DNA of 64,000 bases, from positions 2,177 through 66,176 of the forward strand of contig NHBO02000081.1 in assembly GCA_002167845.2 (NCBI GenBank), written 5' to 3'. The notes beneath the pieces were generated by a model that saw nothing but the letters and a program-made list of their open reading frames with translations, did not search any database and was not told the origin of the DNA. Source of the DNA: Phycisphaera sp. TMED9 (GTDB lineage Bacteria; Planctomycetota; Phycisphaerae; Phycisphaerales; SM1A02). Below, one piece after another: positions 1-64,000 of this stretch (position 1 is its first letter; every line of letters begins with the position of its first letter). The translations under genes were made by a program, and so were the position numbers.

Positions 1-240
1 GTCGGTGACATCGGTTTCGATCTCGAGTGGTTCGTCTATGTCGACGGTACCGCCGGTGGTGGTCAGCCTGACTGCCCCGGAGACTTCAACGGCGACGGTC
101 TGGTCGACGGTGCTGACTTCGGCTTCATCCTCGCTGCCTGGGGAACCTGTGGGGGCTGCCCCGAGGATCTCAACGGCGACGGTGAAGTGAACGGTGCCGA
201 TGTCGGGCTTCTGCTCGTGGCCTGGGGCGCTTGTCCCTGA
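1..240 (+). CDS. C-terminal part of a secreted protein with two dockerin-like (GC-type) repeats; 5' truncated by window edge
   Basis: Frame 1 is open from base 1 to TGA at 238-240: ...QPDCPGDFNGDGLVDGADFGFILAAWGTCGGCPEDLNGDGEVNGADVGLLLVAWGACP*; two D-x-N-G-D-G calcium-loop repeats. Not in the supplied ORF track (no start in window). Confidence 0.8.
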   Translation, partial: VGDIGFDLEWFVYVDGTAGGGQPDCPGDFNGDGLVDGADFGFILAAWGTCGGCPEDLNGDGEVNGADVGLLLVAWGACP

Positions 241-289
241 TCGTGGCTGAAAATCGGCTCTCTACGGCCGATCCTCCTTCGTTCTGAGG

Positions 290-330
290 CACCCCCCCGG
301 TTCAATTGAACCGGGGGGGTGTTCATTTTG
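290..330 (+). terminator. Rho-independent terminator-like perfect palindrome
   Basis: caccccccc ggttcaa|ttgaacc ggggggg tg (290-321), 16-bp arms, followed by ttcatttt, directly downstream of the stop at 240. Confidence 0.8.
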
Positions 331-579
331 CGCCATTCCTCCCGAGCGAAGCGTGCTGGAGATCCGGGACACCGTTTCCGTCCGCCTTGTGTATCGATGA
401 ATCCTCGATGCCTGATGTCGGTATCCTCTGGAGTTCTTCGATGGTCCAAAGTCTGTGGCCTTGAAATCAGGGCCGTGGATTTCCCAGTAAGTCCCGCCCG
501 TCAGAGTGGCGGGATTCGAGTTCATCCTGAATCGATTGGAATCAACTGATTCCGATGCCAGTCATGCGAGGGAGCACGG

Positions 580-1926
580 GTGCGACTTTTTCTGATCTTC
601 GCGGTGGTCCTCGTTCTCGGATTGGCAGGAGCGATGTTCGCCATCGATTGGTCGTCGTTGTCCGGGGGCTTTTCCTTCGGCGGCTCGACCGGAGGCTCTG
701 GAGAGTTGGTGCGATTCGAGTCGGTGACTCGCCGCACTCTCGTCGAGCGCGTCGCCGCCCCGGGGGAGATCGAGCCGAACGTCAAGGTCGATGTCTCCGC
801 TGAAGTCTCTGCACGGATCCTCGAGCTTCCTTTTCGTGAAGGCGAGACGGTTCGTCAGGGAGACATGATCATCCGACTCGATGCGGCGGATTTTCAGGCA
901 CGCCTGGAGAGTGCGGAGGCGCGACGAGATGCCGAGCGATTCCGTCTGCAGAGCGAACAATCTCGCATCGCGGGTCCGATGGCGTCGCTCGCGAATGCCC
1001 GGGAGACGCTTCGTCGACAGGAGCAGTTGTTCAAGACTGGCGACATCAGTCGGCAGAATCTCGACGATGCCAGGAATCGGGTCGCCGAACTCGCGGCGCA
1101 GGTCGAAGCTGGAAAACTGGCCATCTCGGTCATCGAAAGCTCGCTGGCGGCGGCGGAAGCCGACATCGATCAGGCCAGAGATCGCCTTGCGAAGACGGTG
1201 ATGAAGTCGCCCATCGACGGCGTCATCACGATTCTCAATGCGGAAGTGGGCGAACTCGTGGTGGTCGGAACCATGAACAACGCCGGTACCGTGATCATGA
1301 CCATCGCGGATCTTTCTCGAATGCGTCTGGATGCGAAAGTCGCCGAAAGCGACATCGCCAAAGTGGCCAATACCCAGCCAGCGGAGATCCGGATCAACGC
1401 GTATCCCGACGAAGTCTTCGAGGGGATCGTCGAACGAATCGCCTTGCAGCGGTCACTTGATCGAGATGGCTCCGGATTCTTCAAGACGGAAGTGCAGATC
1501 ACGCTCGACGGCCGGCGGATCTATTCCGGTCTCGCGGCCAATGTCGACATCGAGATCGCGCGGCACGAGGGACTCGTCGTGCCAAGCCAGGCCGTGGTCG
1601 ACATGAAGATCGATGATCTGAGTTCCAACGCCGCGAGCAGTCCGCTCGTCGATCGCGATCGGAGGACCGTTCCGGTCGTCTTCATCATTCAGGACGGCAA
1701 GGCGGTCTGTACGCCGGTTCGAATCGGTCCGAGCAGTCTTTCGGAGACGATCGTGGCCGAGGGCATTGATCCCGATGATCAGGTCATCGTCGGGCCGTAC
1801 AAGGCGATCGAGAATCTTGACGACGGCGACTCGGTGCGGATCGAAGGTTCGGAATCCACATCTGAAGCGGATGCAGAGAACGTAGAACCAAACACCGAGA
1901 AGTCTTCGGTGAAGATCGGCTTCTGA
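580..1926 (+). CDS. Efflux RND/ABC periplasmic adaptor subunit (MacA/HlyD-like membrane fusion protein)
   Basis: 448 aa; N-terminal TM segment, coiled-coil hairpin, 'VKSPIDGVI'-like lipoyl motif (MKSPIDGVITILNAEVGELV); upstream of MacB-like ABC genes. Confidence 0.88.
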   Translation: MRLFLIFAVVLVLGLAGAMFAIDWSSLSGGFSFGGSTGGSGELVRFESVTRRTLVERVAAPGEIEPNVKVDVSAEVSARILELPFREGETVRQGDMIIRLDAADFQARLESAEARRDAERFRLQSEQSRIAGPMASLANARETLRRQEQLFKTGDISRQNLDDARNRVAELAAQVEAGKLAISVIESSLAAAEADIDQARDRLAKTVMKSPIDGVITILNAEVGELVVVGTMNNAGTVIMTIADLSRMRLDAKVAESDIAKVANTQPAEIRINAYPDEVFEGIVERIALQRSLDRDGSGFFKTEVQITLDGRRIYSGLAANVDIEIARHEGLVVPSQAVVDMKIDDLSSNAASSPLVDRDRRTVPVVFIIQDGKAVCTPVRIGPSSLSETIVAEGIDPDDQVIVGPYKAIENLDDGDSVRIEGSESTSEADAENVEPNTEKSSVKIGF

Positions 1927-1940
1927 ATCGAGACCCGACC

Positions 1941-2675
1941 ATGTTGATCAAGCTGCGTGGCATCTCGAAGATCTACCGTATCGGCGTGGAGACGGTTCAT
2001 GCGCTCCGGACGGTCGATCTGGACATCGGCGAAAACGAGTTCGTGGCGATCATGGGATCGTCCGGTTCGGGCAAGAGCACGCTGATGAACATTCTCGGAT
2101 GTCTCGACCGCCCGACGGAAGGTGAGTATCGACTGGACGAACGGCGGACCGATCGGATGTCTTCCGCGGATCTCGCCCTGGTGCGAAACGAGCGAATAGG
2201 CTTCGTATTCCAGTCCTTTGAGTTGCTCTCACGTGCCACGGCGCTTCGAAACGTCGAGCTCCCTTCAATCTACGCCCGAGGTGATCGGAAGAAGGATCGT
2301 CGGAGTCGAGCCTTGGCGGCTCTGGATCGTGTGGGCCTCGCCGATCGCGTGCATCACCGACCCAACCAGCTTTCGGGTGGGCAGAAGCAGCGGGTCGCCA
2401 TCGCAAGAGCGTTGCTGAACCGCCCGGCGATCCTGCTCGCCGACGAGCCGACGGGAAATCTGGATTCGACGACCACCGCCGACATTCTCGGATTGTTCAA
2501 CCGACTTCATGAGGAAGGTCAGACGGTGATCATCGTCACCCATGAAGACGAAGTGGCCGCTCATTGCCGACGGGTCATCCGTCTTCATGACGGCCGGGTC
2601 GCGAGTGATCTCCCCATCGAGGAGGATCCCGCAGGTCGCTTCATTCCGCAGTTGGCCGCGGGGGGAAGCGACTGA
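1941..2675 (+). CDS. ABC transporter ATP-binding protein (MacB/LolD-like)
   Basis: Walker [10 protein letters not shown], signature [15 protein letters not shown], Walker [13 protein letters not shown]. Confidence 0.93.
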
Positions 2676-3916
2676 TGCTGTATCCCTCGTTCTGGATCCA
2701 GGCCATCGCACTCGCGTTTTCGCAGATCCGAGCGAATCTCGGGCGGAGTCTTCTCACCGCGCTGGGGATCATCGTCGGAGTGGCGAGCGTGACCGCGGTC
2801 ATTGCGGCGCTGGTGGGGCTGAAGACGAAGGTGCTTGGTGAGTTCGAGTCGTTCGGTGCGAACCGGCTCTTCATTTTTCCGGATCGGCCGGACGACGTGC
2901 CCAAGAACATGTATCCGTGGAAGGATGTTCGGCTGAAGATCGAAGAGGTCGAGGCGATCGAGCTCAACTGTCCATCGATCCGCTGTCTGACTCCCGTCAC
3001 TTCGCTCGGGATGAGCGCGCAGTTCGGTGATCGACTGATCGAAGGCTTGAGTGTCACGGGGATTCGTCCGGCCTGGCATGAAACGGAGAATCGAGCGATT
3101 CTCTCAGGTCGTCCGTTCAACTCGATCGACGAGGCGAATGCGCGGCAGGTCTGTCTGGTGAACGAGTCGGCGATCGAGGAACTCCGGTTGCCGAATGAAC
3201 CGGTCGGATCTCACGTCCTGCTCGGAGGCCGGCGATATCTGGTCGTCGGCGTGGTGGAGACGATTCAGTCCAACATGCTGGGGATGAACACCTCGAGCAC
3301 GGAGGTCTTCGTTCCGTTCGCCATCGCATCGCGACTGAAGGATGACGACTTCTTCTTCCGGATCGCCGCGATGATCGAATCGCCTGATCTGGCGGGTGAG
3401 GCGAAGAGCGAGGTCCGGTTCGTGCTGCGGAAGATGCGCGGCCTCGGTCCCGACGATCCCGACACCTTTCAGGTCGCCGCGATCGATCAGTTCATCGATC
3501 AGTTCCGGGCGCTGGCGGCGGGCATCACCGCGATCGCGGGCGGCATCGTCGGCGTGAGCCTGCTGGTGGGGGGGATCGGAATCATGAACATCATGCTCGT
3601 CTCCGTCAGCGAGCGGACCCGCGAGATCGGGCTTCGCAAGGCGGTCGGAGCGACTCCTGCAGCCATCCTCCTGCAGTTCCTTCTCGAAGCCGTGGTCTTG
3701 TGTCTCGTCGGGGGCGCGATGGGCGTGGCCGTAGGGGAGATGCTGGCATTCGGATTGACCCTGATTCCCGATGCGGGCCTGGACGAGGCGCACGTGCCGA
3801 TCTGGGCGATCGTCATGAGTTTCACGTTCAGCGCGGCAGTCGGCCTGATCTTCGGCATGTTCCCGGCGATCAAGGCTTCCCGGCTGGATCCGATCGACGC
3901 GCTCAGACACGAATGA
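2675..3916 (+). CDS. ABC transporter permease (MacB-like FtsX family)
   Basis: N-terminal TM 'RANLGRSLLTALGIIVGVASV', C-terminal 'GGIGIMNIMLVSVSERTREIGLRKAVGA'; overlaps ATPase stop. Confidence 0.92.
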   Translation: MLYPSFWIQAIALAFSQIRANLGRSLLTALGIIVGVASVTAVIAALVGLKTKVLGEFESFGANRLFIFPDRPDDVPKNMYPWKDVRLKIEEVEAIELNCPSIRCLTPVTSLGMSAQFGDRLIEGLSVTGIRPAWHETENRAILSGRPFNSIDEANARQVCLVNESAIEELRLPNEPVGSHVLLGGRRYLVVGVVETIQSNMLGMNTSSTEVFVPFAIASRLKDDDFFFRIAAMIESPDLAGEAKSEVRFVLRKMRGLGPDDPDTFQVAAIDQFIDQFRALAAGITAIAGGIVGVSLLVGGIGIMNIMLVSVSERTREIGLRKAVGATPAAILLQFLLEAVVLCLVGGAMGVAVGEMLAFGLTLIPDAGLDEAHVPIWAIVMSFTFSAAVGLIFGMFPAIKASRLDPIDALRHE

Positions 3917-5673
3917 ACGACAGGATTCCTCTCATGCATTGTTCGAGCCGACGATGGCGACTCAAGATGACCGGGCTGATCATCGCCCCCGTGCTGCTCA
4001 CGGGTTGTGGCGAGAGCGGCATCTTCAAGACCAAGACGCCCTATTGGAAGCCGGCGCCCGAGCAGGTCGATGTGATTGCGCCGATGGACCTCGCATCACG
4101 GAGCACGGTGCCACCGCAGAGACCCGATGAGGCCATGGAGGAGTTGCTTGAAAATCGACTTCCGATCGAGTCGCCCGAATCCAAGCGGACCCTCGGGATC
4201 GCCGAGGTGCGGCGGGCGGTCCTCGAGGGCAATCTCGAATTGAAGACCGAACTCGTCTCGCCGGAGATCGCGCGGGCGAATCTCGGAGCCGAGGAGGCGA
4301 AGTTCGAAGCCACCATCTTCGCGGGGTATACCCGCAACGATCAGGGAGTCGTGACCAATCTGGAGCAGGGAGAGCCGACGAGCAGTGATGAGTTCCTCGC
4401 GGGACTTCGCCTTCCTCTGGCTTCCGGCGGAACGCTCACGGTCGACACGCTGGCGACGCAGAGTGATCTCCCGCCCAGTCTTACCCCGCCGAACTTCGAG
4501 TCCTGGGAATCGAATGTCCGGTTCTCGATTTCGCAGCCGCTGTTGCGCGGTGCCGGCGTCGTGAACACCGCGTCGATCAGGATCGCGAAGTGGAACTCTG
4601 ATCTTGCCGATGCCCGTCTGAAGCTCGCGTCGATTCGGGTTCTTTCGGAAGCCGACAAGGCGTACTGGCGGCTCTACCAGGCATGGCGGGAACTCGAGGT
4701 CCGCAAGAGCCAGTATCAACTCGCGGCGAATCAGCTCGAACGCGCTCAGCGGAGACTTGATGCGGGCGATGCGCCGGAAATCGACGTGATCCGTGCTCGG
4801 AGCGGCGTGGGCCGGACGCTGGAGTCGATCATTCGGGCCGATGCCGATCTTCGACAGCGTCAGCGGGCGCTCAAGCGAATCATGAATCTTGCGGATCTGC
4901 CGATCGACTCCGCCACCGCCCTTGAGCCGGGGACCGATCCCGATCCGATTCGAATCGAACTGGACGGAGCCGCGCTCGCGGCTGAAGCGGTCAGGAATCG
5001 GATGGAGATGCTCGAGTTGGAGATCCAGCTCTCGATCGACGCGACGACCGTCGATATCCGTCGCAACGAGGCGCTTCCGGTCTTCGCCTTCGATTATCGA
5101 TATTCGATTCAGGGAGATGATTCCACCTTCGACTCCGCATACACCTCGCTTGGTGACTCGGACTCTCACCGCATCGGTATCAGTGGCGAGGTGCCGATTG
5201 GAAACGAGCAGCGTGAGAACCGGCTCTCGGCGGCGATTCTCCAGCGGGTCCAACGACTGGCGACCAAGGAAGCTCGAGTTCAGAGCATTCAGGTCGAGGT
5301 CTACGATGCCTTGGATCGACTCAAGCAATCGTGGCAGTCGATTCTGGCCGCACGGCTGGAAACCATGCTCGCGGCCCGGACGCTCCAAGGCGAAGAACGT
5401 CAGTTCGACGTCGGACTTCGCACATCGACCGACGTCCTGGATGCGCAGAGCAGACTCGCGGACGCTCAGAGTCGAGAGGTGCAGGCGCTCTCGGCCTATC
5501 AGATCGCCCTGATCGACATCGCGTTCGCCACCGGCACGCTGCTGGGTCAGGCCAAGGTGGAATTCGAAGAGTCGGACGGGGCCATCTCGGTCAAGGAAGA
5601 AGCCACGACGGCAGGGTCGGAGCGAAGCGGCGATTCCGATGAGATCGAGGTCGAGTCCACGATCGAGGAGTGA
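3913..5673 (+). CDS. TolC-family outer membrane efflux lipoprotein
   Basis: In-frame ATG at 3913 overlaps the previous stop; lipobox LLTGC; long TolC-like coiled-coil/beta pattern in ORF 3700..5673. Confidence 0.87.
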   Translation: MNDRIPLMHCSSRRWRLKMTGLIIAPVLLTGCGESGIFKTKTPYWKPAPEQVDVIAPMDLASRSTVPPQRPDEAMEELLENRLPIESPESKRTLGIAEVRRAVLEGNLELKTELVSPEIARANLGAEEAKFEATIFAGYTRNDQGVVTNLEQGEPTSSDEFLAGLRLPLASGGTLTVDTLATQSDLPPSLTPPNFESWESNVRFSISQPLLRGAGVVNTASIRIAKWNSDLADARLKLASIRVLSEADKAYWRLYQAWRELEVRKSQYQLAANQLERAQRRLDAGDAPEIDVIRARSGVGRTLESIIRADADLRQRQRALKRIMNLADLPIDSATALEPGTDPDPIRIELDGAALAAEAVRNRMEMLELEIQLSIDATTVDIRRNEALPVFAFDYRYSIQGDDSTFDSAYTSLGDSDSHRIGISGEVPIGNEQRENRLSAAILQRVQRLATKEARVQSIQVEVYDALDRLKQSWQSILAARLETMLAARTLQGEERQFDVGLRTSTDVLDAQSRLADAQSREVQALSAYQIALIDIAFATGTLLGQAKVEFEESDGAISVKEEATTAGSERSGDSDEIEVESTIEE

Positions 5674-5697
5674 TTCAGGACTGGCCCGGGTCGTCGG

Positions 5698-6129
5698 TCA
5701 GGAGTCCTGTTCGATCAGTCGATCGTTGGCGATGGCGATGGCCTCACTGGCGATCGACCGCAGCGAATCATCCATCGCGTCGTCGGCCGCGAGATCCTGC
5801 AAGGCGGAAAGCAGGCGGTCCGGTCGTTGTCGGGTGATCCAGCATCCGTGGCGAACGACGCCCGCCGCAATGGTCGCGGCATAGTGGCGCGCTGCGAGGC
5901 GGCGATCCGTCGAGTGCTCCCCGCTCAGCCGAAGCGTCTTGAAACCGCTCTTCAGAAGTCGGAGCCGTCGCAGGTCCTCATCCGATTCGGGGTCCGCCTC
6001 GCAGATCGCGGCCACGGCGTCGGGGCGGTCGGGGACCAGCTCGGCGGCCAGCCAGTCGACGGCGCTGCGCTCGGGTTCGGACCCGATGGCGAGTGCCCAG
6101 CGAAGTGAGTCGGTCAATGGATCGGTCAT
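5698..6129 (-). CDS. Hypothetical protein, translationally coupled to ECF sigma factor
   Basis: 143 aa ORF; ATG overlaps the sigma factor stop by 4 nt (6126-6129). Confidence 0.65.
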   Translation of the reverse strand: MTDPLTDSLRWALAIGSEPERSAVDWLAAELVPDRPDAVAAICEADPESDEDLRRLRLLKSGFKTLRLSGEHSTDRRLAARHYAATIAAGVVRHGCWITRQRPDRLLSALQDLAADDAMDDSLRSIASEAIAIANDRLIEQDS

Positions 6130-6881
6130 GGTGCATTCTCCGTCAGCAGGCGCAAGAGATCTCGAGCCTCGTCATCGACTTGATCCGGCGAATCGACGGT
6201 CTCCCCGATCTCCGCGAGAATCGCCTGCCCGAGGGCCCGCTTGCCGTTGACCAGGAACGATGCAGCCTGCGGAACGTCCCGCATCTCGAAACGTTCCACC
6301 AGATTCGAATAGGGAATGGGCGGAACGCCATCGATCATCGGGCGCACCAGTCGTGCTTCGACGATCTCCCATTCGACTTCGCGGCCCTGATCGATGAATG
6401 AGGTGCGTACCGTCTCGATTGCACGCCGAAGGAGGGTGGCGACCCAGTGCCGGGTGAAGGCTTGCTCCGGGTCATCCGTGGATTGATCACTCGGCGTGGG
6501 GCATCCTTCGACGTCGAGTGACGCCACTCTTCCTTGTTCGGGCCGTCGCTTCAATGACTGGTTGCGGCGATGATGATCTCGGATGTAATTCCCGATCGAG
6601 CGGAAGAGGAGTCCTCGGAATCGTCCGCGACCACGATCGGCGTGGCCGGGGAGATTGCGTTCGAGGATCACATCGGCGACGAAACCCTGCACGATGTCGT
6701 TGGCTTCCGAGGCCGAGCAGCCCGTCGCTCGAACATAGGCGAACAGCGGGGGCCAGTAGCGGCGGACGAGTCGATCGAGGGAGGCCGATCGCGATGGGGA
6801 ATCGACCTGTCCCGCGTCGAGAATCATCGACCAGTCGGTCATGCTCTGATCAGCGCGAGATTGTTCGGTTCGATCCTTCAT
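6126..6881 (-). CDS. RNA polymerase sigma factor, ECF-like
   Basis: 'SLDRLVRRYWPPLFAYVRATGCSASEANDIVQGFVADVILERNL...RGRFRGLLFRSIGNYIRDHHRR' resembles sigma region 2 of planctomycete ECF sigmas. Start may be internal (e.g. 6842). Confidence 0.75.
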   Translation of the reverse strand: MKDRTEQSRADQSMTDWSMILDAGQVDSPSRSASLDRLVRRYWPPLFAYVRATGCSASEANDIVQGFVADVILERNLPGHADRGRGRFRGLLFRSIGNYIRDHHRRNQSLKRRPEQGRVASLDVEGCPTPSDQSTDDPEQAFTRHWVATLLRRAIETVRTSFIDQGREVEWEIVEARLVRPMIDGVPPIPYSNLVERFEMRDVPQAASFLVNGKRALGQAILAEIGETVDSPDQVDDEARDLLRLLTENAP

Positions 6882-7006
6882 GCGGTGATATCGGGTTCAG
6901 GACGTGATCGTCGAATCGTGCGTGCCGCGGCCTCCTGAAGGAGTACGCAGGTCGGGCCGGAATCGAGCTCCAGAAATCGGATCTTCGCAACAATCTCGGT
7001 GGAATG

Positions 7007-8281
7007 TCAGTCCGGGCTGTTTCCGAGGGTCCAGCCGGGGAGCCAGAGCCCACGAGAGGCTTTCCGGGGATCGCGAAGTATCCAGGTTTCCGGGTTTTCC
7101 TCCATCATGCGGCGGGCCTGTCGAGCCGGGGCGGATCCCATCTTCATGACCATCGGCTCGCCGCCATCCTGCGTGTCGACCGTGATCTTGTGAATCATGT
7201 CGTCGTTGACGGAAGTGGTGGTTCGTTCGACTCCGGCCAGACGTCCCATCACCACGACGCCATCGGTGATGAGTCTCTTCCGGATGAGTCGGTGCCGCAA
7301 GACGAACCCCGAGATCACCAACGCCAGGAATCCGACGCCCAGGAAAGCAAGTCCTTCGATCTGGCCACCGATCAGGATGGCGGTACCGATTCCGGCGAAG
7401 ATGAGACCGAAGAGAGGAGCGATCGCCAGCGGGAAGGTCGTTCCGCCCCAGGCCTTTCGGGCGATCTGCGCGGGAATGCCGGCACGCGGGGTCGCTGCGA
7501 TCCGGACCGCGTTCAGCATCTCGCTTGTGATGAGCGTCTTCGCCATCTGGCGTCCGACGAAGCCGCCCTGATCGGTGAGATGCCGAACCGCTTCTTCGGC
7601 GTAGGTTCCCTCAACGGCATCGGCGGCATGGTGTCCGACCTCCGGGTCGTCGACGATCGGGCCAGCGGCGACGAGTGCGTCTTCGAGGAGAGAGTGCGAA
7701 GCGGCTTCATCGAGACGGTGGTCGTGGGTGTTCCGCCTCGTGATCCCACCTCCCTCGCCGGTCCCGATCGAGGTTCGTCCTCCGGACGAACCATCGACAC
7801 TACGTCGTGAAAGGAGAACCCCTCGACCGCTGAACTTCAGGAAGAGATCGTCCACGGAGAGGAGCGAGTCGATCGCCTCGCGACCAAGGAGCAATCGCAC
7901 CGACTCGGGATTGGCCGTGACCACCGAGTATCGCTGGGAGAAATCAGGCTCGTCCTCGAATTCCATGGTCGGTACGCCTAGCAAGGACACCAGCATTCCC
8001 AGGGCCTTTTCGCCGAGTCCCTTTCGAGGACGAATCTCGAACTCGGGAAGTTTCGTCTGTGGTCTGTGGAGAAAGACCACGGTGTGCTCGACCGAGTGTC
8101 CTGGTCCATCGGAGTCGTGTTCGAACCAGCCGACGTCGACCAGGACGTCGCAGCCCAGGGAATGCTTCAGGATGCGTGGAGACTCGAGCCGGAGCCCCGG
8201 ATCGTCGAAGTGGCTCTGGAGCTCGGCGAGCGTTTCCTTGGGGATCTCGCCATTCGTGAAGTCGCCGATGTCCATGGTCAT
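7007..8281 (-). CDS. Hypothetical membrane protein
   Basis: Long ORF with good coding character; two hydrophobic stretches (PLAIAPLFGLIFAGIGTAILIGG; GLAFLGVGFLALVISGFVL). Start chosen at internal ATG (MTMDIGDF). Confidence 0.65.
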   Translation of the reverse strand: MTMDIGDFTNGEIPKETLAELQSHFDDPGLRLESPRILKHSLGCDVLVDVGWFEHDSDGPGHSVEHTVVFLHRPQTKLPEFEIRPRKGLGEKALGMLVSLLGVPTMEFEDEPDFSQRYSVVTANPESVRLLLGREAIDSLLSVDDLFLKFSGRGVLLSRRSVDGSSGGRTSIGTGEGGGITRRNTHDHRLDEAASHSLLEDALVAAGPIVDDPEVGHHAADAVEGTYAEEAVRHLTDQGGFVGRQMAKTLITSEMLNAVRIAATPRAGIPAQIARKAWGGTTFPLAIAPLFGLIFAGIGTAILIGGQIEGLAFLGVGFLALVISGFVLRHRLIRKRLITDGVVVMGRLAGVERTTTSVNDDMIHKITVDTQDGGEPMVMKMGSAPARQARRMMEENPETWILRDPRKASRGLWLPGWTLGNSPD

Positions 8282-8434
8282 CAACTCCGTTTCGGTGGGT
8301 GGATGCGGGGAAGGTTGGCGTGGCTCACAGGATTCGAGTCGCAAATCGACCGTTTCATCATAGAGGAGATCGAACCCTGGTTCGGGCGCTCGATCTCGGC
8401 GTCTGGGATGCGAGGGTGAGGTCGCGGGAACACG

Positions 8435-8468
8435 AAAAGGCCCGCCGGCGGATGCCGGCGGGCCTTTT
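8435..8468. terminator. Bidirectional terminator-like hairpin
   Basis: aaaaggcccgccggcggatgccggcgggcctttt: near-perfect inverted repeat with A-tract and T-tract flanks, just 3' of the tmRNA (minus strand). Confidence 0.8.
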
Positions 8469-8504
8469 CAAGATGGTTCGAGTCGGGAGGAACCCGTCGA
8501 ACAG

Positions 8505-8851
8505 TGGAGCCGGGGGGATTCGAACCCCCGTCCCGAAACGTGCGGAAATCCGCGTCTACGCGTGTAGTCGTCCCTTGATCTCGTTCACGACCCGGAGGGT
8601 CGACGGCCCAAGCCGTGAACAAGGCATGCGAATGTCTCGATCCTCCAAGGCATGCCAGCCCTTCGGATCCAGCCCGATGATTTGCGGATTCCCGCCCCAT
8701 CGGGCGTCAGGCGGGAGTCCGTCACGGCGATCAGGCCGCGAGAGCGTACTGCGTGTTGGCAGATAAAAGTTTGCATCCTTTTTACGTGGCATGGATGCTC
8801 CACGACGCGCAACGAAAAACAGTCATCGTCCGGTCGAAACCAGTCGGCCCC
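8505..8851 (-). ncRNA. ssrA: transfer-messenger RNA (tmRNA)
   Basis: Reverse strand begins GGGGCCGACTGGTTTCGACC and ends GGGACGGGGGTTCGAATCCCCCCGGCTCCA. The 5' GGGGCCG pairs with 3' CGGCTCC (one G-U), a T-arm is present and CCA is encoded. An internal tag reading frame ends in YALAA*. Confidence 0.93.
8731..8760 (-). other. tmRNA proteolysis-tag reading frame: ANTQYALAA*
   Basis: Reverse complement GCC AAC ACG CAG TAC GCT CTC GCG GCC TGA = A N T Q Y A L A A stop, inside the tmRNA. Confidence 0.82.
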
Positions 8852-8883
8852 AGTTGTCAAAGAGCAATGCCTCGGAAGGCTCT

Positions 8884-8906
8884 GGAAGTATACGCCTCAA
8901 GCGGGT
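8884..8906 (-). promoter_or_regulatory. Promoter-like element upstream of tmRNA (TATACT -10-like)
   Basis: Minus strand CCCGCTTGAGGCGTATACTTCCA, about 35-55 nt upstream of tmRNA 5' end. Confidence 0.5.
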
Positions 8907-8980
8907 CGATCTGACCGGTTCTGGTCGGGGATTCACGGGAGTCTCTTGTGGACCGGGGCCCCCCAGTCGAGAATCGGGGT

Positions 8981-9463
8981 ATGAGCACCGAACCGACTCG
9001 AATCCTTTTCGTCTGCATGGGCAACATCTGTCGATCGCCCGCGGCGGAAGCCGTCTTTCTGAACCTCGTGGAAGCCCGAGGACTGAGCGACCGATTTCAT
9101 GTCGACAGCGCTGGAACCGGTGGCTGGCATGCCGGAGAACCGGCGGACTCGAGGTCGCGGGAGGAAGGGGTGCGTCGAGGGTTCGACCTCTCGACCACCG
9201 CTCGGCAGGTCCACGACGGCGACTGGGAGGCATTCGACCTGCTGGTCTGCATGGATCAGGACAACGCGACGTTGTTGTCCGAGCGAGGGGCGCCGAATGA
9301 GAAGGTGCGGCTGCTCCTCGAGTGGCACCCGGATTCGGAGCATCGAGAAGTGCCGGATCCCTACTACGGAGGCGCCGACGGATTCGTCCACATGTACGAC
9401 CTCATCGAGGCGGCATGCGGACGCTTGCTCGAAGAACTGGAAGCCTCGTCGGCCGCGGACTGA
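8981..9463 (+). CDS. Low molecular weight protein-tyrosine-phosphatase
   Basis: N-terminal ILFVCMGNICRSPAAEAVF (CX5R P-loop) and C-terminal EVPDPYYGG motif. Confidence 0.93.
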   Translation: MSTEPTRILFVCMGNICRSPAAEAVFLNLVEARGLSDRFHVDSAGTGGWHAGEPADSRSREEGVRRGFDLSTTARQVHDGDWEAFDLLVCMDQDNATLLSERGAPNEKVRLLLEWHPDSEHREVPDPYYGGADGFVHMYDLIEAACGRLLEELEASSAAD

Positions 9464-9487
9464 CCAGCCGACGGATCGTCTTCTCGG

Positions 9488-10582
9488 TCATCCGTTCTTC
9501 GTGGCGAAGTCCGACATGAATCCAGCCAATGCCTGACAACCCTCGATCGGGAAGGCATTGTAGATCGAGGCTCGGATGCCCCCGACCGACCGGTGGCCCT
9601 TGAGGCCGTCCATGTCGTGCGATTTCGCTTCGGAGACGAAGGTCTTCTCGAGATCCTCGTTGGGCAGTCGGAACGTGACGTTCATCTCGGAGCGACTGTC
9701 CATCTGGGCGTGCCCGCGGTAGAAACCGCCGCTGCCGTCGATCGCGTCGTAGATCACCTTGGCCTTGGCGGTGTTTCGTTCCGCGATTCCGATCAGGCCT
9801 CCCTGGGCGGCGATCCAGTCGAAGACCAGGCCCATGCAATAGACACCGAAGACCGGGGGCGTGTTCAATCGGGAGCCCTGCGCCGCCTGCTTGCGATAGT
9901 CGAGGAGGTCGATGGTCTCCCGGCAGCTCTTCTCGAGCATGTCCTTGCGAATGATCACCAATGCGAGGCCTGACGGCCCGAGGTTCTTCTGTGCTCCGGC
10001 ATACACGATCGCATGGTCGGCGAAGGGCCAGGGGCGAGCGAACATGTCGCTGCTTGCATCGCATACCAGCGGAGCTCCGGTGACCGGCGGTGCGGCGTAG
10101 CGGGTGCCGTAGATCGTGTTGTTGGAGCAGTAATGGAAGTATGCGGCGTGAGGCGTGAGCGAGAGTTCGTCCGCCTTGGGGCAGTGGTCGTAGCCGCAGG
10201 CGGAGCCGTCGAACGCGACGTTGACCGCGCCGAACTTCTTCGCTTCCTTGATCGCCTTGGAGGTCCAGGTCCCGGTGTCGGGGTAGTCGGCGGTGGCCTC
10301 GGTGGGGAGGTAGTTCATCGGAATCATGCCGAACTGCATGCTGGCGCCGCCGGGAAGGAACAGCACTTCGTGTTCTTCTCCGAGACCGGCCAGGCTCCGA
10401 CATCGCGCGTCGGCTTCGTCGAACACGCGATCGATGACCGGACCTCGATGACTGTGCTCCAACACCCCGATGCCGCTGTCGTCGATGTTCCACACGTCTT
10501 CTCGAATCTGTTCGAGCACGGATTCGGGCATCACGGCGGGGCCGGCGGAGAAGTTGAAGATCCGGGAAGAGGTCGTGGTCAT
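9488..10582 (-). CDS. serC: Phosphoserine aminotransferase
   Basis: 'RIFNFSAGPAVMPESVLEQIREDVWNI', 'FHYCSNNTIYGTRY', 'YAGAQKNLGPSGL' motifs. Confidence 0.95.
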   Translation of the reverse strand: MTTTSSRIFNFSAGPAVMPESVLEQIREDVWNIDDSGIGVLEHSHRGPVIDRVFDEADARCRSLAGLGEEHEVLFLPGGASMQFGMIPMNYLPTEATADYPDTGTWTSKAIKEAKKFGAVNVAFDGSACGYDHCPKADELSLTPHAAYFHYCSNNTIYGTRYAAPPVTGAPLVCDASSDMFARPWPFADHAIVYAGAQKNLGPSGLALVIIRKDMLEKSCRETIDLLDYRKQAAQGSRLNTPPVFGVYCMGLVFDWIAAQGGLIGIAERNTAKAKVIYDAIDGSGGFYRGHAQMDSRSEMNVTFRLPNEDLEKTFVSEAKSHDMDGLKGHRSVGGIRASIYNAFPIEGCQALAGFMSDFATKNG

Positions 10583-10649
10583 GATTGGTCCTGCCTGAAG
10601 ACTCGATCGAGGTGAAAGCGAGTTGCGTTGACGGGGTTGAGAGCCGCGT

Positions 10650-11912
10650 TCAGTGAGTGGAGACGTCGACACTGAGGATGTTCGGCCCGGCCGTCAATGC
10701 CTGGACGAGATCGTCTTCGGGAACCTCGGAGACTCTGATCCGTGCCGATGCGGCGGCGCCTCCGAGGTAGATCACGTTCTCCATGTCCTCGACGTTCAAT
10801 CCCCCTTGGCTCAGGAGGTCGCAGATGGTGGCGAGGACACCGGGACGGTTGAAGTGACGGATGGTCAGCGTGGCGGCGCCGGTACCGCTCGCGAGGTTGA
10901 TGCAGTTGGGCGTGTTGCCGGATTCCAGATGCACTCGAATCACCCGGACCGCCTCGGAGGCGATCGCCGCCTGCGCCTGGTCTGTCGAAGCTCCGACATG
11001 ATGCGTGCCATACACCCCGGGAAGGCCGGCGATCTGATCGGTGAACTCTCCGGTACCTGAGCCCGGTTCGTCCGCGAAGACGTCGAGACCCGCTCGAATC
11101 CCCTTGTCGCGAATCGCTTCGGCCAGGGAGTCCTGGTCGATGACGGAGCCCCGGCTGGTATTGACGATGATGGCGCCCGGCTTCATCGCCGCGAGGAATT
11201 CCGCGGAGATGAGATGATGCGTCTCCTGGTTGGCAGCCACGTTGACGGAGATCACGTCGCACATCCGGGCCAGGTTCAAGAGGTTCTCACACGCATGGCA
11301 GCCGGCGGATTCCGCTCGGGCCTCGGTGATCGATCGACTCCACGCGAAGACCCGCATGTCGAAGGCGTTCCCGCGGTCAGCGATGGCTTCGCCGATCTTT
11401 CCGAGACCGACGATGCCGAGAGTGCGGCCCGCGAGGCCCGGCGCCTTGGAGTATTCCTTCTTGTTCCAGCGACCTGCTCGCAGATCCGCCACCTGATCTG
11501 GAATTCGACGATCGCAGGCGAGGATGAGCCCCCACGCGAGTTCGGCCACGGCGAGAGAGTTCTTCCCGGGGCAGTTGGCCACGGAGATTCCACGGCCACT
11601 GGCGGCTTCGACGTCGATGTTGTCGGTGCCGGCGCCGGCCCGCACGATCAATGCGAGCTGGGCTGCGGCGTCGATGGCGTTCGCCCGCACCTTCGTGGAT
11701 CGAACCACGAGGACCTGCGGGTTGTGCTCGTCGATCGCGGCCGGCAGCGTCTCGGGAGAGAGATCGGGAATGCAGACCACGCGATGTCCGAGGTTCGAGA
11801 GAGTTTCGATTCCGGAGGCGTCGAACTTGTCGGCGATCAGGATCACCGCGCCGTCGGGAGATGGCAGCTCGGTGGTCGATGGATCCGGCTGGGTGGCGAT
11901 GTGGTCGCTCAT
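10650..11912 (-). CDS. serA: D-3-phosphoglycerate dehydrogenase
   Basis: 'LGIVGLGKIGEAIADR' Rossmann motif, 'NTSRGSVIDQDSL', 'THHVGASTDQAQ', C-terminal ACT-like region. Confidence 0.93.
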   Translation of the reverse strand: MSDHIATQPDPSTTELPSPDGAVILIADKFDASGIETLSNLGHRVVCIPDLSPETLPAAIDEHNPQVLVVRSTKVRANAIDAAAQLALIVRAGAGTDNIDVEAASGRGISVANCPGKNSLAVAELAWGLILACDRRIPDQVADLRAGRWNKKEYSKAPGLAGRTLGIVGLGKIGEAIADRGNAFDMRVFAWSRSITEARAESAGCHACENLLNLARMCDVISVNVAANQETHHLISAEFLAAMKPGAIIVNTSRGSVIDQDSLAEAIRDKGIRAGLDVFADEPGSGTGEFTDQIAGLPGVYGTHHVGASTDQAQAAIASEAVRVIRVHLESGNTPNCINLASGTGAATLTIRHFNRPGVLATICDLLSQGGLNVEDMENVIYLGGAAASARIRVSEVPEDDLVQALTAGPNILSVDVSTH

Positions 11913-13177
11913 CGGGCAAATTCCTCAGTGGTTTCAAATCGGTGAGCGAAGAGGCCGCTCCGGAGTTTGGGTTCGAACCAGGTCGACTTGGGGGGCATGA
12001 TCTCGCCGGCATCGGCGACCCGAAGCAACTCGTCCATGCTGGTGGGGTGCAGACTGAAACCGATGGCCCAGTCACCGTCATCGGTGAGTCGTTCCAGCTC
12101 GGCGGTTCCTCGGCTGCCACCGACGAAACCGATCCGGGCGTCGAGGCGAGGGTCGCCGATTCCCAGGAGTGGCTCGAGAATCCTCTTCTGCAGGAGAGAG
12201 ACGTCGAGCGAGGCGATCGGATCATCGTGATCGATGGTTTCCGGGGGGAAGGTGAGTCGAAGCCAGGCTCCGTCAAGCCGAATGCAGAGGGTGCCGGGCT
12301 CGCTTGGGGTCGGATTCTCGTCAGCCCCGACGGCTTCGATGCTTCCGATCTCCTTCAGTCGATCCATCAGGCTCTGCGGTGTCAGATCACCGAGGTCCTT
12401 GACGACGCGGTTGTAGGCGAGGATCTCGAGTTCGCGCTGTGGAAACACCACCGCGAGGATTCGATTGTATTCCTCGTCCCCGGAGTGGTTCGGGTTGGCC
12501 GCCGCTCGCTCGCTCGCGATTCTCCCGCCGGCGGCGGAGCGGTGGTGTCCGTCCGCGATATAGAGATCCGGAACGGCGGCGAAGAGCTTCTTGAATCGTT
12601 CGGGATCCGGGACCCGCCACAGGGTGTGCGTCACATCGTCCGCCACGAAGTGCATGAGGGGGCGGTCGGTCGTGGCGGCCACCAGGGCTTCGCAGATGTC
12701 ATCGGCGGTGGGGGCATCATCCCGGAACGCCAGGAAGACGGCCTCGGCGTGGACGCTGGAGACGTCGAGATGCCGGGTGCGATCGTCCTCCTTCTCAGGA
12801 CGAGTCTTCTCATGCTTTCGGATTCGGCCGCTCGCATATTCGGCGGCATCGACGGTGCAGGCGAGGCCGAGTTGTCGATGGCCGCCTCGAACGAGTCGGT
12901 ATACGAAGAGTCCGGGTTCATCTTCTTCAAGGAGGATCTCGGAACGGAGAAGACGGTCGAGGTTCTGACGGGCCTGTTCGTAGATCTCCGCTCCATAGGG
13001 ATCGACTCCGGTGGGAAAGTCGATCTCGGGCCTGATGACGTGCAGGTAACTGTCCGGCAGATCCTGCGCGAGCGCTCGAGCCTCCGCCGTCGAGATCACG
13101 TCGTACGGAGGACAGGAGACGTCGGCCGCATGTGGGGGATGAGGTCGAATGGCCTTGAAGGAATGTATGAGACTCAC
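11909..13177 (-). CDS. DUF1015 family protein
   Basis: 'SLIHSFKAIRPHPPHAADVSCPPYDVIS...', 'LYIADGHHRSAAG', overlaps serA start by 4 nt. GTG start at 13177. Confidence 0.88.
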   Translation of the reverse strand: MSLIHSFKAIRPHPPHAADVSCPPYDVISTAEARALAQDLPDSYLHVIRPEIDFPTGVDPYGAEIYEQARQNLDRLLRSEILLEEDEPGLFVYRLVRGGHRQLGLACTVDAAEYASGRIRKHEKTRPEKEDDRTRHLDVSSVHAEAVFLAFRDDAPTADDICEALVAATTDRPLMHFVADDVTHTLWRVPDPERFKKLFAAVPDLYIADGHHRSAAGGRIASERAAANPNHSGDEEYNRILAVVFPQRELEILAYNRVVKDLGDLTPQSLMDRLKEIGSIEAVGADENPTPSEPGTLCIRLDGAWLRLTFPPETIDHDDPIASLDVSLLQKRILEPLLGIGDPRLDARIGFVGGSRGTAELERLTDDGDWAIGFSLHPTSMDELLRVADAGEIMPPKSTWFEPKLRSGLFAHRFETTEEFAR

Positions 13178-13450
13178 GCGATGCTCCTGGCCGAGTACCA
13201 CCTCGGCGGAGGGATCATCATACCTGCACAAGGGGTTTTTCGAGGTGACGCCGAGAGGGGGTGAGCCGCTGAGGCTCTCGCCAGAAACCACGTTCGCATG
13301 TCTTTCGTGTGTTTTTCGGACGTAGGACGGATTCCACTGGAGGGATGCTCCGGCTGACCCGATATGAAGGCGTCGGGACGCGAGGGGCGGACCGGTGAGA
13401 GACACGTTCGGTCGACTGAGAATCGACCGGCTTTGAATCGAGACGCAGAT

Positions 13451-13771
13451 ATGACCACGAACGACGACTCCGTCCACGGCATGGGATTCACCTCGGCCAG
13501 CCTGTCCATCTCCGGGGGCGCTCCGCTCTCCGGCACGGCCACGATCTTCCATCTCGATGGCGAGCGCTTCGGCGAGATGCACGATCTCGTCGAACTGGCG
13601 ATCTCCGAGGAGGCCCTCGAGGGTCGAGCCGCCCTTCCGATGCCCGCGGGTGCTTCGGTCTCCCTCGGTTTCGAGGCTGCCGGCACTGTCGCCCGTCGTG
13701 GTGAAGTCGTTCAGTGCGATGCGTGTGGCGAAGGATGGCGGATCGGAATTCGGCTGGCCTCGGCTGCCTGA
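13451..13771 (+). CDS. PilZ-like/hypothetical small protein
   Basis: 107 aa ORF from internal ATG 13451; short beta-rich protein upstream of pilin genes. PilZ assignment is tentative. Confidence 0.5.
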   Translation: MTTNDDSVHGMGFTSASLSISGGAPLSGTATIFHLDGERFGEMHDLVELAISEEALEGRAALPMPAGASVSLGFEAAGTVARRGEVVQCDACGEGWRIGIRLASAA

Positions 13772-13806
13772 GACCGTTCGACCTCAGCAAGATCTTCTGA
13801 TTGGGA

Positions 13807-13834
13807 GCCGGTCCTCGGGGCCGGCTTCTTTCAA
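13807..13834 (+). terminator. Terminator-like hairpin
   Basis: agccggt-cctcggg-gccggct followed by tctttc, shortly after the stop at 13771. Confidence 0.5.
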
Positions 13835-14184
13835 TATCCGGAGCATCTGATGGTCCCCGAGGGCCGAGTCCTGGATTCTCGGACGCGTTTCAAGATGGTC
13901 ATGCGGTCTGGATGATCTCCGCCGTCGATCGCTCTCTGGGAATGGGGTGCTTTGCTCATGGACGGATCGAGTCCTGGCCGTCGAGCGTCGAAGAACCTCT
14001 TGCCGGGCGATCGTCCGGTGATGAGCGTCGTCGCTGGAGGGAAGGACGACGCCCATCTTCGCCCGATCGGTCGTGGTGCGAACGATCGGGTGTTTCCGGC
14101 GGTGACCACGTGTGTCTCCGTGAACGGGCGGCTTCGGCCGCGATGAAACGACCAGGAACGAACTTCCCGCAAGGAGCTGGACAC

Positions 14185-14610
14185 ATGAACAAGCGTCGAA
14201 ACTCGTTGAAGCGTGGCTTCACTCTCATTGAAATCCTCATCGTCGTCGTGATCCTCGGGATCCTGGCCGCGATCATCATTCCGCAGTTCACGGACGCTGC
14301 TCAGGATGCCGGTGCCTCGAGCGCCCGCAGCCAGCTTCAGACGATGCGAAGCCAGATCGAGCTTTATCGTGTCCAGAACAATGGTGCGACTCCCGCCGAC
14401 GATGGTGCCGGTGCCGGCCCCTGGGCCGATCTGGTCGCCGAGAACTACATTCGCTCGGCCCCGAACTGGCCCAACGGATTCGAGTCCGTGTACAGCGCCA
14501 CGACCGGCGACCTCACGTTGACCTTCGATCTCACCCAGGGACCTTCTCCCGACCTCAATGGTGATGATGCCGGCGACAGCGCCGACGTCACGATCATCGA
14601 AGGCTGGTGA
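14185..14610 (+). CDS. Type II secretion GspG-like pseudopilin 1
   Basis: RGFTLIEILIVVVILGILAAIIIPQF prepilin motif; SD aaggagctgg upstream; C-term DLNGDDAGDSADVTIIEGW. Confidence 0.9.
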   Translation: MNKRRNSLKRGFTLIEILIVVVILGILAAIIIPQFTDAAQDAGASSARSQLQTMRSQIELYRVQNNGATPADDGAGAGPWADLVAENYIRSAPNWPNGFESVYSATTGDLTLTFDLTQGPSPDLNGDDAGDSADVTIIEGW

Positions 14611-14631
14611 ATCATCGACCTTGTTTGATAC

Positions 14632-14664
14632 CGGCGTTCCGGCTGAAAGGCCGGGACGCCGTTT
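14632..14664 (+). terminator. Strong intercistronic hairpin between the two pseudopilins
   Basis: cggcgttccggc-tgaaag-gccgggacgccg (12-bp stem, one G-U) followed by ttt. Confidence 0.6.
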
Positions 14665-14774
14665 CATCCGCCCCGTGTGAACGGGGTGGACTGGACCGAG
14701 CGTCCGAAAAGTACGTGTGCCATCGCGAGTTTCCGGGGGGAATAGAGGCTCTTTGCCTCGGAGGGAACAGCGAG

Positions 14775-15227
14775 ATGATGAACTCGAAGGACTACGACCA
14801 TTCAGGAACGCGCCGCGGATCACGGGGTTTCACCCTGATCGAGATTCTCATCGTGGTGGTCATTCTTGGAATCCTCGCCGCGATCATCATTCCGCAGTTC
14901 GCCAGCGCGCAGAGCGCCGCTCGTGCGACCGCCATGCGATCGCAATTGGGAACCGTCCGCAGTCAGATCGCCGCGTGGCAGGTCCAGAACGGTGGGCAGA
15001 TCCCCGGCGGTCCCGGTGGTACGGCCGAGGAGGCCATCGACACGCTCATCGCCGACGGCTACCTCACTCGAACCGTGTTCGTCTCACCCGGCTTCGTCTG
15101 GATCTGGGATTCCAGCCGTGCGGAGCTGGAGATCGAATACGACCCCTCCATCGACCCTTCGATTCCCGATGCGGACGGAGATGGTGATGGAGATGCGGAC
15201 GATATTGCCGTGATCCGAACCTGGTAG
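14775..15227 (+). CDS. Type II secretion GspG-like pseudopilin 2
   Basis: RGFTLIEILIVVVILGILAAIIIPQF prepilin motif; C-term DADGDGDGDADDIAVIRTW. Confidence 0.9.
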   Translation: MMNSKDYDHSGTRRGSRGFTLIEILIVVVILGILAAIIIPQFASAQSAARATAMRSQLGTVRSQIAAWQVQNGGQIPGGPGGTAEEAIDTLIADGYLTRTVFVSPGFVWIWDSSRAELEIEYDPSIDPSIPDADGDGDGDADDIAVIRTW

Positions 15228-15269
15228 GCGGTCCGACGTCGTGAAATCCTGATCCGAAAGGGAGGAACG

Positions 15270-15788
15270 ATGCTGGCTCATGACCTTCGATATCGCACAG
15301 GTTCCGTGCCATGGGGGCTGGTGACCGTCCTCGCGGCGCTGATGCTGCTCCTGCTCGGGCTGGGCCGGATCACGATGGATGCCCGCGGCTTTCAACGGTC
15401 GGCGGAATCCCAGCTTCGATCACGATTTCAACTCATGCAACAGATGGCACCACCGGGATCCCGAGTACTGGCCTGGCAATCAGATCCCGTCACCCGCGAT
15501 GTCGTCGTCGTCCTGCTGCGTGACGCAGGGGGGCTTGCGGACTGGAGGAACCTCATCGTCCTCTGGGATCGGGTCTCGGTGCCCGGGGTGCTGGTCGGCG
15601 TCGCGGATCGTCCGATCGATCTTCCGCTCGAGTCCGCAGGGACCGAGGCGTGGAGGCGCTTTCTCATGGATGTCCGGGTGCGACTGCTCCCCGTCGTGCG
15701 GCCCGATGCGCTGGGGATTCTGAATCGACCGGATCCTTCGGGTATCGGACCTCTGGTCCGGGTCGATGCGTGCCTGGAATCTCGATGA
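15270..15788 (+). CDS. Hypothetical membrane-anchored protein in pilus/T2SS operon
   Basis: SD gggagg before ATG; single N-terminal TM (GLVTVLAALMLLLLGLG). Confidence 0.65.
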   Translation: MLAHDLRYRTGSVPWGLVTVLAALMLLLLGLGRITMDARGFQRSAESQLRSRFQLMQQMAPPGSRVLAWQSDPVTRDVVVVLLRDAGGLADWRNLIVLWDRVSVPGVLVGVADRPIDLPLESAGTEAWRRFLMDVRVRLLPVVRPDALGILNRPDPSGIGPLVRVDACLESR

Positions 15789-15926
15789 ATCGGGTCGCCT
15801 GCGTTCTGAGCCGGTTCTTCGGGGCTTGAGGGACGCAGGACGCGGAATGGGGCGAAGTCCACGTCAGATCGCTGTTCAATCGTCCGATGACTCTCATGCG
15901 AAACACCTCCATTTGGGAATCAACGT

Positions 15927-16280
15927 ATGCGCCATGATCGATCTCTCCGGCATCTCCTGATGATGAACGCCATTCTTGCGGCTGGTCTCATCTGGACTCT
16001 TCTCGTCGTCACGGGGCCGTTCGCGGTCAACGCCGAGGCGGCGAATCAGTATCGATCGAGTCGGGCGAGCGGTCCGCCGGCGGAGGCGATCACCGGTGTG
16101 GGCAATGCTTCGGCTCGACAACGCAAGCAGATGATCGATCGCCTGACGGAGATCGAGAGCAAGGTCGATGAGATCACGAAGGCGATCACCTCCGGGTCGG
16201 TCACCGTCAAGATCGCGAACGTCGAGGAACTTGCGATCGATTACGGGCGCCTCGCGGACGCGATCCGGTCTCGCAAGTGA
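15927..16280 (+). CDS. Hypothetical small exported/membrane protein in pilus operon
   Basis: 117 aa, N-terminal hydrophobic segment, collinear with operon. Confidence 0.6.
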   Translation: MRHDRSLRHLLMMNAILAAGLIWTLLVVTGPFAVNAEAANQYRSSRASGPPAEAITGVGNASARQRKQMIDRLTEIESKVDEITKAITSGSVTVKIANVEELAIDYGRLADAIRSRK

Positions 16281-16302
16281 TTCACCGGAACTGGAGCGGC
16301 TC

Positions 16303-16872
16303 ATGCGCCATCTTCGACGCGGTTACACGCTCGCGGAACTCATCATCGTCATCGGGATTCTCGGCCTGGCGGGGGCGTTGCTGGTTCCTCGATTGATCAA
16401 TGCCGATACGTTCACGGTGCAGGCAGCGGTTCGATCCGTGATCGCGGACATCACCTTCGCGCAGACTGATGCGCTTGCCATGCAGAAGGTGAGGCGAGTG
16501 CAGTTCCTTCGGGATGAGAACGATCGCGTTCATGGATACGCAATTCTTGCTCCCTCGAACCCGGATCTCTACGACGGCCCCTTCGACGCGGAAACCGCGG
16601 AGTATCTCGATCATCCCTCGGCCATCGCGACGGGCGGGAACTTCATCGTCGATTTCGATCTCGAGGACCGCTTTGCAGGGGTCGAAATCACCGATGTCTC
16701 CTTCGACGGAAACGACTGGGTGGCCTTTGACGCCCTTGGAGGCCCCCTTCGGGGAGGCTCGCTCCCGCTCTCTGCGGGTGGGGAGATCCGGATGCGCGGG
16801 GTCAGCGGGTCCTATCTGATCCGATTGAGTGGATTCACGGGAAAGATCACCGTCGAACGGATCGATGAGTGA
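16303..16872 (+). CDS. GspH/FimT-like minor pseudopilin
   Basis: RRGYTLAELIIVIGILGLAGALLVPRL prepilin N-terminus (Y in place of F at +1 region). Confidence 0.8.
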   Translation: MRHLRRGYTLAELIIVIGILGLAGALLVPRLINADTFTVQAAVRSVIADITFAQTDALAMQKVRRVQFLRDENDRVHGYAILAPSNPDLYDGPFDAETAEYLDHPSAIATGGNFIVDFDLEDRFAGVEITDVSFDGNDWVAFDALGGPLRGGSLPLSAGGEIRMRGVSGSYLIRLSGFTGKITVERIDE

Positions 16873-16947
16873 CATGGGTCGGGTGGCTTCCTGCCGCTCA
16901 TATCGGTCGCGATCTCGCGACTGATGATCCGCCCGGAGGTCCTCACG

Positions 16948-18003
16948 ATGTCGATCAGATCGATATTCACCCCGCGACGAATTCCGCCGATCGGCGTCGA
17001 ATTCTCGGAAGACGGATTGCGACTGGCCCAGGTCGCGTCACCTGGGAGTGACGTGATTCGCCAGGTCGCCTTCGTCCCCTTCGGTCCTGATGGATCGGTC
17101 GACGTCACCGAGCTTCGGAAGGTCCTTCGAGGATTCCGTGGAAGGCAGGCGGCCATCGCACCACCTCGTGGTGATCTGACGATTCGACCGGCTCGACTGC
17201 CCCGGCTTGAGAATCAAGAACTTCGAGAGGCGGCCCGATGGGAAGCGGCCGGGCTGCTCGAGCTCGAAGCCGACGACGTCGTCGCGGAACCGCTCGTCGT
17301 CTCCAACGGTGTCGATTCCGATGGCTTGGCGGAAATGCTGATCGTCGCCGGATCGGTCACCACGATCGAATCGAGACTGGAACCGTTGCTGCAGGCGGGA
17401 TTGCATCCGATCGGGGTCGAACCGGCCTTCGTCGGTGCGGGCCGTGCGTTCACCATGAGATCCCGTCGTTCCGACGAGCAGGGCCGAATCCGGGTCGTGG
17501 TCGACGTGGCGGACACCGAATCCTGGATCGTGGTCACCCGAGGAGACAGCATCGTCTTCGCAAAGCGGAGTGACGTGGGTGGTTCCATGTTCGATGCCGA
17601 ACTCGGCGCCGCGCTGGGAATCGATGATTCGATGGCGCGGCGAACTCGTCGTGAGAGTGATCGTCGCGGACTGGAGCCGGAAGTTCTCGCGGAAGTGAAG
17701 ACGGCCGTTCGCCGTGCCGCGGGACCACTCGGGGACGAAGCCGGCATGGCGGTCCGCTACGTGACGGTCGCGGCACGACTCGGGAGACCCGAGTGTCTGC
17801 ATCTCTGTGGAGAAGCGGGGGGCTCGCCCGGACTCGTCGAGACTCTGTCCGCCGCCGTTCCCGGAATTCCGGTCGAACAGGATGAATTGGTCGTCAGCCG
17901 TCTCGCCGAGGCGTGCGGGCCCGATGCGACGCCTCTGGCCTGGGCCACCGCCTACGGCTTGTCGCTGCGACCGGTCGTGGACGCGGGGAGGCAGGCAGCA
18001 TGA
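16948..18003 (+). CDS. PilM-like pilus assembly/secretion ATPase-fold protein
   Basis: 'PIGVEFSEDGLRLAQVA...', 'PIGVEPAFVGAGRAF', 'DVADTESWIVVTRGDSIVFAKR' actin-fold PilM-like pattern; followed by PilN/PilO-like genes. Confidence 0.75.
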   Translation: MSIRSIFTPRRIPPIGVEFSEDGLRLAQVASPGSDVIRQVAFVPFGPDGSVDVTELRKVLRGFRGRQAAIAPPRGDLTIRPARLPRLENQELREAARWEAAGLLELEADDVVAEPLVVSNGVDSDGLAEMLIVAGSVTTIESRLEPLLQAGLHPIGVEPAFVGAGRAFTMRSRRSDEQGRIRVVVDVADTESWIVVTRGDSIVFAKRSDVGGSMFDAELGAALGIDDSMARRTRRESDRRGLEPEVLAEVKTAVRRAAGPLGDEAGMAVRYVTVAARLGRPECLHLCGEAGGSPGLVETLSAAVPGIPVEQDELVVSRLAEACGPDATPLAWATAYGLSLRPVVDAGRQAA

Positions 18004-18659
18004 ATGGTAGAAGCATGGATCTTCGCCCCGAATCCGTTCGGTGCCGGGTGGCATCGGCCCGGGAGAAGACGCATCTCCGGAACATGTCGGTCATCGCCGG
18101 AGTGCTGCTCACGGTGGCGTGGAGCACCGGTGCCTGGCGGCTTTCGGATGCCAGAGCCGAGCACGCGCAGGCCACCGCACAGGCGGAGGAGATTCTTCGC
18201 GTCGAGCAGGAACTGGCTCGAATCACTCTTCGATTCGACGAGGCCGGTCAGGCCCTGTCCGCGTGGAGGCGATGTTCGATTCCCTTCGGAGCCTCGACGA
18301 TCGTTGCTTCGATCGTCAACGATCTCCCGGAGTCGGGAACGATCGAACGAATCGAGCTCGATGCAGGATCATTGATGGCGAAACCGATTCGAGGAGCTCG
18401 TTCCCGGTCGGATCAGTCCGAAGTCAGACGAATCACCGCGGAGATCGAGGGGTTCACCGCCTCTGATGATGATGTCGCACTCTTCGTCGAAGCACTCCGG
18501 AATCGACCGCTTCTCAGGGATGTCCGAGTGGAGACGACTCGTCATCGGACGGTCGGAGAGGAAACCGCACGGGCCTTTCGAATCGCCTTTGACATCGATC
18601 TCAGTGTCGCGAGTCCGGTGCTTGCTTCGCCGGAATCAACCGAGGGCAAGAGCAAATGA
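18000..18659 (+). CDS. PilN-like protein
   Basis: Single N-terminal TM plus coiled coil; ATGA overlap with PilM-like gene. Confidence 0.6.
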   Translation: MNGRSMDLRPESVRCRVASAREKTHLRNMSVIAGVLLTVAWSTGAWRLSDARAEHAQATAQAEEILRVEQELARITLRFDEAGQALSAWRRCSIPFGASTIVASIVNDLPESGTIERIELDAGSLMAKPIRGARSRSDQSEVRRITAEIEGFTASDDDVALFVEALRNRPLLRDVRVETTRHRTVGEETARAFRIAFDIDLSVASPVLASPESTEGKSK

Positions 18660-19225
18660 GCAACGACAGGATCATTCAAGCCGCCTTCCTGCTGACCTTG
18701 TCCGGCGCGATGGCCGTGTGGTTCGGCATCGCACCGCTGCACGCCCGCGCCGACGCCCAGCAGGCGGAGACCGCGGCGCTCAGAGCGCGAGTCGCCGAAT
18801 CACCGGTGCCATCAGAGCGATTGACGCCATTTCGCACGGAACTCGATCGGCGATCGAAAATGCTCCGTGATGAATGCCCCGACCCTCTGATCGCGACCAA
18901 GCCCGATCTCGCCGGCGTCATTCGACGGCTCTCGTTGCCCATCGATGGTCAGCGAGTGATCGATCAGACCTTCACGGCGGAACGGAGCGGGCCGGTGGAC
19001 CTCGATTCCGAGATCAAGTGGAGCGCGACGCCCATCAGGATCGAATTGGTCGCCACCTGGTCCGCGATCGCGGAAGTGTTGGATCTCATCGAGACCATGC
19101 AGATCCCGAGCCGGGTCACCGAATTCCGGCTCGAGCGGGATTCGGATCCTGCCATCGAAATGGCGAGTGCTTTCATTGAACTGGACGTGTTGCACCGTCG
19201 AATCGCTTCGGAGGGTTCGAAATGA
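18656..19225 (+). CDS. PilO-like protein
   Basis: N-terminal TM and coiled coil; position after PilN-like gene; 4-nt overlap. Confidence 0.6.
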   Translation: MSNDRIIQAAFLLTLSGAMAVWFGIAPLHARADAQQAETAALRARVAESPVPSERLTPFRTELDRRSKMLRDECPDPLIATKPDLAGVIRRLSLPIDGQRVIDQTFTAERSGPVDLDSEIKWSATPIRIELVATWSAIAEVLDLIETMQIPSRVTEFRLERDSDPAIEMASAFIELDVLHRRIASEGSK

Positions 19226-19938
19226 ACCGTGAAACCGGCAACAGGAATCAACTGCCTCTCACGCGGGGACAACGCTTCCACGGTGTGATCGGGTCGGTTC
19301 GTACCCGATCCGGAAGAGTCCTTCGCTTCGCCTCCCGGCGGAACACGGTCCTCTCCGGGCTCGTGCTCGCGATTCCGATGGCGGCGCTGGCTCAGCCGCT
19401 CGGACTCCTGCTCTGGGCCAGGCTCCGTCTTCTGACGACGATTCCACGCACCGCGATGGCCACGGAAGATCCTTCGAAGCTCGCCGTCGTCGAGGTCCCG
19501 ATGTTCCCGGACCTTCCCGAGTCGGGGCTGGACGACGCGATCGGGCGGGATCCACTTCGAATCAGTCCGCGCCACTTCCCCAGATCCACACCTTCTGCTT
19601 TGGAGACCGAGGTTGCACCGAAGTCGGGCTCGCAGAACGTCGAGGAAGAGGATCGAGAGGAACAATTGGTGCAGGAGCGACTTGCATCGATCGTTTCAGA
19701 AATTCGTGTGCAGGGTCTGATCCCTGGTCGGGGCGTCGCACTGATCGACGGTCGGGCATGCAAGATCGGGGACGAGGTCCCCACGAAGGTCGATGGAGTC
19801 ACCTTCCGCCTCCTTCAAGTTCGAATGGGATCGGTCGTGATGGATGCCGGGGGGCATGAATTCACTCTCCGGTTGATCGCGGGAGGCAACGGATCTGTCG
19901 TCATCCGCCCTGAGGGCGAGGAGCTCAAACAACCATGA
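19222..19938 (+). CDS. PilP/GspC-like protein
   Basis: TM then C-terminal 'VQGLIPGRGVALIDGRACKIGDEVPTKVDGVTFRLLQVRMGSVVMDAGGHEFTL' resembling a PilP/GspC HR domain; 4-nt overlaps both sides. Confidence 0.55.
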   Translation: MNRETGNRNQLPLTRGQRFHGVIGSVRTRSGRVLRFASRRNTVLSGLVLAIPMAALAQPLGLLLWARLRLLTTIPRTAMATEDPSKLAVVEVPMFPDLPESGLDDAIGRDPLRISPRHFPRSTPSALETEVAPKSGSQNVEEEDREEQLVQERLASIVSEIRVQGLIPGRGVALIDGRACKIGDEVPTKVDGVTFRLLQVRMGSVVMDAGGHEFTLRLIAGGNGSVVIRPEGEELKQP

Positions 19939-22412
19939 AGCAACAATCACTCTTCCATCAGACCCTTCGCGGCATCGGGCTCTCGCTCGGTGTGTTCGCA
20001 TTGACTTGTGTCCCCGTCTTCGCAGACGGGTTCGGTCAGGATGATGCGCCGGACTCCGTCGACGAAACGCTCGACCTGACCGGCGTCGAGGTCGATGACT
20101 TCGACACCTTCAATATTCAGGTCCAGGACACGGATCTGGCCCAGGTTCTCCAGATGCTCGCCCTGCAGGGCGAGCGGAACGTCATCGCCAGTCGGAACGT
20201 TTCGGCGGTCATCACCGCGAACCTCTTCGACGTCACGTTCGAGGAGGCCCTCGACGCGATTCTGAAGCCCAACGGGTTTCGATGGGTGGAAGAGGGCAAG
20301 TTCATCTACGTCTACACCCAGGAGGAATTCGCTCGGATGGAGGCGCTCGATCGAAAGACCGAGAGCCGCATGTTCGAGCTCGAGCACCTCTCCGCTCGCG
20401 ACGCGAGTGAATTCGCGACTCCGCTCCTGTCGGATCGCGGCAAGCTGAGTTTCATCGGCGAAGTCACTGGTGGCATCGAGCGCGATCTCGGTGACATGGG
20501 CGGCGACAACTGGTCCAAGTCCGCGATTCTCGTGGTGAATGACTATCCCGATCGTCTCGAGCGGATCGCCGAACTCATCGCCGAGATCGACACCGCGCCG
20601 CGACAGGTCGTCGTCGATGCCACCATCGCCAGCGTCGCCGTGGTCGAGGAAGACGCCTTCGGGGTCGACTTTTCGATCATGGGAAACCTCGACATCACCC
20701 AGCTGGTGTCTCCCCTCGGTCCGGTGACGGATCTTCTTCGTGGTTCTGTCCCTCCGAACAACGGCGGGGTGAACCAGCCGGTCTACTCCGGGGACAACAC
20801 GGCCTGGGGAACGCAGTCCACACCGGGGAACACCAGCAGTGGCAAGTCCAACTTCATGGTGGGGCTGGTCGCGGGTGACGCCTCGGTCTTCGTTCGAGCC
20901 CTCGACCAGGTGACGGACACCATGGTGCTCGCTCGGCCGCGAATCATGGCTCTGAACCGACAGCGGGCACAGGTGATGGTGGGCAAGCGAGTCGCGTATC
21001 TCTCGACGACCGCGACCGACACGACTTCGACGCAGACGGTTCAGTACCTCGACACCGGTGTGAAACTGATGATCCGTCCCTTCATCTCGAAGGACGACAC
21101 CATTCGCATGGAGGTCTATCCGAGCGTTTCCAGCGCCGAGTTGAGAAAGATCAGAAACGGCAACCTCGGCAACGAGATCGAGGTTCCGGATGAATTCACC
21201 AACGAGATCTCGACGAACGTCAAGGTCCGGAACGGCGAGACGCTGGTCCTTGGTGGGCTGTTTCAGGAACAGACGACCATTTCGAACAGTCAGGTTCCCT
21301 TCCTTGGGGACGTTCCTCTCCTCGGTGCGGCCTTCAGTGGTCATGACAACACCGTCGATCGCCGGGAGATCATCTTCATGATCACTCCGAAGATCGTGGA
21401 AGACCGGCTCATCGAAGAGTCCGGTCGCCAGGGAATGGCGTTCGTGAACTCGCTGCGAGCGGGGATGCGAGAAGGGCTTCTTCCCTTCAGCCGTGAGAAG
21501 ATGAGTTCGCAGCAGAATCAGGACGCTTTCGAGGCGATGAAGTCGGGCAACTCCGAGCTGGCGCTCTTTCACTTCGACAACTCGCTTCGACTGAATCCGG
21601 GACAGCCCGAAGTCCGTCGACTGCGGGCTGAAGCAGCCGGTGAGTCCGATGGTGGCTACTACGATTACGACATCTGGCGCCGCGTCATGCAAGAACAGCA
21701 CGCGGACCATGCTGAGCAGAAGGACGACGAGGCTCGGTTGAACTCCGAGGTCGATCCGCTGGCGGCTGCCGGTCTCGAGGCGACGACGCGATCCGAGGAG
21801 CGGGAAGACCGTTTTCTCGACGCGTTGGTGAGCGACCTCGAGCGAGAGTCGGCGATGTTCGGCGACGCTGGACCCGCCACTGATTCGTCGGCGGCTGAAA
21901 TCTTCGTCGTCGATGCAGATCCGATGTCCGTGGATCGGGCGTTCGGCGACATGACGGACGACTTCGGCGACGAAGGGGATTCGTCGAGCATGAATATGAA
22001 TGTTGAAGCGGTGACCGACGCCGTGATCGCAGATGCCGGGAGCGAAGGCGGGTTCTCGACGGAAGTCGTGTCGGATTCGTTCGAATCACCCGCCACGGAG
22101 TTTCCCACCGAGAAACCTGCGGCCGCCACAGGGCTCGCCACGGCGATGAACCCCGGGACGTTCGAGGCACCCGCGACACCGTTGCTTGCCATTGAAGTTC
22201 CCGTCACTCCGGTCGATCGGTCGGAGGAGTTCACCACCGAGGATGCGTTGGAAGTGGTGGCCGAGGCGCAGCAGGTTCTGGTCGCCGCACCGCAGAGTCC
22301 GGTCTGGGGTCGGCTCTGGTGGCTCGCTCGAGTCGCATCGGAGCAGGCCCGGACGTTCTCCAGAGACACCATGCCGGCCATCGAGATGGTGACCGCCGAA
22401 GAACAGGACTGA
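19935..22412 (+). CDS. Type II/IV secretion system secretin (GspD/PilQ) with long acidic C-terminal extension
   Basis: N0/STN-like domain, secretin core 'DNEISTNVKVRNGETLVLGGLFQEQTT...VPFLGDVPLLGAAF...REIIFMITPKIVEDRL', then ~320-residue extension. Confidence 0.9.
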   Translation: MKQQSLFHQTLRGIGLSLGVFALTCVPVFADGFGQDDAPDSVDETLDLTGVEVDDFDTFNIQVQDTDLAQVLQMLALQGERNVIASRNVSAVITANLFDVTFEEALDAILKPNGFRWVEEGKFIYVYTQEEFARMEALDRKTESRMFELEHLSARDASEFATPLLSDRGKLSFIGEVTGGIERDLGDMGGDNWSKSAILVVNDYPDRLERIAELIAEIDTAPRQVVVDATIASVAVVEEDAFGVDFSIMGNLDITQLVSPLGPVTDLLRGSVPPNNGGVNQPVYSGDNTAWGTQSTPGNTSSGKSNFMVGLVAGDASVFVRALDQVTDTMVLARPRIMALNRQRAQVMVGKRVAYLSTTATDTTSTQTVQYLDTGVKLMIRPFISKDDTIRMEVYPSVSSAELRKIRNGNLGNEIEVPDEFTNEISTNVKVRNGETLVLGGLFQEQTTISNSQVPFLGDVPLLGAAFSGHDNTVDRREIIFMITPKIVEDRLIEESGRQGMAFVNSLRAGMREGLLPFSREKMSSQQNQDAFEAMKSGNSELALFHFDNSLRLNPGQPEVRRLRAEAAGESDGGYYDYDIWRRVMQEQHADHAEQKDDEARLNSEVDPLAAAGLEATTRSEEREDRFLDALVSDLERESAMFGDAGPATDSSAAEIFVVDADPMSVDRAFGDMTDDFGDEGDSSSMNMNVEAVTDAVIADAGSEGGFSTEVVSDSFESPATEFPTEKPAAATGLATAMNPGTFEAPATPLLAIEVPVTPVDRSEEFTTEDALEVVAEAQQVLVAAPQSPVWGRLWWLARVASEQARTFSRDTMPAIEMVTAEEQD

Positions 22413-22529
22413 TTCACCCGCACGACGGGGGGGTCGCCGATCGTGCGATCCCTCTCGTCGTCAACGATCACTCTTCGACCTGAAGTCAGGTCCCGACTCC
22501 GCAGGATCGCACCCAGCCAGGATCGCACC

Positions 22530-23741
22530 ATGATCAATCGAACCAACACCCTGACCCTCATCGCCGGCATGACTCTCCTCCTCGGCACCACGGCCTGCAC
22601 CGGCCCGACCAAGAAGGGAATCGAAGCACGAGCCGCCGCACAGACCCGATTCGATTCGGTTCGCAGTCGAGTCGATTACGACCAGGCTGATCAGGCGTTT
22701 CGGGCCGGAGACTTCGTGACTGCGAAGAGTCATCTGGACGCGGCGATCAAGAAGATCGACGACGATGCCGACTACTGGGTGCTGATGGGCCGTGTCTACC
22801 TCGAGAACGGAAGTCTCGGTGATGCTGCCACCAGCTTTGACAAGGCTCATCTGCTCGATGCCGAAAACGCCGATGCCTGTTACTTCCAGGGAATCGTCGA
22901 TCAACGCTTGAATCGTGGCCAGGACGCCGTCGCGCACTATCTCGAAGCGCATGAGATTGCGCCAAGCAACCCCGGGATGCTGGTCGCCGCGGTGGACACG
23001 CTGATCGGCGAGGGTGACTTCGACGAAGCTGATCGGGTGTTGCGCGAGAAGCGTTCCGATTTCAGCGAGGCTTCGGCGATCCATCATCTCTCCGGCCGCG
23101 TCGCCATGTTGAAGAAGCGGTGGAATGAGGCCGTGGAACATCTGGAGCGTGCGGTTCTTCTCGACGACGAAGATCGTTGGATGCTCGAGGATCTGGCGCG
23201 AGCCCAGATGTCGGCGCATCGAACCAGTGATTGCCTGCAGACGATCGATCGCCTGGTGGAGATCTCGGAAGCCGGAGACCAGGATCGCGAGCTGATGCGC
23301 ATGCGAGGTCGTTGTCTGGCCGCCGGCGAACGGTTCCGGGAGGCCCGGACGGTGTTTCTCGACTTCACGAACCTTCATCCCGAGGATGCCGAAGGATGGA
23401 TCGATTTCGGGCTGATGTGCCTCGAAGTCGAAGACTATCGCCGCGTGGTTCGAGCCGGACAACGCCTGGTCGTGCTGCAGCCGAACGAGTTCGAGGGGTA
23501 CTTCCTTCTCGGTCAGGCAGCGATGCGGGAAAAGGAATACACGACCGCCGGAACGCTCTTCAAGCGAGCGGTCGACGTTGCGCCTGATCGTGACGAAGCG
23601 AAATTGGCACTCGGCATGGTCTACGAACTCCAGGGTGAGTATGCCGCGGCCTATCGGGTGTACGCGGGACTGATGAAGTCGAACCCCGAAGATCACCGGG
23701 TCCGACATCTTCTCACCGGAGTCGGAGAACAGCTCGATTGA
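22530..23741 (+). CDS. TPR-repeat (lipo)protein, candidate secretin pilotin-like partner
   Basis: N-term MINRTNTLTLIAGMTLLLGTTACTGP; several TPR-like repeats. Confidence 0.75.
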   Translation: MINRTNTLTLIAGMTLLLGTTACTGPTKKGIEARAAAQTRFDSVRSRVDYDQADQAFRAGDFVTAKSHLDAAIKKIDDDADYWVLMGRVYLENGSLGDAATSFDKAHLLDAENADACYFQGIVDQRLNRGQDAVAHYLEAHEIAPSNPGMLVAAVDTLIGEGDFDEADRVLREKRSDFSEASAIHHLSGRVAMLKKRWNEAVEHLERAVLLDDEDRWMLEDLARAQMSAHRTSDCLQTIDRLVEISEAGDQDRELMRMRGRCLAAGERFREARTVFLDFTNLHPEDAEGWIDFGLMCLEVEDYRRVVRAGQRLVVLQPNEFEGYFLLGQAAMREKEYTTAGTLFKRAVDVAPDRDEAKLALGMVYELQGEYAAAYRVYAGLMKSNPEDHRVRHLLTGVGEQLD

Positions 23742-23784
23742 GCTGGAGTCCGTTCCGCCCGCACTGGTTGAGAGCAGGGAGGCT

Positions 23785-25092
23785 GTGGTGTTCGACTCGT
23801 CTTCGATCCTGATCGCCGTCATCGCCTGCGCTCTGGGCGTGGTGTTGACGTCGTGGCGAAATCGCCGGCGAATTCGCCTTGCCTGTGCCGATCCCGGCTC
23901 GGCTCGGATCTCGGTCCCGGTGATCTCGGAACTGCACGAACGATTCCAGAACGAACGAGATTCACGTGATGAAGAACAGGTGCTCGCACGTCGTATCGCC
24001 GAGGAGAGGGCGACTCGATTCGAACGGATGTTCACCTCGTTCGAGGATCCGATCCTGGTGCTCGATCGTCACGGTGAGGTCGTCGAAGCGAATCCCGCAG
24101 CGCTGAGACTTGCCGGTCTCGAGCTGGACGAGGTCGTGGTGGACGCCGTTCACCCCCGACCGATCTCCATGATGATCTCCGATCAAGCCGCGGCCGAGGA
24201 GATCCATGCGGTCTCGAGGATGGTGGTGGACGGTGAATCGGACGGCCAGCGTCGCACCGTCTTCGAACTGAACGCGGATGGCGAGAAGACGCGGACGCGA
24301 GCCTTCGAGGCGGTGATCCGTGCGCTTGATGCCAACGGCCGCACGTTGGTCGTCCTGCATGAGACGACTCGCGAACGGGAAATGGCCCGGCTCAAGAGTG
24401 AGTTCGTCGCGAAGGCGAGTCATGAACTTCGTACTCCCCTGAGCTCGATTCGAGCCTCGCTTGAGATGCTCTCCGACGGTGAGCTTCAGAACCCCGAGCA
24501 ACGAGCGGAGTTCCTGGGAATCGCGATGGAGGAGACGGACCGGCTGGCGAAGCTCGTCAACGACATGCTGGACATCAGTTGCATCGAAGCGGGCGTCGCC
24601 CGACCTCGCATCGGTCGTGTCGAGCTTGGTGAGATCGCCAACGACGTGGTGGACGGCCTTCGGGCCGCCGCGGAACGGAAATCCGTCGACCTGCGAATTC
24701 ACGCGGAGGCCGGACTCGCCGTGGACGGTGATCCGGAGATGCTCTCGGCGGTCATCGGGAATCTGGTGGGAAATGCGCTCAAGTACGTTCCCGAGGGTGA
24801 GCGGGTCACCGTGACGGTCGATGCCGAGGATCTGACTCGATCGGTCGTGGTCACCGTCACCGACACGGGGCTGGGCATTCCCCCCGAGGACATCGATCGG
24901 CTCTTCGAGAAGTTTTATCGGATCAAGCGATACGAGCGTACTGCGCGGGGAACGGGCCTCGGCCTCAATCTTTGTCGAAACATCATTGAGCAGGTTCATC
25001 AGGGCCGCATCGGAGTCGATTCAAGACTAGGTGAGGGGGCTCGCTTCTGGTTCAGCGTGCCTGCCTCGCATCCTGCATCGATGGCGGCCTGA
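23785..25092 (+). CDS. PAS-containing sensor histidine kinase
   Basis: N-terminal TM, PAS-like 'FEDPILVLDRHGEVVEANPAALRLAG', H-box 'FVAKASHELRTPLSSIRASLEML', N/G boxes 'NLVGNALKYVPEG','DTGLGIPPEDIDRLFEKFYRI...GTGLGLNLC'. Confidence 0.95.
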   Translation: MVFDSSSILIAVIACALGVVLTSWRNRRRIRLACADPGSARISVPVISELHERFQNERDSRDEEQVLARRIAEERATRFERMFTSFEDPILVLDRHGEVVEANPAALRLAGLELDEVVVDAVHPRPISMMISDQAAAEEIHAVSRMVVDGESDGQRRTVFELNADGEKTRTRAFEAVIRALDANGRTLVVLHETTREREMARLKSEFVAKASHELRTPLSSIRASLEMLSDGELQNPEQRAEFLGIAMEETDRLAKLVNDMLDISCIEAGVARPRIGRVELGEIANDVVDGLRAAAERKSVDLRIHAEAGLAVDGDPEMLSAVIGNLVGNALKYVPEGERVTVTVDAEDLTRSVVVTVTDTGLGIPPEDIDRLFEKFYRIKRYERTARGTGLGLNLCRNIIEQVHQGRIGVDSRLGEGARFWFSVPASHPASMAA

Positions 25093-25518
25093 ATGAAAAA
25101 CGATCAAGACACCGGCAACTCAACGATTCTGGTCGCCGATGACGAGGAGTACATCGTCAGGGTGGTCGCATTCAAGCTTCGCGGCGCGGGCTACGACGTG
25201 ATCGAAGCCGTCGACGGCGAGGATGCATGGTCGAAGGTTCGCGCGGGGGGGATCGATCTGGTCCTCACCGATCACCAGATGCCCTTGATGACCGGCCTCG
25301 AACTGGCTGGTCGGATCGCCGACGAGCCGAATACCCGTCACATCCCGGTCTTGATGCTGACCGCGAGAGGTTTTCGTCTGGACGCCGAGGAGATCGTGGC
25401 GAGTCGCATCGTCGAACTGATCGCAAAGCCGTTTTCGCCGCGGGTGCTCCTCGATCGGGTTCGAGCGACCCTCGATGCCCGTACCTTCGGAAGCGATTCC
25501 ATCGGGGAGGCCGCATGA
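25093..25518 (+). CDS. Single-domain response regulator (receiver)
   Basis: 'ILVADDEEYIVRVV...DLVLTDHQMPLMTG...IPVLMLTA...IAKPFSPRVLLDRV'. Confidence 0.93.
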   Translation: MKNDQDTGNSTILVADDEEYIVRVVAFKLRGAGYDVIEAVDGEDAWSKVRAGGIDLVLTDHQMPLMTGLELAGRIADEPNTRHIPVLMLTARGFRLDAEEIVASRIVELIAKPFSPRVLLDRVRATLDARTFGSDSIGEAA

Positions 25519-27101
25519 CCTCGACCTCGACCAACAAGACGAGTGCCATCGAACTGGTGATCGCCGGTGATCTGGCTGGAGTCGGAGCCGCCTGGATCTC
25601 CATCGAGAACGGTGTTCCCCGATGGTCGACCGTGGATGATCCGGTCGGAGCCTGGCGACAGGCGTTGCTGGTTGGTGCCATGCCGGTTCGGGAAGCCGTC
25701 CGAAAGAACCTCTCGGTGCTGATGACCGGAGAGGGAGGAGCCTGCGAGCTCTTCCCGGGAGTCATGGCGATCGGATGCGTTTCAGAGACTCGTCGCGGAA
25801 GATGCGAAGGAGTCGCGGTGCTCCCCACGAGTGAACTGATCACCGAGGGGTCGCTGTCGATGTTGTGTAACGCGGCGAAGGTCGACGAAACGGTCATCCG
25901 TGGCTTTGCGAGTCGGGATGCACTTCCACCCCGTGAAGCGATTCCGGCCATCACCGACCTTGTTCGTCGGCTCCATGTGAGCGCCAGACGGCGCATCGAG
26001 GAGCGTGAAGCGGCGCACTCCGTCGACCGCCGATTGTCTGAAAGCTACGAGGAGCTTCATCTCCTCAATTCGCTCATCGACGGCCTGGTCGTCGGGGGAG
26101 ATCCCGGGGACTTCCTGGTGTCGGCGGCCGAAGAACTTGCCGCGACCGCGGGATACAGTTGGATCGCCATTCTTCTGGACGATCCCGGGGCTTCGAAAGT
26201 CGACGATTTCGTGGTCCACGGCAGTGGGGCACCGACTCGTGCCGAGGTGAGACTGATCGCGGAATCCGCGTCCACCAGCACCGCCACGGTCGTGCTCGAT
26301 CCAGCCTTCGGCGAAATGGGACTTGCGGCCGTTCGAGGCGGCGATCGGAATCTCGGCACGCTCGTCGCCGGGGGCCGCGCCGGTGAACCGATCTCCAGCA
26401 TCGAGTTGACGCTGCTGGCATCCGCCGCCGGTCACCTCGGAGTGTTCCTTCGAAACGCCGCGCTGTACTCGGACCTGGACGCGATGTTCCTGGGAACTCT
26501 GCAGTCGATGGTCGCCGCGATCGATGCAAAGGATCCCTACACCCGTGGTCACTCGCAAAGAGTGGCGATTCTGAGTCGGGATCTGGCGGCCGCGATCGGA
26601 CTTCCCGAGGCGTTCGTCAAGACCGCTCACCTGTCGGGACTGGTTCACGACATCGGGAAGATCGGAGTGCCCGAAGCCGTGCTGTGCAAGGCGGGGCGAC
26701 TCGACGAGTCCGAATTCGCCGCCATCCGCCAGCATCCGCAGATCGGATTCCGGATCCTCAGGGACATTCCCCAGATTCGTGATCTGCTCCCGGGGGTTCT
26801 GTGTCATCACGAATCGTGGGACGGCTCTGGATATCCTGCGGGCATCGCCGGCGAGGAGATTCCGCTGCTGGCCCGCATCATCGCGATCTGCGACAGCTTC
26901 GATGCGATGAGCTCGAACCGAACCTATCGAAGTGCCAAGCCTCGTCAGAAGGTCTTCGAGGAACTCCGGAATTGCCGGGGCTCCCAGTTCGATCCGTCGA
27001 TCGTTCCGGTCTTCCTGGGAATGGATTTCACCGAATACGACCGTCTGCTCGCCCGCGATGCGGATGGTTTCGGTCTCGCCGATGATCGGAGGGTGGCATG
27101 A
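25515..27101 (+). CDS. GAF/HD-GYP domain protein
   Basis: 'LSGLVHDIGKIGVPEAVL', 'CHHESWDGSGYPAGIAGEEIPLLARIIAICDSFDAMSSNRTYR' HD-GYP hallmarks; ATGA overlap with the receiver gene. Confidence 0.93.
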   Translation: MTSTSTNKTSAIELVIAGDLAGVGAAWISIENGVPRWSTVDDPVGAWRQALLVGAMPVREAVRKNLSVLMTGEGGACELFPGVMAIGCVSETRRGRCEGVAVLPTSELITEGSLSMLCNAAKVDETVIRGFASRDALPPREAIPAITDLVRRLHVSARRRIEEREAAHSVDRRLSESYEELHLLNSLIDGLVVGGDPGDFLVSAAEELAATAGYSWIAILLDDPGASKVDDFVVHGSGAPTRAEVRLIAESASTSTATVVLDPAFGEMGLAAVRGGDRNLGTLVAGGRAGEPISSIELTLLASAAGHLGVFLRNAALYSDLDAMFLGTLQSMVAAIDAKDPYTRGHSQRVAILSRDLAAAIGLPEAFVKTAHLSGLVHDIGKIGVPEAVLCKAGRLDESEFAAIRQHPQIGFRILRDIPQIRDLLPGVLCHHESWDGSGYPAGIAGEEIPLLARIIAICDSFDAMSSNRTYRSAKPRQKVFEELRNCRGSQFDPSIVPVFLGMDFTEYDRLLARDADGFGLADDRRVA

Positions 27102-27433
27102 AGCTTCGATTCGAAGATCACGGTCGTCTCTGTGTGGTGCAGGTCGATGGGGAATGTGTCGGCGAATCCGCGGAATCGCTTCGGCGAGCGTGCGTCGAGC
27201 GGTTCACGGGCGGTGCCAAGGACGTCATTCTCGACGTCTCGAAGACGTCGCTCATCGACTCGGCCGGCCTCGAGGTTCTTCTGGATCTCACAGATCTCGC
27301 GACGGAACAAAGAGGGCGTTGCCTTCTCGCCGGTCCCGAAGACCCCCTGCGATCGATTCTGGAGATCACACGAATCGCCGATCGCCTCGAGGTTCATGAT
27401 GCGGTCGAATCGGCAGCGAGGGTACTGCGATGA
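27098..27433 (+). CDS. STAS-domain protein (anti-sigma factor antagonist-like)
   Basis: 'DVILDVSKTSLIDSAGLEVLLDLTDLATEQRGRCLLAG' STAS signature; 4-nt overlaps with flanking genes. Confidence 0.88.
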   Translation: MKLRFEDHGRLCVVQVDGECVGESAESLRRACVERFTGGAKDVILDVSKTSLIDSAGLEVLLDLTDLATEQRGRCLLAGPEDPLRSILEITRIADRLEVHDAVESAARVLR

Positions 27434-29172
27434 AGACACGTGAATCCGAAACACGTCAGTCGGAACGATCCGCCATGATCACGACTTCCGCCCCGCTCGG
27501 TGAGGTGTTGGTCGAGTCCGGTCGGATCACCCGCACCCAGCTTGAGACGGCGCTCTCGGCGCAGCGCGACGGTGGTGACCATCGGCTGCTCGGAGAAGTG
27601 CTGGTGTCGCTTGGTTTCGCCGATGAAGTGAGCGTCGCCGAGGGGCTCGCCACGGGCTGCGGACTTCCGTTCGTTCGAGAACCCGCCAGAATCGCGGACC
27701 CCGCCGTGGTGGAACTTCTTCCGCGAGACTTCGCACGACAGCATCGAGTTCTTCCGCTCTTCCTCGTTCGAGGAACCCTGACCATCGCTGCGGCGGAACC
27801 TTCGAATCTCTACCTGTTCGAGGAGATCGCCCGGCGAACCGGCCATCGCGTGCAGGTCGCCGCGGCAGCCGCGAGCGAACTCGAGAACGCGATCGAGAAC
27901 TGGCTCCCCGCCGCGAATGTCTTCGTGATCGACGACATCCACGACGGCGTGGGGGATGCGGATCTCACTGTTCTTGAACGGCAGGTCTCCGAACTCACCG
28001 ATCTGGCGGAAATCGCCGGTCACGGGCCGGTGGTCCGTCTGGTGAACTGGTTGATTCATGATGCGGTCGAGGACGGTGCCAGCGACATCCATGTCGAGCC
28101 CGGCGACCGTGACCTTCGCGTTCGATTTCGGATCGATGGTCGCCTGCATGAGAAGATCAGGCCTCCTCATCGCATGGGGCCGGCGATCACGAGTCGAATC
28201 AAGATCATGGCCGAGTTGGACATCGCCGAGCGACGACTTCCTCAGGACGGCGACATTCACGTGCTGCTCGACGGCCGACGCGTCGATCTTCGGGTGTCGA
28301 CGATGTCGGGTCGTCAGGGTGAGAAGGTGGTCATTCGAATCATCGACAGTCGCAATGCGATCGTCGCTCCGGAACGCCTGGGAATGGCACCGCAGATTCG
28401 CGATCAGTGGTCGGGTCTGTTGGCGGCCGCCAATGGCGTCGTCCTGGTCACCGGTCCCACCGGAAGCGGCAAGAGCACCACGCTGTATTCGGCGCTGGGT
28501 GCGATGGACGCCGACACGCTGAACCTCTCGACGATCGAGGATCCGGTCGAAGCGGTGATCCCCGGCGTCAATCAGTTCCAGGTCAATGACCGGACTGGAT
28601 TCGGCTTCTCTTCGGCGCTGCGATCGATGCTTCGCCAGGATCCCGATGTGGTCATGGTGGGGGAGATCCGAGATGAAGAGACGGCCGCCATCGCGGCTCA
28701 GGCTGCGCTGACCGGGCATCTCGTGCTGTCCTCCCTTCATACCAACGATGCCTGTGCCGCCCCAGTGCGGCTGATGAACCTCGGGGTCGAATCGTTCCTC
28801 GTCGCAACCGTGTTGCGCGGGGTGTTGGCGCAGAGACTGGTCCGCCGTGTCTGCCCGCAGTGTCGACGCGAGGTCGAAGTCGAAGAAGGCGTCCGGCGGA
28901 TGGTCGAGGCCGTGGCGCCGGTCGAGGTCTTCCAGGCGGGCGAAGGATGTCAGCGTTGTCGTGGAACCGGCTTCAGTGGCCGCGTCGGCGTGTTCGAACT
29001 GCTTGCGCCGAACGATGCGATCTGTGACGCGATCGCGTCCGCGATTCCGCATCGCGAACTGGCGGAAGTGGCTCGAGGCCAGGGATTCGAGTCGATGAGG
29101 GTCGACGGCCTGCGCAAGGTCGCCGAAGGCATGACGACTTTCGAGGAGGTGCTCGCGGCCACCGCCGCGTGA
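27430..29172 (+). CDS. Type II/IV secretion assembly ATPase (GspE/PilB)
   Basis: Walker A GPTGSGKST, Asp box, 'RQDPDVVMVGEIRDEETA', tetracysteine 'CPQCRREV...CQRCRGTGFSGRVGVFELL'. Confidence 0.95.
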   Translation: MKTRESETRQSERSAMITTSAPLGEVLVESGRITRTQLETALSAQRDGGDHRLLGEVLVSLGFADEVSVAEGLATGCGLPFVREPARIADPAVVELLPRDFARQHRVLPLFLVRGTLTIAAAEPSNLYLFEEIARRTGHRVQVAAAAASELENAIENWLPAANVFVIDDIHDGVGDADLTVLERQVSELTDLAEIAGHGPVVRLVNWLIHDAVEDGASDIHVEPGDRDLRVRFRIDGRLHEKIRPPHRMGPAITSRIKIMAELDIAERRLPQDGDIHVLLDGRRVDLRVSTMSGRQGEKVVIRIIDSRNAIVAPERLGMAPQIRDQWSGLLAAANGVVLVTGPTGSGKSTTLYSALGAMDADTLNLSTIEDPVEAVIPGVNQFQVNDRTGFGFSSALRSMLRQDPDVVMVGEIRDEETAAIAAQAALTGHLVLSSLHTNDACAAPVRLMNLGVESFLVATVLRGVLAQRLVRRVCPQCRREVEVEEGVRRMVEAVAPVEVFQAGEGCQRCRGTGFSGRVGVFELLAPNDAICDAIASAIPHRELAEVARGQGFESMRVDGLRKVAEGMTTFEEVLAATAA

Positions 29173-29176
29173 AGCC

Positions 29177-30406
29177 ATGAACGAAACCGCCACATGGTCC
29201 TGGCAGGCTCGAGATGCGACCGGTCGCCTGCTGCGCGGTACTCAGGCGGCGGCTGACGCGGCGGAGGTCGCCTCCAGACTTCGTGCGGAAGGACGAATCG
29301 TCCTCTCGATCGACCGAGCCATGCGGGATGGCATTCAATCCGCGGTCAAGCGAAGACCCTTCGCTGGAAGAGTCTCTTCGGCGGCCGTCGCATCCTTCAT
29401 CAGACAGCTTTCGGTCATGCTTGACGCCGGGGTGCCGGTGGTCGAAGCGATCGAAGTGGTTCGCCTCCAGACGGCCGATCAGAGATTGTCCGGTGAACTC
29501 GCGGTGGTTCGGGACGAGGTCGAGAACGGCGGTTCGCTCAGTGATGCGTTCGCCAAATTCCCCTCGACGTTCCCACCGGTTGCGGTGGGCCTGGTGAGAG
29601 CGGCCGAAGCGGTCGGCGATCTCTCCGGAATGTTCGAGCAACTCGCCGACTGGCTCCAGCGCGAACAACGGATTCGGCGGCAGGTCCGATCCGCTCTGGC
29701 ATATCCCGTGCTCCTGGCGATCGTGGGTTCCCTGATCACCATCCTTCTCGTCACCTTCGTGATGCCGCGATTCGAAGCGATCTATGCGCAGCGATCCGCG
29801 GATCTTCCGCCGTTGACCGAGGCGGTTCTCGGGGTCGGCCGGTTCATCACCTCCGGCTGGAAGGTCTGGGTTCCAAGTCTCGCCGTCGCCGTCGCATTCG
29901 GGGGATTCGCGAGGCGCACGCGATTCGTGCATCGAATGCTCGAGCACGTCCGGTTTGATGCGCCCTTGCTTCGAAGTGTGATCCGTCCCGCGGATCTCGC
30001 CCGTGCAACCCGGACGCTCGGGGTTCTCCTGACCGCCGGTGTTCCACTGCTCGATGCGATCACGATCTGTCGTGGACTCTCTCCCTGGAGTCGTTGGTCG
30101 AGATTCTGGGATCGGATCGAAGAAGGGGCTCGGAACGGTGATGGCATCGCCGATCGCTTCGAGGGGGGAGATCTCGTACCCGGGAGCGCCCGAGCGATGA
30201 TCGCTGCAGGTGAACGGTCGGGAAGACTCCCGGCGGTTCTGAACCGAGTCGCTGATGCGGCCGACGAGGATCTGGAAGTCGCGGTAAAACGGGTCTCGGT
30301 GATGCTCGAACCGCTGGCGATCGTGGTGCTGGGTAGCGTGATCGGAATCGTCGCCATCGCCTTGCTGCTGCCCGTGTTCAAGATGAGCACGATCGCCGGC
30401 GGCTGA
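29177..30406 (+). CDS. Type II/IV secretion inner membrane protein (GspF/PilC)
   Basis: 'FIRQLSVMLDAGVPVVEAIEVV', 'MIAAGERSGRLPAVL', three TM segments. Confidence 0.93.
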   Translation: MNETATWSWQARDATGRLLRGTQAAADAAEVASRLRAEGRIVLSIDRAMRDGIQSAVKRRPFAGRVSSAAVASFIRQLSVMLDAGVPVVEAIEVVRLQTADQRLSGELAVVRDEVENGGSLSDAFAKFPSTFPPVAVGLVRAAEAVGDLSGMFEQLADWLQREQRIRRQVRSALAYPVLLAIVGSLITILLVTFVMPRFEAIYAQRSADLPPLTEAVLGVGRFITSGWKVWVPSLAVAVAFGGFARRTRFVHRMLEHVRFDAPLLRSVIRPADLARATRTLGVLLTAGVPLLDAITICRGLSPWSRWSRFWDRIEEGARNGDGIADRFEGGDLVPGSARAMIAAGERSGRLPAVLNRVADAADEDLEVAVKRVSVMLEPLAIVVLGSVIGIVAIALLLPVFKMSTIAGG

Positions 30407-30754
30407 AAACTTGAGAAATTCAAAGGCGTTTTCGAACCCGCCAGGGCCATTGGGGCTGGGGTACTTCCCCCCATGCGCGGGTGGGGCCGAAAGATCGTGG
30501 AGCGGGCGGCCTTGTGTCGATGTTCTTCGAGGTCGCGATCAGGGACGCAGCGATCGCGAGGAACAGGCTCGGCTAGGGACCCTCGGTGGGGCGCATCACG
30601 GATGATCGTTCGCCGCCGAATCCCGATCTCGTCTGCACGGATGCAGTCGAAACCAGCCGGGAAACAAGGGTTGGATCACGGAAGGTCCACTTTTTCGACT
30701 TCACCCGATGATTCGGGGAACGTCAACAGGTTCTGCGTCGTAGGGAACATCGTC

Positions 30755-30973
30755 ATGCCTAGTAAAAAGAACAGCGACAACGATGGACTGAGACGACGTG
30801 CGGCACGGATGGCCGCATCGCTCGACCCCCGTGACCACGCCGTGCTGGCCCTTCGCTTCGGCGAAAACCTCAGCGTGGGTGAGACGGCGGCGGTGCTCAA
30901 GATGAACCCGGACGAAGTTCGTTCGGCGGTGAATCGTGCAGTCGGCATGTTGCATCGGACCGACACGGCCTGA
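30755..30973 (+). CDS. Stand-alone sigma-70 region 4-like HTH protein
   Basis: 72 aa 'SLDPRDHAVLALRFGENLSVGETAAVLKMNPDEVRSAVNRAVGMLHR'; no region 2 upstream. Confidence 0.65.
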   Translation: MPSKKNSDNDGLRRRAARMAASLDPRDHAVLALRFGENLSVGETAAVLKMNPDEVRSAVNRAVGMLHRTDTA

Positions 30974-31026
30974 TGAGTCGGACTTGCATCCCGGACTAGA
31001 GACACCAGAACGTCCTCGCGATGGCT

Positions 31027-31056
31027 TGCGCCCCGCGGGGGCGTTTCAGTTTTGTC
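31027..31056 (+). terminator. Terminator-like hairpin
   Basis: gcgccccgcgggggcgtttcagtttt, just after the stop at 30973. Confidence 0.6.
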
Positions 31057-31089
31057 TTCAATTCGTTTCGAGGGCTGGGAGGCCGGTGA

Positions 31090-32124
31090 TCAGAACAGGG
31101 AGAGCAGGATGCCGAGATCGGTTCCGTTGGTCACACCGTCATGATTGAGATCGGTTTCCGGATTGTCCGTTCCCCAGAACGCCAGGAAGATGCCGAGGTC
31201 TCCGCCCCCGATGACGCAATCGTGATCGAAGTCGCCTTCGGCATCGCAACCGGTTGAGATCTCGCCGGCGATCACGAGCGTCGCGGCCTGTCGGACACCG
31301 ACCTGCACGAGCGGGTTCTCCCGCATGTAGAGGTCGATGAAATCGCCTCCCTCTTGTTCGGCCTCGATGAGTGAAGAAACCGAGAACAGAAGTCTGCCCT
31401 CGTTCAGGCTTCGGGAGAGCCAGGCGGCGGCGGCGGGATCATCGCCGTCGAAGGTGAAGGTGAGTGACGTTCCCTCGGGGAGTTCCTCGCCCGGGGACCA
31501 TCCGTCCGCGGTGCCGATGGCGATTGGAGTTGCGGTGAACTCCTCGCTGATGCAGTTCGAGACGTCCAGCAACTGTCCATCGGGCATGCATTGGGCGGCG
31601 AATGCGTTTCGGACGCCTTCGCCGAAGGGCCCGACCGGACTGAAGTCGCTTGATTCGGTCCAGTCCGCTTCGTCCACCCGGTTTCGGAATCCGGTCGCGT
31701 AGAGTTCGATCGGACGTCCCGGATCGGCATCGGGAAGATACAGAGGGTCAGCGGATGCCAGATGGGTCCGCCAGTCGTCCACGGTCGGGTCGTATCCGCC
31801 CGCCAGCGGATCGGCCAGCATGAGCTCGATGGTGAAGGTGTCGACCACGTACCGGTCCGCTCCGGCGCCGGGTGCGATCACCGTGCTGGTATCGAAAGCG
31901 ATGATGACCTGGCCGTCCCGATCATCGAATTCGTACAGGTCCCCGGTGTATCCGAAGACGGAAGCCACGGGACGGGTCCCGGGTGTGACGTTGAATCCGT
32001 AGTTCCAACGATCCGCGGAGGGGCCTTCGAAAGCCGCCTCGAAGGACTGGCCTGTGGCGGCTTCGGCGACGAGCAGAACCGGGATGACACGAAGGAGATT
32101 GGCCAGGCGTTGGGTGGAGGTCAT
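31090..32124 (-). CDS. Secreted protein with C-terminal dockerin-like repeats
   Basis: Signal-peptide-like N-terminus; C-term 'EGDFDHDCVIGGGDLGIFLAFWGTDNPETDLNHDGVTNGTDLGILLSLF'. Confidence 0.8.
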   Translation of the reverse strand: MTSTQRLANLLRVIPVLLVAEAATGQSFEAAFEGPSADRWNYGFNVTPGTRPVASVFGYTGDLYEFDDRDGQVIIAFDTSTVIAPGAGADRYVVDTFTIELMLADPLAGGYDPTVDDWRTHLASADPLYLPDADPGRPIELYATGFRNRVDEADWTESSDFSPVGPFGEGVRNAFAAQCMPDGQLLDVSNCISEEFTATPIAIGTADGWSPGEELPEGTSLTFTFDGDDPAAAAWLSRSLNEGRLLFSVSSLIEAEQEGGDFIDLYMRENPLVQVGVRQAATLVIAGEISTGCDAEGDFDHDCVIGGGDLGIFLAFWGTDNPETDLNHDGVTNGTDLGILLSLF

Positions 32125-32470
32125 GGGCTTTCCGGGCTGCTCGCAAGAGGACGTGAAAGGTGAGCCATGGGGTTCGATCGTCGGTCAACACGTGGAGAGA
32201 TGCAAGAGAAACCCCTCGAACCCATCGCGTCGGTCGGCGGACTCGGAGGAGGATTCGCGACCGCCCCGGTTTGGCTGCGGAGAACCGGCTCAAAACCGAT
32301 TTTTGGAGCAGATTTCAGGCCCCGTAATCGCGAATGCGGGAAACTTCTCGGCTGCGGGAGCGAACGGTATGTAAAGAGGCGATATATTCCTCGGCTCTTG
32401 TTCTTCTCCCGATCCGGGCCTGCCGTTCGGCAGATCCCTTCGTCTTTCCGATTTTCGATCCTCCGATCGC

Positions 32471-33376
32471 ATGATGAGTCCCCTCCCTTCCCGAAAAACG
32501 TCCGTTTGCATTCTTCGTTCGGGAGGACGGAGCGGAGGTGGCTTCACGATCGTGGAGCTCTTGACCGGAATTGCGGCCATCGCGATTCTGATCGCGTTGG
32601 TGATTCATGCGGCGACCTCGGTTCGAAGCGCGTCCGAACGAGCGTCCGAGATGGCTTCCGCGAGGTCCTTGGGAATCGCCTGGGCCGGATACGCGACCGA
32701 TCATCGGGGCGCTGTTCTGCCCGGATACGCGAGTGGTTTCGAAGCAGTGGATGCGAACGGCGGGTCGATCGCGACACAGACCGTTCCGATCGCCGCGAAA
32801 CGATGGCCGCTCCGATTGGCCCCGTACCTTGGTCATGATCTGGTGTCGCTCTATTCCGGGACCGCTCGAGACTACGCGACGGAGATCGCCTCGCTCCCCA
32901 CCGACGATTCGTTGTACGTGGTCAGCGCCTTCCCCTCATTCGGGATGAACAGCGTCTTCGTGGGTGGCGATGAGAACTTCGGTGGATTCAGCGGTATCTT
33001 CCTCGAGACGTTCGGTCGGTTCTACGCCCAGCGATTGTCCAACGTTCGCCGGCCGGATCAATTGATCGTCTTCGCCTCGAGTCGGACCAACGAGTCGAAT
33101 CCGGGCTCGAGTGGGCCCATTCGCGAGGGTTTCTTCCGTGTACTTCCTCCGGCGTGGACAGGCTCCCTCTGGGACGAGGAATTCGATCCGGAGGACGCCG
33201 CATCCGCGGGATTCGTGAGTCCGCGGCATCGACAGGGCGATTCCGAGGAAGTCGCGATCGTGACCACGGTTGATGGCGGCGTCTCGACGAGCACGATCGA
33301 CGAGCTCCGGGATCTTCGCCGGTGGTCCAACATCGCGGACGCCCCGGATTGGATCATGGAGCCGCTCGGCCCCTGA
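32471..33376 (+). CDS. Prepilin-type N-terminal cleavage/methylation domain protein (orphan)
   Basis: 'GGGFTIVELLTGIAAIAILIALVI' prepilin-like motif; rest resembles DUF1559/H-X9-DG-type planctomycete pilin-like proteins. Confidence 0.75.
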   Translation: MMSPLPSRKTSVCILRSGGRSGGGFTIVELLTGIAAIAILIALVIHAATSVRSASERASEMASARSLGIAWAGYATDHRGAVLPGYASGFEAVDANGGSIATQTVPIAAKRWPLRLAPYLGHDLVSLYSGTARDYATEIASLPTDDSLYVVSAFPSFGMNSVFVGGDENFGGFSGIFLETFGRFYAQRLSNVRRPDQLIVFASSRTNESNPGSSGPIREGFFRVLPPAWTGSLWDEEFDPEDAASAGFVSPRHRQGDSEEVAIVTTVDGGVSTSTIDELRDLRRWSNIADAPDWIMEPLGP

Positions 33377-33485
33377 CCGGCGTCCCTGAATCCGACTCCC
33401 GCCCCGCACTCGATCCAATGAACTGCGAGACTATCGAGGTCACCGCCGATCGGCGGTCGGCCCGGCATCCCCATCGGAGTTTCTC

Positions 33486-33950
33486 ATGCGTCTCCTGCTC
33501 ATGGCTGCGGTCTTCCTCGTGGGCTTCCTTCTGCCCGTTCAAGCGGGGCTCAACGCCACGGTCGCGAAATCGATCGGGAATCGATTTCAGGCGGGCTGGG
33601 TGAACGGCTTGGTCAACGTGGCGGTTCTTTCGACCGTGCTGATCGTGTTGTCGGCGCGGAGTGGTCAGGTGATTCCCAACATGGCATCGCTTCGGGTGGT
33701 TCCTTGGTGGGCGTTTCTGGGCGGGCTCATCGGAGCATCCGTCGTGGTGATCCACCTCACCGCGGCGCCGCAACTCGGCGCGGGCATGCTGGTGGCGATC
33801 TTCGTCGGCGGCATGGCCGCCGGAAGTCTGGCGTGCGACGTGTGGGGGTTTCCCGGTTACTCGGTGATCAAGATCGATGGGACCCGGCTCGCCGGGCTCG
33901 GGTTGGTCGTCGCCGGCGTGTTGCTGGTGGCTCGCCCCTGGGCGAGATGA
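33486..33950 (+). CDS. DMT family transporter (DUF606/YdcZ-like)
   Basis: 154 aa, about 5 TMs, 'LLPVQAGLNATVAKSIGN'. Confidence 0.82.
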   Translation: MRLLLMAAVFLVGFLLPVQAGLNATVAKSIGNRFQAGWVNGLVNVAVLSTVLIVLSARSGQVIPNMASLRVVPWWAFLGGLIGASVVVIHLTAAPQLGAGMLVAIFVGGMAAGSLACDVWGFPGYSVIKIDGTRLAGLGLVVAGVLLVARPWAR

Positions 33951-33965
33951 ACTTCGCAGCCGACC

Positions 33966-35954
33966 CTACTTCTCGTCGTCCGATCCGCGGAGTTTCGAGA
34001 GCACGGAGATGTCCTCCAGCGTCGTGGTGTCCTGATCGGATTCGCGGCCTGCGGCGATGTCCCGAAGCAATCGTCGCATGATCTTGCCACTGCGAGTCTT
34101 GGGAAGGGCGTGTGTGAATCGAATCATGTCGGGCTTCGCGATCGCACCGATCTCCTTGCCGGTGTGATCCCGAAGCGTCGCGACATGTTCGTCCGATGGT
34201 TCGACGCCGGTGGCGAGAGTCACGAATGCGGCGATTCCGGTTCCCTTGATCTCGTGCGGAAACCCGACGACCGCGGCTTCGACGACGGTCTCGTGAGCCA
34301 CCAACGCGCTCTCCACTTCCATGGTGCCAAGTCGATGTCCGGAGACGTTGATGACGTCGTCGATCCGGCCCATGATCCAGAAGTATCCATTGTCGTCTCG
34401 CTTCGCCGCATCGCCCGCGGTGTACATCCCGTCGACTCTGGACCAGTAGGTGTCGAGGTAGCGTTGTCGATCTCCGTGGATGCCTCGAAGCATGCCGGGC
34501 CAGGGCTTTCGGATCACCAGAAGGCCTCCCTGCCCGTTGGGAAGTTCCTGTCCGACTTCATCCACGATCGCGGCGTCGACGCCGAGGACCGGCAGCGTGC
34601 AGGATCCTGGAACGGTGGGGGTCGCGGCGGGTTGTGGTGAAATCATGTGGCCGCCGGTCTCGGTCTGCCACCAGGTGTCCACGATGGGGCACCTGGTCCC
34701 GCCGATGACCTGGTGGTACCACATCCAGGCTTCCGGATTGATGGGTTCGCCGACGGTTCCCAGCACTTTGAGGCTCGAAAGGTCGTGCTTCTTCGGATGT
34801 TCGTCGCCCCACTTCATGAAGGCACGGATCGCGGTGGGGGCGGTGTAGAAGTGGGAGACCTTGTGTCGCTCGACGATGTCCCAGAAGCGAGCTTCATCGG
34901 GCGCATTCGGGGCGCCTTCGTACATCAGGCTCGGAACGCGATTCGGGAGAATCCCGTAGACGATGTACGAGTGCCCGGTGACCCAGCCGACGTCGGCGGT
35001 GCACCAGTAGACCTGTCCCTGGTCAGGCTTGAGATTGAAGGTGTTTCGTGCGGTCAGGCTGGTATGGACCATGTACCCGCCGGTGGTGTGGACGATGCCC
35101 TTGGGCTTGCCCGTCGATCCCGAAGTGTAGAGGAGGAACAGAAGATCCTCCGCGTCCATCGGTTCGCAGGGGCAGTCTTCGCTCTGGGTCGTGACCAGTC
35201 CGTTCCAGTCGTGATCCCTTCCCTCCACGGTCGAGACGTCGTTCCCGCATCGCTGCAGAACGACCACGTGTTCGACGCCGGGGAGGGAGGCGCAGGCCTC
35301 ATCCACATTGGCCTTCAAGGGGACCACGCTTCCCCGACGCCAGGCGCCGTCGCAGGTGAGAATCACCTTGCTGCCCGCATCATTGACTCGATCGACGATC
35401 GAGCCGGCGGAGAATCCCCCGAAGATGACGGAGTGCGCTGCGCCGATCCTGGCGCAGGCGAGCATGGCGATCGCGACTTCGGGAACCATGCCCATGTAGA
35501 TGGTCACGATGTCACCCTTGCCCACACCCAGCGACTTCAAGGCGTTTCCGAATCGAGCGGTCTCGCGCTGCAGATCTCGATAGCTCAGTCGCAGGACCTC
35601 GGGTCCGTCATCACCGACCGGTTCCCCTTCCCAGATGATCCCCGTCTCATCGCCGTGGCCTTCGTCGACGTGTCGATCGACGCAGTTGTCGCAGAGATTG
35701 GTCTTGCCGTCGGCGAACCATCGAGCGTCGGGGCACTTCCAATCGAGCACTTCGGTGAAGGGTTTCATCCAGCGATGCTCGCGAGCGACCTCGCCCCAGA
35801 ACGCCTCCGGCTCCTCGATCGAACGTCGCCATTGGGCGAGGTAGTCGTCCATCGAAGCGATCCATGCGCCGCCGTTCTTCTCGCCGAAGTCGGTGGGCGG
35901 GTTGAAGACCCTGGATTCTCGGAGGACGGACTCGATTCCCTGCTGATCACTCAT
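33966..35954 (-). CDS. acsA: Acetyl-CoA synthetase
   Basis: 'LFLLYTSGSTGKPKGIVHTTGGYMV', 'VDTWWQTETGGHMISP', 'KTRSGKIMRRLLR'; 662 aa. Confidence 0.96.
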   Translation of the reverse strand: MSDQQGIESVLRESRVFNPPTDFGEKNGGAWIASMDDYLAQWRRSIEEPEAFWGEVAREHRWMKPFTEVLDWKCPDARWFADGKTNLCDNCVDRHVDEGHGDETGIIWEGEPVGDDGPEVLRLSYRDLQRETARFGNALKSLGVGKGDIVTIYMGMVPEVAIAMLACARIGAAHSVIFGGFSAGSIVDRVNDAGSKVILTCDGAWRRGSVVPLKANVDEACASLPGVEHVVVLQRCGNDVSTVEGRDHDWNGLVTTQSEDCPCEPMDAEDLLFLLYTSGSTGKPKGIVHTTGGYMVHTSLTARNTFNLKPDQGQVYWCTADVGWVTGHSYIVYGILPNRVPSLMYEGAPNAPDEARFWDIVERHKVSHFYTAPTAIRAFMKWGDEHPKKHDLSSLKVLGTVGEPINPEAWMWYHQVIGGTRCPIVDTWWQTETGGHMISPQPAATPTVPGSCTLPVLGVDAAIVDEVGQELPNGQGGLLVIRKPWPGMLRGIHGDRQRYLDTYWSRVDGMYTAGDAAKRDDNGYFWIMGRIDDVINVSGHRLGTMEVESALVAHETVVEAAVVGFPHEIKGTGIAAFVTLATGVEPSDEHVATLRDHTGKEIGAIAKPDMIRFTHALPKTRSGKIMRRLLRDIAAGRESDQDTTTLEDISVLSKLRGSDDEK

Positions 35955-36070
35955 CTGAATGCTCCGGTGCGCTCGAACGGATCTCGGACGACGAATATCT
36001 CACTCGTCATCTCATCAAGATACATGGGCCTCTCGTCATGCGAGGGTCGGGATTCAAGAGGGTCGCTTGG

Positions 36071-38887
36071 TCAGGAGACGCCGGAGGCTGCCGCATGGGC
36101 TCTGGCCGCTTCCACGGCCTCCTCGGCCCGCGCGGGATCCTTTCCGCCGGCCTGAGCGCTGTCGGGCCTTCCGCCGCCACCGCCGCCACATGCCTGCGCC
36201 GCGGCCTTCACCCAGTCGCCGGCCTTCAGGCCGGCGGCGATCAACGTCTCGGGAACCTTCGCGACGATCACGACCTTCCCCTCGTCGGCGTCGGCGGCCA
36301 GCAAGAGCACGGCGGCATCTTTGCGAGCGGCGCGAATCGCGTCCATCGCGGAGAGCAATGCGTCCTTGTCGGCACCATCGATTCTCGCCACGATCGCATC
36401 GCCCTCAGCATTCGCGGCGATTTCGCGGGCGGTATCGACCACGGCGCCTCGATTCTCCGCGGCGGCCGCCTTGCGTGCGGTCTTGGCACTCGCGCGGAGT
36501 GATTCGATCCGTCCACCAAGCGTGTGTCGGTCGACCACCGAAATGGTCGCGGATTCGAAGTCTCGGATCACGCCGTCGATCGAATCCGACGAGGCGCCGG
36601 TTTCGACGGCCGACAGTCGTTTCTCGAGTGCGGCCGCTTCAAGGCGTGCGGCACGGGCCGGCTCGCCCGCGAGCGCCGTCACTCTTCGAATGCCCGCCGC
36701 CAGTCCCTGTTCGCTCAGGACCACGAAATCCCCGGCCTCCGCGGTGTTCTTCAGGTGCGTCCCGCCGCAGAATTCCACCGAACGCTCGAGCCAGTCGGGA
36801 TTTTCGGGTGCTTCGAGCAGGTCGACGACCGTGGGGCCGACGGCCACCATTCGAACCGGATCGGGATACCGCTCGCCGAAGACGGCCCGGACCGTGTTGA
36901 CCTTCTGGGCCAGATCGAGCGGTGCTTCGCCGATATGCACTTCCAGTTTCTCGGCGATCGCGGCATTCACCCTGGTCTCGATTTCCTCAAGGGCGTTCGG
37001 ATCAAGGGGGCCGCTCGCCGCGTAGTCGAAGCGAAGTCGATCCGCGGCGACGGACGAACCCCGCTGGTCGCTTTCCGGACCGGCGACGGCCCGGAGGGCG
37101 AGGTTGAGCAGATGCGTCGCGGTGTGGTGGGCGCGAATGGCCGCTCGGCGATGAACATCGACCGCGACCTCGCATTCGTCACCCGCGGCGATGGCGCCGT
37201 GACTGACGTGTCCGATGTGAAGGACGTAGTCGCCGACTCGTCTGGTGTCTTCGACGTCCACCTTGCCGACATGGTCATGGCCGGCGCTCGATCCTCGGGC
37301 GACGTGGATCTCGCCGACGTCACCGACTTGTCCGCCTTGTTCTCCATAGAAACAGGTTCGATCGAGGATGATCGCCACGCGTTGGCCCTGTTCGCTGCGT
37401 TCACAGAGGTGGCGTCCGTCCCAGATCGCCTTGATCAGGCCGGTGGTCGGATGGCTCAGGTACTTCGCATCGTCGTCGGTCGGCTTCACCTTCAGGAAGT
37501 CCAGTTTTCCGAGCACGTCGGGTGGAATGGTGAGGACCGGGTCGTCCACGTCTCCGCCGCCGCGGCTCTTCGACCGAGCTTCCTCCATGAGGACTTCATA
37601 GCCCTCCGTGTCGACGGTCATGTTTCGTTCTTCGGCCATGACCTGAGTCAGGTCGATCGGGAACCCGTAGGTGTCATGGAGTTTGAAGGCGTCGATCGAC
37701 GAGATCCGGCCATCGTCGGATCGTTCCGCCGCCTCGGCGAACAACTGGAGACCGCGATCCAGGGTGCGACGGAACATCTCCTCTTCCTGTCCGATGATCT
37801 CCTGTACCCGGGGCATCTTCTCGCGCATTTCCGGAAACGAATCACCGAGGATCTCGACCACCGCGGGAACGATGCCGGCGAGGAACGGACGTTCCATGCC
37901 GAGGGTCTGGCGGCCATGACGGACGGCACGGCGAAGGATGCGTCGGAGGACGTACCCGCGGCCATCTGCGCCGGGCGTGGCGCCGTCCGAAAGCGCCGCC
38001 ACCAGGCAGCGAGTGTGATCGGCGATGACGCGATACGCGATGTCGATCGGATCTTCGAGGTGCCCGCGATAGGGACGGGCGCCACTGACGTCGGCGATGC
38101 GATCGAAGATTCCGGCGAACAGATCCGTGTCGTAGTTGCTGCGGCGATCCTGAAGAACGGAAACAAGCCGTTCGAATCCCATTCCGGTATCGACGTGTTG
38201 GGCCGGGAGAGGGTTCAGGACGGTCGCCGACTCTCGATTGAACTGGATGAACACGAGATTCCAGACTTCGAGCACGTCCGGATCATCCTGGTTCACCATC
38301 GCTGCCGCGTTTCGTCCGCCGATTCGATCGACGTGAATCTCGGAGCAGGGGCCGCAGGGGCCCGTCTCGCCCATCTCCCAGAAGTTGTCCTTCGCGTTTC
38401 CGGGAATCACCTGATCGGCCGGGAGATACTTGAGCCAGAGGTCGCGGGCTTCATGATCCGGCTCCAGCCCCTGCGCCGGATCGCCTTCGAACCAGGTGGC
38501 GTAGAGACGAGCGGGATCGATTCCGAACACGTCGGTCAAGAGGGTCCAGGCCCAGTCGATCGCCTCGGCCTTGAAGTAGTCACCGAACGACCAGTTCCCC
38601 AGCATTTCAAAGAAGGTGTGGTGATAGGTGTCGTGTCCCACGTCTTCGAGATCATTGTGCTTCCCGCCCGCTCGAATGCACTTCTGAGTGTCGACGGCTC
38701 TGGTGTAGAGGCGGGCGCCCTGTCCGAGGAAGACATCCTTGAACTGGTTCATGCCGGCGTTGGTGAACAGGAGGGTGGGATCGTCGTGGGGAACGGCCGG
38801 GCTTGACGGCACGATTTCGTGCGCGGCGCGCTCGGCGAAGAAATCAAGGAACTGCTGTCGGATCTCAGGGGCGGTCGGGGTTGGCAT
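36071..38887 (-). CDS. alaS: Alanyl-tRNA synthetase
   Basis: 'IRQQFLDFFAERAAHEIVPSSPAVPHDDPTLLFTNAGMNQFKDVFLG', 'HHTATHLLNLALR', 'VEFCGGTHLKNTAEAGDF'. Start at internal ATG 38887. Confidence 0.96.
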   Translation of the reverse strand: MPTPTAPEIRQQFLDFFAERAAHEIVPSSPAVPHDDPTLLFTNAGMNQFKDVFLGQGARLYTRAVDTQKCIRAGGKHNDLEDVGHDTYHHTFFEMLGNWSFGDYFKAEAIDWAWTLLTDVFGIDPARLYATWFEGDPAQGLEPDHEARDLWLKYLPADQVIPGNAKDNFWEMGETGPCGPCSEIHVDRIGGRNAAAMVNQDDPDVLEVWNLVFIQFNRESATVLNPLPAQHVDTGMGFERLVSVLQDRRSNYDTDLFAGIFDRIADVSGARPYRGHLEDPIDIAYRVIADHTRCLVAALSDGATPGADGRGYVLRRILRRAVRHGRQTLGMERPFLAGIVPAVVEILGDSFPEMREKMPRVQEIIGQEEEMFRRTLDRGLQLFAEAAERSDDGRISSIDAFKLHDTYGFPIDLTQVMAEERNMTVDTEGYEVLMEEARSKSRGGGDVDDPVLTIPPDVLGKLDFLKVKPTDDDAKYLSHPTTGLIKAIWDGRHLCERSEQGQRVAIILDRTCFYGEQGGQVGDVGEIHVARGSSAGHDHVGKVDVEDTRRVGDYVLHIGHVSHGAIAAGDECEVAVDVHRRAAIRAHHTATHLLNLALRAVAGPESDQRGSSVAADRLRFDYAASGPLDPNALEEIETRVNAAIAEKLEVHIGEAPLDLAQKVNTVRAVFGERYPDPVRMVAVGPTVVDLLEAPENPDWLERSVEFCGGTHLKNTAEAGDFVVLSEQGLAAGIRRVTALAGEPARAARLEAAALEKRLSAVETGASSDSIDGVIRDFESATISVVDRHTLGGRIESLRASAKTARKAAAAENRGAVVDTAREIAANAEGDAIVARIDGADKDALLSAMDAIRAARKDAAVLLLAADADEGKVVIVAKVPETLIAAGLKAGDWVKAAAQACGGGGGGRPDSAQAGGKDPARAEEAVEAARAHAAASGVS

Positions 38888-39070
38888 GCGGAATTCCGAA
38901 CGATGGCGGTTTCGAAGAACGCGACAGTATGACGACCGCCGCGGGGACGTCCACGAGGGACGGGAGTCCGGATCCGGATGACCTGCTACCTTCGGGGCTC
39001 GCCTTCGAGTGGGGAGGCGCTTCATCCCTCGGGCGAAGCGGCCCGGAATCGCACCTCAGGAACCGGATTC

Positions 39071-39841
39071 ATGTCGACTCGACGACCGTACGTGGGCGGA
39101 AACTGGAAGATGCACGGTGAGCTGGCGGCCGCCGTCGAGCTCACCGAGAATCTCGTCGCAGGGATCGAAAATGCGGCCATCAAGGTCGATATCACGATCT
39201 TTCCGCCATTTCCGTACCTGCAGGCGGTCGGGCATGCCCTCGGGCACGCGCCGATTTCGTTGGGAGGCCAGGATTGTGCGGCCCACTTGGAAGGGGCTCA
39301 TACGGGGCAGACCAGCCCCGCCATGATCGCTGATCTCGGCGGAAAAGTCGCCTTGGTCGGGCATTCTGAGCGTCGTCATGAACTCGGCGAATCAGACGCG
39401 GTCGTGGCCGCCAAAGCCCGGGCAGCCCTCGCAGCCGAACTTCAGCCCGTCATCTGCGTTGGGGAGACGCTGGCTCAGCGAGAGGCTGGAAACGCCCTTC
39501 AGGTGGTCGAGAAGCAGGTTCGGGCCGCTCTGGAGGGCCTCTCGGCCTCTCAGGCGGCTCAGGTCGTCGTGGCGTACGAGCCCGTCTGGGCCATTGGGAC
39601 CGGAATGACCGCAACCCCGGATGACGCCCAATCCGCACACGCCATGATTCGTGCGCTGCTCGGTGAACTGTATGATGCTCAGCTCGCCGGATCGGTCCGG
39701 ATCATCTACGGGGGGTCGGTGAAGGCCGCGAATGCCGCGGAACTCTTCGCCGCACCCGATGTCGATGGTGGATTGATCGGTGGGGCGAGTCTGAAGGTCG
39801 AGGAGTTCTCCTCGATCTGTCAGTCCGCATCCTCGTTCTGA
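39071..39841 (+). CDS. tpiA: Triosephosphate isomerase
   Basis: 'YVGGNWKMHG', 'LVGHSERRHELGE', 'VVVAYEPVWAIGTG', 'IIYGGSVKAANAAEL'. Confidence 0.96.
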   Translation: MSTRRPYVGGNWKMHGELAAAVELTENLVAGIENAAIKVDITIFPPFPYLQAVGHALGHAPISLGGQDCAAHLEGAHTGQTSPAMIADLGGKVALVGHSERRHELGESDAVVAAKARAALAAELQPVICVGETLAQREAGNALQVVEKQVRAALEGLSASQAAQVVVAYEPVWAIGTGMTATPDDAQSAHAMIRALLGELYDAQLAGSVRIIYGGSVKAANAAELFAAPDVDGGLIGGASLKVEEFSSICQSASSF

Positions 39842-39911
39842 GCCGCCTCATGCGGCTCGACTCGTCACTCGATCGTCCGGACGACCGGACATTCGAATCA
39901 GGAAACAGACC

Positions 39912-40319
39912 GTGTCCACCTGGATCGTCGTTCTCACTCTGCTCTTCATCATCGTCTCCGCGGCGCTGGTCTTGATCATTCTCGTCCAGAGGCCCCAGGG
40001 CGGCGGCCTCGCCGGCGCCTTCGGTGGTGCCGGTGGTGGTGGTACGGACACCGCATTCGGTGGTCGGACGGGAGATGCGCTGACCGTTGCGACGGTCGCG
40101 GGCTTCGTCGTCTACATCCTCCTTGCGGTCGCCTTGAACATTCTCGACAACCCGACGGTCGCAGATGCTGGAGCATCGACCGAAACCACGGAGACGGCGC
40201 CCGCAGCACCCGAGGGATCGGCCCCATCGACGGCGACACCGGGAATCCCCGCGGCCACCACGACTCCGACCACGACTCCGGCTTCGACCGAGCCTGTCAC
40301 GCCCCCGACCGGCGGCTGA
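39912..40319 (+). CDS. secG: Preprotein translocase subunit SecG
   Basis: Two TMs with 'VQRPQGGGLAGAFGGAGGGGTDTAFGGRTGD'; Pro/Thr-rich tail. Confidence 0.9.
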   Translation: MSTWIVVLTLLFIIVSAALVLIILVQRPQGGGLAGAFGGAGGGGTDTAFGGRTGDALTVATVAGFVVYILLAVALNILDNPTVADAGASTETTETAPAAPEGSAPSTATPGIPAATTTPTTTPASTEPVTPPTGG

Positions 40320-40362
40320 GTTTCGATCGTCGGGCGATCCTGCCCCAAACGAGAGCCACAGC

Positions 40363-41253
40363 ATGATTCGATCGATGACCGGATTCGGCGCCGCCCACAG
40401 AGAGATCGACGGCGCCCGGTATTCCGTCGAAGTCCGTTCGGTGAACAACAAGTTCTTGAAGGCCACGGTTCGACTTCCCGATGACCTGTCTTCGCTCGAG
40501 ACCGAGATCGAGACCGCGGTCGCGCGAAAACTGCACCGAGGCAGCGTGATCGTCACGATCCGCTGGGTCGCGGGTGGGGCTTCGCTGGCCGCTCGGATCG
40601 ACACCTCCGCGGCGCGAGCATCCATCGAGCAACTTCTGGCCGAAATGCCCGAGGAGATTCGAAGCCGCTGTACGGTCGACCTCGCGACCCTTCTCTCCGT
40701 CCCCGGAATCATCGGTGGTGACGACTCCCAGGCATTCGTGGAGACCGCTCGGCCGATTCTCGTCTCGTTGCTCGACGAGGCGTGCGAACGACTCATAGAA
40801 ATGCGGAATCGAGAAGGCAACGGCCTGCTCGCCGAGCTCGAGTCGTTCGGAACGCGAATGCGGGAACGGCTCGATTCGGTCGCCTCCCGCGCGCCTCGGG
40901 TCGTCGAGTTGTATCGAGACCGGCTGCATCAGCGGGTGGAGTCGCTCATGAAGGAAGTCGGCGCGAGCCTCGATGAGAGCGACCTTGTCCGCGAGGTCGC
41001 CGTGTTCGCGGAGCGCAGCGACATCGCCGAGGAGATCTCCCGGCTGGGCGGCCATCTCGAACAGTTCTTCGATCTGCTCGGTGGACGCGACGACGAACCG
41101 GTCGGCCGGACTCTGGATTTCCTCACGCAGGAGATGCTTCGCGAAGCGAACACCATCGCGAGCAAGTCGGCTGATGCCGACATCACTCGTGCCGTGGTCG
41201 AGGTGAAGGGGCTCATCGATCGGATCAAGGAACAGGCGGCGAACGTCGAGTGA
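40363..41253 (+). CDS. yicC: YicC family endoribonuclease
   Basis: 'MIRSMTGFGAAHREIDGARYSVEVRSVNNKFLK', C-term 'LDFLTQEMLREANTIASKSADADITRAVVEVKGLIDRIKEQAANVE'. Confidence 0.93.
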   Translation: MIRSMTGFGAAHREIDGARYSVEVRSVNNKFLKATVRLPDDLSSLETEIETAVARKLHRGSVIVTIRWVAGGASLAARIDTSAARASIEQLLAEMPEEIRSRCTVDLATLLSVPGIIGGDDSQAFVETARPILVSLLDEACERLIEMRNREGNGLLAELESFGTRMRERLDSVASRAPRVVELYRDRLHQRVESLMKEVGASLDESDLVREVAVFAERSDIAEEISRLGGHLEQFFDLLGGRDDEPVGRTLDFLTQEMLREANTIASKSADADITRAVVEVKGLIDRIKEQAANVE

Positions 41254-42398
41254 CTGAAGAGGAAAGCGTCTCCGAGACCGACGGAAGCGAGTCGTTGAAC
41301 GACGGCACCGCAGTCGGCCTCCCGCACGCGTCCGGAGATCGATCACGATTCGATCCCGGAGAACTCCGCCGAGTGATCGCGGCGTTTCCACTGACCGGGG
41401 TCCGTGAGATCCGGGAGTTCGCGGCGGGATCCCGCCAGGCGCCGAAGGTGCGAATCGTCGCCGAAGAAGGCGACTTCCTGCTCAAGCGTCGGACGTCCCG
41501 GCCGGACCTGATCGCTCGGGCGACCTTCAACCATCATCTGCAACTCCATCTCGAGGCGCATGGCGTTCCGGTGGCTCGGCTCGTGGGAACCATCGACGCG
41601 AACCGGTCGATGCTTCTCGAAGAGGGGCGGGTCTACGAGATGTTCCACTGGGTCGATGGACGGCGGATGGTGAAGGCGCCACCCGAAGCGCTCAACGCCG
41701 GGCGAATCCTCGGAAGGGTGCATCTGGAGGCGATGCGACTGGAGTGGACCGATCCTCCTCCGATGCCTGGATTTCACGCCGCGTCCCAGGTCGGGTCGGC
41801 CTTCGGCCGACTGGAGACCGCGATCCTGGAGGACGATCCCGACGTCGATCGATCGGCGCTCCGCGAAGTGATCGCGCGACTCGCCGAGCGGCGCGAAGTG
41901 GCGTCGGAACAGGTCGATGCCCAGGGATGGTCGGCGCTTCCGCTCCAGCCGATCCATGGAGACTGGCATCCGGGCAATGTTCTCTTCACACCGGAAAAGC
42001 CGACTCGGCGCTTTCCCGGCGCCGTCCGGGCGGTGATCGACTTCGACGCTTCACGGGTGGAGCCGAGGCTCGTGGACGTCGCGAACGGACTGCTTCACTT
42101 TGCGATGCGAAGTGAGCGGGGAGTTTCGCCCGCGGAGTGGCCCACCTCGTTGTCACCTCGTCGGATGCAGGCGTTTGCCGACGGTTGGAAGGCCGTCGTG
42201 GAGACGCCGCTCTCCGAGGAAGCCCGGGTGCTTCCGGCATTGATGCTCGAGTGCCTCATTGCGGAAAGCGTGGTGCCGATCGCTCGATCGGGACGATTCG
42301 CCACGGTTCCGGGGTATCCGTTTCTCGAGATGGTGTCGAAGAAGGCCGAATGGATCGACTCGGTCTCGTCGGAAATCTCGGGTCTTCTGCAGTCCTGA
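41250..42398 (+). CDS. Aminoglycoside-phosphotransferase-family kinase (APH/ChoK-like)
   Basis: 'LQPIHGDWHPGNVLF' and 'VIDFDASRVEPRLVDVANGLLHFA'; 4-nt overlap with yicC. Confidence 0.85.
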   Translation: MTEEESVSETDGSESLNDGTAVGLPHASGDRSRFDPGELRRVIAAFPLTGVREIREFAAGSRQAPKVRIVAEEGDFLLKRRTSRPDLIARATFNHHLQLHLEAHGVPVARLVGTIDANRSMLLEEGRVYEMFHWVDGRRMVKAPPEALNAGRILGRVHLEAMRLEWTDPPPMPGFHAASQVGSAFGRLETAILEDDPDVDRSALREVIARLAERREVASEQVDAQGWSALPLQPIHGDWHPGNVLFTPEKPTRRFPGAVRAVIDFDASRVEPRLVDVANGLLHFAMRSERGVSPAEWPTSLSPRRMQAFADGWKAVVETPLSEEARVLPALMLECLIAESVVPIARSGRFATVPGYPFLEMVSKKAEWIDSVSSEISGLLQS

Positions 42399-42468
42399 TC
42401 CGCCTTCAGAGCCATGTGATTCCCTTTCGGGTGGCTTCTCGATCCTCCGCGGGATATCGTGACCCTCG

Positions 42469-43341
42469 ATGAGTTTGAAAGCACCATTCTTCGGGTCGAG
42501 GTTCACGTTGCTGGCGATCGGCGCCGTCCTGATGTCTTTGACCCCGGTGGCGACCGCTCAGGTGCGGGTGGATGGGAACGTTCGATTCGGGAATCGCGTC
42601 AAAAAGGTGCGAGCCCTCGATGACGTCAATACGAAGACGCTCATGCAGAGCGCGATTCCAGCCCAAGTCGCTGGCCTGGTGGATCGACTCGGGAGTGGTG
42701 ATTTTCAGGCACGAGAAGACGCGACGGCATCCTTGAGAGCCATGCCGGTGGCCGATGAGATTCTGATGGCGGTGCTGGAACAGGGTGGTCTCGACGAAGA
42801 ACAACGAAATCGAATGCTGGGAGTCCTCCGTTGGCGTGTCCTCTATCGCCCGCGGGGAGCGGTCGGCATCCGGATGGAACCGGCTGCGACCGGCATCCGC
42901 GGTGTTCTGGTCACGGAAGTCATCAAGGACCTTCCCGCCGAGCGAGTTCTCCGGGTGGGAGATGTGATTCTCGAAATCAATGGTGCCGGACTCGCCACGA
43001 GCAGTGATCTCATCTCGAAGGTGCAGCGACTCCAGCCCGGCGATGAGATTCGGATGAGGGTGCTTCGGCCGGTTCCCGCGGACACTCCCGACGGGCCGGG
43101 CATCGTGCGATTCGACGGTGACCGAACCTTCCAGAAGGTCGAAGCGGAGTTTCCACTCGGCTCGTACGAGAAGCTGGGGAACGACCCGACGGCGTCGGCG
43201 CTGGGGAATCCTGAGACCATGCGTCGACGGGCGAGGGTCGAGGAGATCTGGGCTCGATGGGGGACGACGGCGTCCAGTGTCGGGGTGGCCATTCCGTTGG
43301 TCGAGACGGAAGCGACTCCCGAGGCGACCAAGACCCGCTGA
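42469..43341 (+). CDS. PDZ-domain protein
   Basis: Signal-peptide-like N-term; 'AVGIRMEPAATGIRGVLVTEVIKDLPAERVLRVGDVILEINGAGL' PDZ-like. Confidence 0.78.
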   Translation: MSLKAPFFGSRFTLLAIGAVLMSLTPVATAQVRVDGNVRFGNRVKKVRALDDVNTKTLMQSAIPAQVAGLVDRLGSGDFQAREDATASLRAMPVADEILMAVLEQGGLDEEQRNRMLGVLRWRVLYRPRGAVGIRMEPAATGIRGVLVTEVIKDLPAERVLRVGDVILEINGAGLATSSDLISKVQRLQPGDEIRMRVLRPVPADTPDGPGIVRFDGDRTFQKVEAEFPLGSYEKLGNDPTASALGNPETMRRRARVEEIWARWGTTASSVGVAIPLVETEATPEATKTR

Positions 43342-43450
43342 GATCTGAATCAGGTGAATGGGCCGTGATCGATCGACGTCGCCTGGAATCGGTGCGTCGA
43401 TGATCGGGATGATCAGGATGATGCGGTCGACCGGCCGAGACGGCCCTCGG

Positions 43451-44077
43451 TCAGCTCTTGCCACCAAGCGGATTGTGGAAGTGCTTGTTCTGCACCGGAA
43501 CCACCGCCTCGAGGACGTGCTCGAGAACTTCGGCGGGGGATCCCATCGCCGAGACTTCGGTGACGAGATCGGCGGAGTAGTAGTCCAGGACCGGGCTGGT
43601 CTCGCGATCGTAGACCTCGAAGCGTCTCCGGATGACCCGCTCGTCCGCATCATCGAGCCGGTTTTCCTTGATGGCCCGCTTCTTCATTCGCTGCACCATC
43701 GCGTCGAGGTCGGGACACACGAGATGGATCACGGAGAGGACGTCGAGGTAGGGCGCCAGTGCTTCGGCCTGCCCGAGGCTTCGTGGGATCCCATCGAGGA
43801 CCAGAAGATCGACCTTGGGCTTGAAGAGGCTCAGCACGGTCTGTGCATGCATGTTCTGACGCCACATCTCGATGGTGAGCTCGTCGGGGACGAGTTCGCC
43901 CCGAGACGAGAAATCGAGGAATTGGGCGCCAAGATCACTGGTGGTATCCAGAGATCGGAAGACATCGCCACAGGCGAGATGGAAGAAGCCGGGGATCTGG
44001 CCGAGGATCTTGCCTTGAGTCCCCTTGCCGGCGCCCGGGGCGCCGAAGAGAAGAACGGTCTTGTAGCGATTAGGCAT
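43451..44077 (-). CDS. Adenylate kinase-like nucleoside monophosphate kinase
   Basis: 'VLLFGAPGAGKGTQGKIL', 'LACGDVFRS', 'LVLDGIPRSLGQAEAL'. Confidence 0.85.
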   Translation of the reverse strand: MPNRYKTVLLFGAPGAGKGTQGKILGQIPGFFHLACGDVFRSLDTTSDLGAQFLDFSSRGELVPDELTIEMWRQNMHAQTVLSLFKPKVDLLVLDGIPRSLGQAEALAPYLDVLSVIHLVCPDLDAMVQRMKKRAIKENRLDDADERVIRRRFEVYDRETSPVLDYYSADLVTEVSAMGSPAEVLEHVLEAVVPVQNKHFHNPLGGKS

Positions 44078-44311
44078 CGTGGGCTGGCGCCTCCATCAGC
44101 GGCGGGGTGGATATTCCTCGCGGAGTATCGGACAAATCCCAGTCCGGCGAAAGGTCGATTCGGGAGGAACTCACCCGACTTTGGGCTTATCTCGACACTT
44201 CATCCACCGGAGGTGGTCCGTTCTGGCGACCAGAGCCGTTGATGGCTAGGGTCAGGACCTCGGGTCGAGCCTGTGCGGCGCGATGACCCTCGTCGTAAAG
44301 GAGCAGTCTGG

Positions 44312-46102
44312 ATGAACGGCATCACGTCGACCTGGAAATGGAGATCACCCTCGGGGAGTGATCCCGGATCGCCGTCGGCACAGCCGAACCTCGCCGATCG
44401 GGTGCTCGAGGGGCGATCGATCGAAGATCCGGTGGCGTTTCTGGACTCCAGTTACGGCAGAATTGCGCCGCCGGAGGGCCTGGCGGGCGCGGTGGAAGCC
44501 GGCGAGAGACTTGCTCGGGCCATCGAAGCCGGGAGCAGGATCGTCATCCACGGCGATTATGACTTTGACGGAATCGCGGCCTCGGCGATCCTGCAAAGGT
44601 CACTCCGGCTCATGGCTCCCTCGAGTGAGATCGAGGTGGTCCTGCCCAATCGGTACGAAGACGGCTACGGCCTCTCGGTCGCCGGGCTGAAGCGGATTCG
44701 CGCCGAAGGGGCCGATCTGGTGATCGCCGTCGACTGTGGGGTCACGGCGATCGACGCGATCGAAGCCGCCGCGAAGGACGGGCTCGAGGTGATGGTGCTC
44801 GATCACCATCGCTTCATCCGTGACGAGCAGGGGGAGATCGTCCTCCCGCCCGCGAGCGTCGTGGTGCACCCCGGCCTGCCGGTCGCCGGGGTCGATCAGG
44901 TCGGCACCGATCATCTCTGTGGCGCGGCGGTCGCCTTCAAGGTGGTCTGGGCGACCGCACGGTCGCACTTCCGGACGGAGCGGGTTCCGTCGGTGATGAA
45001 GCAGGAACTCGTCGAGGCGACCATTCTGGCCGGGCTGGGGACGATCGCGGATGTGATGCCGCTGGTCGAAGAGAACCGGGCGTTGGCGGCGCTGGCGCTC
45101 CGAGGACTCCCGGGTTCCAGGATTCCGGGGCTTCGAGCATTGCTCTTGGAGTCGGGGCACGGTCCGGACGACGGGCCGGTGCATGAAGAGACCATCCAGT
45201 TTCAGTTGGCGCCGAGGATCAATGCCCTCGGTCGATTCGGTTCCCCGATGCCGGCAGTCGAGTTGCTCACTTCCACGGACACCGGGCCGGATGGAGTGCG
45301 GGCCTCGACGGAGCTGGCTCGAGAGATCTCATCGATCAATCTCCAGCGAAGACAAGCGGAAAGATCGATCGTGGAAGAGGCCGTGGCCCGGGCCGAAGCC
45401 GAGGGGCAGACCGCGGATGATCACCCGGTCATCGTCCTGGCGGATCCGGGCTGGAAGCGGGGGCTGGTCGGTCCGGCATGTGCGAAACTGGTGGATCGAT
45501 TCGCGCGGCCGGTCGTCCTCTTCGAAGCGTGTTCGGATGGCATCGCCCGTGGTTCGGCGCGGAGCATCGAGGGGTATTCCATCCATGCCGGACTGGAAGC
45601 CGCCTCGGAACATCTCGAGTCCTTCGGTGGACATGCCGCGGCGGCAGGTTGCGCCGTCGCGCTCGATCGCCTCGACCAGCTTCGAGCCGCCCTCGTCGAG
45701 CATTCCAGTCGCGAGATCGCACGTGAGGATCTGAGTTCGGTGGTCGAGATCGACTGTCGCGCGGTCATGGGCGAGATCGATGAGGTTCGGGACATCGAAG
45801 TGGTGCGACAACTCGCACCGTTCGGGCCGGGTCATCCGAGACCGACGGTCCTGATCGAGACCGTCCGGCCGATCGAGACGAAGTGGGTCGGTGCCGATCA
45901 GGGGACGTTGCAGCTTCGATTCGCCGGCGACGGCGCCAGGAGCGTGAAGGCGGTCTGGTTCGGCGCCGGAAGACATCGTGAAGCCGTGGAGAAGGCGATC
46001 AAGGCTGGCGCACTGGATCTGGTCGCCACCCCCGACCTCAATCGGTGGCAGGGTCGGGTGGAGCCCAATCTGATGATCCAGGATCTTCGAGCAGCCGAGT
46101 GA
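44312..46102 (+). CDS. recJ: Single-stranded-DNA-specific exonuclease RecJ
   Basis: 'IHGDYDFDGIAASAIL', 'LVIAVDCGVTAIDAI', 'VMVLDHHRF', DHHA1 region 'SIEGYSIHAGLEAASEHLESFGGHAAAAGCAV'. Confidence 0.92.
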   Translation: MNGITSTWKWRSPSGSDPGSPSAQPNLADRVLEGRSIEDPVAFLDSSYGRIAPPEGLAGAVEAGERLARAIEAGSRIVIHGDYDFDGIAASAILQRSLRLMAPSSEIEVVLPNRYEDGYGLSVAGLKRIRAEGADLVIAVDCGVTAIDAIEAAAKDGLEVMVLDHHRFIRDEQGEIVLPPASVVVHPGLPVAGVDQVGTDHLCGAAVAFKVVWATARSHFRTERVPSVMKQELVEATILAGLGTIADVMPLVEENRALAALALRGLPGSRIPGLRALLLESGHGPDDGPVHEETIQFQLAPRINALGRFGSPMPAVELLTSTDTGPDGVRASTELAREISSINLQRRQAERSIVEEAVARAEAEGQTADDHPVIVLADPGWKRGLVGPACAKLVDRFARPVVLFEACSDGIARGSARSIEGYSIHAGLEAASEHLESFGGHAAAAGCAVALDRLDQLRAALVEHSSREIAREDLSSVVEIDCRAVMGEIDEVRDIEVVRQLAPFGPGHPRPTVLIETVRPIETKWVGADQGTLQLRFAGDGARSVKAVWFGAGRHREAVEKAIKAGALDLVATPDLNRWQGRVEPNLMIQDLRAAE

Positions 46103-46148
46103 GCGGGCTTCGGGGAGTCGATTCACCCTTCGGGGTCGAGGCGTCGGC

Positions 46149-47567
46149 TCAGAAGACGAGGTCGCTTCCCGGGTTGAACTCAGGGCACGATCTTCCAGCG
46201 AGGTCGGCGGCACACAGTGCGGTCGCGGCCGTCACTTCGATCCGGCCGTTGACCGTTCCATCGTCATTTCTGGCGATTTTCGAGCCTGCAGCCTCCATCC
46301 ATCGAGCCGAACGTTCGGTCTGCAGTCGGCCGCTGCTCTCCGCGGAATCGCCACCTTCGGCATTCTTGATGGGGGCGAACTCCTCGACGCGATCGGTCTC
46401 GTAGACGAGTCCCTTCTCGACGAACTCGAGGGCGTCGAAGACGAACATCTCGAACTTGGTCCCGTTGGGCTCCGTGGGAGTGACCGTCGTTCCGTCGTCC
46501 GGGTTCCAGAACGGAACCTTCTTTCGGGCGTGATGGAACGGCATCACGGTGTCGCTGTCCGCGGAAGTCAGACGGGCGATGAAGTCGATGGCGAGGATGT
46601 GGATGGCGATCGACCCCGCGATGAATCGCAGAGATCCATCTTCGTTGGTCGCGTTGGCGTGATCGGCGGGAAGGTCGCTGTACTCGATCACCTGAGTCCG
46701 GCCGCCGACGCGGCAGAAGACCCCGACCTTTTCTTCGGCCGAGATCTTCGGAACCATCTTGCTGGACATTTCCCTCGAGCTCGCGGGATGAGTCGCATGA
46801 AGGCCGACGAAGAGGGGGTCGACGGCGTGAACCGTGGGATTGTCCACCTGGAAGTAGGACAGGTGTTTCACCCCTCGGCTGGCGGCGTGGTCCAGCGCGC
46901 CGCTGCGGGCGAGGGCACGAAGAGATCCTCCGTGGCCATCCGGGCTCACCGCGATCACTCCGGGGGCTTCAAGAAGGATCCGGCCGTTGTCATCGACCGC
47001 GGGCATCACTCCCTGCGGAAAGAGGAGCATCGATTCCGGGCTCCGGCCGAAGTGGTTGTTGTCCTGAAAGAACGCCCGGGTCGCGGCGTCGTTCAACGGG
47101 CTGGTCATCAGGTACCAGGGCGTCTCGATGCCGAATCGCTCGTCGATGGCGTTCAGTTGCTCCGCGAAGACCCGGAACAAGGGCTTTCCGGTGATCGGGG
47201 TCGCGGGAAACGTCCCCTTGGGGCCGTTCCATCCAAGGCGGGTTCCCTGGCCCCCGGCGACGGTGAACGCCGCGATTTCACCGCGTCGGATCAACTCTTC
47301 ACCGGCGGATCGAAAGGTCTCTTCATCTTCGGGGTGGCGAGGAACCACGGGGGCGGGTTCGAGGTCGGCGGGAATGCCGACGGCCGAGCCGCCCGATGAT
47401 GCGAGCGAGGAGACCTCCTCGAAGTCGATCGACTCGGCCTGTTCGATGAACGACTCGAGCTCGTCGGCAGTCACCGATTCGAGGCCGCGGGTGAGATGTT
47501 CCTGCTCGTGCTTCTGAAGCGTCGCGACGACGGCGTCGAGACGTTGGGTGATCGACTCGGTTGACAT
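46149..47567 (-). CDS. UDP-N-acetylglucosamine/UDP-sugar pyrophosphorylase (eukaryotic UAP1-like UDPGP family)
   Basis: 'FTVAGGQGTRLGWNGPKGTFPATPITGKPLFRVFAEQL', 'HLSYFQVDNPTVHAVDPLFVGLH', 'KFEMFVFDAL'. Confidence 0.9.
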   Translation of the reverse strand: MSTESITQRLDAVVATLQKHEQEHLTRGLESVTADELESFIEQAESIDFEEVSSLASSGGSAVGIPADLEPAPVVPRHPEDEETFRSAGEELIRRGEIAAFTVAGGQGTRLGWNGPKGTFPATPITGKPLFRVFAEQLNAIDERFGIETPWYLMTSPLNDAATRAFFQDNNHFGRSPESMLLFPQGVMPAVDDNGRILLEAPGVIAVSPDGHGGSLRALARSGALDHAASRGVKHLSYFQVDNPTVHAVDPLFVGLHATHPASSREMSSKMVPKISAEEKVGVFCRVGGRTQVIEYSDLPADHANATNEDGSLRFIAGSIAIHILAIDFIARLTSADSDTVMPFHHARKKVPFWNPDDGTTVTPTEPNGTKFEMFVFDALEFVEKGLVYETDRVEEFAPIKNAEGGDSAESSGRLQTERSARWMEAAGSKIARNDDGTVNGRIEVTAATALCAADLAGRSCPEFNPGSDLVF

Positions 47568-47616
47568 CGGTCTTGGTTCCAACTCGATGATTGAGGGTTC
47601 GACGAAGGGGCGAGGT

Positions 47617-48318
47617 TCAGTGCTCGGAGGAATTCGGATCCTGAGGCTGGGTCCAGCCTTCCGCATCGTGCCGAACGATCTTGCCGGTCTCGAGGTAGAT
47701 CACCTGCTCGCACACGTTCGTGCAATGGTCGGCGATGCGCTCGAGCGACTTGGTCACGGCGAGAAGACGGAACGCTCCATCAACGGCGAGTGCGCCGTCG
47801 GCGAGTCGCTGCTGGGCATCAAGCAGGATCTCCTGCTTGAAACGATCGACGGTGTCGTCGAAGTCCAGAACCCGGCGGGCGAGGACCGGGTCGTTCTTGC
47901 TCAAGGCGCGATTCGCGTCGCGGATCATTCCGAGCACGCTGTTGGCCATCACGCGGAAGGTCTGGGGGAGGTTGCTCGTCGTCCGCTGTGGATCGAGGGT
48001 GGCCTCGGCGATCGTGACCGCGCAGTCACCGATCCGTTCGAACTCGTTGTTGACCTTGACGATCGTGAGCACGGAGCGGATCGAATGTGAATTGGTCTGT
48101 CCGAGGGCGAGCACGGGAATGCACTGCTTCTCGATCTCGACGTCGACCTCGTCCACGACCAGTTCGATCTGGAGGACTTCTCGAGCCTTGTCGAGATCGT
48201 GATCGAAGTAGCAGTCGACGGCCTGCGTGGCCTGCTCGAGGACACGAACTCCCTGCTTCGTGATCTGATCACGGAGAATCTGCAGCTGAGTCTGAAAATC
48301 TTCGGTCTGATCGTTCAC
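47617..48318 (-). CDS. phoU: Phosphate signalling complex protein PhoU
   Basis: GTG start 48318; 'NNEFERIGDCAVTIAEATL' and 'KSLERIADHCTNVCEQVIYLETGKIVRH' tandem PhoU motifs. Confidence 0.93.
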   Translation of the reverse strand: MNDQTEDFQTQLQILRDQITKQGVRVLEQATQAVDCYFDHDLDKAREVLQIELVVDEVDVEIEKQCIPVLALGQTNSHSIRSVLTIVKVNNEFERIGDCAVTIAEATLDPQRTTSNLPQTFRVMANSVLGMIRDANRALSKNDPVLARRVLDFDDTVDRFKQEILLDAQQRLADGALAVDGAFRLLAVTKSLERIADHCTNVCEQVIYLETGKIVRHDAEGWTQPQDPNSSEH

Positions 48319-48336
48319 GAATGGGCCTCGTTCCTT

Positions 48337-48359
48337 GGGAGTATACGCCTCTGGCGGGA
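48337..48359 (-). promoter_or_regulatory. Promoter-like element upstream of phoU (TATACT -10-like)
   Basis: Minus strand CCCGCCAGAGGCGTATACTCCCA; 20/23 identical to the element upstream of tmRNA. Confidence 0.5.
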
Positions 48360-48381
48360 GCATGCCGGATAGCATTCCAGC

Positions 48382-49131
48382 ATGATCGAACTTGGCGTCA
48401 ACATCGACCACGTCGCGACGGTCCGGGAGGCCCGTGCGACCTGGGAACCGGATCCGGTCTGGGCCGCCGTGGAGGCGCATCTGGGTGGTGCGGGAGGAAT
48501 CACCATCCACCTGCGGGAAGACCGCCGGCACATCCAGGATGCCGATGTCCATCGATTGAAGGAACTCGTTCAGATCAAGCTGAATCTCGAGATGGCCGCC
48601 ACGGACGAGATGATCGCGATCGCCTCCGAGATTCGACCGCAGATCGTCATGCTGGTGCCGGAAGGGCGAGACGAGATCACCACCGAGGGAGGGCTCGACG
48701 TCGCGGGATCCCGTGAACGGATGGCCGATGTCGTCCAGCGACTGGCCGCCGTCGGAATCCCGGTGTCGGCCTTCATCGATCCGGACCTCCGTCAGGTCGC
48801 TGCGGCCGCGGAATGCGGCTTCGCGGTCTGTGAGGTCCATACCGGCCCCTATGCACACGCGTTTCACGAGCATGGCCGCTCCGCCGACATGCCGGAGGTC
48901 TCGGCGCGGCTCTCCGAGGTCGCTCGGGCGGGAGAGGCCATCATCGAGGCCGGCATGCGATTCAACGCCGGGCACGCGCTGAACTATGCCAACGTTCAGC
49001 CGATCGCCGCTCTTCCGGGGGTCCGGGAGCTCCACATCGGCCATTCGATCGTGAGCCGTTCGATCTTCATCGGAATGCGCCAGGCGGTTCGGGAGATGAG
49101 AAGCCTGATCATCGAAGCCGGCCGCTCCTGA
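48382..49131 (+). CDS. pdxJ: Pyridoxine 5'-phosphate synthase
   Basis: 'IELGVNIDHVATVREARATWEPDPV', 'GGAGGITIHLREDRRHIQD', 'LNYANVQPIAALPGVRELHIGHSIVSRSIFIG'. Confidence 0.96.
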   Translation: MIELGVNIDHVATVREARATWEPDPVWAAVEAHLGGAGGITIHLREDRRHIQDADVHRLKELVQIKLNLEMAATDEMIAIASEIRPQIVMLVPEGRDEITTEGGLDVAGSRERMADVVQRLAAVGIPVSAFIDPDLRQVAAAAECGFAVCEVHTGPYAHAFHEHGRSADMPEVSARLSEVARAGEAIIEAGMRFNAGHALNYANVQPIAALPGVRELHIGHSIVSRSIFIGMRQAVREMRSLIIEAGRS

Positions 49132-49283
49132 GCGTCGCTTGCCGAGGGCGTTTCTCTGATCTCGGAATTCCTGGATTCAAGGAGATTCGAGTGGGATGAA
49201 TCGATGACTTGTCGATTCTCTCCCGGAGGGTGGTCCGTTGGTAGGATCGCCCGGACGCAGGACGCGACTCCGGAGATTTCTGA

Positions 49284-50237
49284 ATGACTCAGTTTCAGCC
49301 CGCGTTGCTCGCGGGAGCCCACACCGCTCTGATCACGCCCTTCAGCCGAGATGGATCCACGGTCGATCTCTCGGCGCTCGAGGCTCAGGTCCTCTTCCAG
49401 GCCTCTGGAGGCGTTGCCGGAGTGGTGCCGTGCGGTACGACTGGAGAGACGCCCACGCTGTCCGACTCGGAGCGACGGAGCGTCATCCAGACCACGGCGG
49501 CGACCGCTGGCCCGCTGGGCGTGAAAGTCATCGCAGGAGCCGGGTCCAATGCGACCGCCCACGCCATCGAACTGCAATCGGAGGCCGAAGGCCTCGGTGC
49601 CGATGCCTCGCTCCAGGTCGTGCCCTACTACAACAAGCCTTCGCAGGAGGGGCTCTTCCGGCACTTCATGGCGATCGCCGATGCGGCGGAGATTCCGATC
49701 GTCCTCTACGACGTACCGGGCCGTTCGGGTGTCGGTCTCTCCGTCGATACCGTGGTTCGACTTGCGGCGCATCCACGCATCGTCGCGATCAAGGTCGCCA
49801 ACGGATCACTGGGCTTCGTCGGAGATGTCGCCGGGCGTTGCGATCTGGAGATCCTCTCGGGTGATGACCCGCTGACCCTGCCGATGCAGTCGCTCGGTGC
49901 GGTCGGCGTGATCAGCGTGTTGGGGAACATCGCACCGGGCCTGGTCGCGCAGCAGATCGCGGCGGGGAATCGGGGGGATCTGGCCGCGGCTCGAGTCGTT
50001 CATGAGCGGGTTCTTCCCTTGGCGACGGGTCTGCTCTCGTTGGATGGCAACCCGGTGCCGATCAAGGCGGCGATGTCGATGCTCGGCCGTGACAGTGGGG
50101 TGGTTCGACCGCCGCTGGCCGCCGCGGGCGCCTCGGTCCGCGATCAGCTCGCGGAACTCCTCGACACGGTGGGGGTTCGCGGCCCGGCCGGTGCCCACGA
50201 TTCCGCGGGATACTCCGGAACCACAGGAAACAGATGA
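49284..50237 (+). CDS. dapA: 4-hydroxy-tetrahydrodipicolinate synthase
   Basis: 'GVVPCGTTGETPTLSDSER', 'VVPYYNKPSQEGLFRHF', 'IVLYDVPGRSG', 'ILSGDDPLTLPMQSLGAVGVISVLGNI'. Confidence 0.95.
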   Translation: MTQFQPALLAGAHTALITPFSRDGSTVDLSALEAQVLFQASGGVAGVVPCGTTGETPTLSDSERRSVIQTTAATAGPLGVKVIAGAGSNATAHAIELQSEAEGLGADASLQVVPYYNKPSQEGLFRHFMAIADAAEIPIVLYDVPGRSGVGLSVDTVVRLAAHPRIVAIKVANGSLGFVGDVAGRCDLEILSGDDPLTLPMQSLGAVGVISVLGNIAPGLVAQQIAAGNRGDLAAARVVHERVLPLATGLLSLDGNPVPIKAAMSMLGRDSGVVRPPLAAAGASVRDQLAELLDTVGVRGPAGAHDSAGYSGTTGNR

Positions 50238-50797
50238 GCAACGTCAATGATGATCGATACGAACCGACCGGCCTTCCCTATCGGATGGCGGTTCTCTGCT
50301 ACCTCTGGACGGAGGACGATCGGCTCCTGATGCTCCATCGGCGGAAGGAGCCGAATCCGGGGATGTACTCGCCGATCGGTGGAAAGATGGAGATCTCACT
50401 GGGCGAGACGCCGCACGAGTGTGCTCGCCGGGAGATTCATGAGGAAGCCGGCATCGAAGTCGCGCCCGAGGACATCCGCATGTTCGCCATGGTGGCGGAG
50501 AAGGCGTATCAAGGCGAGATGCACTGGCTGCTCTTCTGTTTCGAAGTCACTCGCCGGATCGACCCGGCGGACCTCCCGCGCAGCGAATTCGACGAGGGAA
50601 CGTTGGAGTGGGTTCCCGTCGATGAGATCGAGAATCTCAACATTCCGGAGACCGATCGCAAGGTTCTCTGGCCTGCGCTGAAGCCACGACGGCATTCGGG
50701 CGGATTCCTCATGGTCGAAATCGACTGCGGTGGCGAAGACCTCGTCTGGAAGGTGGTCGAGGACACCGCAGGGTCGAGCGAGTCGGGTCGAGGTTGA
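50234..50797 (+). CDS. Nudix hydrolase
   Basis: Nudix box 'GGKMEISLGETPHECARREIHEEAGI'; 4-nt overlap with dapA. Confidence 0.92.
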   Translation: MSNVNDDRYEPTGLPYRMAVLCYLWTEDDRLLMLHRRKEPNPGMYSPIGGKMEISLGETPHECARREIHEEAGIEVAPEDIRMFAMVAEKAYQGEMHWLLFCFEVTRRIDPADLPRSEFDEGTLEWVPVDEIENLNIPETDRKVLWPALKPRRHSGGFLMVEIDCGGEDLVWKVVEDTAGSSESGRG

Positions 50798-50822
50798 ATC
50801 GCCCCCGTCGCTTCTGCTCGAT

Positions 50823-52235
50823 TCAGACGATCCCGGCCACGGCCGCGGCCTCGTCGGCCAGCCGTTCGGCGGCCTCCTGAGTCGGGGCTTCGGCGATCAG
50901 GCGAATGATCGGCTCGGTGTTACTGGGTCGGACGTGGACCCAGGCGTCACCGACGTCGACCCGAACACCATCCGAAGCATTGATGTCTTCACTCGCCCAG
51001 TGCTTCTTGATCTTCTTCAAGATTCCGCGGACGGCTTCCTTGCCGCCGACGGAGGAGAGATCCCACTTTCGCTTGAGCATGGAGTACCGGGGAAGGGCGT
51101 CGACGATCGCCGAGAGCGGTCGTTGGTCGGTCGCGAGCAGCTCGAGGATCAGGGCCATCGCGGAGAGCGAGTCGCGAATGAGGCAGACCTCCGGGATGAT
51201 GACGCCGCCGTTCCCTTCGCCGCCGATGGCACCACCACTCGATCGAATGCCCTGAACCACGTTGGCCTCTCCCACGGCGGTTCGGACCACGCTGGCCCCT
51301 TCGAATCCCTTGCAGACGTCATCGATCATCCGGCTGGTCGAGAGGTTGGCGGCGATCGGGCCGCCTCCTCCGCGCTGCATCATGCGGAGTCCGGTCAGTA
51401 CCAGCGTCCATTCCTCGCCGATGTATCGCCCGTTCTCGTCGATGACCGCGAGCCGATCCGCATCCGGATCCTGCGCGAATCCCACGGTCGCCCCGGAGTC
51501 CTTCGCGACCACTTCGGCCAGTTCGGTGAGATTCGCCTCGGTGGGCTCCGGAGTATGCGGGAAGACGCCGAGAGGCTCGCCATGAAGATGCACGAGGTCA
51601 CAGCCGAGCGCCTCGAGAAGTCGTCGGCCCGCCGGCCCACCGGATGCGGCGACCGAATCGAGAACCACTCGGAATCGCCTGCCCCGGATCGCCTCGACGT
51701 CGACGATGGAGAGAACCTTGTCGACGTGGTGCTCCGCGGCATCATCAGCATGGTGAATTCGGCCGCACTCGGCGCCGGCCACGCGATCCACTTGATTGCC
51801 TTCGAATCGAGCGATGATCTTCGAAGCCTCCCGGCCGGGAGGGGCGAGCCCGTCCGAATCGAGGCACTTGATTCCATTCCACTCGATCGGATTGTGACTC
51901 GCCGTCACGTTGATCCCGCCATCGCATCCGAGCTTCTGAATCATGACGCCGACGGTCGGTGTGGTCGTGATGCCGAGAAGCGTGACGTCACATCCGACCG
52001 CCGCGAGGCCGGCGGCGGCGGCGGAGGCCAGGCACGAGCCCGATCGCCGGCCGTCGTAACCGACCACCAGTCGCGGGGGTCGATCGGTGATCGATTCTCG
52101 CAGCAGCGACCCGAATGCACCCGTGTAGCGGGCGACGATTTCAGGGGTCATCGTCTGGCCGACGATGCCACGGGCGCCGGAGATCGAGAGCATCAGGGGG
52201 GCGTCGGGCACGGGAACTCCATGAAGGGGGATCAA
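50823..52235 (-). CDS. Phosphohexomutase (phosphoglucosamine/phosphomannomutase family)
   Basis: 'ISGARGIVGQTMTPEIV', 'GINVTASHNPIEWNGIKC' phosphoserine loop, 'DPDADRLAVIDENG', 'RPSNTEPIIRLIAEA'. Exact start uncertain. Confidence 0.93.
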   Translation of the reverse strand: MIPLHGVPVPDAPLMLSISGARGIVGQTMTPEIVARYTGAFGSLLRESITDRPPRLVVGYDGRRSGSCLASAAAAGLAAVGCDVTLLGITTTPTVGVMIQKLGCDGGINVTASHNPIEWNGIKCLDSDGLAPPGREASKIIARFEGNQVDRVAGAECGRIHHADDAAEHHVDKVLSIVDVEAIRGRRFRVVLDSVAASGGPAGRRLLEALGCDLVHLHGEPLGVFPHTPEPTEANLTELAEVVAKDSGATVGFAQDPDADRLAVIDENGRYIGEEWTLVLTGLRMMQRGGGGPIAANLSTSRMIDDVCKGFEGASVVRTAVGEANVVQGIRSSGGAIGGEGNGGVIIPEVCLIRDSLSAMALILELLATDQRPLSAIVDALPRYSMLKRKWDLSSVGGKEAVRGILKKIKKHWASEDINASDGVRVDVGDAWVHVRPSNTEPIIRLIAEAPTQEAAERLADEAAAVAGIV

Positions 52236-52294
52236 GAGACCGGACTCTACCGAGTTCCGACCGGATTCTGTGAGTGATGATCTATACTCAGATC

Positions 52295-52660
52295 ATGTTC
52301 CAAATCGAAGTATCTCATCGGTTCTCAGCCGCTCATGCCGTGACTGTCGGGGGTGTTCGAGAGGAGTTGCATGGGCATGACTGGGGGGTGACGGTGGTCA
52401 TCGAGGGTCCCAAACTCGACCACGAGGATCTGCTGGTCGATTTTCATGTGATCGAGGTCGCCCTCCGGACCGCCATCGGCCCGTTTTCCGGGCGGACCAT
52501 GAACGGAACGCCCCCCTTCGACGTGGTTCATCCCACCGCGGAACGGCTGGCCGAATTCGTGGCCGAAGCCGTGCAGCCGGAAGTCCCTTCGGGGCTCCGG
52601 ATCGCGTCCGTGGCCGTGGAGGAGGCACCAGGGTGCATTGCCCGGTGGTTTCCGGATTGA
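52295..52660 (+). CDS. 6-carboxytetrahydropterin synthase/PTPS family (QueD-like)
   Basis: 'FSAAHAV...LHGHDWGVTVVIEGPKLDHEDLLVDFHVIE', 'PPFDVVHPTAERLAEFV'. Confidence 0.87.
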   Translation: MFQIEVSHRFSAAHAVTVGGVREELHGHDWGVTVVIEGPKLDHEDLLVDFHVIEVALRTAIGPFSGRTMNGTPPFDVVHPTAERLAEFVAEAVQPEVPSGLRIASVAVEEAPGCIARWFPD

Positions 52661-52769
52661 ACCCCTCGGATGAGGAAGATCTGATCGAGACGACGGCGTC
52701 TTGATCGAGGAAGATGCGTTGATTCGCCCTGAGTCCAGATACCGAAGCCTTGATCGAAAGCCCACGCCG

Positions 52770-54926
<2,157 letters not shown>

Positions 54927-54935
54927 CTCGGCCGC

Positions 54936-55517
54936 TCAGAACGCTTCGAGTCGGGGCATGGCGCTGCCCACGAGCCTGATGGTCCGGGCCCGGTCACCCT
55001 CGATATCGAGTTGGATGACGTCGTTGGGTTCGACCGTGAGATCGATCGTGGCCCGATAGAGCCGACGGCCTTTTTCGTAGCTCAGCGTGAACGGCGCTTG
55101 AAGAACGCCTTCGGCGCTGGTGGTTCCCACCACGCCGTCAAGGAGTTCCACCGCAGGCTGACCGTCGATCTCGTACAGAAGTCTCTGGGTGTTTCGATCC
55201 CAGGAGATCGTCACGACTTCCTCGTTCTGGGTCTGGAACTGAATGAAGTCGCTCTGGATCGTGGTGACCCGCGGGTCGGATGGGAACGGGCCGAAATCGG
55301 TTCCGGTTCGAATCAGGGTCAACATCCGGTGCATGACGATACGGCCGATCGACTGCGTGGAGACTTCCTCGGTCGTGGCTTGATACGCACGAAAGCTCGC
55401 GTCGAGCGCGGCCAGGGTCGCCGTGAGAAGAGTGGCGGTGATGGCGAGTGCGATGAGCACTTCGATCAGGTTGAACCCGCGCCGTCGCACGTCCCGTCTG
55501 GTGCGATGAATCTTCAT
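54936..55517 (-). CDS. GspJ/PilW-like minor pseudopilin
   Basis: 'RRRGFNLIEVLIALAITATLLTATLAALDASFRAY' prepilin motif. Confidence 0.85.
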   Translation of the reverse strand: MKIHRTRRDVRRRGFNLIEVLIALAITATLLTATLAALDASFRAYQATTEEVSTQSIGRIVMHRMLTLIRTGTDFGPFPSDPRVTTIQSDFIQFQTQNEEVVTISWDRNTQRLLYEIDGQPAVELLDGVVGTTSAEGVLQAPFTLSYEKGRRLYRATIDLTVEPNDVIQLDIEGDRARTIRLVGSAMPRLEAF

Positions 55518-57919
55518 GACGAGATCCCTTCGCGGTAACTCGCGGAAATCGGCTCGGCGAGGATGGGCCATGGGATGCCGTCCGGAAGGACGATCTCGTC
55601 GTCGTATTCGAGGAGGATCTCGCCGAATCCGGAGAAGTCGGGATCGAGCGGATCCGATCCTTCGCCATCGCCGTCATCGGGTCCGAAGTACCCGATGGTG
55701 GTGTTGAAGGCGTCGGTCTGCCCGTCATAGAACAGTGGGCCTTCACCAGAAACCGGACGGAACGTCATCAGGAGGGTTCCTTTCACTGCGGCCGTACCCC
55801 GGATATCGAGAATTCCAGCGATGATCAGTCCTCGAAGATCTACGCGTGGCGTCGATTCCGGTTCCAAACCGGTCTCGTTGGTGAAACTTCCGACGTCCAC
55901 CGACCAGCCCGGCATCATGATGGAGCTCTTCTTCATCTCCGTGACCTGCTCGGTGGGCAGGGAGTTGAGGAGATCCTCGAGGTCAGCGGCATCGGGTTGG
56001 TTCTTGAGATCCGGATCATCGGGATCGGCGAAGAACCGCGAGGCGCCGGTGATCTGGACCTTGTTCCGCCAATGGGTGTACTCGCCGGGTGTGTCGCCCG
56101 CGAGCGACCCGAGAAACGTGCAGTCTTCAAAGCGAAGGTTGTTGGACAGGACCTTGGAGTCCTGTACTTCACCGAGGTCGGGGTGGCTCGAGAAGAGATC
56201 CCCGAACCGAAGTCGGATGAGGAATCCTTCGCCCGGATCCGCATCTTCCAGAGCGCCCGCGTAGTTCCAGTTCGGATCCTGGCAGAGGGTCTCGGTCTCG
56301 ACGTAGGTCACGCCGAGGAAGGTGCAGTCCTCGAAGAGGGCGTTCGTACCCACGGGAATCAATACGTCGCGGAAGGTGATCCCTCGGTAGATCGGGCGAA
56401 GATAGAGGTCGTAGGGGCTGAAACTGCCGAGGGGGGTCGTTTCGTAGCCCGGATGTTCCTCGTCGCCGGGAAGCAGCTGCTCGCCTCCTCCCGAGACTCC
56501 GGCGTCGACCTGAGACTGGAAGTCGTCGCCGCTCTCGGCGACGTCGAGGAAGTACTCGGCGCTCGAGTCGAACATGTCGGTGGTGACCACGCGGAGTTCA
56601 TCTTCGTCGAGCCCGAACGACATGGCGGCTTCGTCCGGATCGGGTCGAACGGTTCCGTGAACCACGGTTCGAACCTCCGCGCCATGAACTTCTTCCCACT
56701 CGCTTCGAGAGACCGCGAACGCGAGCCGCCCGTTGATCTTGGCGAATTGGTCCCAGGAATCCAGAACCCCGTCACGCCATCCGAGAAGATTGTCATCCGC
56801 GTCGACGACTCCGTCTTCGTTTCGGTCGGGTTTCGCATTGTCGATGAGGTGGGCCAGTTGATCGTCGATGCCGACGAATTCCTCGGTCGCACCACCTGCC
56901 AGCGTGGAGTCATACACCACGCGCCCGTCGGAATTCACGTCGAACGCTTCGAGGAAGAGGTCGAACTCGTCGACGAACTCATCTCCATCGAGATCGAGAA
57001 AGTCGTCATCGAGTTCGGAACCTTCGACCGGGTGTTCCGGCCGGAGCCGTCCGTCGTCGTCGACGTCGTGGCTCGTGACCAGGGCTTCGAACTGATCGAG
57101 ACGGACGTCGAGTGCGGGTGTGAGCCAGCGAATATCGCTTCGCATGTCGAGCGGATTTCCATTCCCGGGATTCAACTCGCCTTCGTTCTCGCCGAATCGG
57201 GTTCCCAGAGGGCCCACCACGAGGACGTTCTTTCCGATCATGATGCGATTGGGGCTGACCACCGCATATTCGATTCTCTTGTCGAGGCGAACCTCCATCG
57301 AGAGCGTTCGACGGACATCACGGTCGACGCCTTCGCTGAGAATCCGGATCGCCGGTTCGTTCGGAATCAGCTCGTAACGAAGGCGGAAGTAGGCGCCGTT
57401 CTCCTGTGAGGAGACGCGGATCGGTCTGGTGTCGAGAATTCCGGTTTCGAGATCCAGAGCGGGGAACGAAGCGTCGCCCGGTTCGATGATCTCGCTGTGA
57501 TCGCCGGCGAGATGCGCATCCCGAACCGCTTCGGCCAGGCTGGATGAGATGCTGCTCGAGACGTAACCATCCGGGGGGAGGACCTCCACATCGCCATCCG
57601 TGGACTGGTCGTAGGTTCCATTCCAGAGCGCTTCGGCATAGTCCGCGTCGATCTCTCCCTTCCACACCACGAATCGTTTCGCTTCGCGTTGCAGAATCCA
57701 GCTTCCGAAGACCAGTCCCGTCTCCGCGGCGCTCGTGGACCGACTGACTCTCAGAGAGACGTCGGCGGTCCTGACGTTGCCGGTGGCGACCACCGCCATC
57801 GCGGCGACGAGCGACCCGAAGATCACCAGAAACATCATCGAAAGAACGCTTGCGACACCGCGGCGATGAACTTGCCGGGGGCGCCACGCGGGATTGTTCG
57901 GGATTGAGTCGGACATCAT
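55514..57919 (-). CDS. Large PilX-like protein with Asp-rich EF-hand-like loops
   Basis: 801 aa; 'RRGVASVLSMMFLVIFGSLVAAMAVVATGNVRTADVSLRVSRSTSAAETGLVFGSWIL'; 'DLDGDEFVDEFDLF', 'DVNSDGRVVY', 'DRNEDGVVDADDN'. Confidence 0.78.
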   Translation of the reverse strand: MMSDSIPNNPAWRPRQVHRRGVASVLSMMFLVIFGSLVAAMAVVATGNVRTADVSLRVSRSTSAAETGLVFGSWILQREAKRFVVWKGEIDADYAEALWNGTYDQSTDGDVEVLPPDGYVSSSISSSLAEAVRDAHLAGDHSEIIEPGDASFPALDLETGILDTRPIRVSSQENGAYFRLRYELIPNEPAIRILSEGVDRDVRRTLSMEVRLDKRIEYAVVSPNRIMIGKNVLVVGPLGTRFGENEGELNPGNGNPLDMRSDIRWLTPALDVRLDQFEALVTSHDVDDDGRLRPEHPVEGSELDDDFLDLDGDEFVDEFDLFLEAFDVNSDGRVVYDSTLAGGATEEFVGIDDQLAHLIDNAKPDRNEDGVVDADDNLLGWRDGVLDSWDQFAKINGRLAFAVSRSEWEEVHGAEVRTVVHGTVRPDPDEAAMSFGLDEDELRVVTTDMFDSSAEYFLDVAESGDDFQSQVDAGVSGGGEQLLPGDEEHPGYETTPLGSFSPYDLYLRPIYRGITFRDVLIPVGTNALFEDCTFLGVTYVETETLCQDPNWNYAGALEDADPGEGFLIRLRFGDLFSSHPDLGEVQDSKVLSNNLRFEDCTFLGSLAGDTPGEYTHWRNKVQITGASRFFADPDDPDLKNQPDAADLEDLLNSLPTEQVTEMKKSSIMMPGWSVDVGSFTNETGLEPESTPRVDLRGLIIAGILDIRGTAAVKGTLLMTFRPVSGEGPLFYDGQTDAFNTTIGYFGPDDGDGEGSDPLDPDFSGFGEILLEYDDEIVLPDGIPWPILAEPISASYREGISS

Positions 57920-57955
57920 TTTCTTCCTCGCCTCACGCGCGTCTGCGATTCGAAC

Positions 57956-58501
57956 TCATCCGGGCTGGATCCAGATGAGCCTCGTGATTTCCGCGGGTTC
58001 GAGGTCGGTCGGTCCCTGGTATTCGACCACGACTTCGACTCGGATCATCTCGCTGGTTCCCTCGGGCAGGGTGACTCCGATGTCGAAGGGGTCGACGTTG
58101 GAGACCAGAATCCGTTGTGACCAGCCGGGCATCGCCTCGAACGGGGTTCTCATGGCGGTGATCGGGCCGTTCCCGAGATCGAATGAGAAGACCGCGTCGT
58201 CGAAGTCGTCGATGTCGTCCCAGTCTTCCACCAGCGATTCGTTGGGTTCCGGTCCCCAGAACTCGACGCCGGTCACCGGATCATGCGAAGGCATGTTCAG
58301 GGTGAGTTCCCGGATCTCGCCCGCGAGCCTCATCGCGTTCGCGGAATGCTGAGCCCAGTCGTTCTGGCGGTGGAAGGTCTGTTGTGCCGCGACCATCGCG
58401 AGCACGCCGGTACCGATGATCACCGTGGCGAGGGCCGATTCGATGAGCGTGAAGCCGCGGCGGCTGGCGTGGTGGGTTCGCTGGAAGCTTCGATTTCGCA
58501 T
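57956..58501 (-). CDS. GspI/PilV-like prepilin
   Basis: 'SRRGFTLIESALATVIIGTGVLAMVAAQQTFHRQN' prepilin motif. Confidence 0.85.
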   Translation of the reverse strand: MRNRSFQRTHHASRRGFTLIESALATVIIGTGVLAMVAAQQTFHRQNDWAQHSANAMRLAGEIRELTLNMPSHDPVTGVEFWGPEPNESLVEDWDDIDDFDDAVFSFDLGNGPITAMRTPFEAMPGWSQRILVSNVDPFDIGVTLPEGTSEMIRVEVVVEYQGPTDLEPAEITRLIWIQPG

Positions 58502-58521
58502 GACGCGTTCCTTCCCTTCGG

Positions 58522-59745
58522 TCAACCGGAGACCAGGCTGCTCATCTTGAAGATGGGCAGGATGATCGCCATCGCGATGAAACCGACGACCGAGCCCATC
58601 AGCACGATCATCAACGGCTCGATCATGCTCGTGACGGCCTTGATCGCATCTCGAAGGACACGGTGGTAGTAGTCGCTCACTTCATCCAGGACTTCGCCGA
58701 GCTTGCCCGAGTCCTCGCCCGCCGCGACCATCTGAATCACGGATTTGGGGAGGAGCTTGGACTTGCCGAGTTGCGTCTGGATCTTTCGTCCCTGTCGCAC
58801 CGACGAATGCACCGAACGCCACATGCGTCGGAAGAGTCGATTGCCGGAGATGTCACCGGTGATGGCGAGCGTGTCGAGCATCGGCACGCCGGCGTTCAGG
58901 AGTTCGCCCATCGTGTGCAGCGAGCGGCTGATGTAGAGCGCCCGGAACATCCGCTTGGCGATCGGCATGGAAAGTTTCGCTCGATCCCACCAGAACCCGC
59001 CGAGCTCGGTTCGGACGAACATGAGGAATCCACCGATCGCGGCAACCGCCGCGATCAGAATGATCCACCAGTAACCGACCATGAAGTCGGACAGTGACAT
59101 CAGGAACTTCGTCGGTCCCGGCAGGGCCTCTTCCTTGCCTTCGAACACGCCTGCGAAGCGGGGAAGCACGAAGGTGAGAAGAAACACGGTGACTCCGATG
59201 GCCATCGTCGCGATGATCCCCGGATAGATGCTGGCTCCGACCACGAGCTTCCGAGTCTCCAGCTCCTGCTGCAGGTATGCGGCGATCCGGTCGAGCATGC
59301 GGGCGAAGGCACCGCTCATCTCGGAGGCACGGACCATGCTGAGATACAGCGGGCCGAAGAGCTTGGGGTGTTTCGAGATGGCTTCCGAGAACTGGCGCCC
59401 GCTTTCGATGTCGGCTTTGATCTCAAGCAGGATCTTCTTGAACTTCACATTCGTCGTCTGTTCGGAGATCCCTTCGAGCGCCTGGCGAATGCTGATGCCG
59501 GCGCGGATCATCACCGCGAGTTGCGTCGTGAAGTCGAGGATGTCCTTCTTGCTGGGTCCGCTCGACCAGCTGAGTTTCTCACCGAGACTGGCGAATTTCG
59601 CCGCGGATGCGGAAGGAGCCAGTTGCATCACGTGCAGGCCCTTGCCTCGGAGCATGGCGGCAGCGGTGGCGGCGTCGGCGGCGGCGACTCCGCCTGCTTC
59701 GACTCCTCCTGATCCGTTCCGAGCTTGATAGCTGTACTGGGGCAT
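58522..59745 (-). CDS. Type IV pilus/T2SS inner membrane protein PilC/GspF (second copy)
   Basis: 'MPQYSYQARNGSGGVEAGGVAAADAATAAAMLRGKGL', 'QLAVMIRAGISIRQALEGI', 'MVAAGEDSGKLGEVL'. Confidence 0.94.
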   Translation of the reverse strand: MPQYSYQARNGSGGVEAGGVAAADAATAAAMLRGKGLHVMQLAPSASAAKFASLGEKLSWSSGPSKKDILDFTTQLAVMIRAGISIRQALEGISEQTTNVKFKKILLEIKADIESGRQFSEAISKHPKLFGPLYLSMVRASEMSGAFARMLDRIAAYLQQELETRKLVVGASIYPGIIATMAIGVTVFLLTFVLPRFAGVFEGKEEALPGPTKFLMSLSDFMVGYWWIILIAAVAAIGGFLMFVRTELGGFWWDRAKLSMPIAKRMFRALYISRSLHTMGELLNAGVPMLDTLAITGDISGNRLFRRMWRSVHSSVRQGRKIQTQLGKSKLLPKSVIQMVAAGEDSGKLGEVLDEVSDYYHRVLRDAIKAVTSMIEPLMIVLMGSVVGFIAMAIILPIFKMSSLVSG

Positions 59746-59767
59746 GGTTGCTGTTCCGTCCTTCGCC

Positions 59768-60823
59768 TCAGGCGGCGATCATGCGTTCAAGCTTGTCGGG
59801 ATTGGCGGATTGTGCGATGGCGTCCTCACGGCTGATCATTCCGTTGTAGAAGAGCTCCGCGATGGCGTTGTCGAGGCTGATCATTCCCAACTGTCGGTTC
59901 GTATCGATGACGTTGGGGATCTCGAACGTCCGTGCTTCGCGGATGATGTTCCGGATCGCCGGGGTGCAGAGCATGATCTCGATCGCGGGGACCATTCCGG
60001 TGCGATCGATCCGGCTGAACAGCGTCTGGCTGACCACGGCCTGGAGCGTGTTGGCGAGCATCGAACGGATCTGGTTCTGTTGCCCCGCCGGATACATGTC
60101 GATGATTCGTTCGACGGTCTGAGAGGCGTCGACGGTATGCAGGGTGGACAGGACCAGATGGCCGGTCTCCGCCGCACTGATCGCGAGCGCCGAGGTTTCG
60201 AGGTCCCGCATTTCGCCGACCAGGATGATGTCCGGATCCTGTCGGAGTGCGTGCTTGAGGCCGCTCGAGAAACTCGGCATGTCGGTGCCGAGCTGGCGTT
60301 GTTCAATGAGGCACTTGTCACTCTCGAAGACGTACTCGGTCGGGTCCTCCAAAGTGATGATGTGCTTGCGGTACCTCTCATTCATCGCTTGAAGCATCGC
60401 CGCCAACGTGGTTGACTTGCCCGAGCCGGTGTCACCGGTCACGAGCACGAGCCCTCGTGGGAGGTAGGTCAGCCGCGAGATCACTTCCGGTAGATTCAGG
60501 TCGGCGAGTGGGGGAACCGAGCACTTGATTCCTCGAAGCGCCATGCCGAGCACACCCTTCTGAAGGTGGGCGTTGACGCGGTACCTCTGAAGGCCGGCGA
60601 CTTCATAGGAGAAGTCGAGATCCATCTGCGAATCGAATGCCGCGAGTTGTGCCGGACTGAGCATCTGCTCGAGCGCCCGCCGAAGTCCATCGGGGGTGAG
60701 TGGCGGGCATTCCATCGCCTTCATCACGGTATGCACCCGAACCATCGGCGGATGACCCGCGACCAGATGGATATCGGAAGCGTCCTGTTCGAATGCTTGT
60801 CGAAGAATGTCGTTGAGATGCAT
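59768..60823 (-). CDS. pilT: Type IV pilus retraction ATPase PilT
   Basis: 'DASDIHLVAGHPPMVRVH', 'VTGDTGSGKSTTLAAM', 'RQDPDIILVGEMRDLETSALAISAAETGHLVLSTLHTVDASQTVERIIDMYP'. Confidence 0.96.
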   Translation of the reverse strand: MHLNDILRQAFEQDASDIHLVAGHPPMVRVHTVMKAMECPPLTPDGLRRALEQMLSPAQLAAFDSQMDLDFSYEVAGLQRYRVNAHLQKGVLGMALRGIKCSVPPLADLNLPEVISRLTYLPRGLVLVTGDTGSGKSTTLAAMLQAMNERYRKHIITLEDPTEYVFESDKCLIEQRQLGTDMPSFSSGLKHALRQDPDIILVGEMRDLETSALAISAAETGHLVLSTLHTVDASQTVERIIDMYPAGQQNQIRSMLANTLQAVVSQTLFSRIDRTGMVPAIEIMLCTPAIRNIIREARTFEIPNVIDTNRQLGMISLDNAIAELFYNGMISREDAIAQSANPDKLERMIAA

Positions 60824-60907
60824 CAGCCACTCCACCGGAGAAAAAAAGCGATTGCTTCCTTCTGCATCGGCGGTGCGAGGGGCCGGGTTGACTTGAACCG
60901 CTCGGGT

Positions 60908-61474
60908 TTAGTCGGACGCCTCGAGGCTGGAACCCTCGGACGCGATTGCGGGTCGTGCGGCGTTTGCGGATGATGCGGGTCGAATGAGCGTGAACGATCC
61001 GGAACCCGCGAATGACTGGGTGGGGCGGCGGATCCCCGCATCGAAGAGGATCTGGCCCAGGAATCCGGAAGCCTGATATCGGACCCCGCCTTCGATGCGC
61101 CAGGAGACCGGTGCATCCAGATCGACTCGTTGAGCGAGGTCGGCGGGAATCGGAATGGATGCGGGAATCTCCATTTCGATCACTGTGCCGGGTGGAATGG
61201 TCCTCAACGCCGCCCAGCGGCCTTCGAATCGACCAAGGCCTTCCACGATCAGTGAGTACTGGAATCGCTCCAGCGGGAGATCCTTCTCGCCCGTGTTGGA
61301 GAGACGGAGGTCGATTCGGAACTCGGCGGCATCCTCGGTCCTGGAAACCGGACGGGCGGCCGTGGCTTCGACCCTGGGCGGGGATCCGCAGCCTCCGAGG
61401 AGGAGGATGGGCACCAGCAGGAGGAGCACGCGGTGGAACGGGATGAGAAGGGGACCTCGGAGGAGCATTGGCAT
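60908..61474 (-). CDS. Lipoprotein, YcfL/LEA-like
   Basis: Lipobox LLLGGCG; beta-rich domain. Confidence 0.65.
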   Translation of the reverse strand: MPMLLRGPLLIPFHRVLLLLVPILLLGGCGSPPRVEATAARPVSRTEDAAEFRIDLRLSNTGEKDLPLERFQYSLIVEGLGRFEGRWAALRTIPPGTVIEMEIPASIPIPADLAQRVDLDAPVSWRIEGGVRYQASGFLGQILFDAGIRRPTQSFAGSGSFTLIRPASSANAARPAIASEGSSLEASD

Positions 61475-61512
61475 ACTGTACCGGGGACCGCCCGCTCGAT
61501 CTTCTTGCTCTC

Positions 61513-64000
61513 ATGCCGTACTCGGAACCGATTCCATCCTCTGCCGGCCGCCCTCGAGGGCTTCTGCGCCATCTTCCGCTGATGGCGGGCCTTCTCGGTG
61601 GCCTCCTGCTCGCGGAGGCCGGCGCGGTTCCCCAGCAGCTTGATGATCGCATCGCGGTGACGGTCGATGATTCCCCGGTCGCCACGAGATCCCTCAGTGA
61701 GGCCAGATCACAAGCCTCTGACAACCCCGCGCGGACCGCGGATCTCCTGGCCGGGCTTCTCGACGAGTACGGTCATCGCCTCGTCGCCTCTGCGGAGAAC
61801 GAGGATCTTTTTCGATCCGTTCGAGCGGAAGCGATCAGCCTGCTTCGCGCCGATCCGGGTGTCCTGGTCGCGTGGCGTCGAGACACTGAAGCTCAGGCCT
61901 TTGGATTGCTCGAACAAGAGGGAATCGAAGCCGCGTTCGACCGTCGCCCACTGACCGACGCCGGGTTGGAGGCGGGCCTTCGTCTCGCTCAGCGGTCGAT
62001 CGAGTCGGGGCGGGCCGCAGGAGCCTTGCGACTCCTTGAGGAGCTCTCGACCTGGCCCGGGGCATCGAGTGTTCGAAATCGGATTCTCCTTCTCCGCGGA
62101 CTGGCCGGAATCGACGCCGCATCGACCTCGCGACTCCCACGGAATCGTGATGAGTTTCGAGCGATCTTTCAGGAAGCGATCACGGAGCTCGCTCGGTCCG
62201 ATTCCGAGGCGGCGATTCGTCTGCAAGACATCGAATCGAGTCGCCGTGAATCAGAGGATGGGAAGATCGTCGGGACGGGTGAGCTCGAAGCGCTTCGAGA
62301 CGCCGACTGGACCCGGATCTGGGAAGAACCCCTTCCAGACACGTTGTTCAAACGCCGGTACTTCGACTCCGTGGACGGAAAGGCATTCTCCGAATCCAAT
62401 GCCGCGAGAGCCCGGGCCTCCGCTTCGAGCATGACGGCGACTCCGGTTCTGGCGGGGGATCTGGTGCTGATCAATGAAGGATTCCTTCTTCGAGGATTCG
62501 ATCGTTTCACCGGCCGAATGCGTTGGTATCGCGACTTTGGAATCTCTCGCGGGATGCGACCGAGTGGGACGCCGGGAGATCTTGGTGAAATCGTCCTTGC
62601 TGACGGTGATGGATACACCGTGATCGGGCACGCCTTCGGCGGCGGTCGAGAGGGGACCGGCGAGGTGCTTCGCTTCGATCCGGCCACGGGACGGGAACGA
62701 TGGAGAATTCGGCCTGATCGTCTCGAAAGCAATGGCATGCTGGAGGGAGCGTTCGTGTCTGGTCCGCCATTGGTGGTCGATGACATCGTGGCGCTCCCGA
62801 TCAGAAAATCGAACGCTCGTCTCGAGACCATCGAATTCGCCCTCGGCTTGGATCGCTCGACCGGAGCGTTTCGCTGGCTCCGGACGATCGCCTCCAGCGG
62901 AGGCGTTCGAATGGGAGGCGCTCGGACCTTCGCTCGTTTCGCGGAACTTGAAGGTGACATCATCATCGCCTCCGCGGCAGGCGCCGCTGCCAGGCTCGAA
63001 GCGCGTACCGGGCAGGTTCGGTGGCTTCGCCGGGGCACCGTTCCCTTGCGAGCGCCAAGAATCGCTGCGGCACCATGGGAGATCGCGGGGCCGGTGGTGC
63101 TCGATGTCGGGATCGCGACGCTCGGACCGGCCGGACTGAACTGGATGCTGCTCGACCCCGAGACCGGTGAGGAGTTGCTTCGGCGTCCGGTGGGGGCCGG
63201 GACGGTCGCCGGTGCGGTGCGGTATCTCCTGGCATGTCCGGGTCGGTCGGAGGGCCGGGATCTCCTGCTCGCCGTCGGGACCGATGTCGTGGCGATCGAC
63301 GTCGGAGTGGCGGCGTCGGAGCCGGTGTGGACGTTGGCCCGATCGGTTGCAGACGCTCGCGATTCGATTTCGACATCGGCCGCGTCGGAAATCCGGGGCC
63401 GGGTCACGGTCGTCGGAGATGCGATTCTCGTTCCGTTCCGGGACGGTCTGGCGGTTCTCGACGGCATCAGCGGCCAGTTGGTCCGACGAATCTCAATCCC
63501 GGGAGGCGGAAATCCTGCGGCGACGACGACCGGTCTCTTTGCAGCGGGAGATGATCGCCTTGTCGCGTACATGCCGATCGACGACGCGATCGCGACGCTG
63601 CGGGCGCGAGTCCGACAGTCGCCGGATTCCGTGGTGCAGGCGCTCGCGCTGCTCGAACTCGCTCAAGGTCTCGACGATCGCGAACTCATGGTGGAGGCTG
63701 CGAAGGCTGCGTCGGGCGGGCTCGCTCGTCAGGACGACCCAGCCCTGCGCACGGAATTGCTTGATCGCATCCTCGAGTCGATCGCCACCGCCGTGGATGC
63801 CACGGAGGGTGAACTCCTGCTCACGCTCGCCGATGTGGTGGCGGTGACTTCGAGTGATCGGGTGCGACGGGAACTGGCGGTCGGGGATTGGATGTCGAAG
63901 CAGGGGCGACTCGAAGATGCGATCTCGGCATGGTCCACCGTCCTCGAGGAATCAAGCCTTGCCGGCGTCGAGATTCCGATCTCCGAGGATCTCGTCGCGA
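61513..64000 (+). CDS. PQQ-binding-like beta-propeller repeat protein (3' truncated by window edge)
   Basis: ATG at 61513, frame open to window end; 'LLINEGFLLRGFDRFTGRMRWYRDFG', 'GEVLRFDPATGRERWRI', 'AARLEARTGQVRWLRRG', 'LLDPETGEELLRRPVG' repeats. Absent from the ORF track because no stop lies in the window. Confidence 0.8.
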   Translation, partial: MPYSEPIPSSAGRPRGLLRHLPLMAGLLGGLLLAEAGAVPQQLDDRIAVTVDDSPVATRSLSEARSQASDNPARTADLLAGLLDEYGHRLVASAENEDLFRSVRAEAISLLRADPGVLVAWRRDTEAQAFGLLEQEGIEAAFDRRPLTDAGLEAGLRLAQRSIESGRAAGALRLLEELSTWPGASSVRNRILLLRGLAGIDAASTSRLPRNRDEFRAIFQEAITELARSDSEAAIRLQDIESSRRESEDGKIVGTGELEALRDADWTRIWEEPLPDTLFKRRYFDSVDGKAFSESNAARARASASSMTATPVLAGDLVLINEGFLLRGFDRFTGRMRWYRDFGISRGMRPSGTPGDLGEIVLADGDGYTVIGHAFGGGREGTGEVLRFDPATGRERWRIRPDRLESNGMLEGAFVSGPPLVVDDIVALPIRKSNARLETIEFALGLDRSTGAFRWLRTIASSGGVRMGGARTFARFAELEGDIIIASAAGAAARLEARTGQVRWLRRGTVPLRAPRIAAAPWEIAGPVVLDVGIATLGPAGLNWMLLDPETGEELLRRPVGAGTVAGAVRYLLACPGRSEGRDLLLAVGTDVVAIDVGVAASEPVWTLARSVADARDSISTSAASEIRGRVTVVGDAILVPFRDGLAVLDGISGQLVRRISIPGGGNPAATTTGLFAAGDDRLVAYMPIDDAIATLRARVRQSPDSVVQALALLELAQGLDDRELMVEAAKAASGGLARQDDPALRTELLDRILESIATAVDATEGELLLTLADVVAVTSSDRVRRELAVGDWMSKQGRLEDAISAWSTVLEESSLAGVEIPISEDLVA

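Follow-up and report, generated by a model that had tools for sequence, protein, structure and literature searches.

A kinase, receiver, HD-GYP and STAS gene block directly precedes the pilus motor gene pilB in Phycisphaerae and suggests dedicated control of type IV pili

Type IV pili are retractable surface fibers, and their control by c-di-GMP and two-component systems is known in a few proteobacteria, where the genes involved are scattered. In Xanthomonas, the kinase RpfC and the HD-GYP enzyme RpfG control type IV pili, reportedly via contact with pilus motor proteins, in an RpfG-GGDEF-PilZ-PilT/PilU complex (PMC3749722). The assembly ATPase MshE of Vibrio cholerae carries an MshEN domain at its N-terminus, the hallmark of which is two 24-residue motifs (RLGxx..Q; PMC5013675). 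In Pseudomonas, the HptB-HsbR-HsbA-HsbD pathway affects type IV pili and joins a c-di-GMP enzyme to an anti-anti-sigma protein of the STAS type (PMC5085249), while SiaC activates SiaD (PMC8457831). Finally, Escherichia coli MlaB is a small STAS protein and the dedicated partner of the ATPase MlaF, with the Ser/Thr at the SpoIIAA phosphosite placed within the interface (PMC7367683). In the Phycisphaera sp. TMED9 locus analyzed here, pilB is immediately preceded by a block of four genes, which encode a PAS kinase with a membrane anchor, a receiver of a single domain, a GAF-GAF-HD-GYP protein and a STAS protein. This layout differs from that of Xanthomonas, where a single protein combines the receiver and HD-GYP domains, the genes lie outside the pilus operon, the motor proteins concerned are retraction ATPases, and the system includes no STAS protein. 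The Hsb pathway likewise relies on another gene set, which is not part of a pilus operon and includes a PP2C-type regulator along with a diguanylate cyclase.

Within the window (the whole 64,000-nt stretch of DNA analyzed), the genes run in the order PilM-N-O-P-Q-TPR, followed by the kinase, the receiver, GAF-GAF-HD-GYP, STAS, PilB, and PilC, with two pilin-like genes upstream:

14607 to 15227, + strand: pilin/pseudopilin-like protein with N_methyl signal (PF07963, 34.9 bits), GspG/PilA-like
16168 to 16872, + strand: second pilin/pseudopilin-like protein (PF07963, 21.4 bits)
16924 to 18003, + strand: PilM (PF11104, 31.5 bits; TIGR01175, 50 bits, below its cut-off)
17988 to 18659, + strand: PilN, exact start unsure (PF05137, 27.9 bits)
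18656 to 19225, + strand: PilO position, from position and conserved order, no Pfam match
19222 to 19938, + strand: PilP position, from position and conserved order, no Pfam match
19935 to 22412, + strand: PilQ secretin (PF00263, 150 bits; best NCBIfam match TIGR02515 PilQ)
22443 to 23741, + strand: TPR protein (TPR families), conserved in order
23785 to 25092, + strand: histidine kinase with N-terminal hydrophobic segment, PAS (31 bits), HisKA (74 bits; H213), and HATPase_c (108 bits), from Pfam
25093 to 25518, + strand: stand-alone receiver, D60 (Response_reg, PF00072, 78 bits)
25515 to 27101, + strand: GAF-like, coiled coil, GAF-like, and predicted HD-GYP phosphodiesterase (HD_5, PF13487, 122 bits)
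27098 to 27433, + strand: stand-alone STAS protein, D54 and S55 (PF01740, 55 bits)
27430 to 29172, + strand: PilB assembly ATPase with MshEN domain (T2SSE, 426 bits; MshEN, 64 bits)
29177 to 30406, + strand: PilC inner-membrane platform protein (PF00482, 189 bits)

All domain assignments in the four-gene cassette and in PilB lie well over the Pfam cut-offs. The original prediction, which set these four genes between the secretin/TPR genes and the ATPase, was right to the base in its coordinates and junctions: the kinase stop codon (TGA, 25090-25092) abuts the receiver ATG at 25093, and 4-nt ATGA overlaps lie at 25515-25518, 27098-27101, and 27430-27433. The PilB start at 27430 is backed by an N-terminus conserved in close relatives; an alternative (GspE) start at 27475, which would remove the last overlap, was rejected, as three of the four nearest relatives have Val in place of this ATG. 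The predicted tight coupling of the cassette genes also held up in other genomes. The -4 gap is seen in 38 of 42 collinear loci at the receiver/HD-GYP junction, in 35 at HD-GYP/STAS, and in 16 at STAS/PilB, compared with 5 to 8 at the TPR/kinase, kinase/receiver, and PilB/PilC junctions and with a chance rate of 0.7 to 1.7% when the stop was slid at random; the recurrent overlaps are thus not due to chance. A scan of 14000 to 31000, cassette included, found no sigma-70-like promoter, and terminator-like sites showed no excess over the chance rate; for both kinds of site, such a scan carries little weight in this genome and is uninformative for this organism. A sigma-70 region 4 protein is encoded just downstream of the operon (30473-30973).

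The locus had been described as a T2SS/T4P assembly operon, of which the T4P part stands and the T2SS part is not favored. Judged from its genes, this is a type IV pilus machine: PilT is part of the operon in relatives, and the secretin comes closest to PilQ. One locus holds the a-type pilus set, PilM-N-(O-P)-Q, PilB, PilC, and pilins, with PilO and PilP assigned by position only. PilT was detected in the same operon in four relatives, L145, L146, L155, and L187 (TIGR01420; 377 to 430 bits vs a cut-off of 319), and the source genome has a PilT-like frame on contig C74, outside the window operon.

Conservation beside pilus genes in relatives, on which the original prediction had been made to depend, was confirmed. 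Of 55 genomes sampled at the family and order level, 42 share this gene order, as do 15 of 21 further loci of the class, mostly from other orders; in 95 of 130 genomes from the class, HD-GYP is directly followed by a cassette-type STAS gene. The cassette genes stay together through rearrangement: L109 has a divergent receiver-HD-GYP pair beside kinase-STAS-PilB, and L112 keeps kinase-STAS-PilB within a few kilobases. The kinase is absent from L154 and L155, and the HD-GYP gene is located apart in some genomes. Occurrence outside the class, for which the figures come from a sample, was searched with HD-GYP as the anchor, then PilB, then STAS. HD-GYP homologues at 19 loci outside the class were never flanked by the cassette and by pilus genes (one of these loci, L168, is a receiver-HD-GYP-GGDEF set cut off by a contig end), and HD-GYP loci from other phyla (L013 to L028) had no pilus cassette; switching the anchor to PilB and then to STAS uncovered variants with a GGDEF cyclase. 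STAS directly precedes PilB in 23 of the best 30 STAS loci of the phylum, among them loci of two families outside the class (f44 and f63) that had no part in building the profile. In all, nine families beyond the class keep STAS next to PilB, also when kinase, receiver, and enzyme are missing. This linkage tracks one PilB lineage (2 changes vs 9.2 expected). By gene order, STAS-PilB adjacency is the deepest constant of an arrangement that is ancient and conserved.

Catalytic residues of the kinase, the receiver, and the HD-GYP protein are essentially invariant among relatives: H213 of the kinase in 43 of 43 sequences, D60, T90, and K112 of the receiver, and, invariably or nearly so, H378 D379, H431 H432, and G439 Y440 P441 of the HD-GYP motifs. 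Instead of an RpfG-type fusion, receiver and HD-GYP are separate, overlapping genes. The AlphaFold2 model of the HD-GYP protein (pLDDT 85) has PmGH (4mcw) as its best Foldseek match; by sequence, the protein is slightly nearer V-cGAP3 (5z7c), a 3'3'-cGAMP enzyme, and the substrate of the predicted enzyme could be cGAMP. It has the HD-GYP fold of both, including the conserved HD, HH, and GYP residues, and like PmGH it combines HD-GYP with GAF; it differs in that it appears to have a pair of GAF-like domains and in that its receiver is a separate protein from a coupled gene. Outside the class, the position before STAS is filled by a GGDEF cyclase in L187 and L189, by HD-GYP plus GGDEF in L195 and L196, and is empty in some loci. 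Since GGDEF cyclases occupy it in other classes, this position is, on such evidence, a c-di-GMP enzyme slot, which supports the c-di-GMP link proposed for the HD-GYP gene. A genome lacking c-di-GMP synthesis, which would sink this reading, is ruled out by three GGDEF matches elsewhere in the source genome, along with two PilZ matches.

The predicted route from c-di-GMP to PilB was weakened. In contrast to MshE, PilB does not carry the two full MshEN motifs: motif I keeps LG and Gln, with Arg changed to Pro/Gln in most sequences, and in motif II Arg is Leu in 43 of 43 and Gln is mostly Ala/Gly. The corresponding domain of the L195/L196 type retains motif II. The NCBIfam MshE c-di-GMP model NF053729 nevertheless passes (46 bits vs a cut-off of 38). 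Binding of c-di-GMP by the cassette-linked PilB is thus less supported.

The STAS protein (predicted model, pLDDT 94) has the fold and phosphorylatable Ser of SpoIIAA/RsbV, with no adjacent RsbW/SpoIIAB kinase gene. Its nearest structure is SpoIIAA in the SpoIIAB complex (1thn, TM 0.93), and Ser55 is invariant among relatives. These features would also fit an ordinary anti-sigma-factor antagonist, phosphorylated at Ser55 by an RsbW-type kinase encoded elsewhere and reset by a PP2C phosphatase, with transcription of pilus/surface genes rather than PilB as the target. Two HATPase_c_2 kinases and four SpoIIE phosphatases in the genome, as well as the sigma-70 region 4 protein downstream, would suit such partner switching. 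However, both RsbW-like genes adjoin STAS genes of their own on other contigs (C15 and C46), the sigma-like protein was hardly ever detected near the operon outside the closest relatives, and STAS is kept beside PilB in the nine outside families, which makes this explanation unlikely. Alternatively, STAS may bind and control the cyclic-dinucleotide enzyme (HD-GYP or GGDEF) and not the motor, following the HsbA-HsbD and SiaC-SiaD precedents; its gene also lies directly behind the enzyme gene in most clusters, commonly with the overlap described above. We consider this quite improbable, given that STAS stays by PilB where there is no enzyme gene at all (L188, L190, L191, L193, L194, L204, and L205). 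That the cassette is a general c-di-GMP regulator, merely sharing the pilus transcript so that its level follows piliation, with no action on the machine itself, agrees with the reach of HD-GYP enzymes over the whole cellular pool, the loss of half of the PilB MshEN site, and the few other c-di-GMP genes, but is decidedly doubtful in view of a linkage that persists class-wide and through rearrangements, with STAS between enzyme and motor genes, ends overlapping.

We return to a dedicated module that controls the type IV pilus and forms part of its operon as the probable, if far from certain, function of the cassette. The kinase would phosphorylate the co-made receiver, which would control the HD-GYP enzyme as in a split RpfG-type regulator; around the base of the pilus, the enzyme would lower the level of c-di-GMP or of a cyclic dinucleotide related to it; and STAS, gated at Ser55, would bind PilB or its platform and set whether the motor can assemble pili, comparable to MlaB acting on MlaF. 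We infer the STAS-PilB contact from gene order and co-inheritance with one PilB lineage. The precedent differs in that MlaF is an ABC ATPase and in that the final strand and helix of SpoIIAA, which the cassette STAS has, are missing from MlaB. More tentatively, and with less than even confidence, STAS may be a dedicated phospho-gated subunit of planctomycete PilB, to which a block of the two-component pair and an exchangeable HD-GYP/GGDEF enzyme feeds signals locally. Of the machine-control module originally proposed, the cassette, its coupling, and its conservation thus stand, while PilB as a c-di-GMP target has lost ground.

No description of STAS-PilB or of a planctomycete pilus/HD-GYP system was found in the open-access literature, the scope of our search, and control of a PilB motor directly by STAS seems not to have been described. 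Conservation of the block before the motor gene, with the enzyme swapped or lost in related groups while STAS stays, suggests a dedicated, undescribed way of pilus control. Across the class, one lineage has maintained the motor gene in a single block with the genes for sensor, relay, switch protein, and cyclic-dinucleotide enzyme, and in relatives the enzyme has given way to one of opposite chemistry, with the STAS-PilB pair retained. Four small genes thus pose a specific, testable question: can the motor of a type IV pilus be gated by a STAS protein, and by what path would a local c-di-GMP enzyme act on it? Type IV pilus proteins were abundant in the proteome of a phycisphaeral genome that favored the attached fraction of a Synechococcus co-culture (PMC7029141), and the cassette would offer a control point for attachment in Phycisphaerae.

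Re-inspection of the predicted cassette, located on contig C51 of a 3.3-Mb genome with Phycisphaerales MAGs as its named near relatives, returned its coordinates and junctions exactly, and each assigned domain scored well over its Pfam cut-off. The genes and two further features of the window are:

23785-25092: histidine kinase with PAS (HK)
25093-25518: stand-alone receiver (RR)
25515-27101: GAF-GAF-HD-GYP protein
27098-27433: stand-alone STAS switch protein
27430-29172: PilB
30473-30973 (+): protein with sigma-70 region 4 as sole match, directly 3′ of PilC
8502-8851 (-): tmRNA gene (Rfam RF00023, 158 bits)

The gene run reads PilM-PilN-(O)-(P)-PilQ-TPR-HK-RR-HD-GYP-STAS-PilB-PilC, where the names PilO and PilP rest on position only. 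The PilB start at 27430, and hence the last overlap, is supported because its first residues are conserved among relatives; an internal ATG is not. The sigma-70 region 4 protein was also detected next to the operon in the nearest relatives (L059-L065) and, weakly, in L066.

The window secretin scored best as PilQ, though under that model's cut-off, and a PilT/PilU-family ATPase, over its cut-off, lies between PilB and PilC in four relatives. Judged by these sequence matches, the operon encodes a type IV pilus rather than a T2SS, so that of the earlier T2SS/T4P label only the pilus part stands. Class (Phycisphaerae) members vary in PilT presence within the operon; it occurs inside in L142, L145, L146, L149, and L155, whereas none was found in the operon of the window itself. 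A PilT-like gene of the window's genome is flanked by two other PilB-like genes on contig C74 (locus L177, PilB-PilT-PilB-PilC). Many class genomes carry a second PilM-N-O-PilB system without STAS (L178 on contig C66 of the window's genome, L197, L199-L202); the PilBs of this system group as a single clade, nested next to those linked to STAS.

As predicted, the cassette is conserved beside pilus genes in the class. Family/order relatives were found with the HD-GYP protein and annotated against the window proteins (60 loci, 55 genomes); 42 loci, one per genome, have TPR-HK-RR-HD-GYP-STAS-PilB-PilC on the same strand and in the same order, and three further loci end at contig ends. Coupling by a -4 gap recurs at RR/HD-GYP (38/42), HD-GYP/STAS (35/42), and STAS/PilB (16/42), with 5-8/42 at the remaining three junctions and 0.7-1.7% in a sliding null; taking the start nearest the upstream stop biases toward small gaps, for which the other junctions, treated alike, serve as control. 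HK-RR-HD-GYP-STAS-PilB was recovered in 15 of 21 further class-level loci, two others lacking the kinase only. Comparison of coordinates between independent HD-GYP and STAS searches of the same 198 genomes placed STAS directly behind HD-GYP in 95/130 genomes with HD-GYP among the matches listed, and the best STAS was the HD-GYP-adjoining one in 93/109 with STAS among the matches listed. L154 and L155 show a kinase-less TPR-RR-HD-GYP-STAS-PilB-PilC arrangement; L109 and L112 have HK-STAS-PilB-PilC, with RR-HD-GYP as a separate transcription unit next to it (running divergently in L109). A relative's HD-GYP frame (L062, G001:C221) is broken in two near residue 428, which may be a sequencing or assembly error in the MAG.

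The best HD-GYP homologues from outside the class lay apart from pilus genes. The anchor was changed to PilB and the intervening genes were identified, which unveiled exchange of the enzyme between RR and STAS: HK-RR-GGDEF-STAS-PilB-PilT-PilC (L187, L189), HK-RR-HD-GYP-GGDEF-STAS-PilB (L196; L195 alike but cut), HK-RR-STAS-PilB (L188, L192), and PilQ-STAS-PilB-PilC without kinase, receiver, or enzyme (L190, L191, L193, L194, L204, L205). The cyclases carry the GGEEF motif. That cyclase and phosphodiesterase share one place is the strongest sign that this slot concerns c-di-GMP. In a STAS profile search across 159 genomes of the phylum, PilB-linked STAS ranked first (23 of the best 30 loci, including the top 18), some PilB-linked loci having gone into the profile; PilB-linked STAS from families outside the class in L220 (f63) and L227 (f44) were absent from the profile set, as were L225, L230, L233, L235, and L237. 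The linkage is patchy, in nine of about 70 families sampled outside the class (f35, f42, f44, f49, f63, f65, f69, f86, f90). STAS is co-inherited with one PilB lineage: on a tree of 47 selected PilBs, its linkage takes 2 changes versus 9.2 with shuffled labels (0/500 as low), which fits a single gain and a single loss in the C66-type PilB clade.

The MshEN receptor has two RLGxx..Q motifs (PMC5013675). Window PilB reads P-LG...Q and L-LG...G; motif-2 Arg is Leu in all 43 sequences and its Gln mostly Ala or Gly. As to the proposal of a c-di-GMP-responsive PilB, the NCBIfam c-di-GMP motif model still passes (46 bits, cut-off 38), but direct sensing by window PilB is doubtful because the second motif is degenerate. 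L192, L195, L196, and a C74 paralogue retain the outer residues of motif 2. One L177 PilB, unlike window PilB, meets a relaxed MshEN motif in both halves. The signal may instead travel via STAS, a PilZ protein (two matches in the genome), or another receptor.

The kinase His, receiver Asp/Thr/Lys, HD-GYP HD, Walker A residues, and STAS Asp54-Ser55 are invariant in 43 sequences, and the HH and GYP residues almost so; in a wider STAS set, Ser55 remains invariant and Asp54 is kept in most. The HD-GYP protein model (pLDDT 85, pTM 0.52) has two GAF-like domains, a long helix linker, then HD-GYP; among solved structures the GAF-HD-GYP phosphodiesterase PmGH is closest in fold, with V-cGAP3 slightly nearer by sequence. 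The STAS model (pLDDT 94) most resembles SpoIIAA in complex with SpoIIAB (TM 0.93), MlaB matching more weakly (0.62). In the main rival reading, STAS would take part in classical partner switching that targets a sigma factor; such parts are encoded in this genome, but both its RsbW-like kinases adjoin STAS genes of their own.

The components and the general idea of c-di-GMP control of pili are already known; our searches of the open literature found no description of the built-in block, exchangeable enzyme, or long-lived STAS-PilB pair. In the pilus-control reading, the kinase would phosphorylate the receiver, which would control the HD-GYP protein and so lower c-di-GMP, while STAS would contact the motor, gated at Ser55. 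RpfG acts on PilT/PilU via GGDEF and PilZ proteins (PMC3749722), and MlaB acts on MlaF through an interface containing Thr52, the equivalent of Ser55, where T52E weakens binding (PMC7367683). Between them, these systems provide a precedent elsewhere for each type of step.
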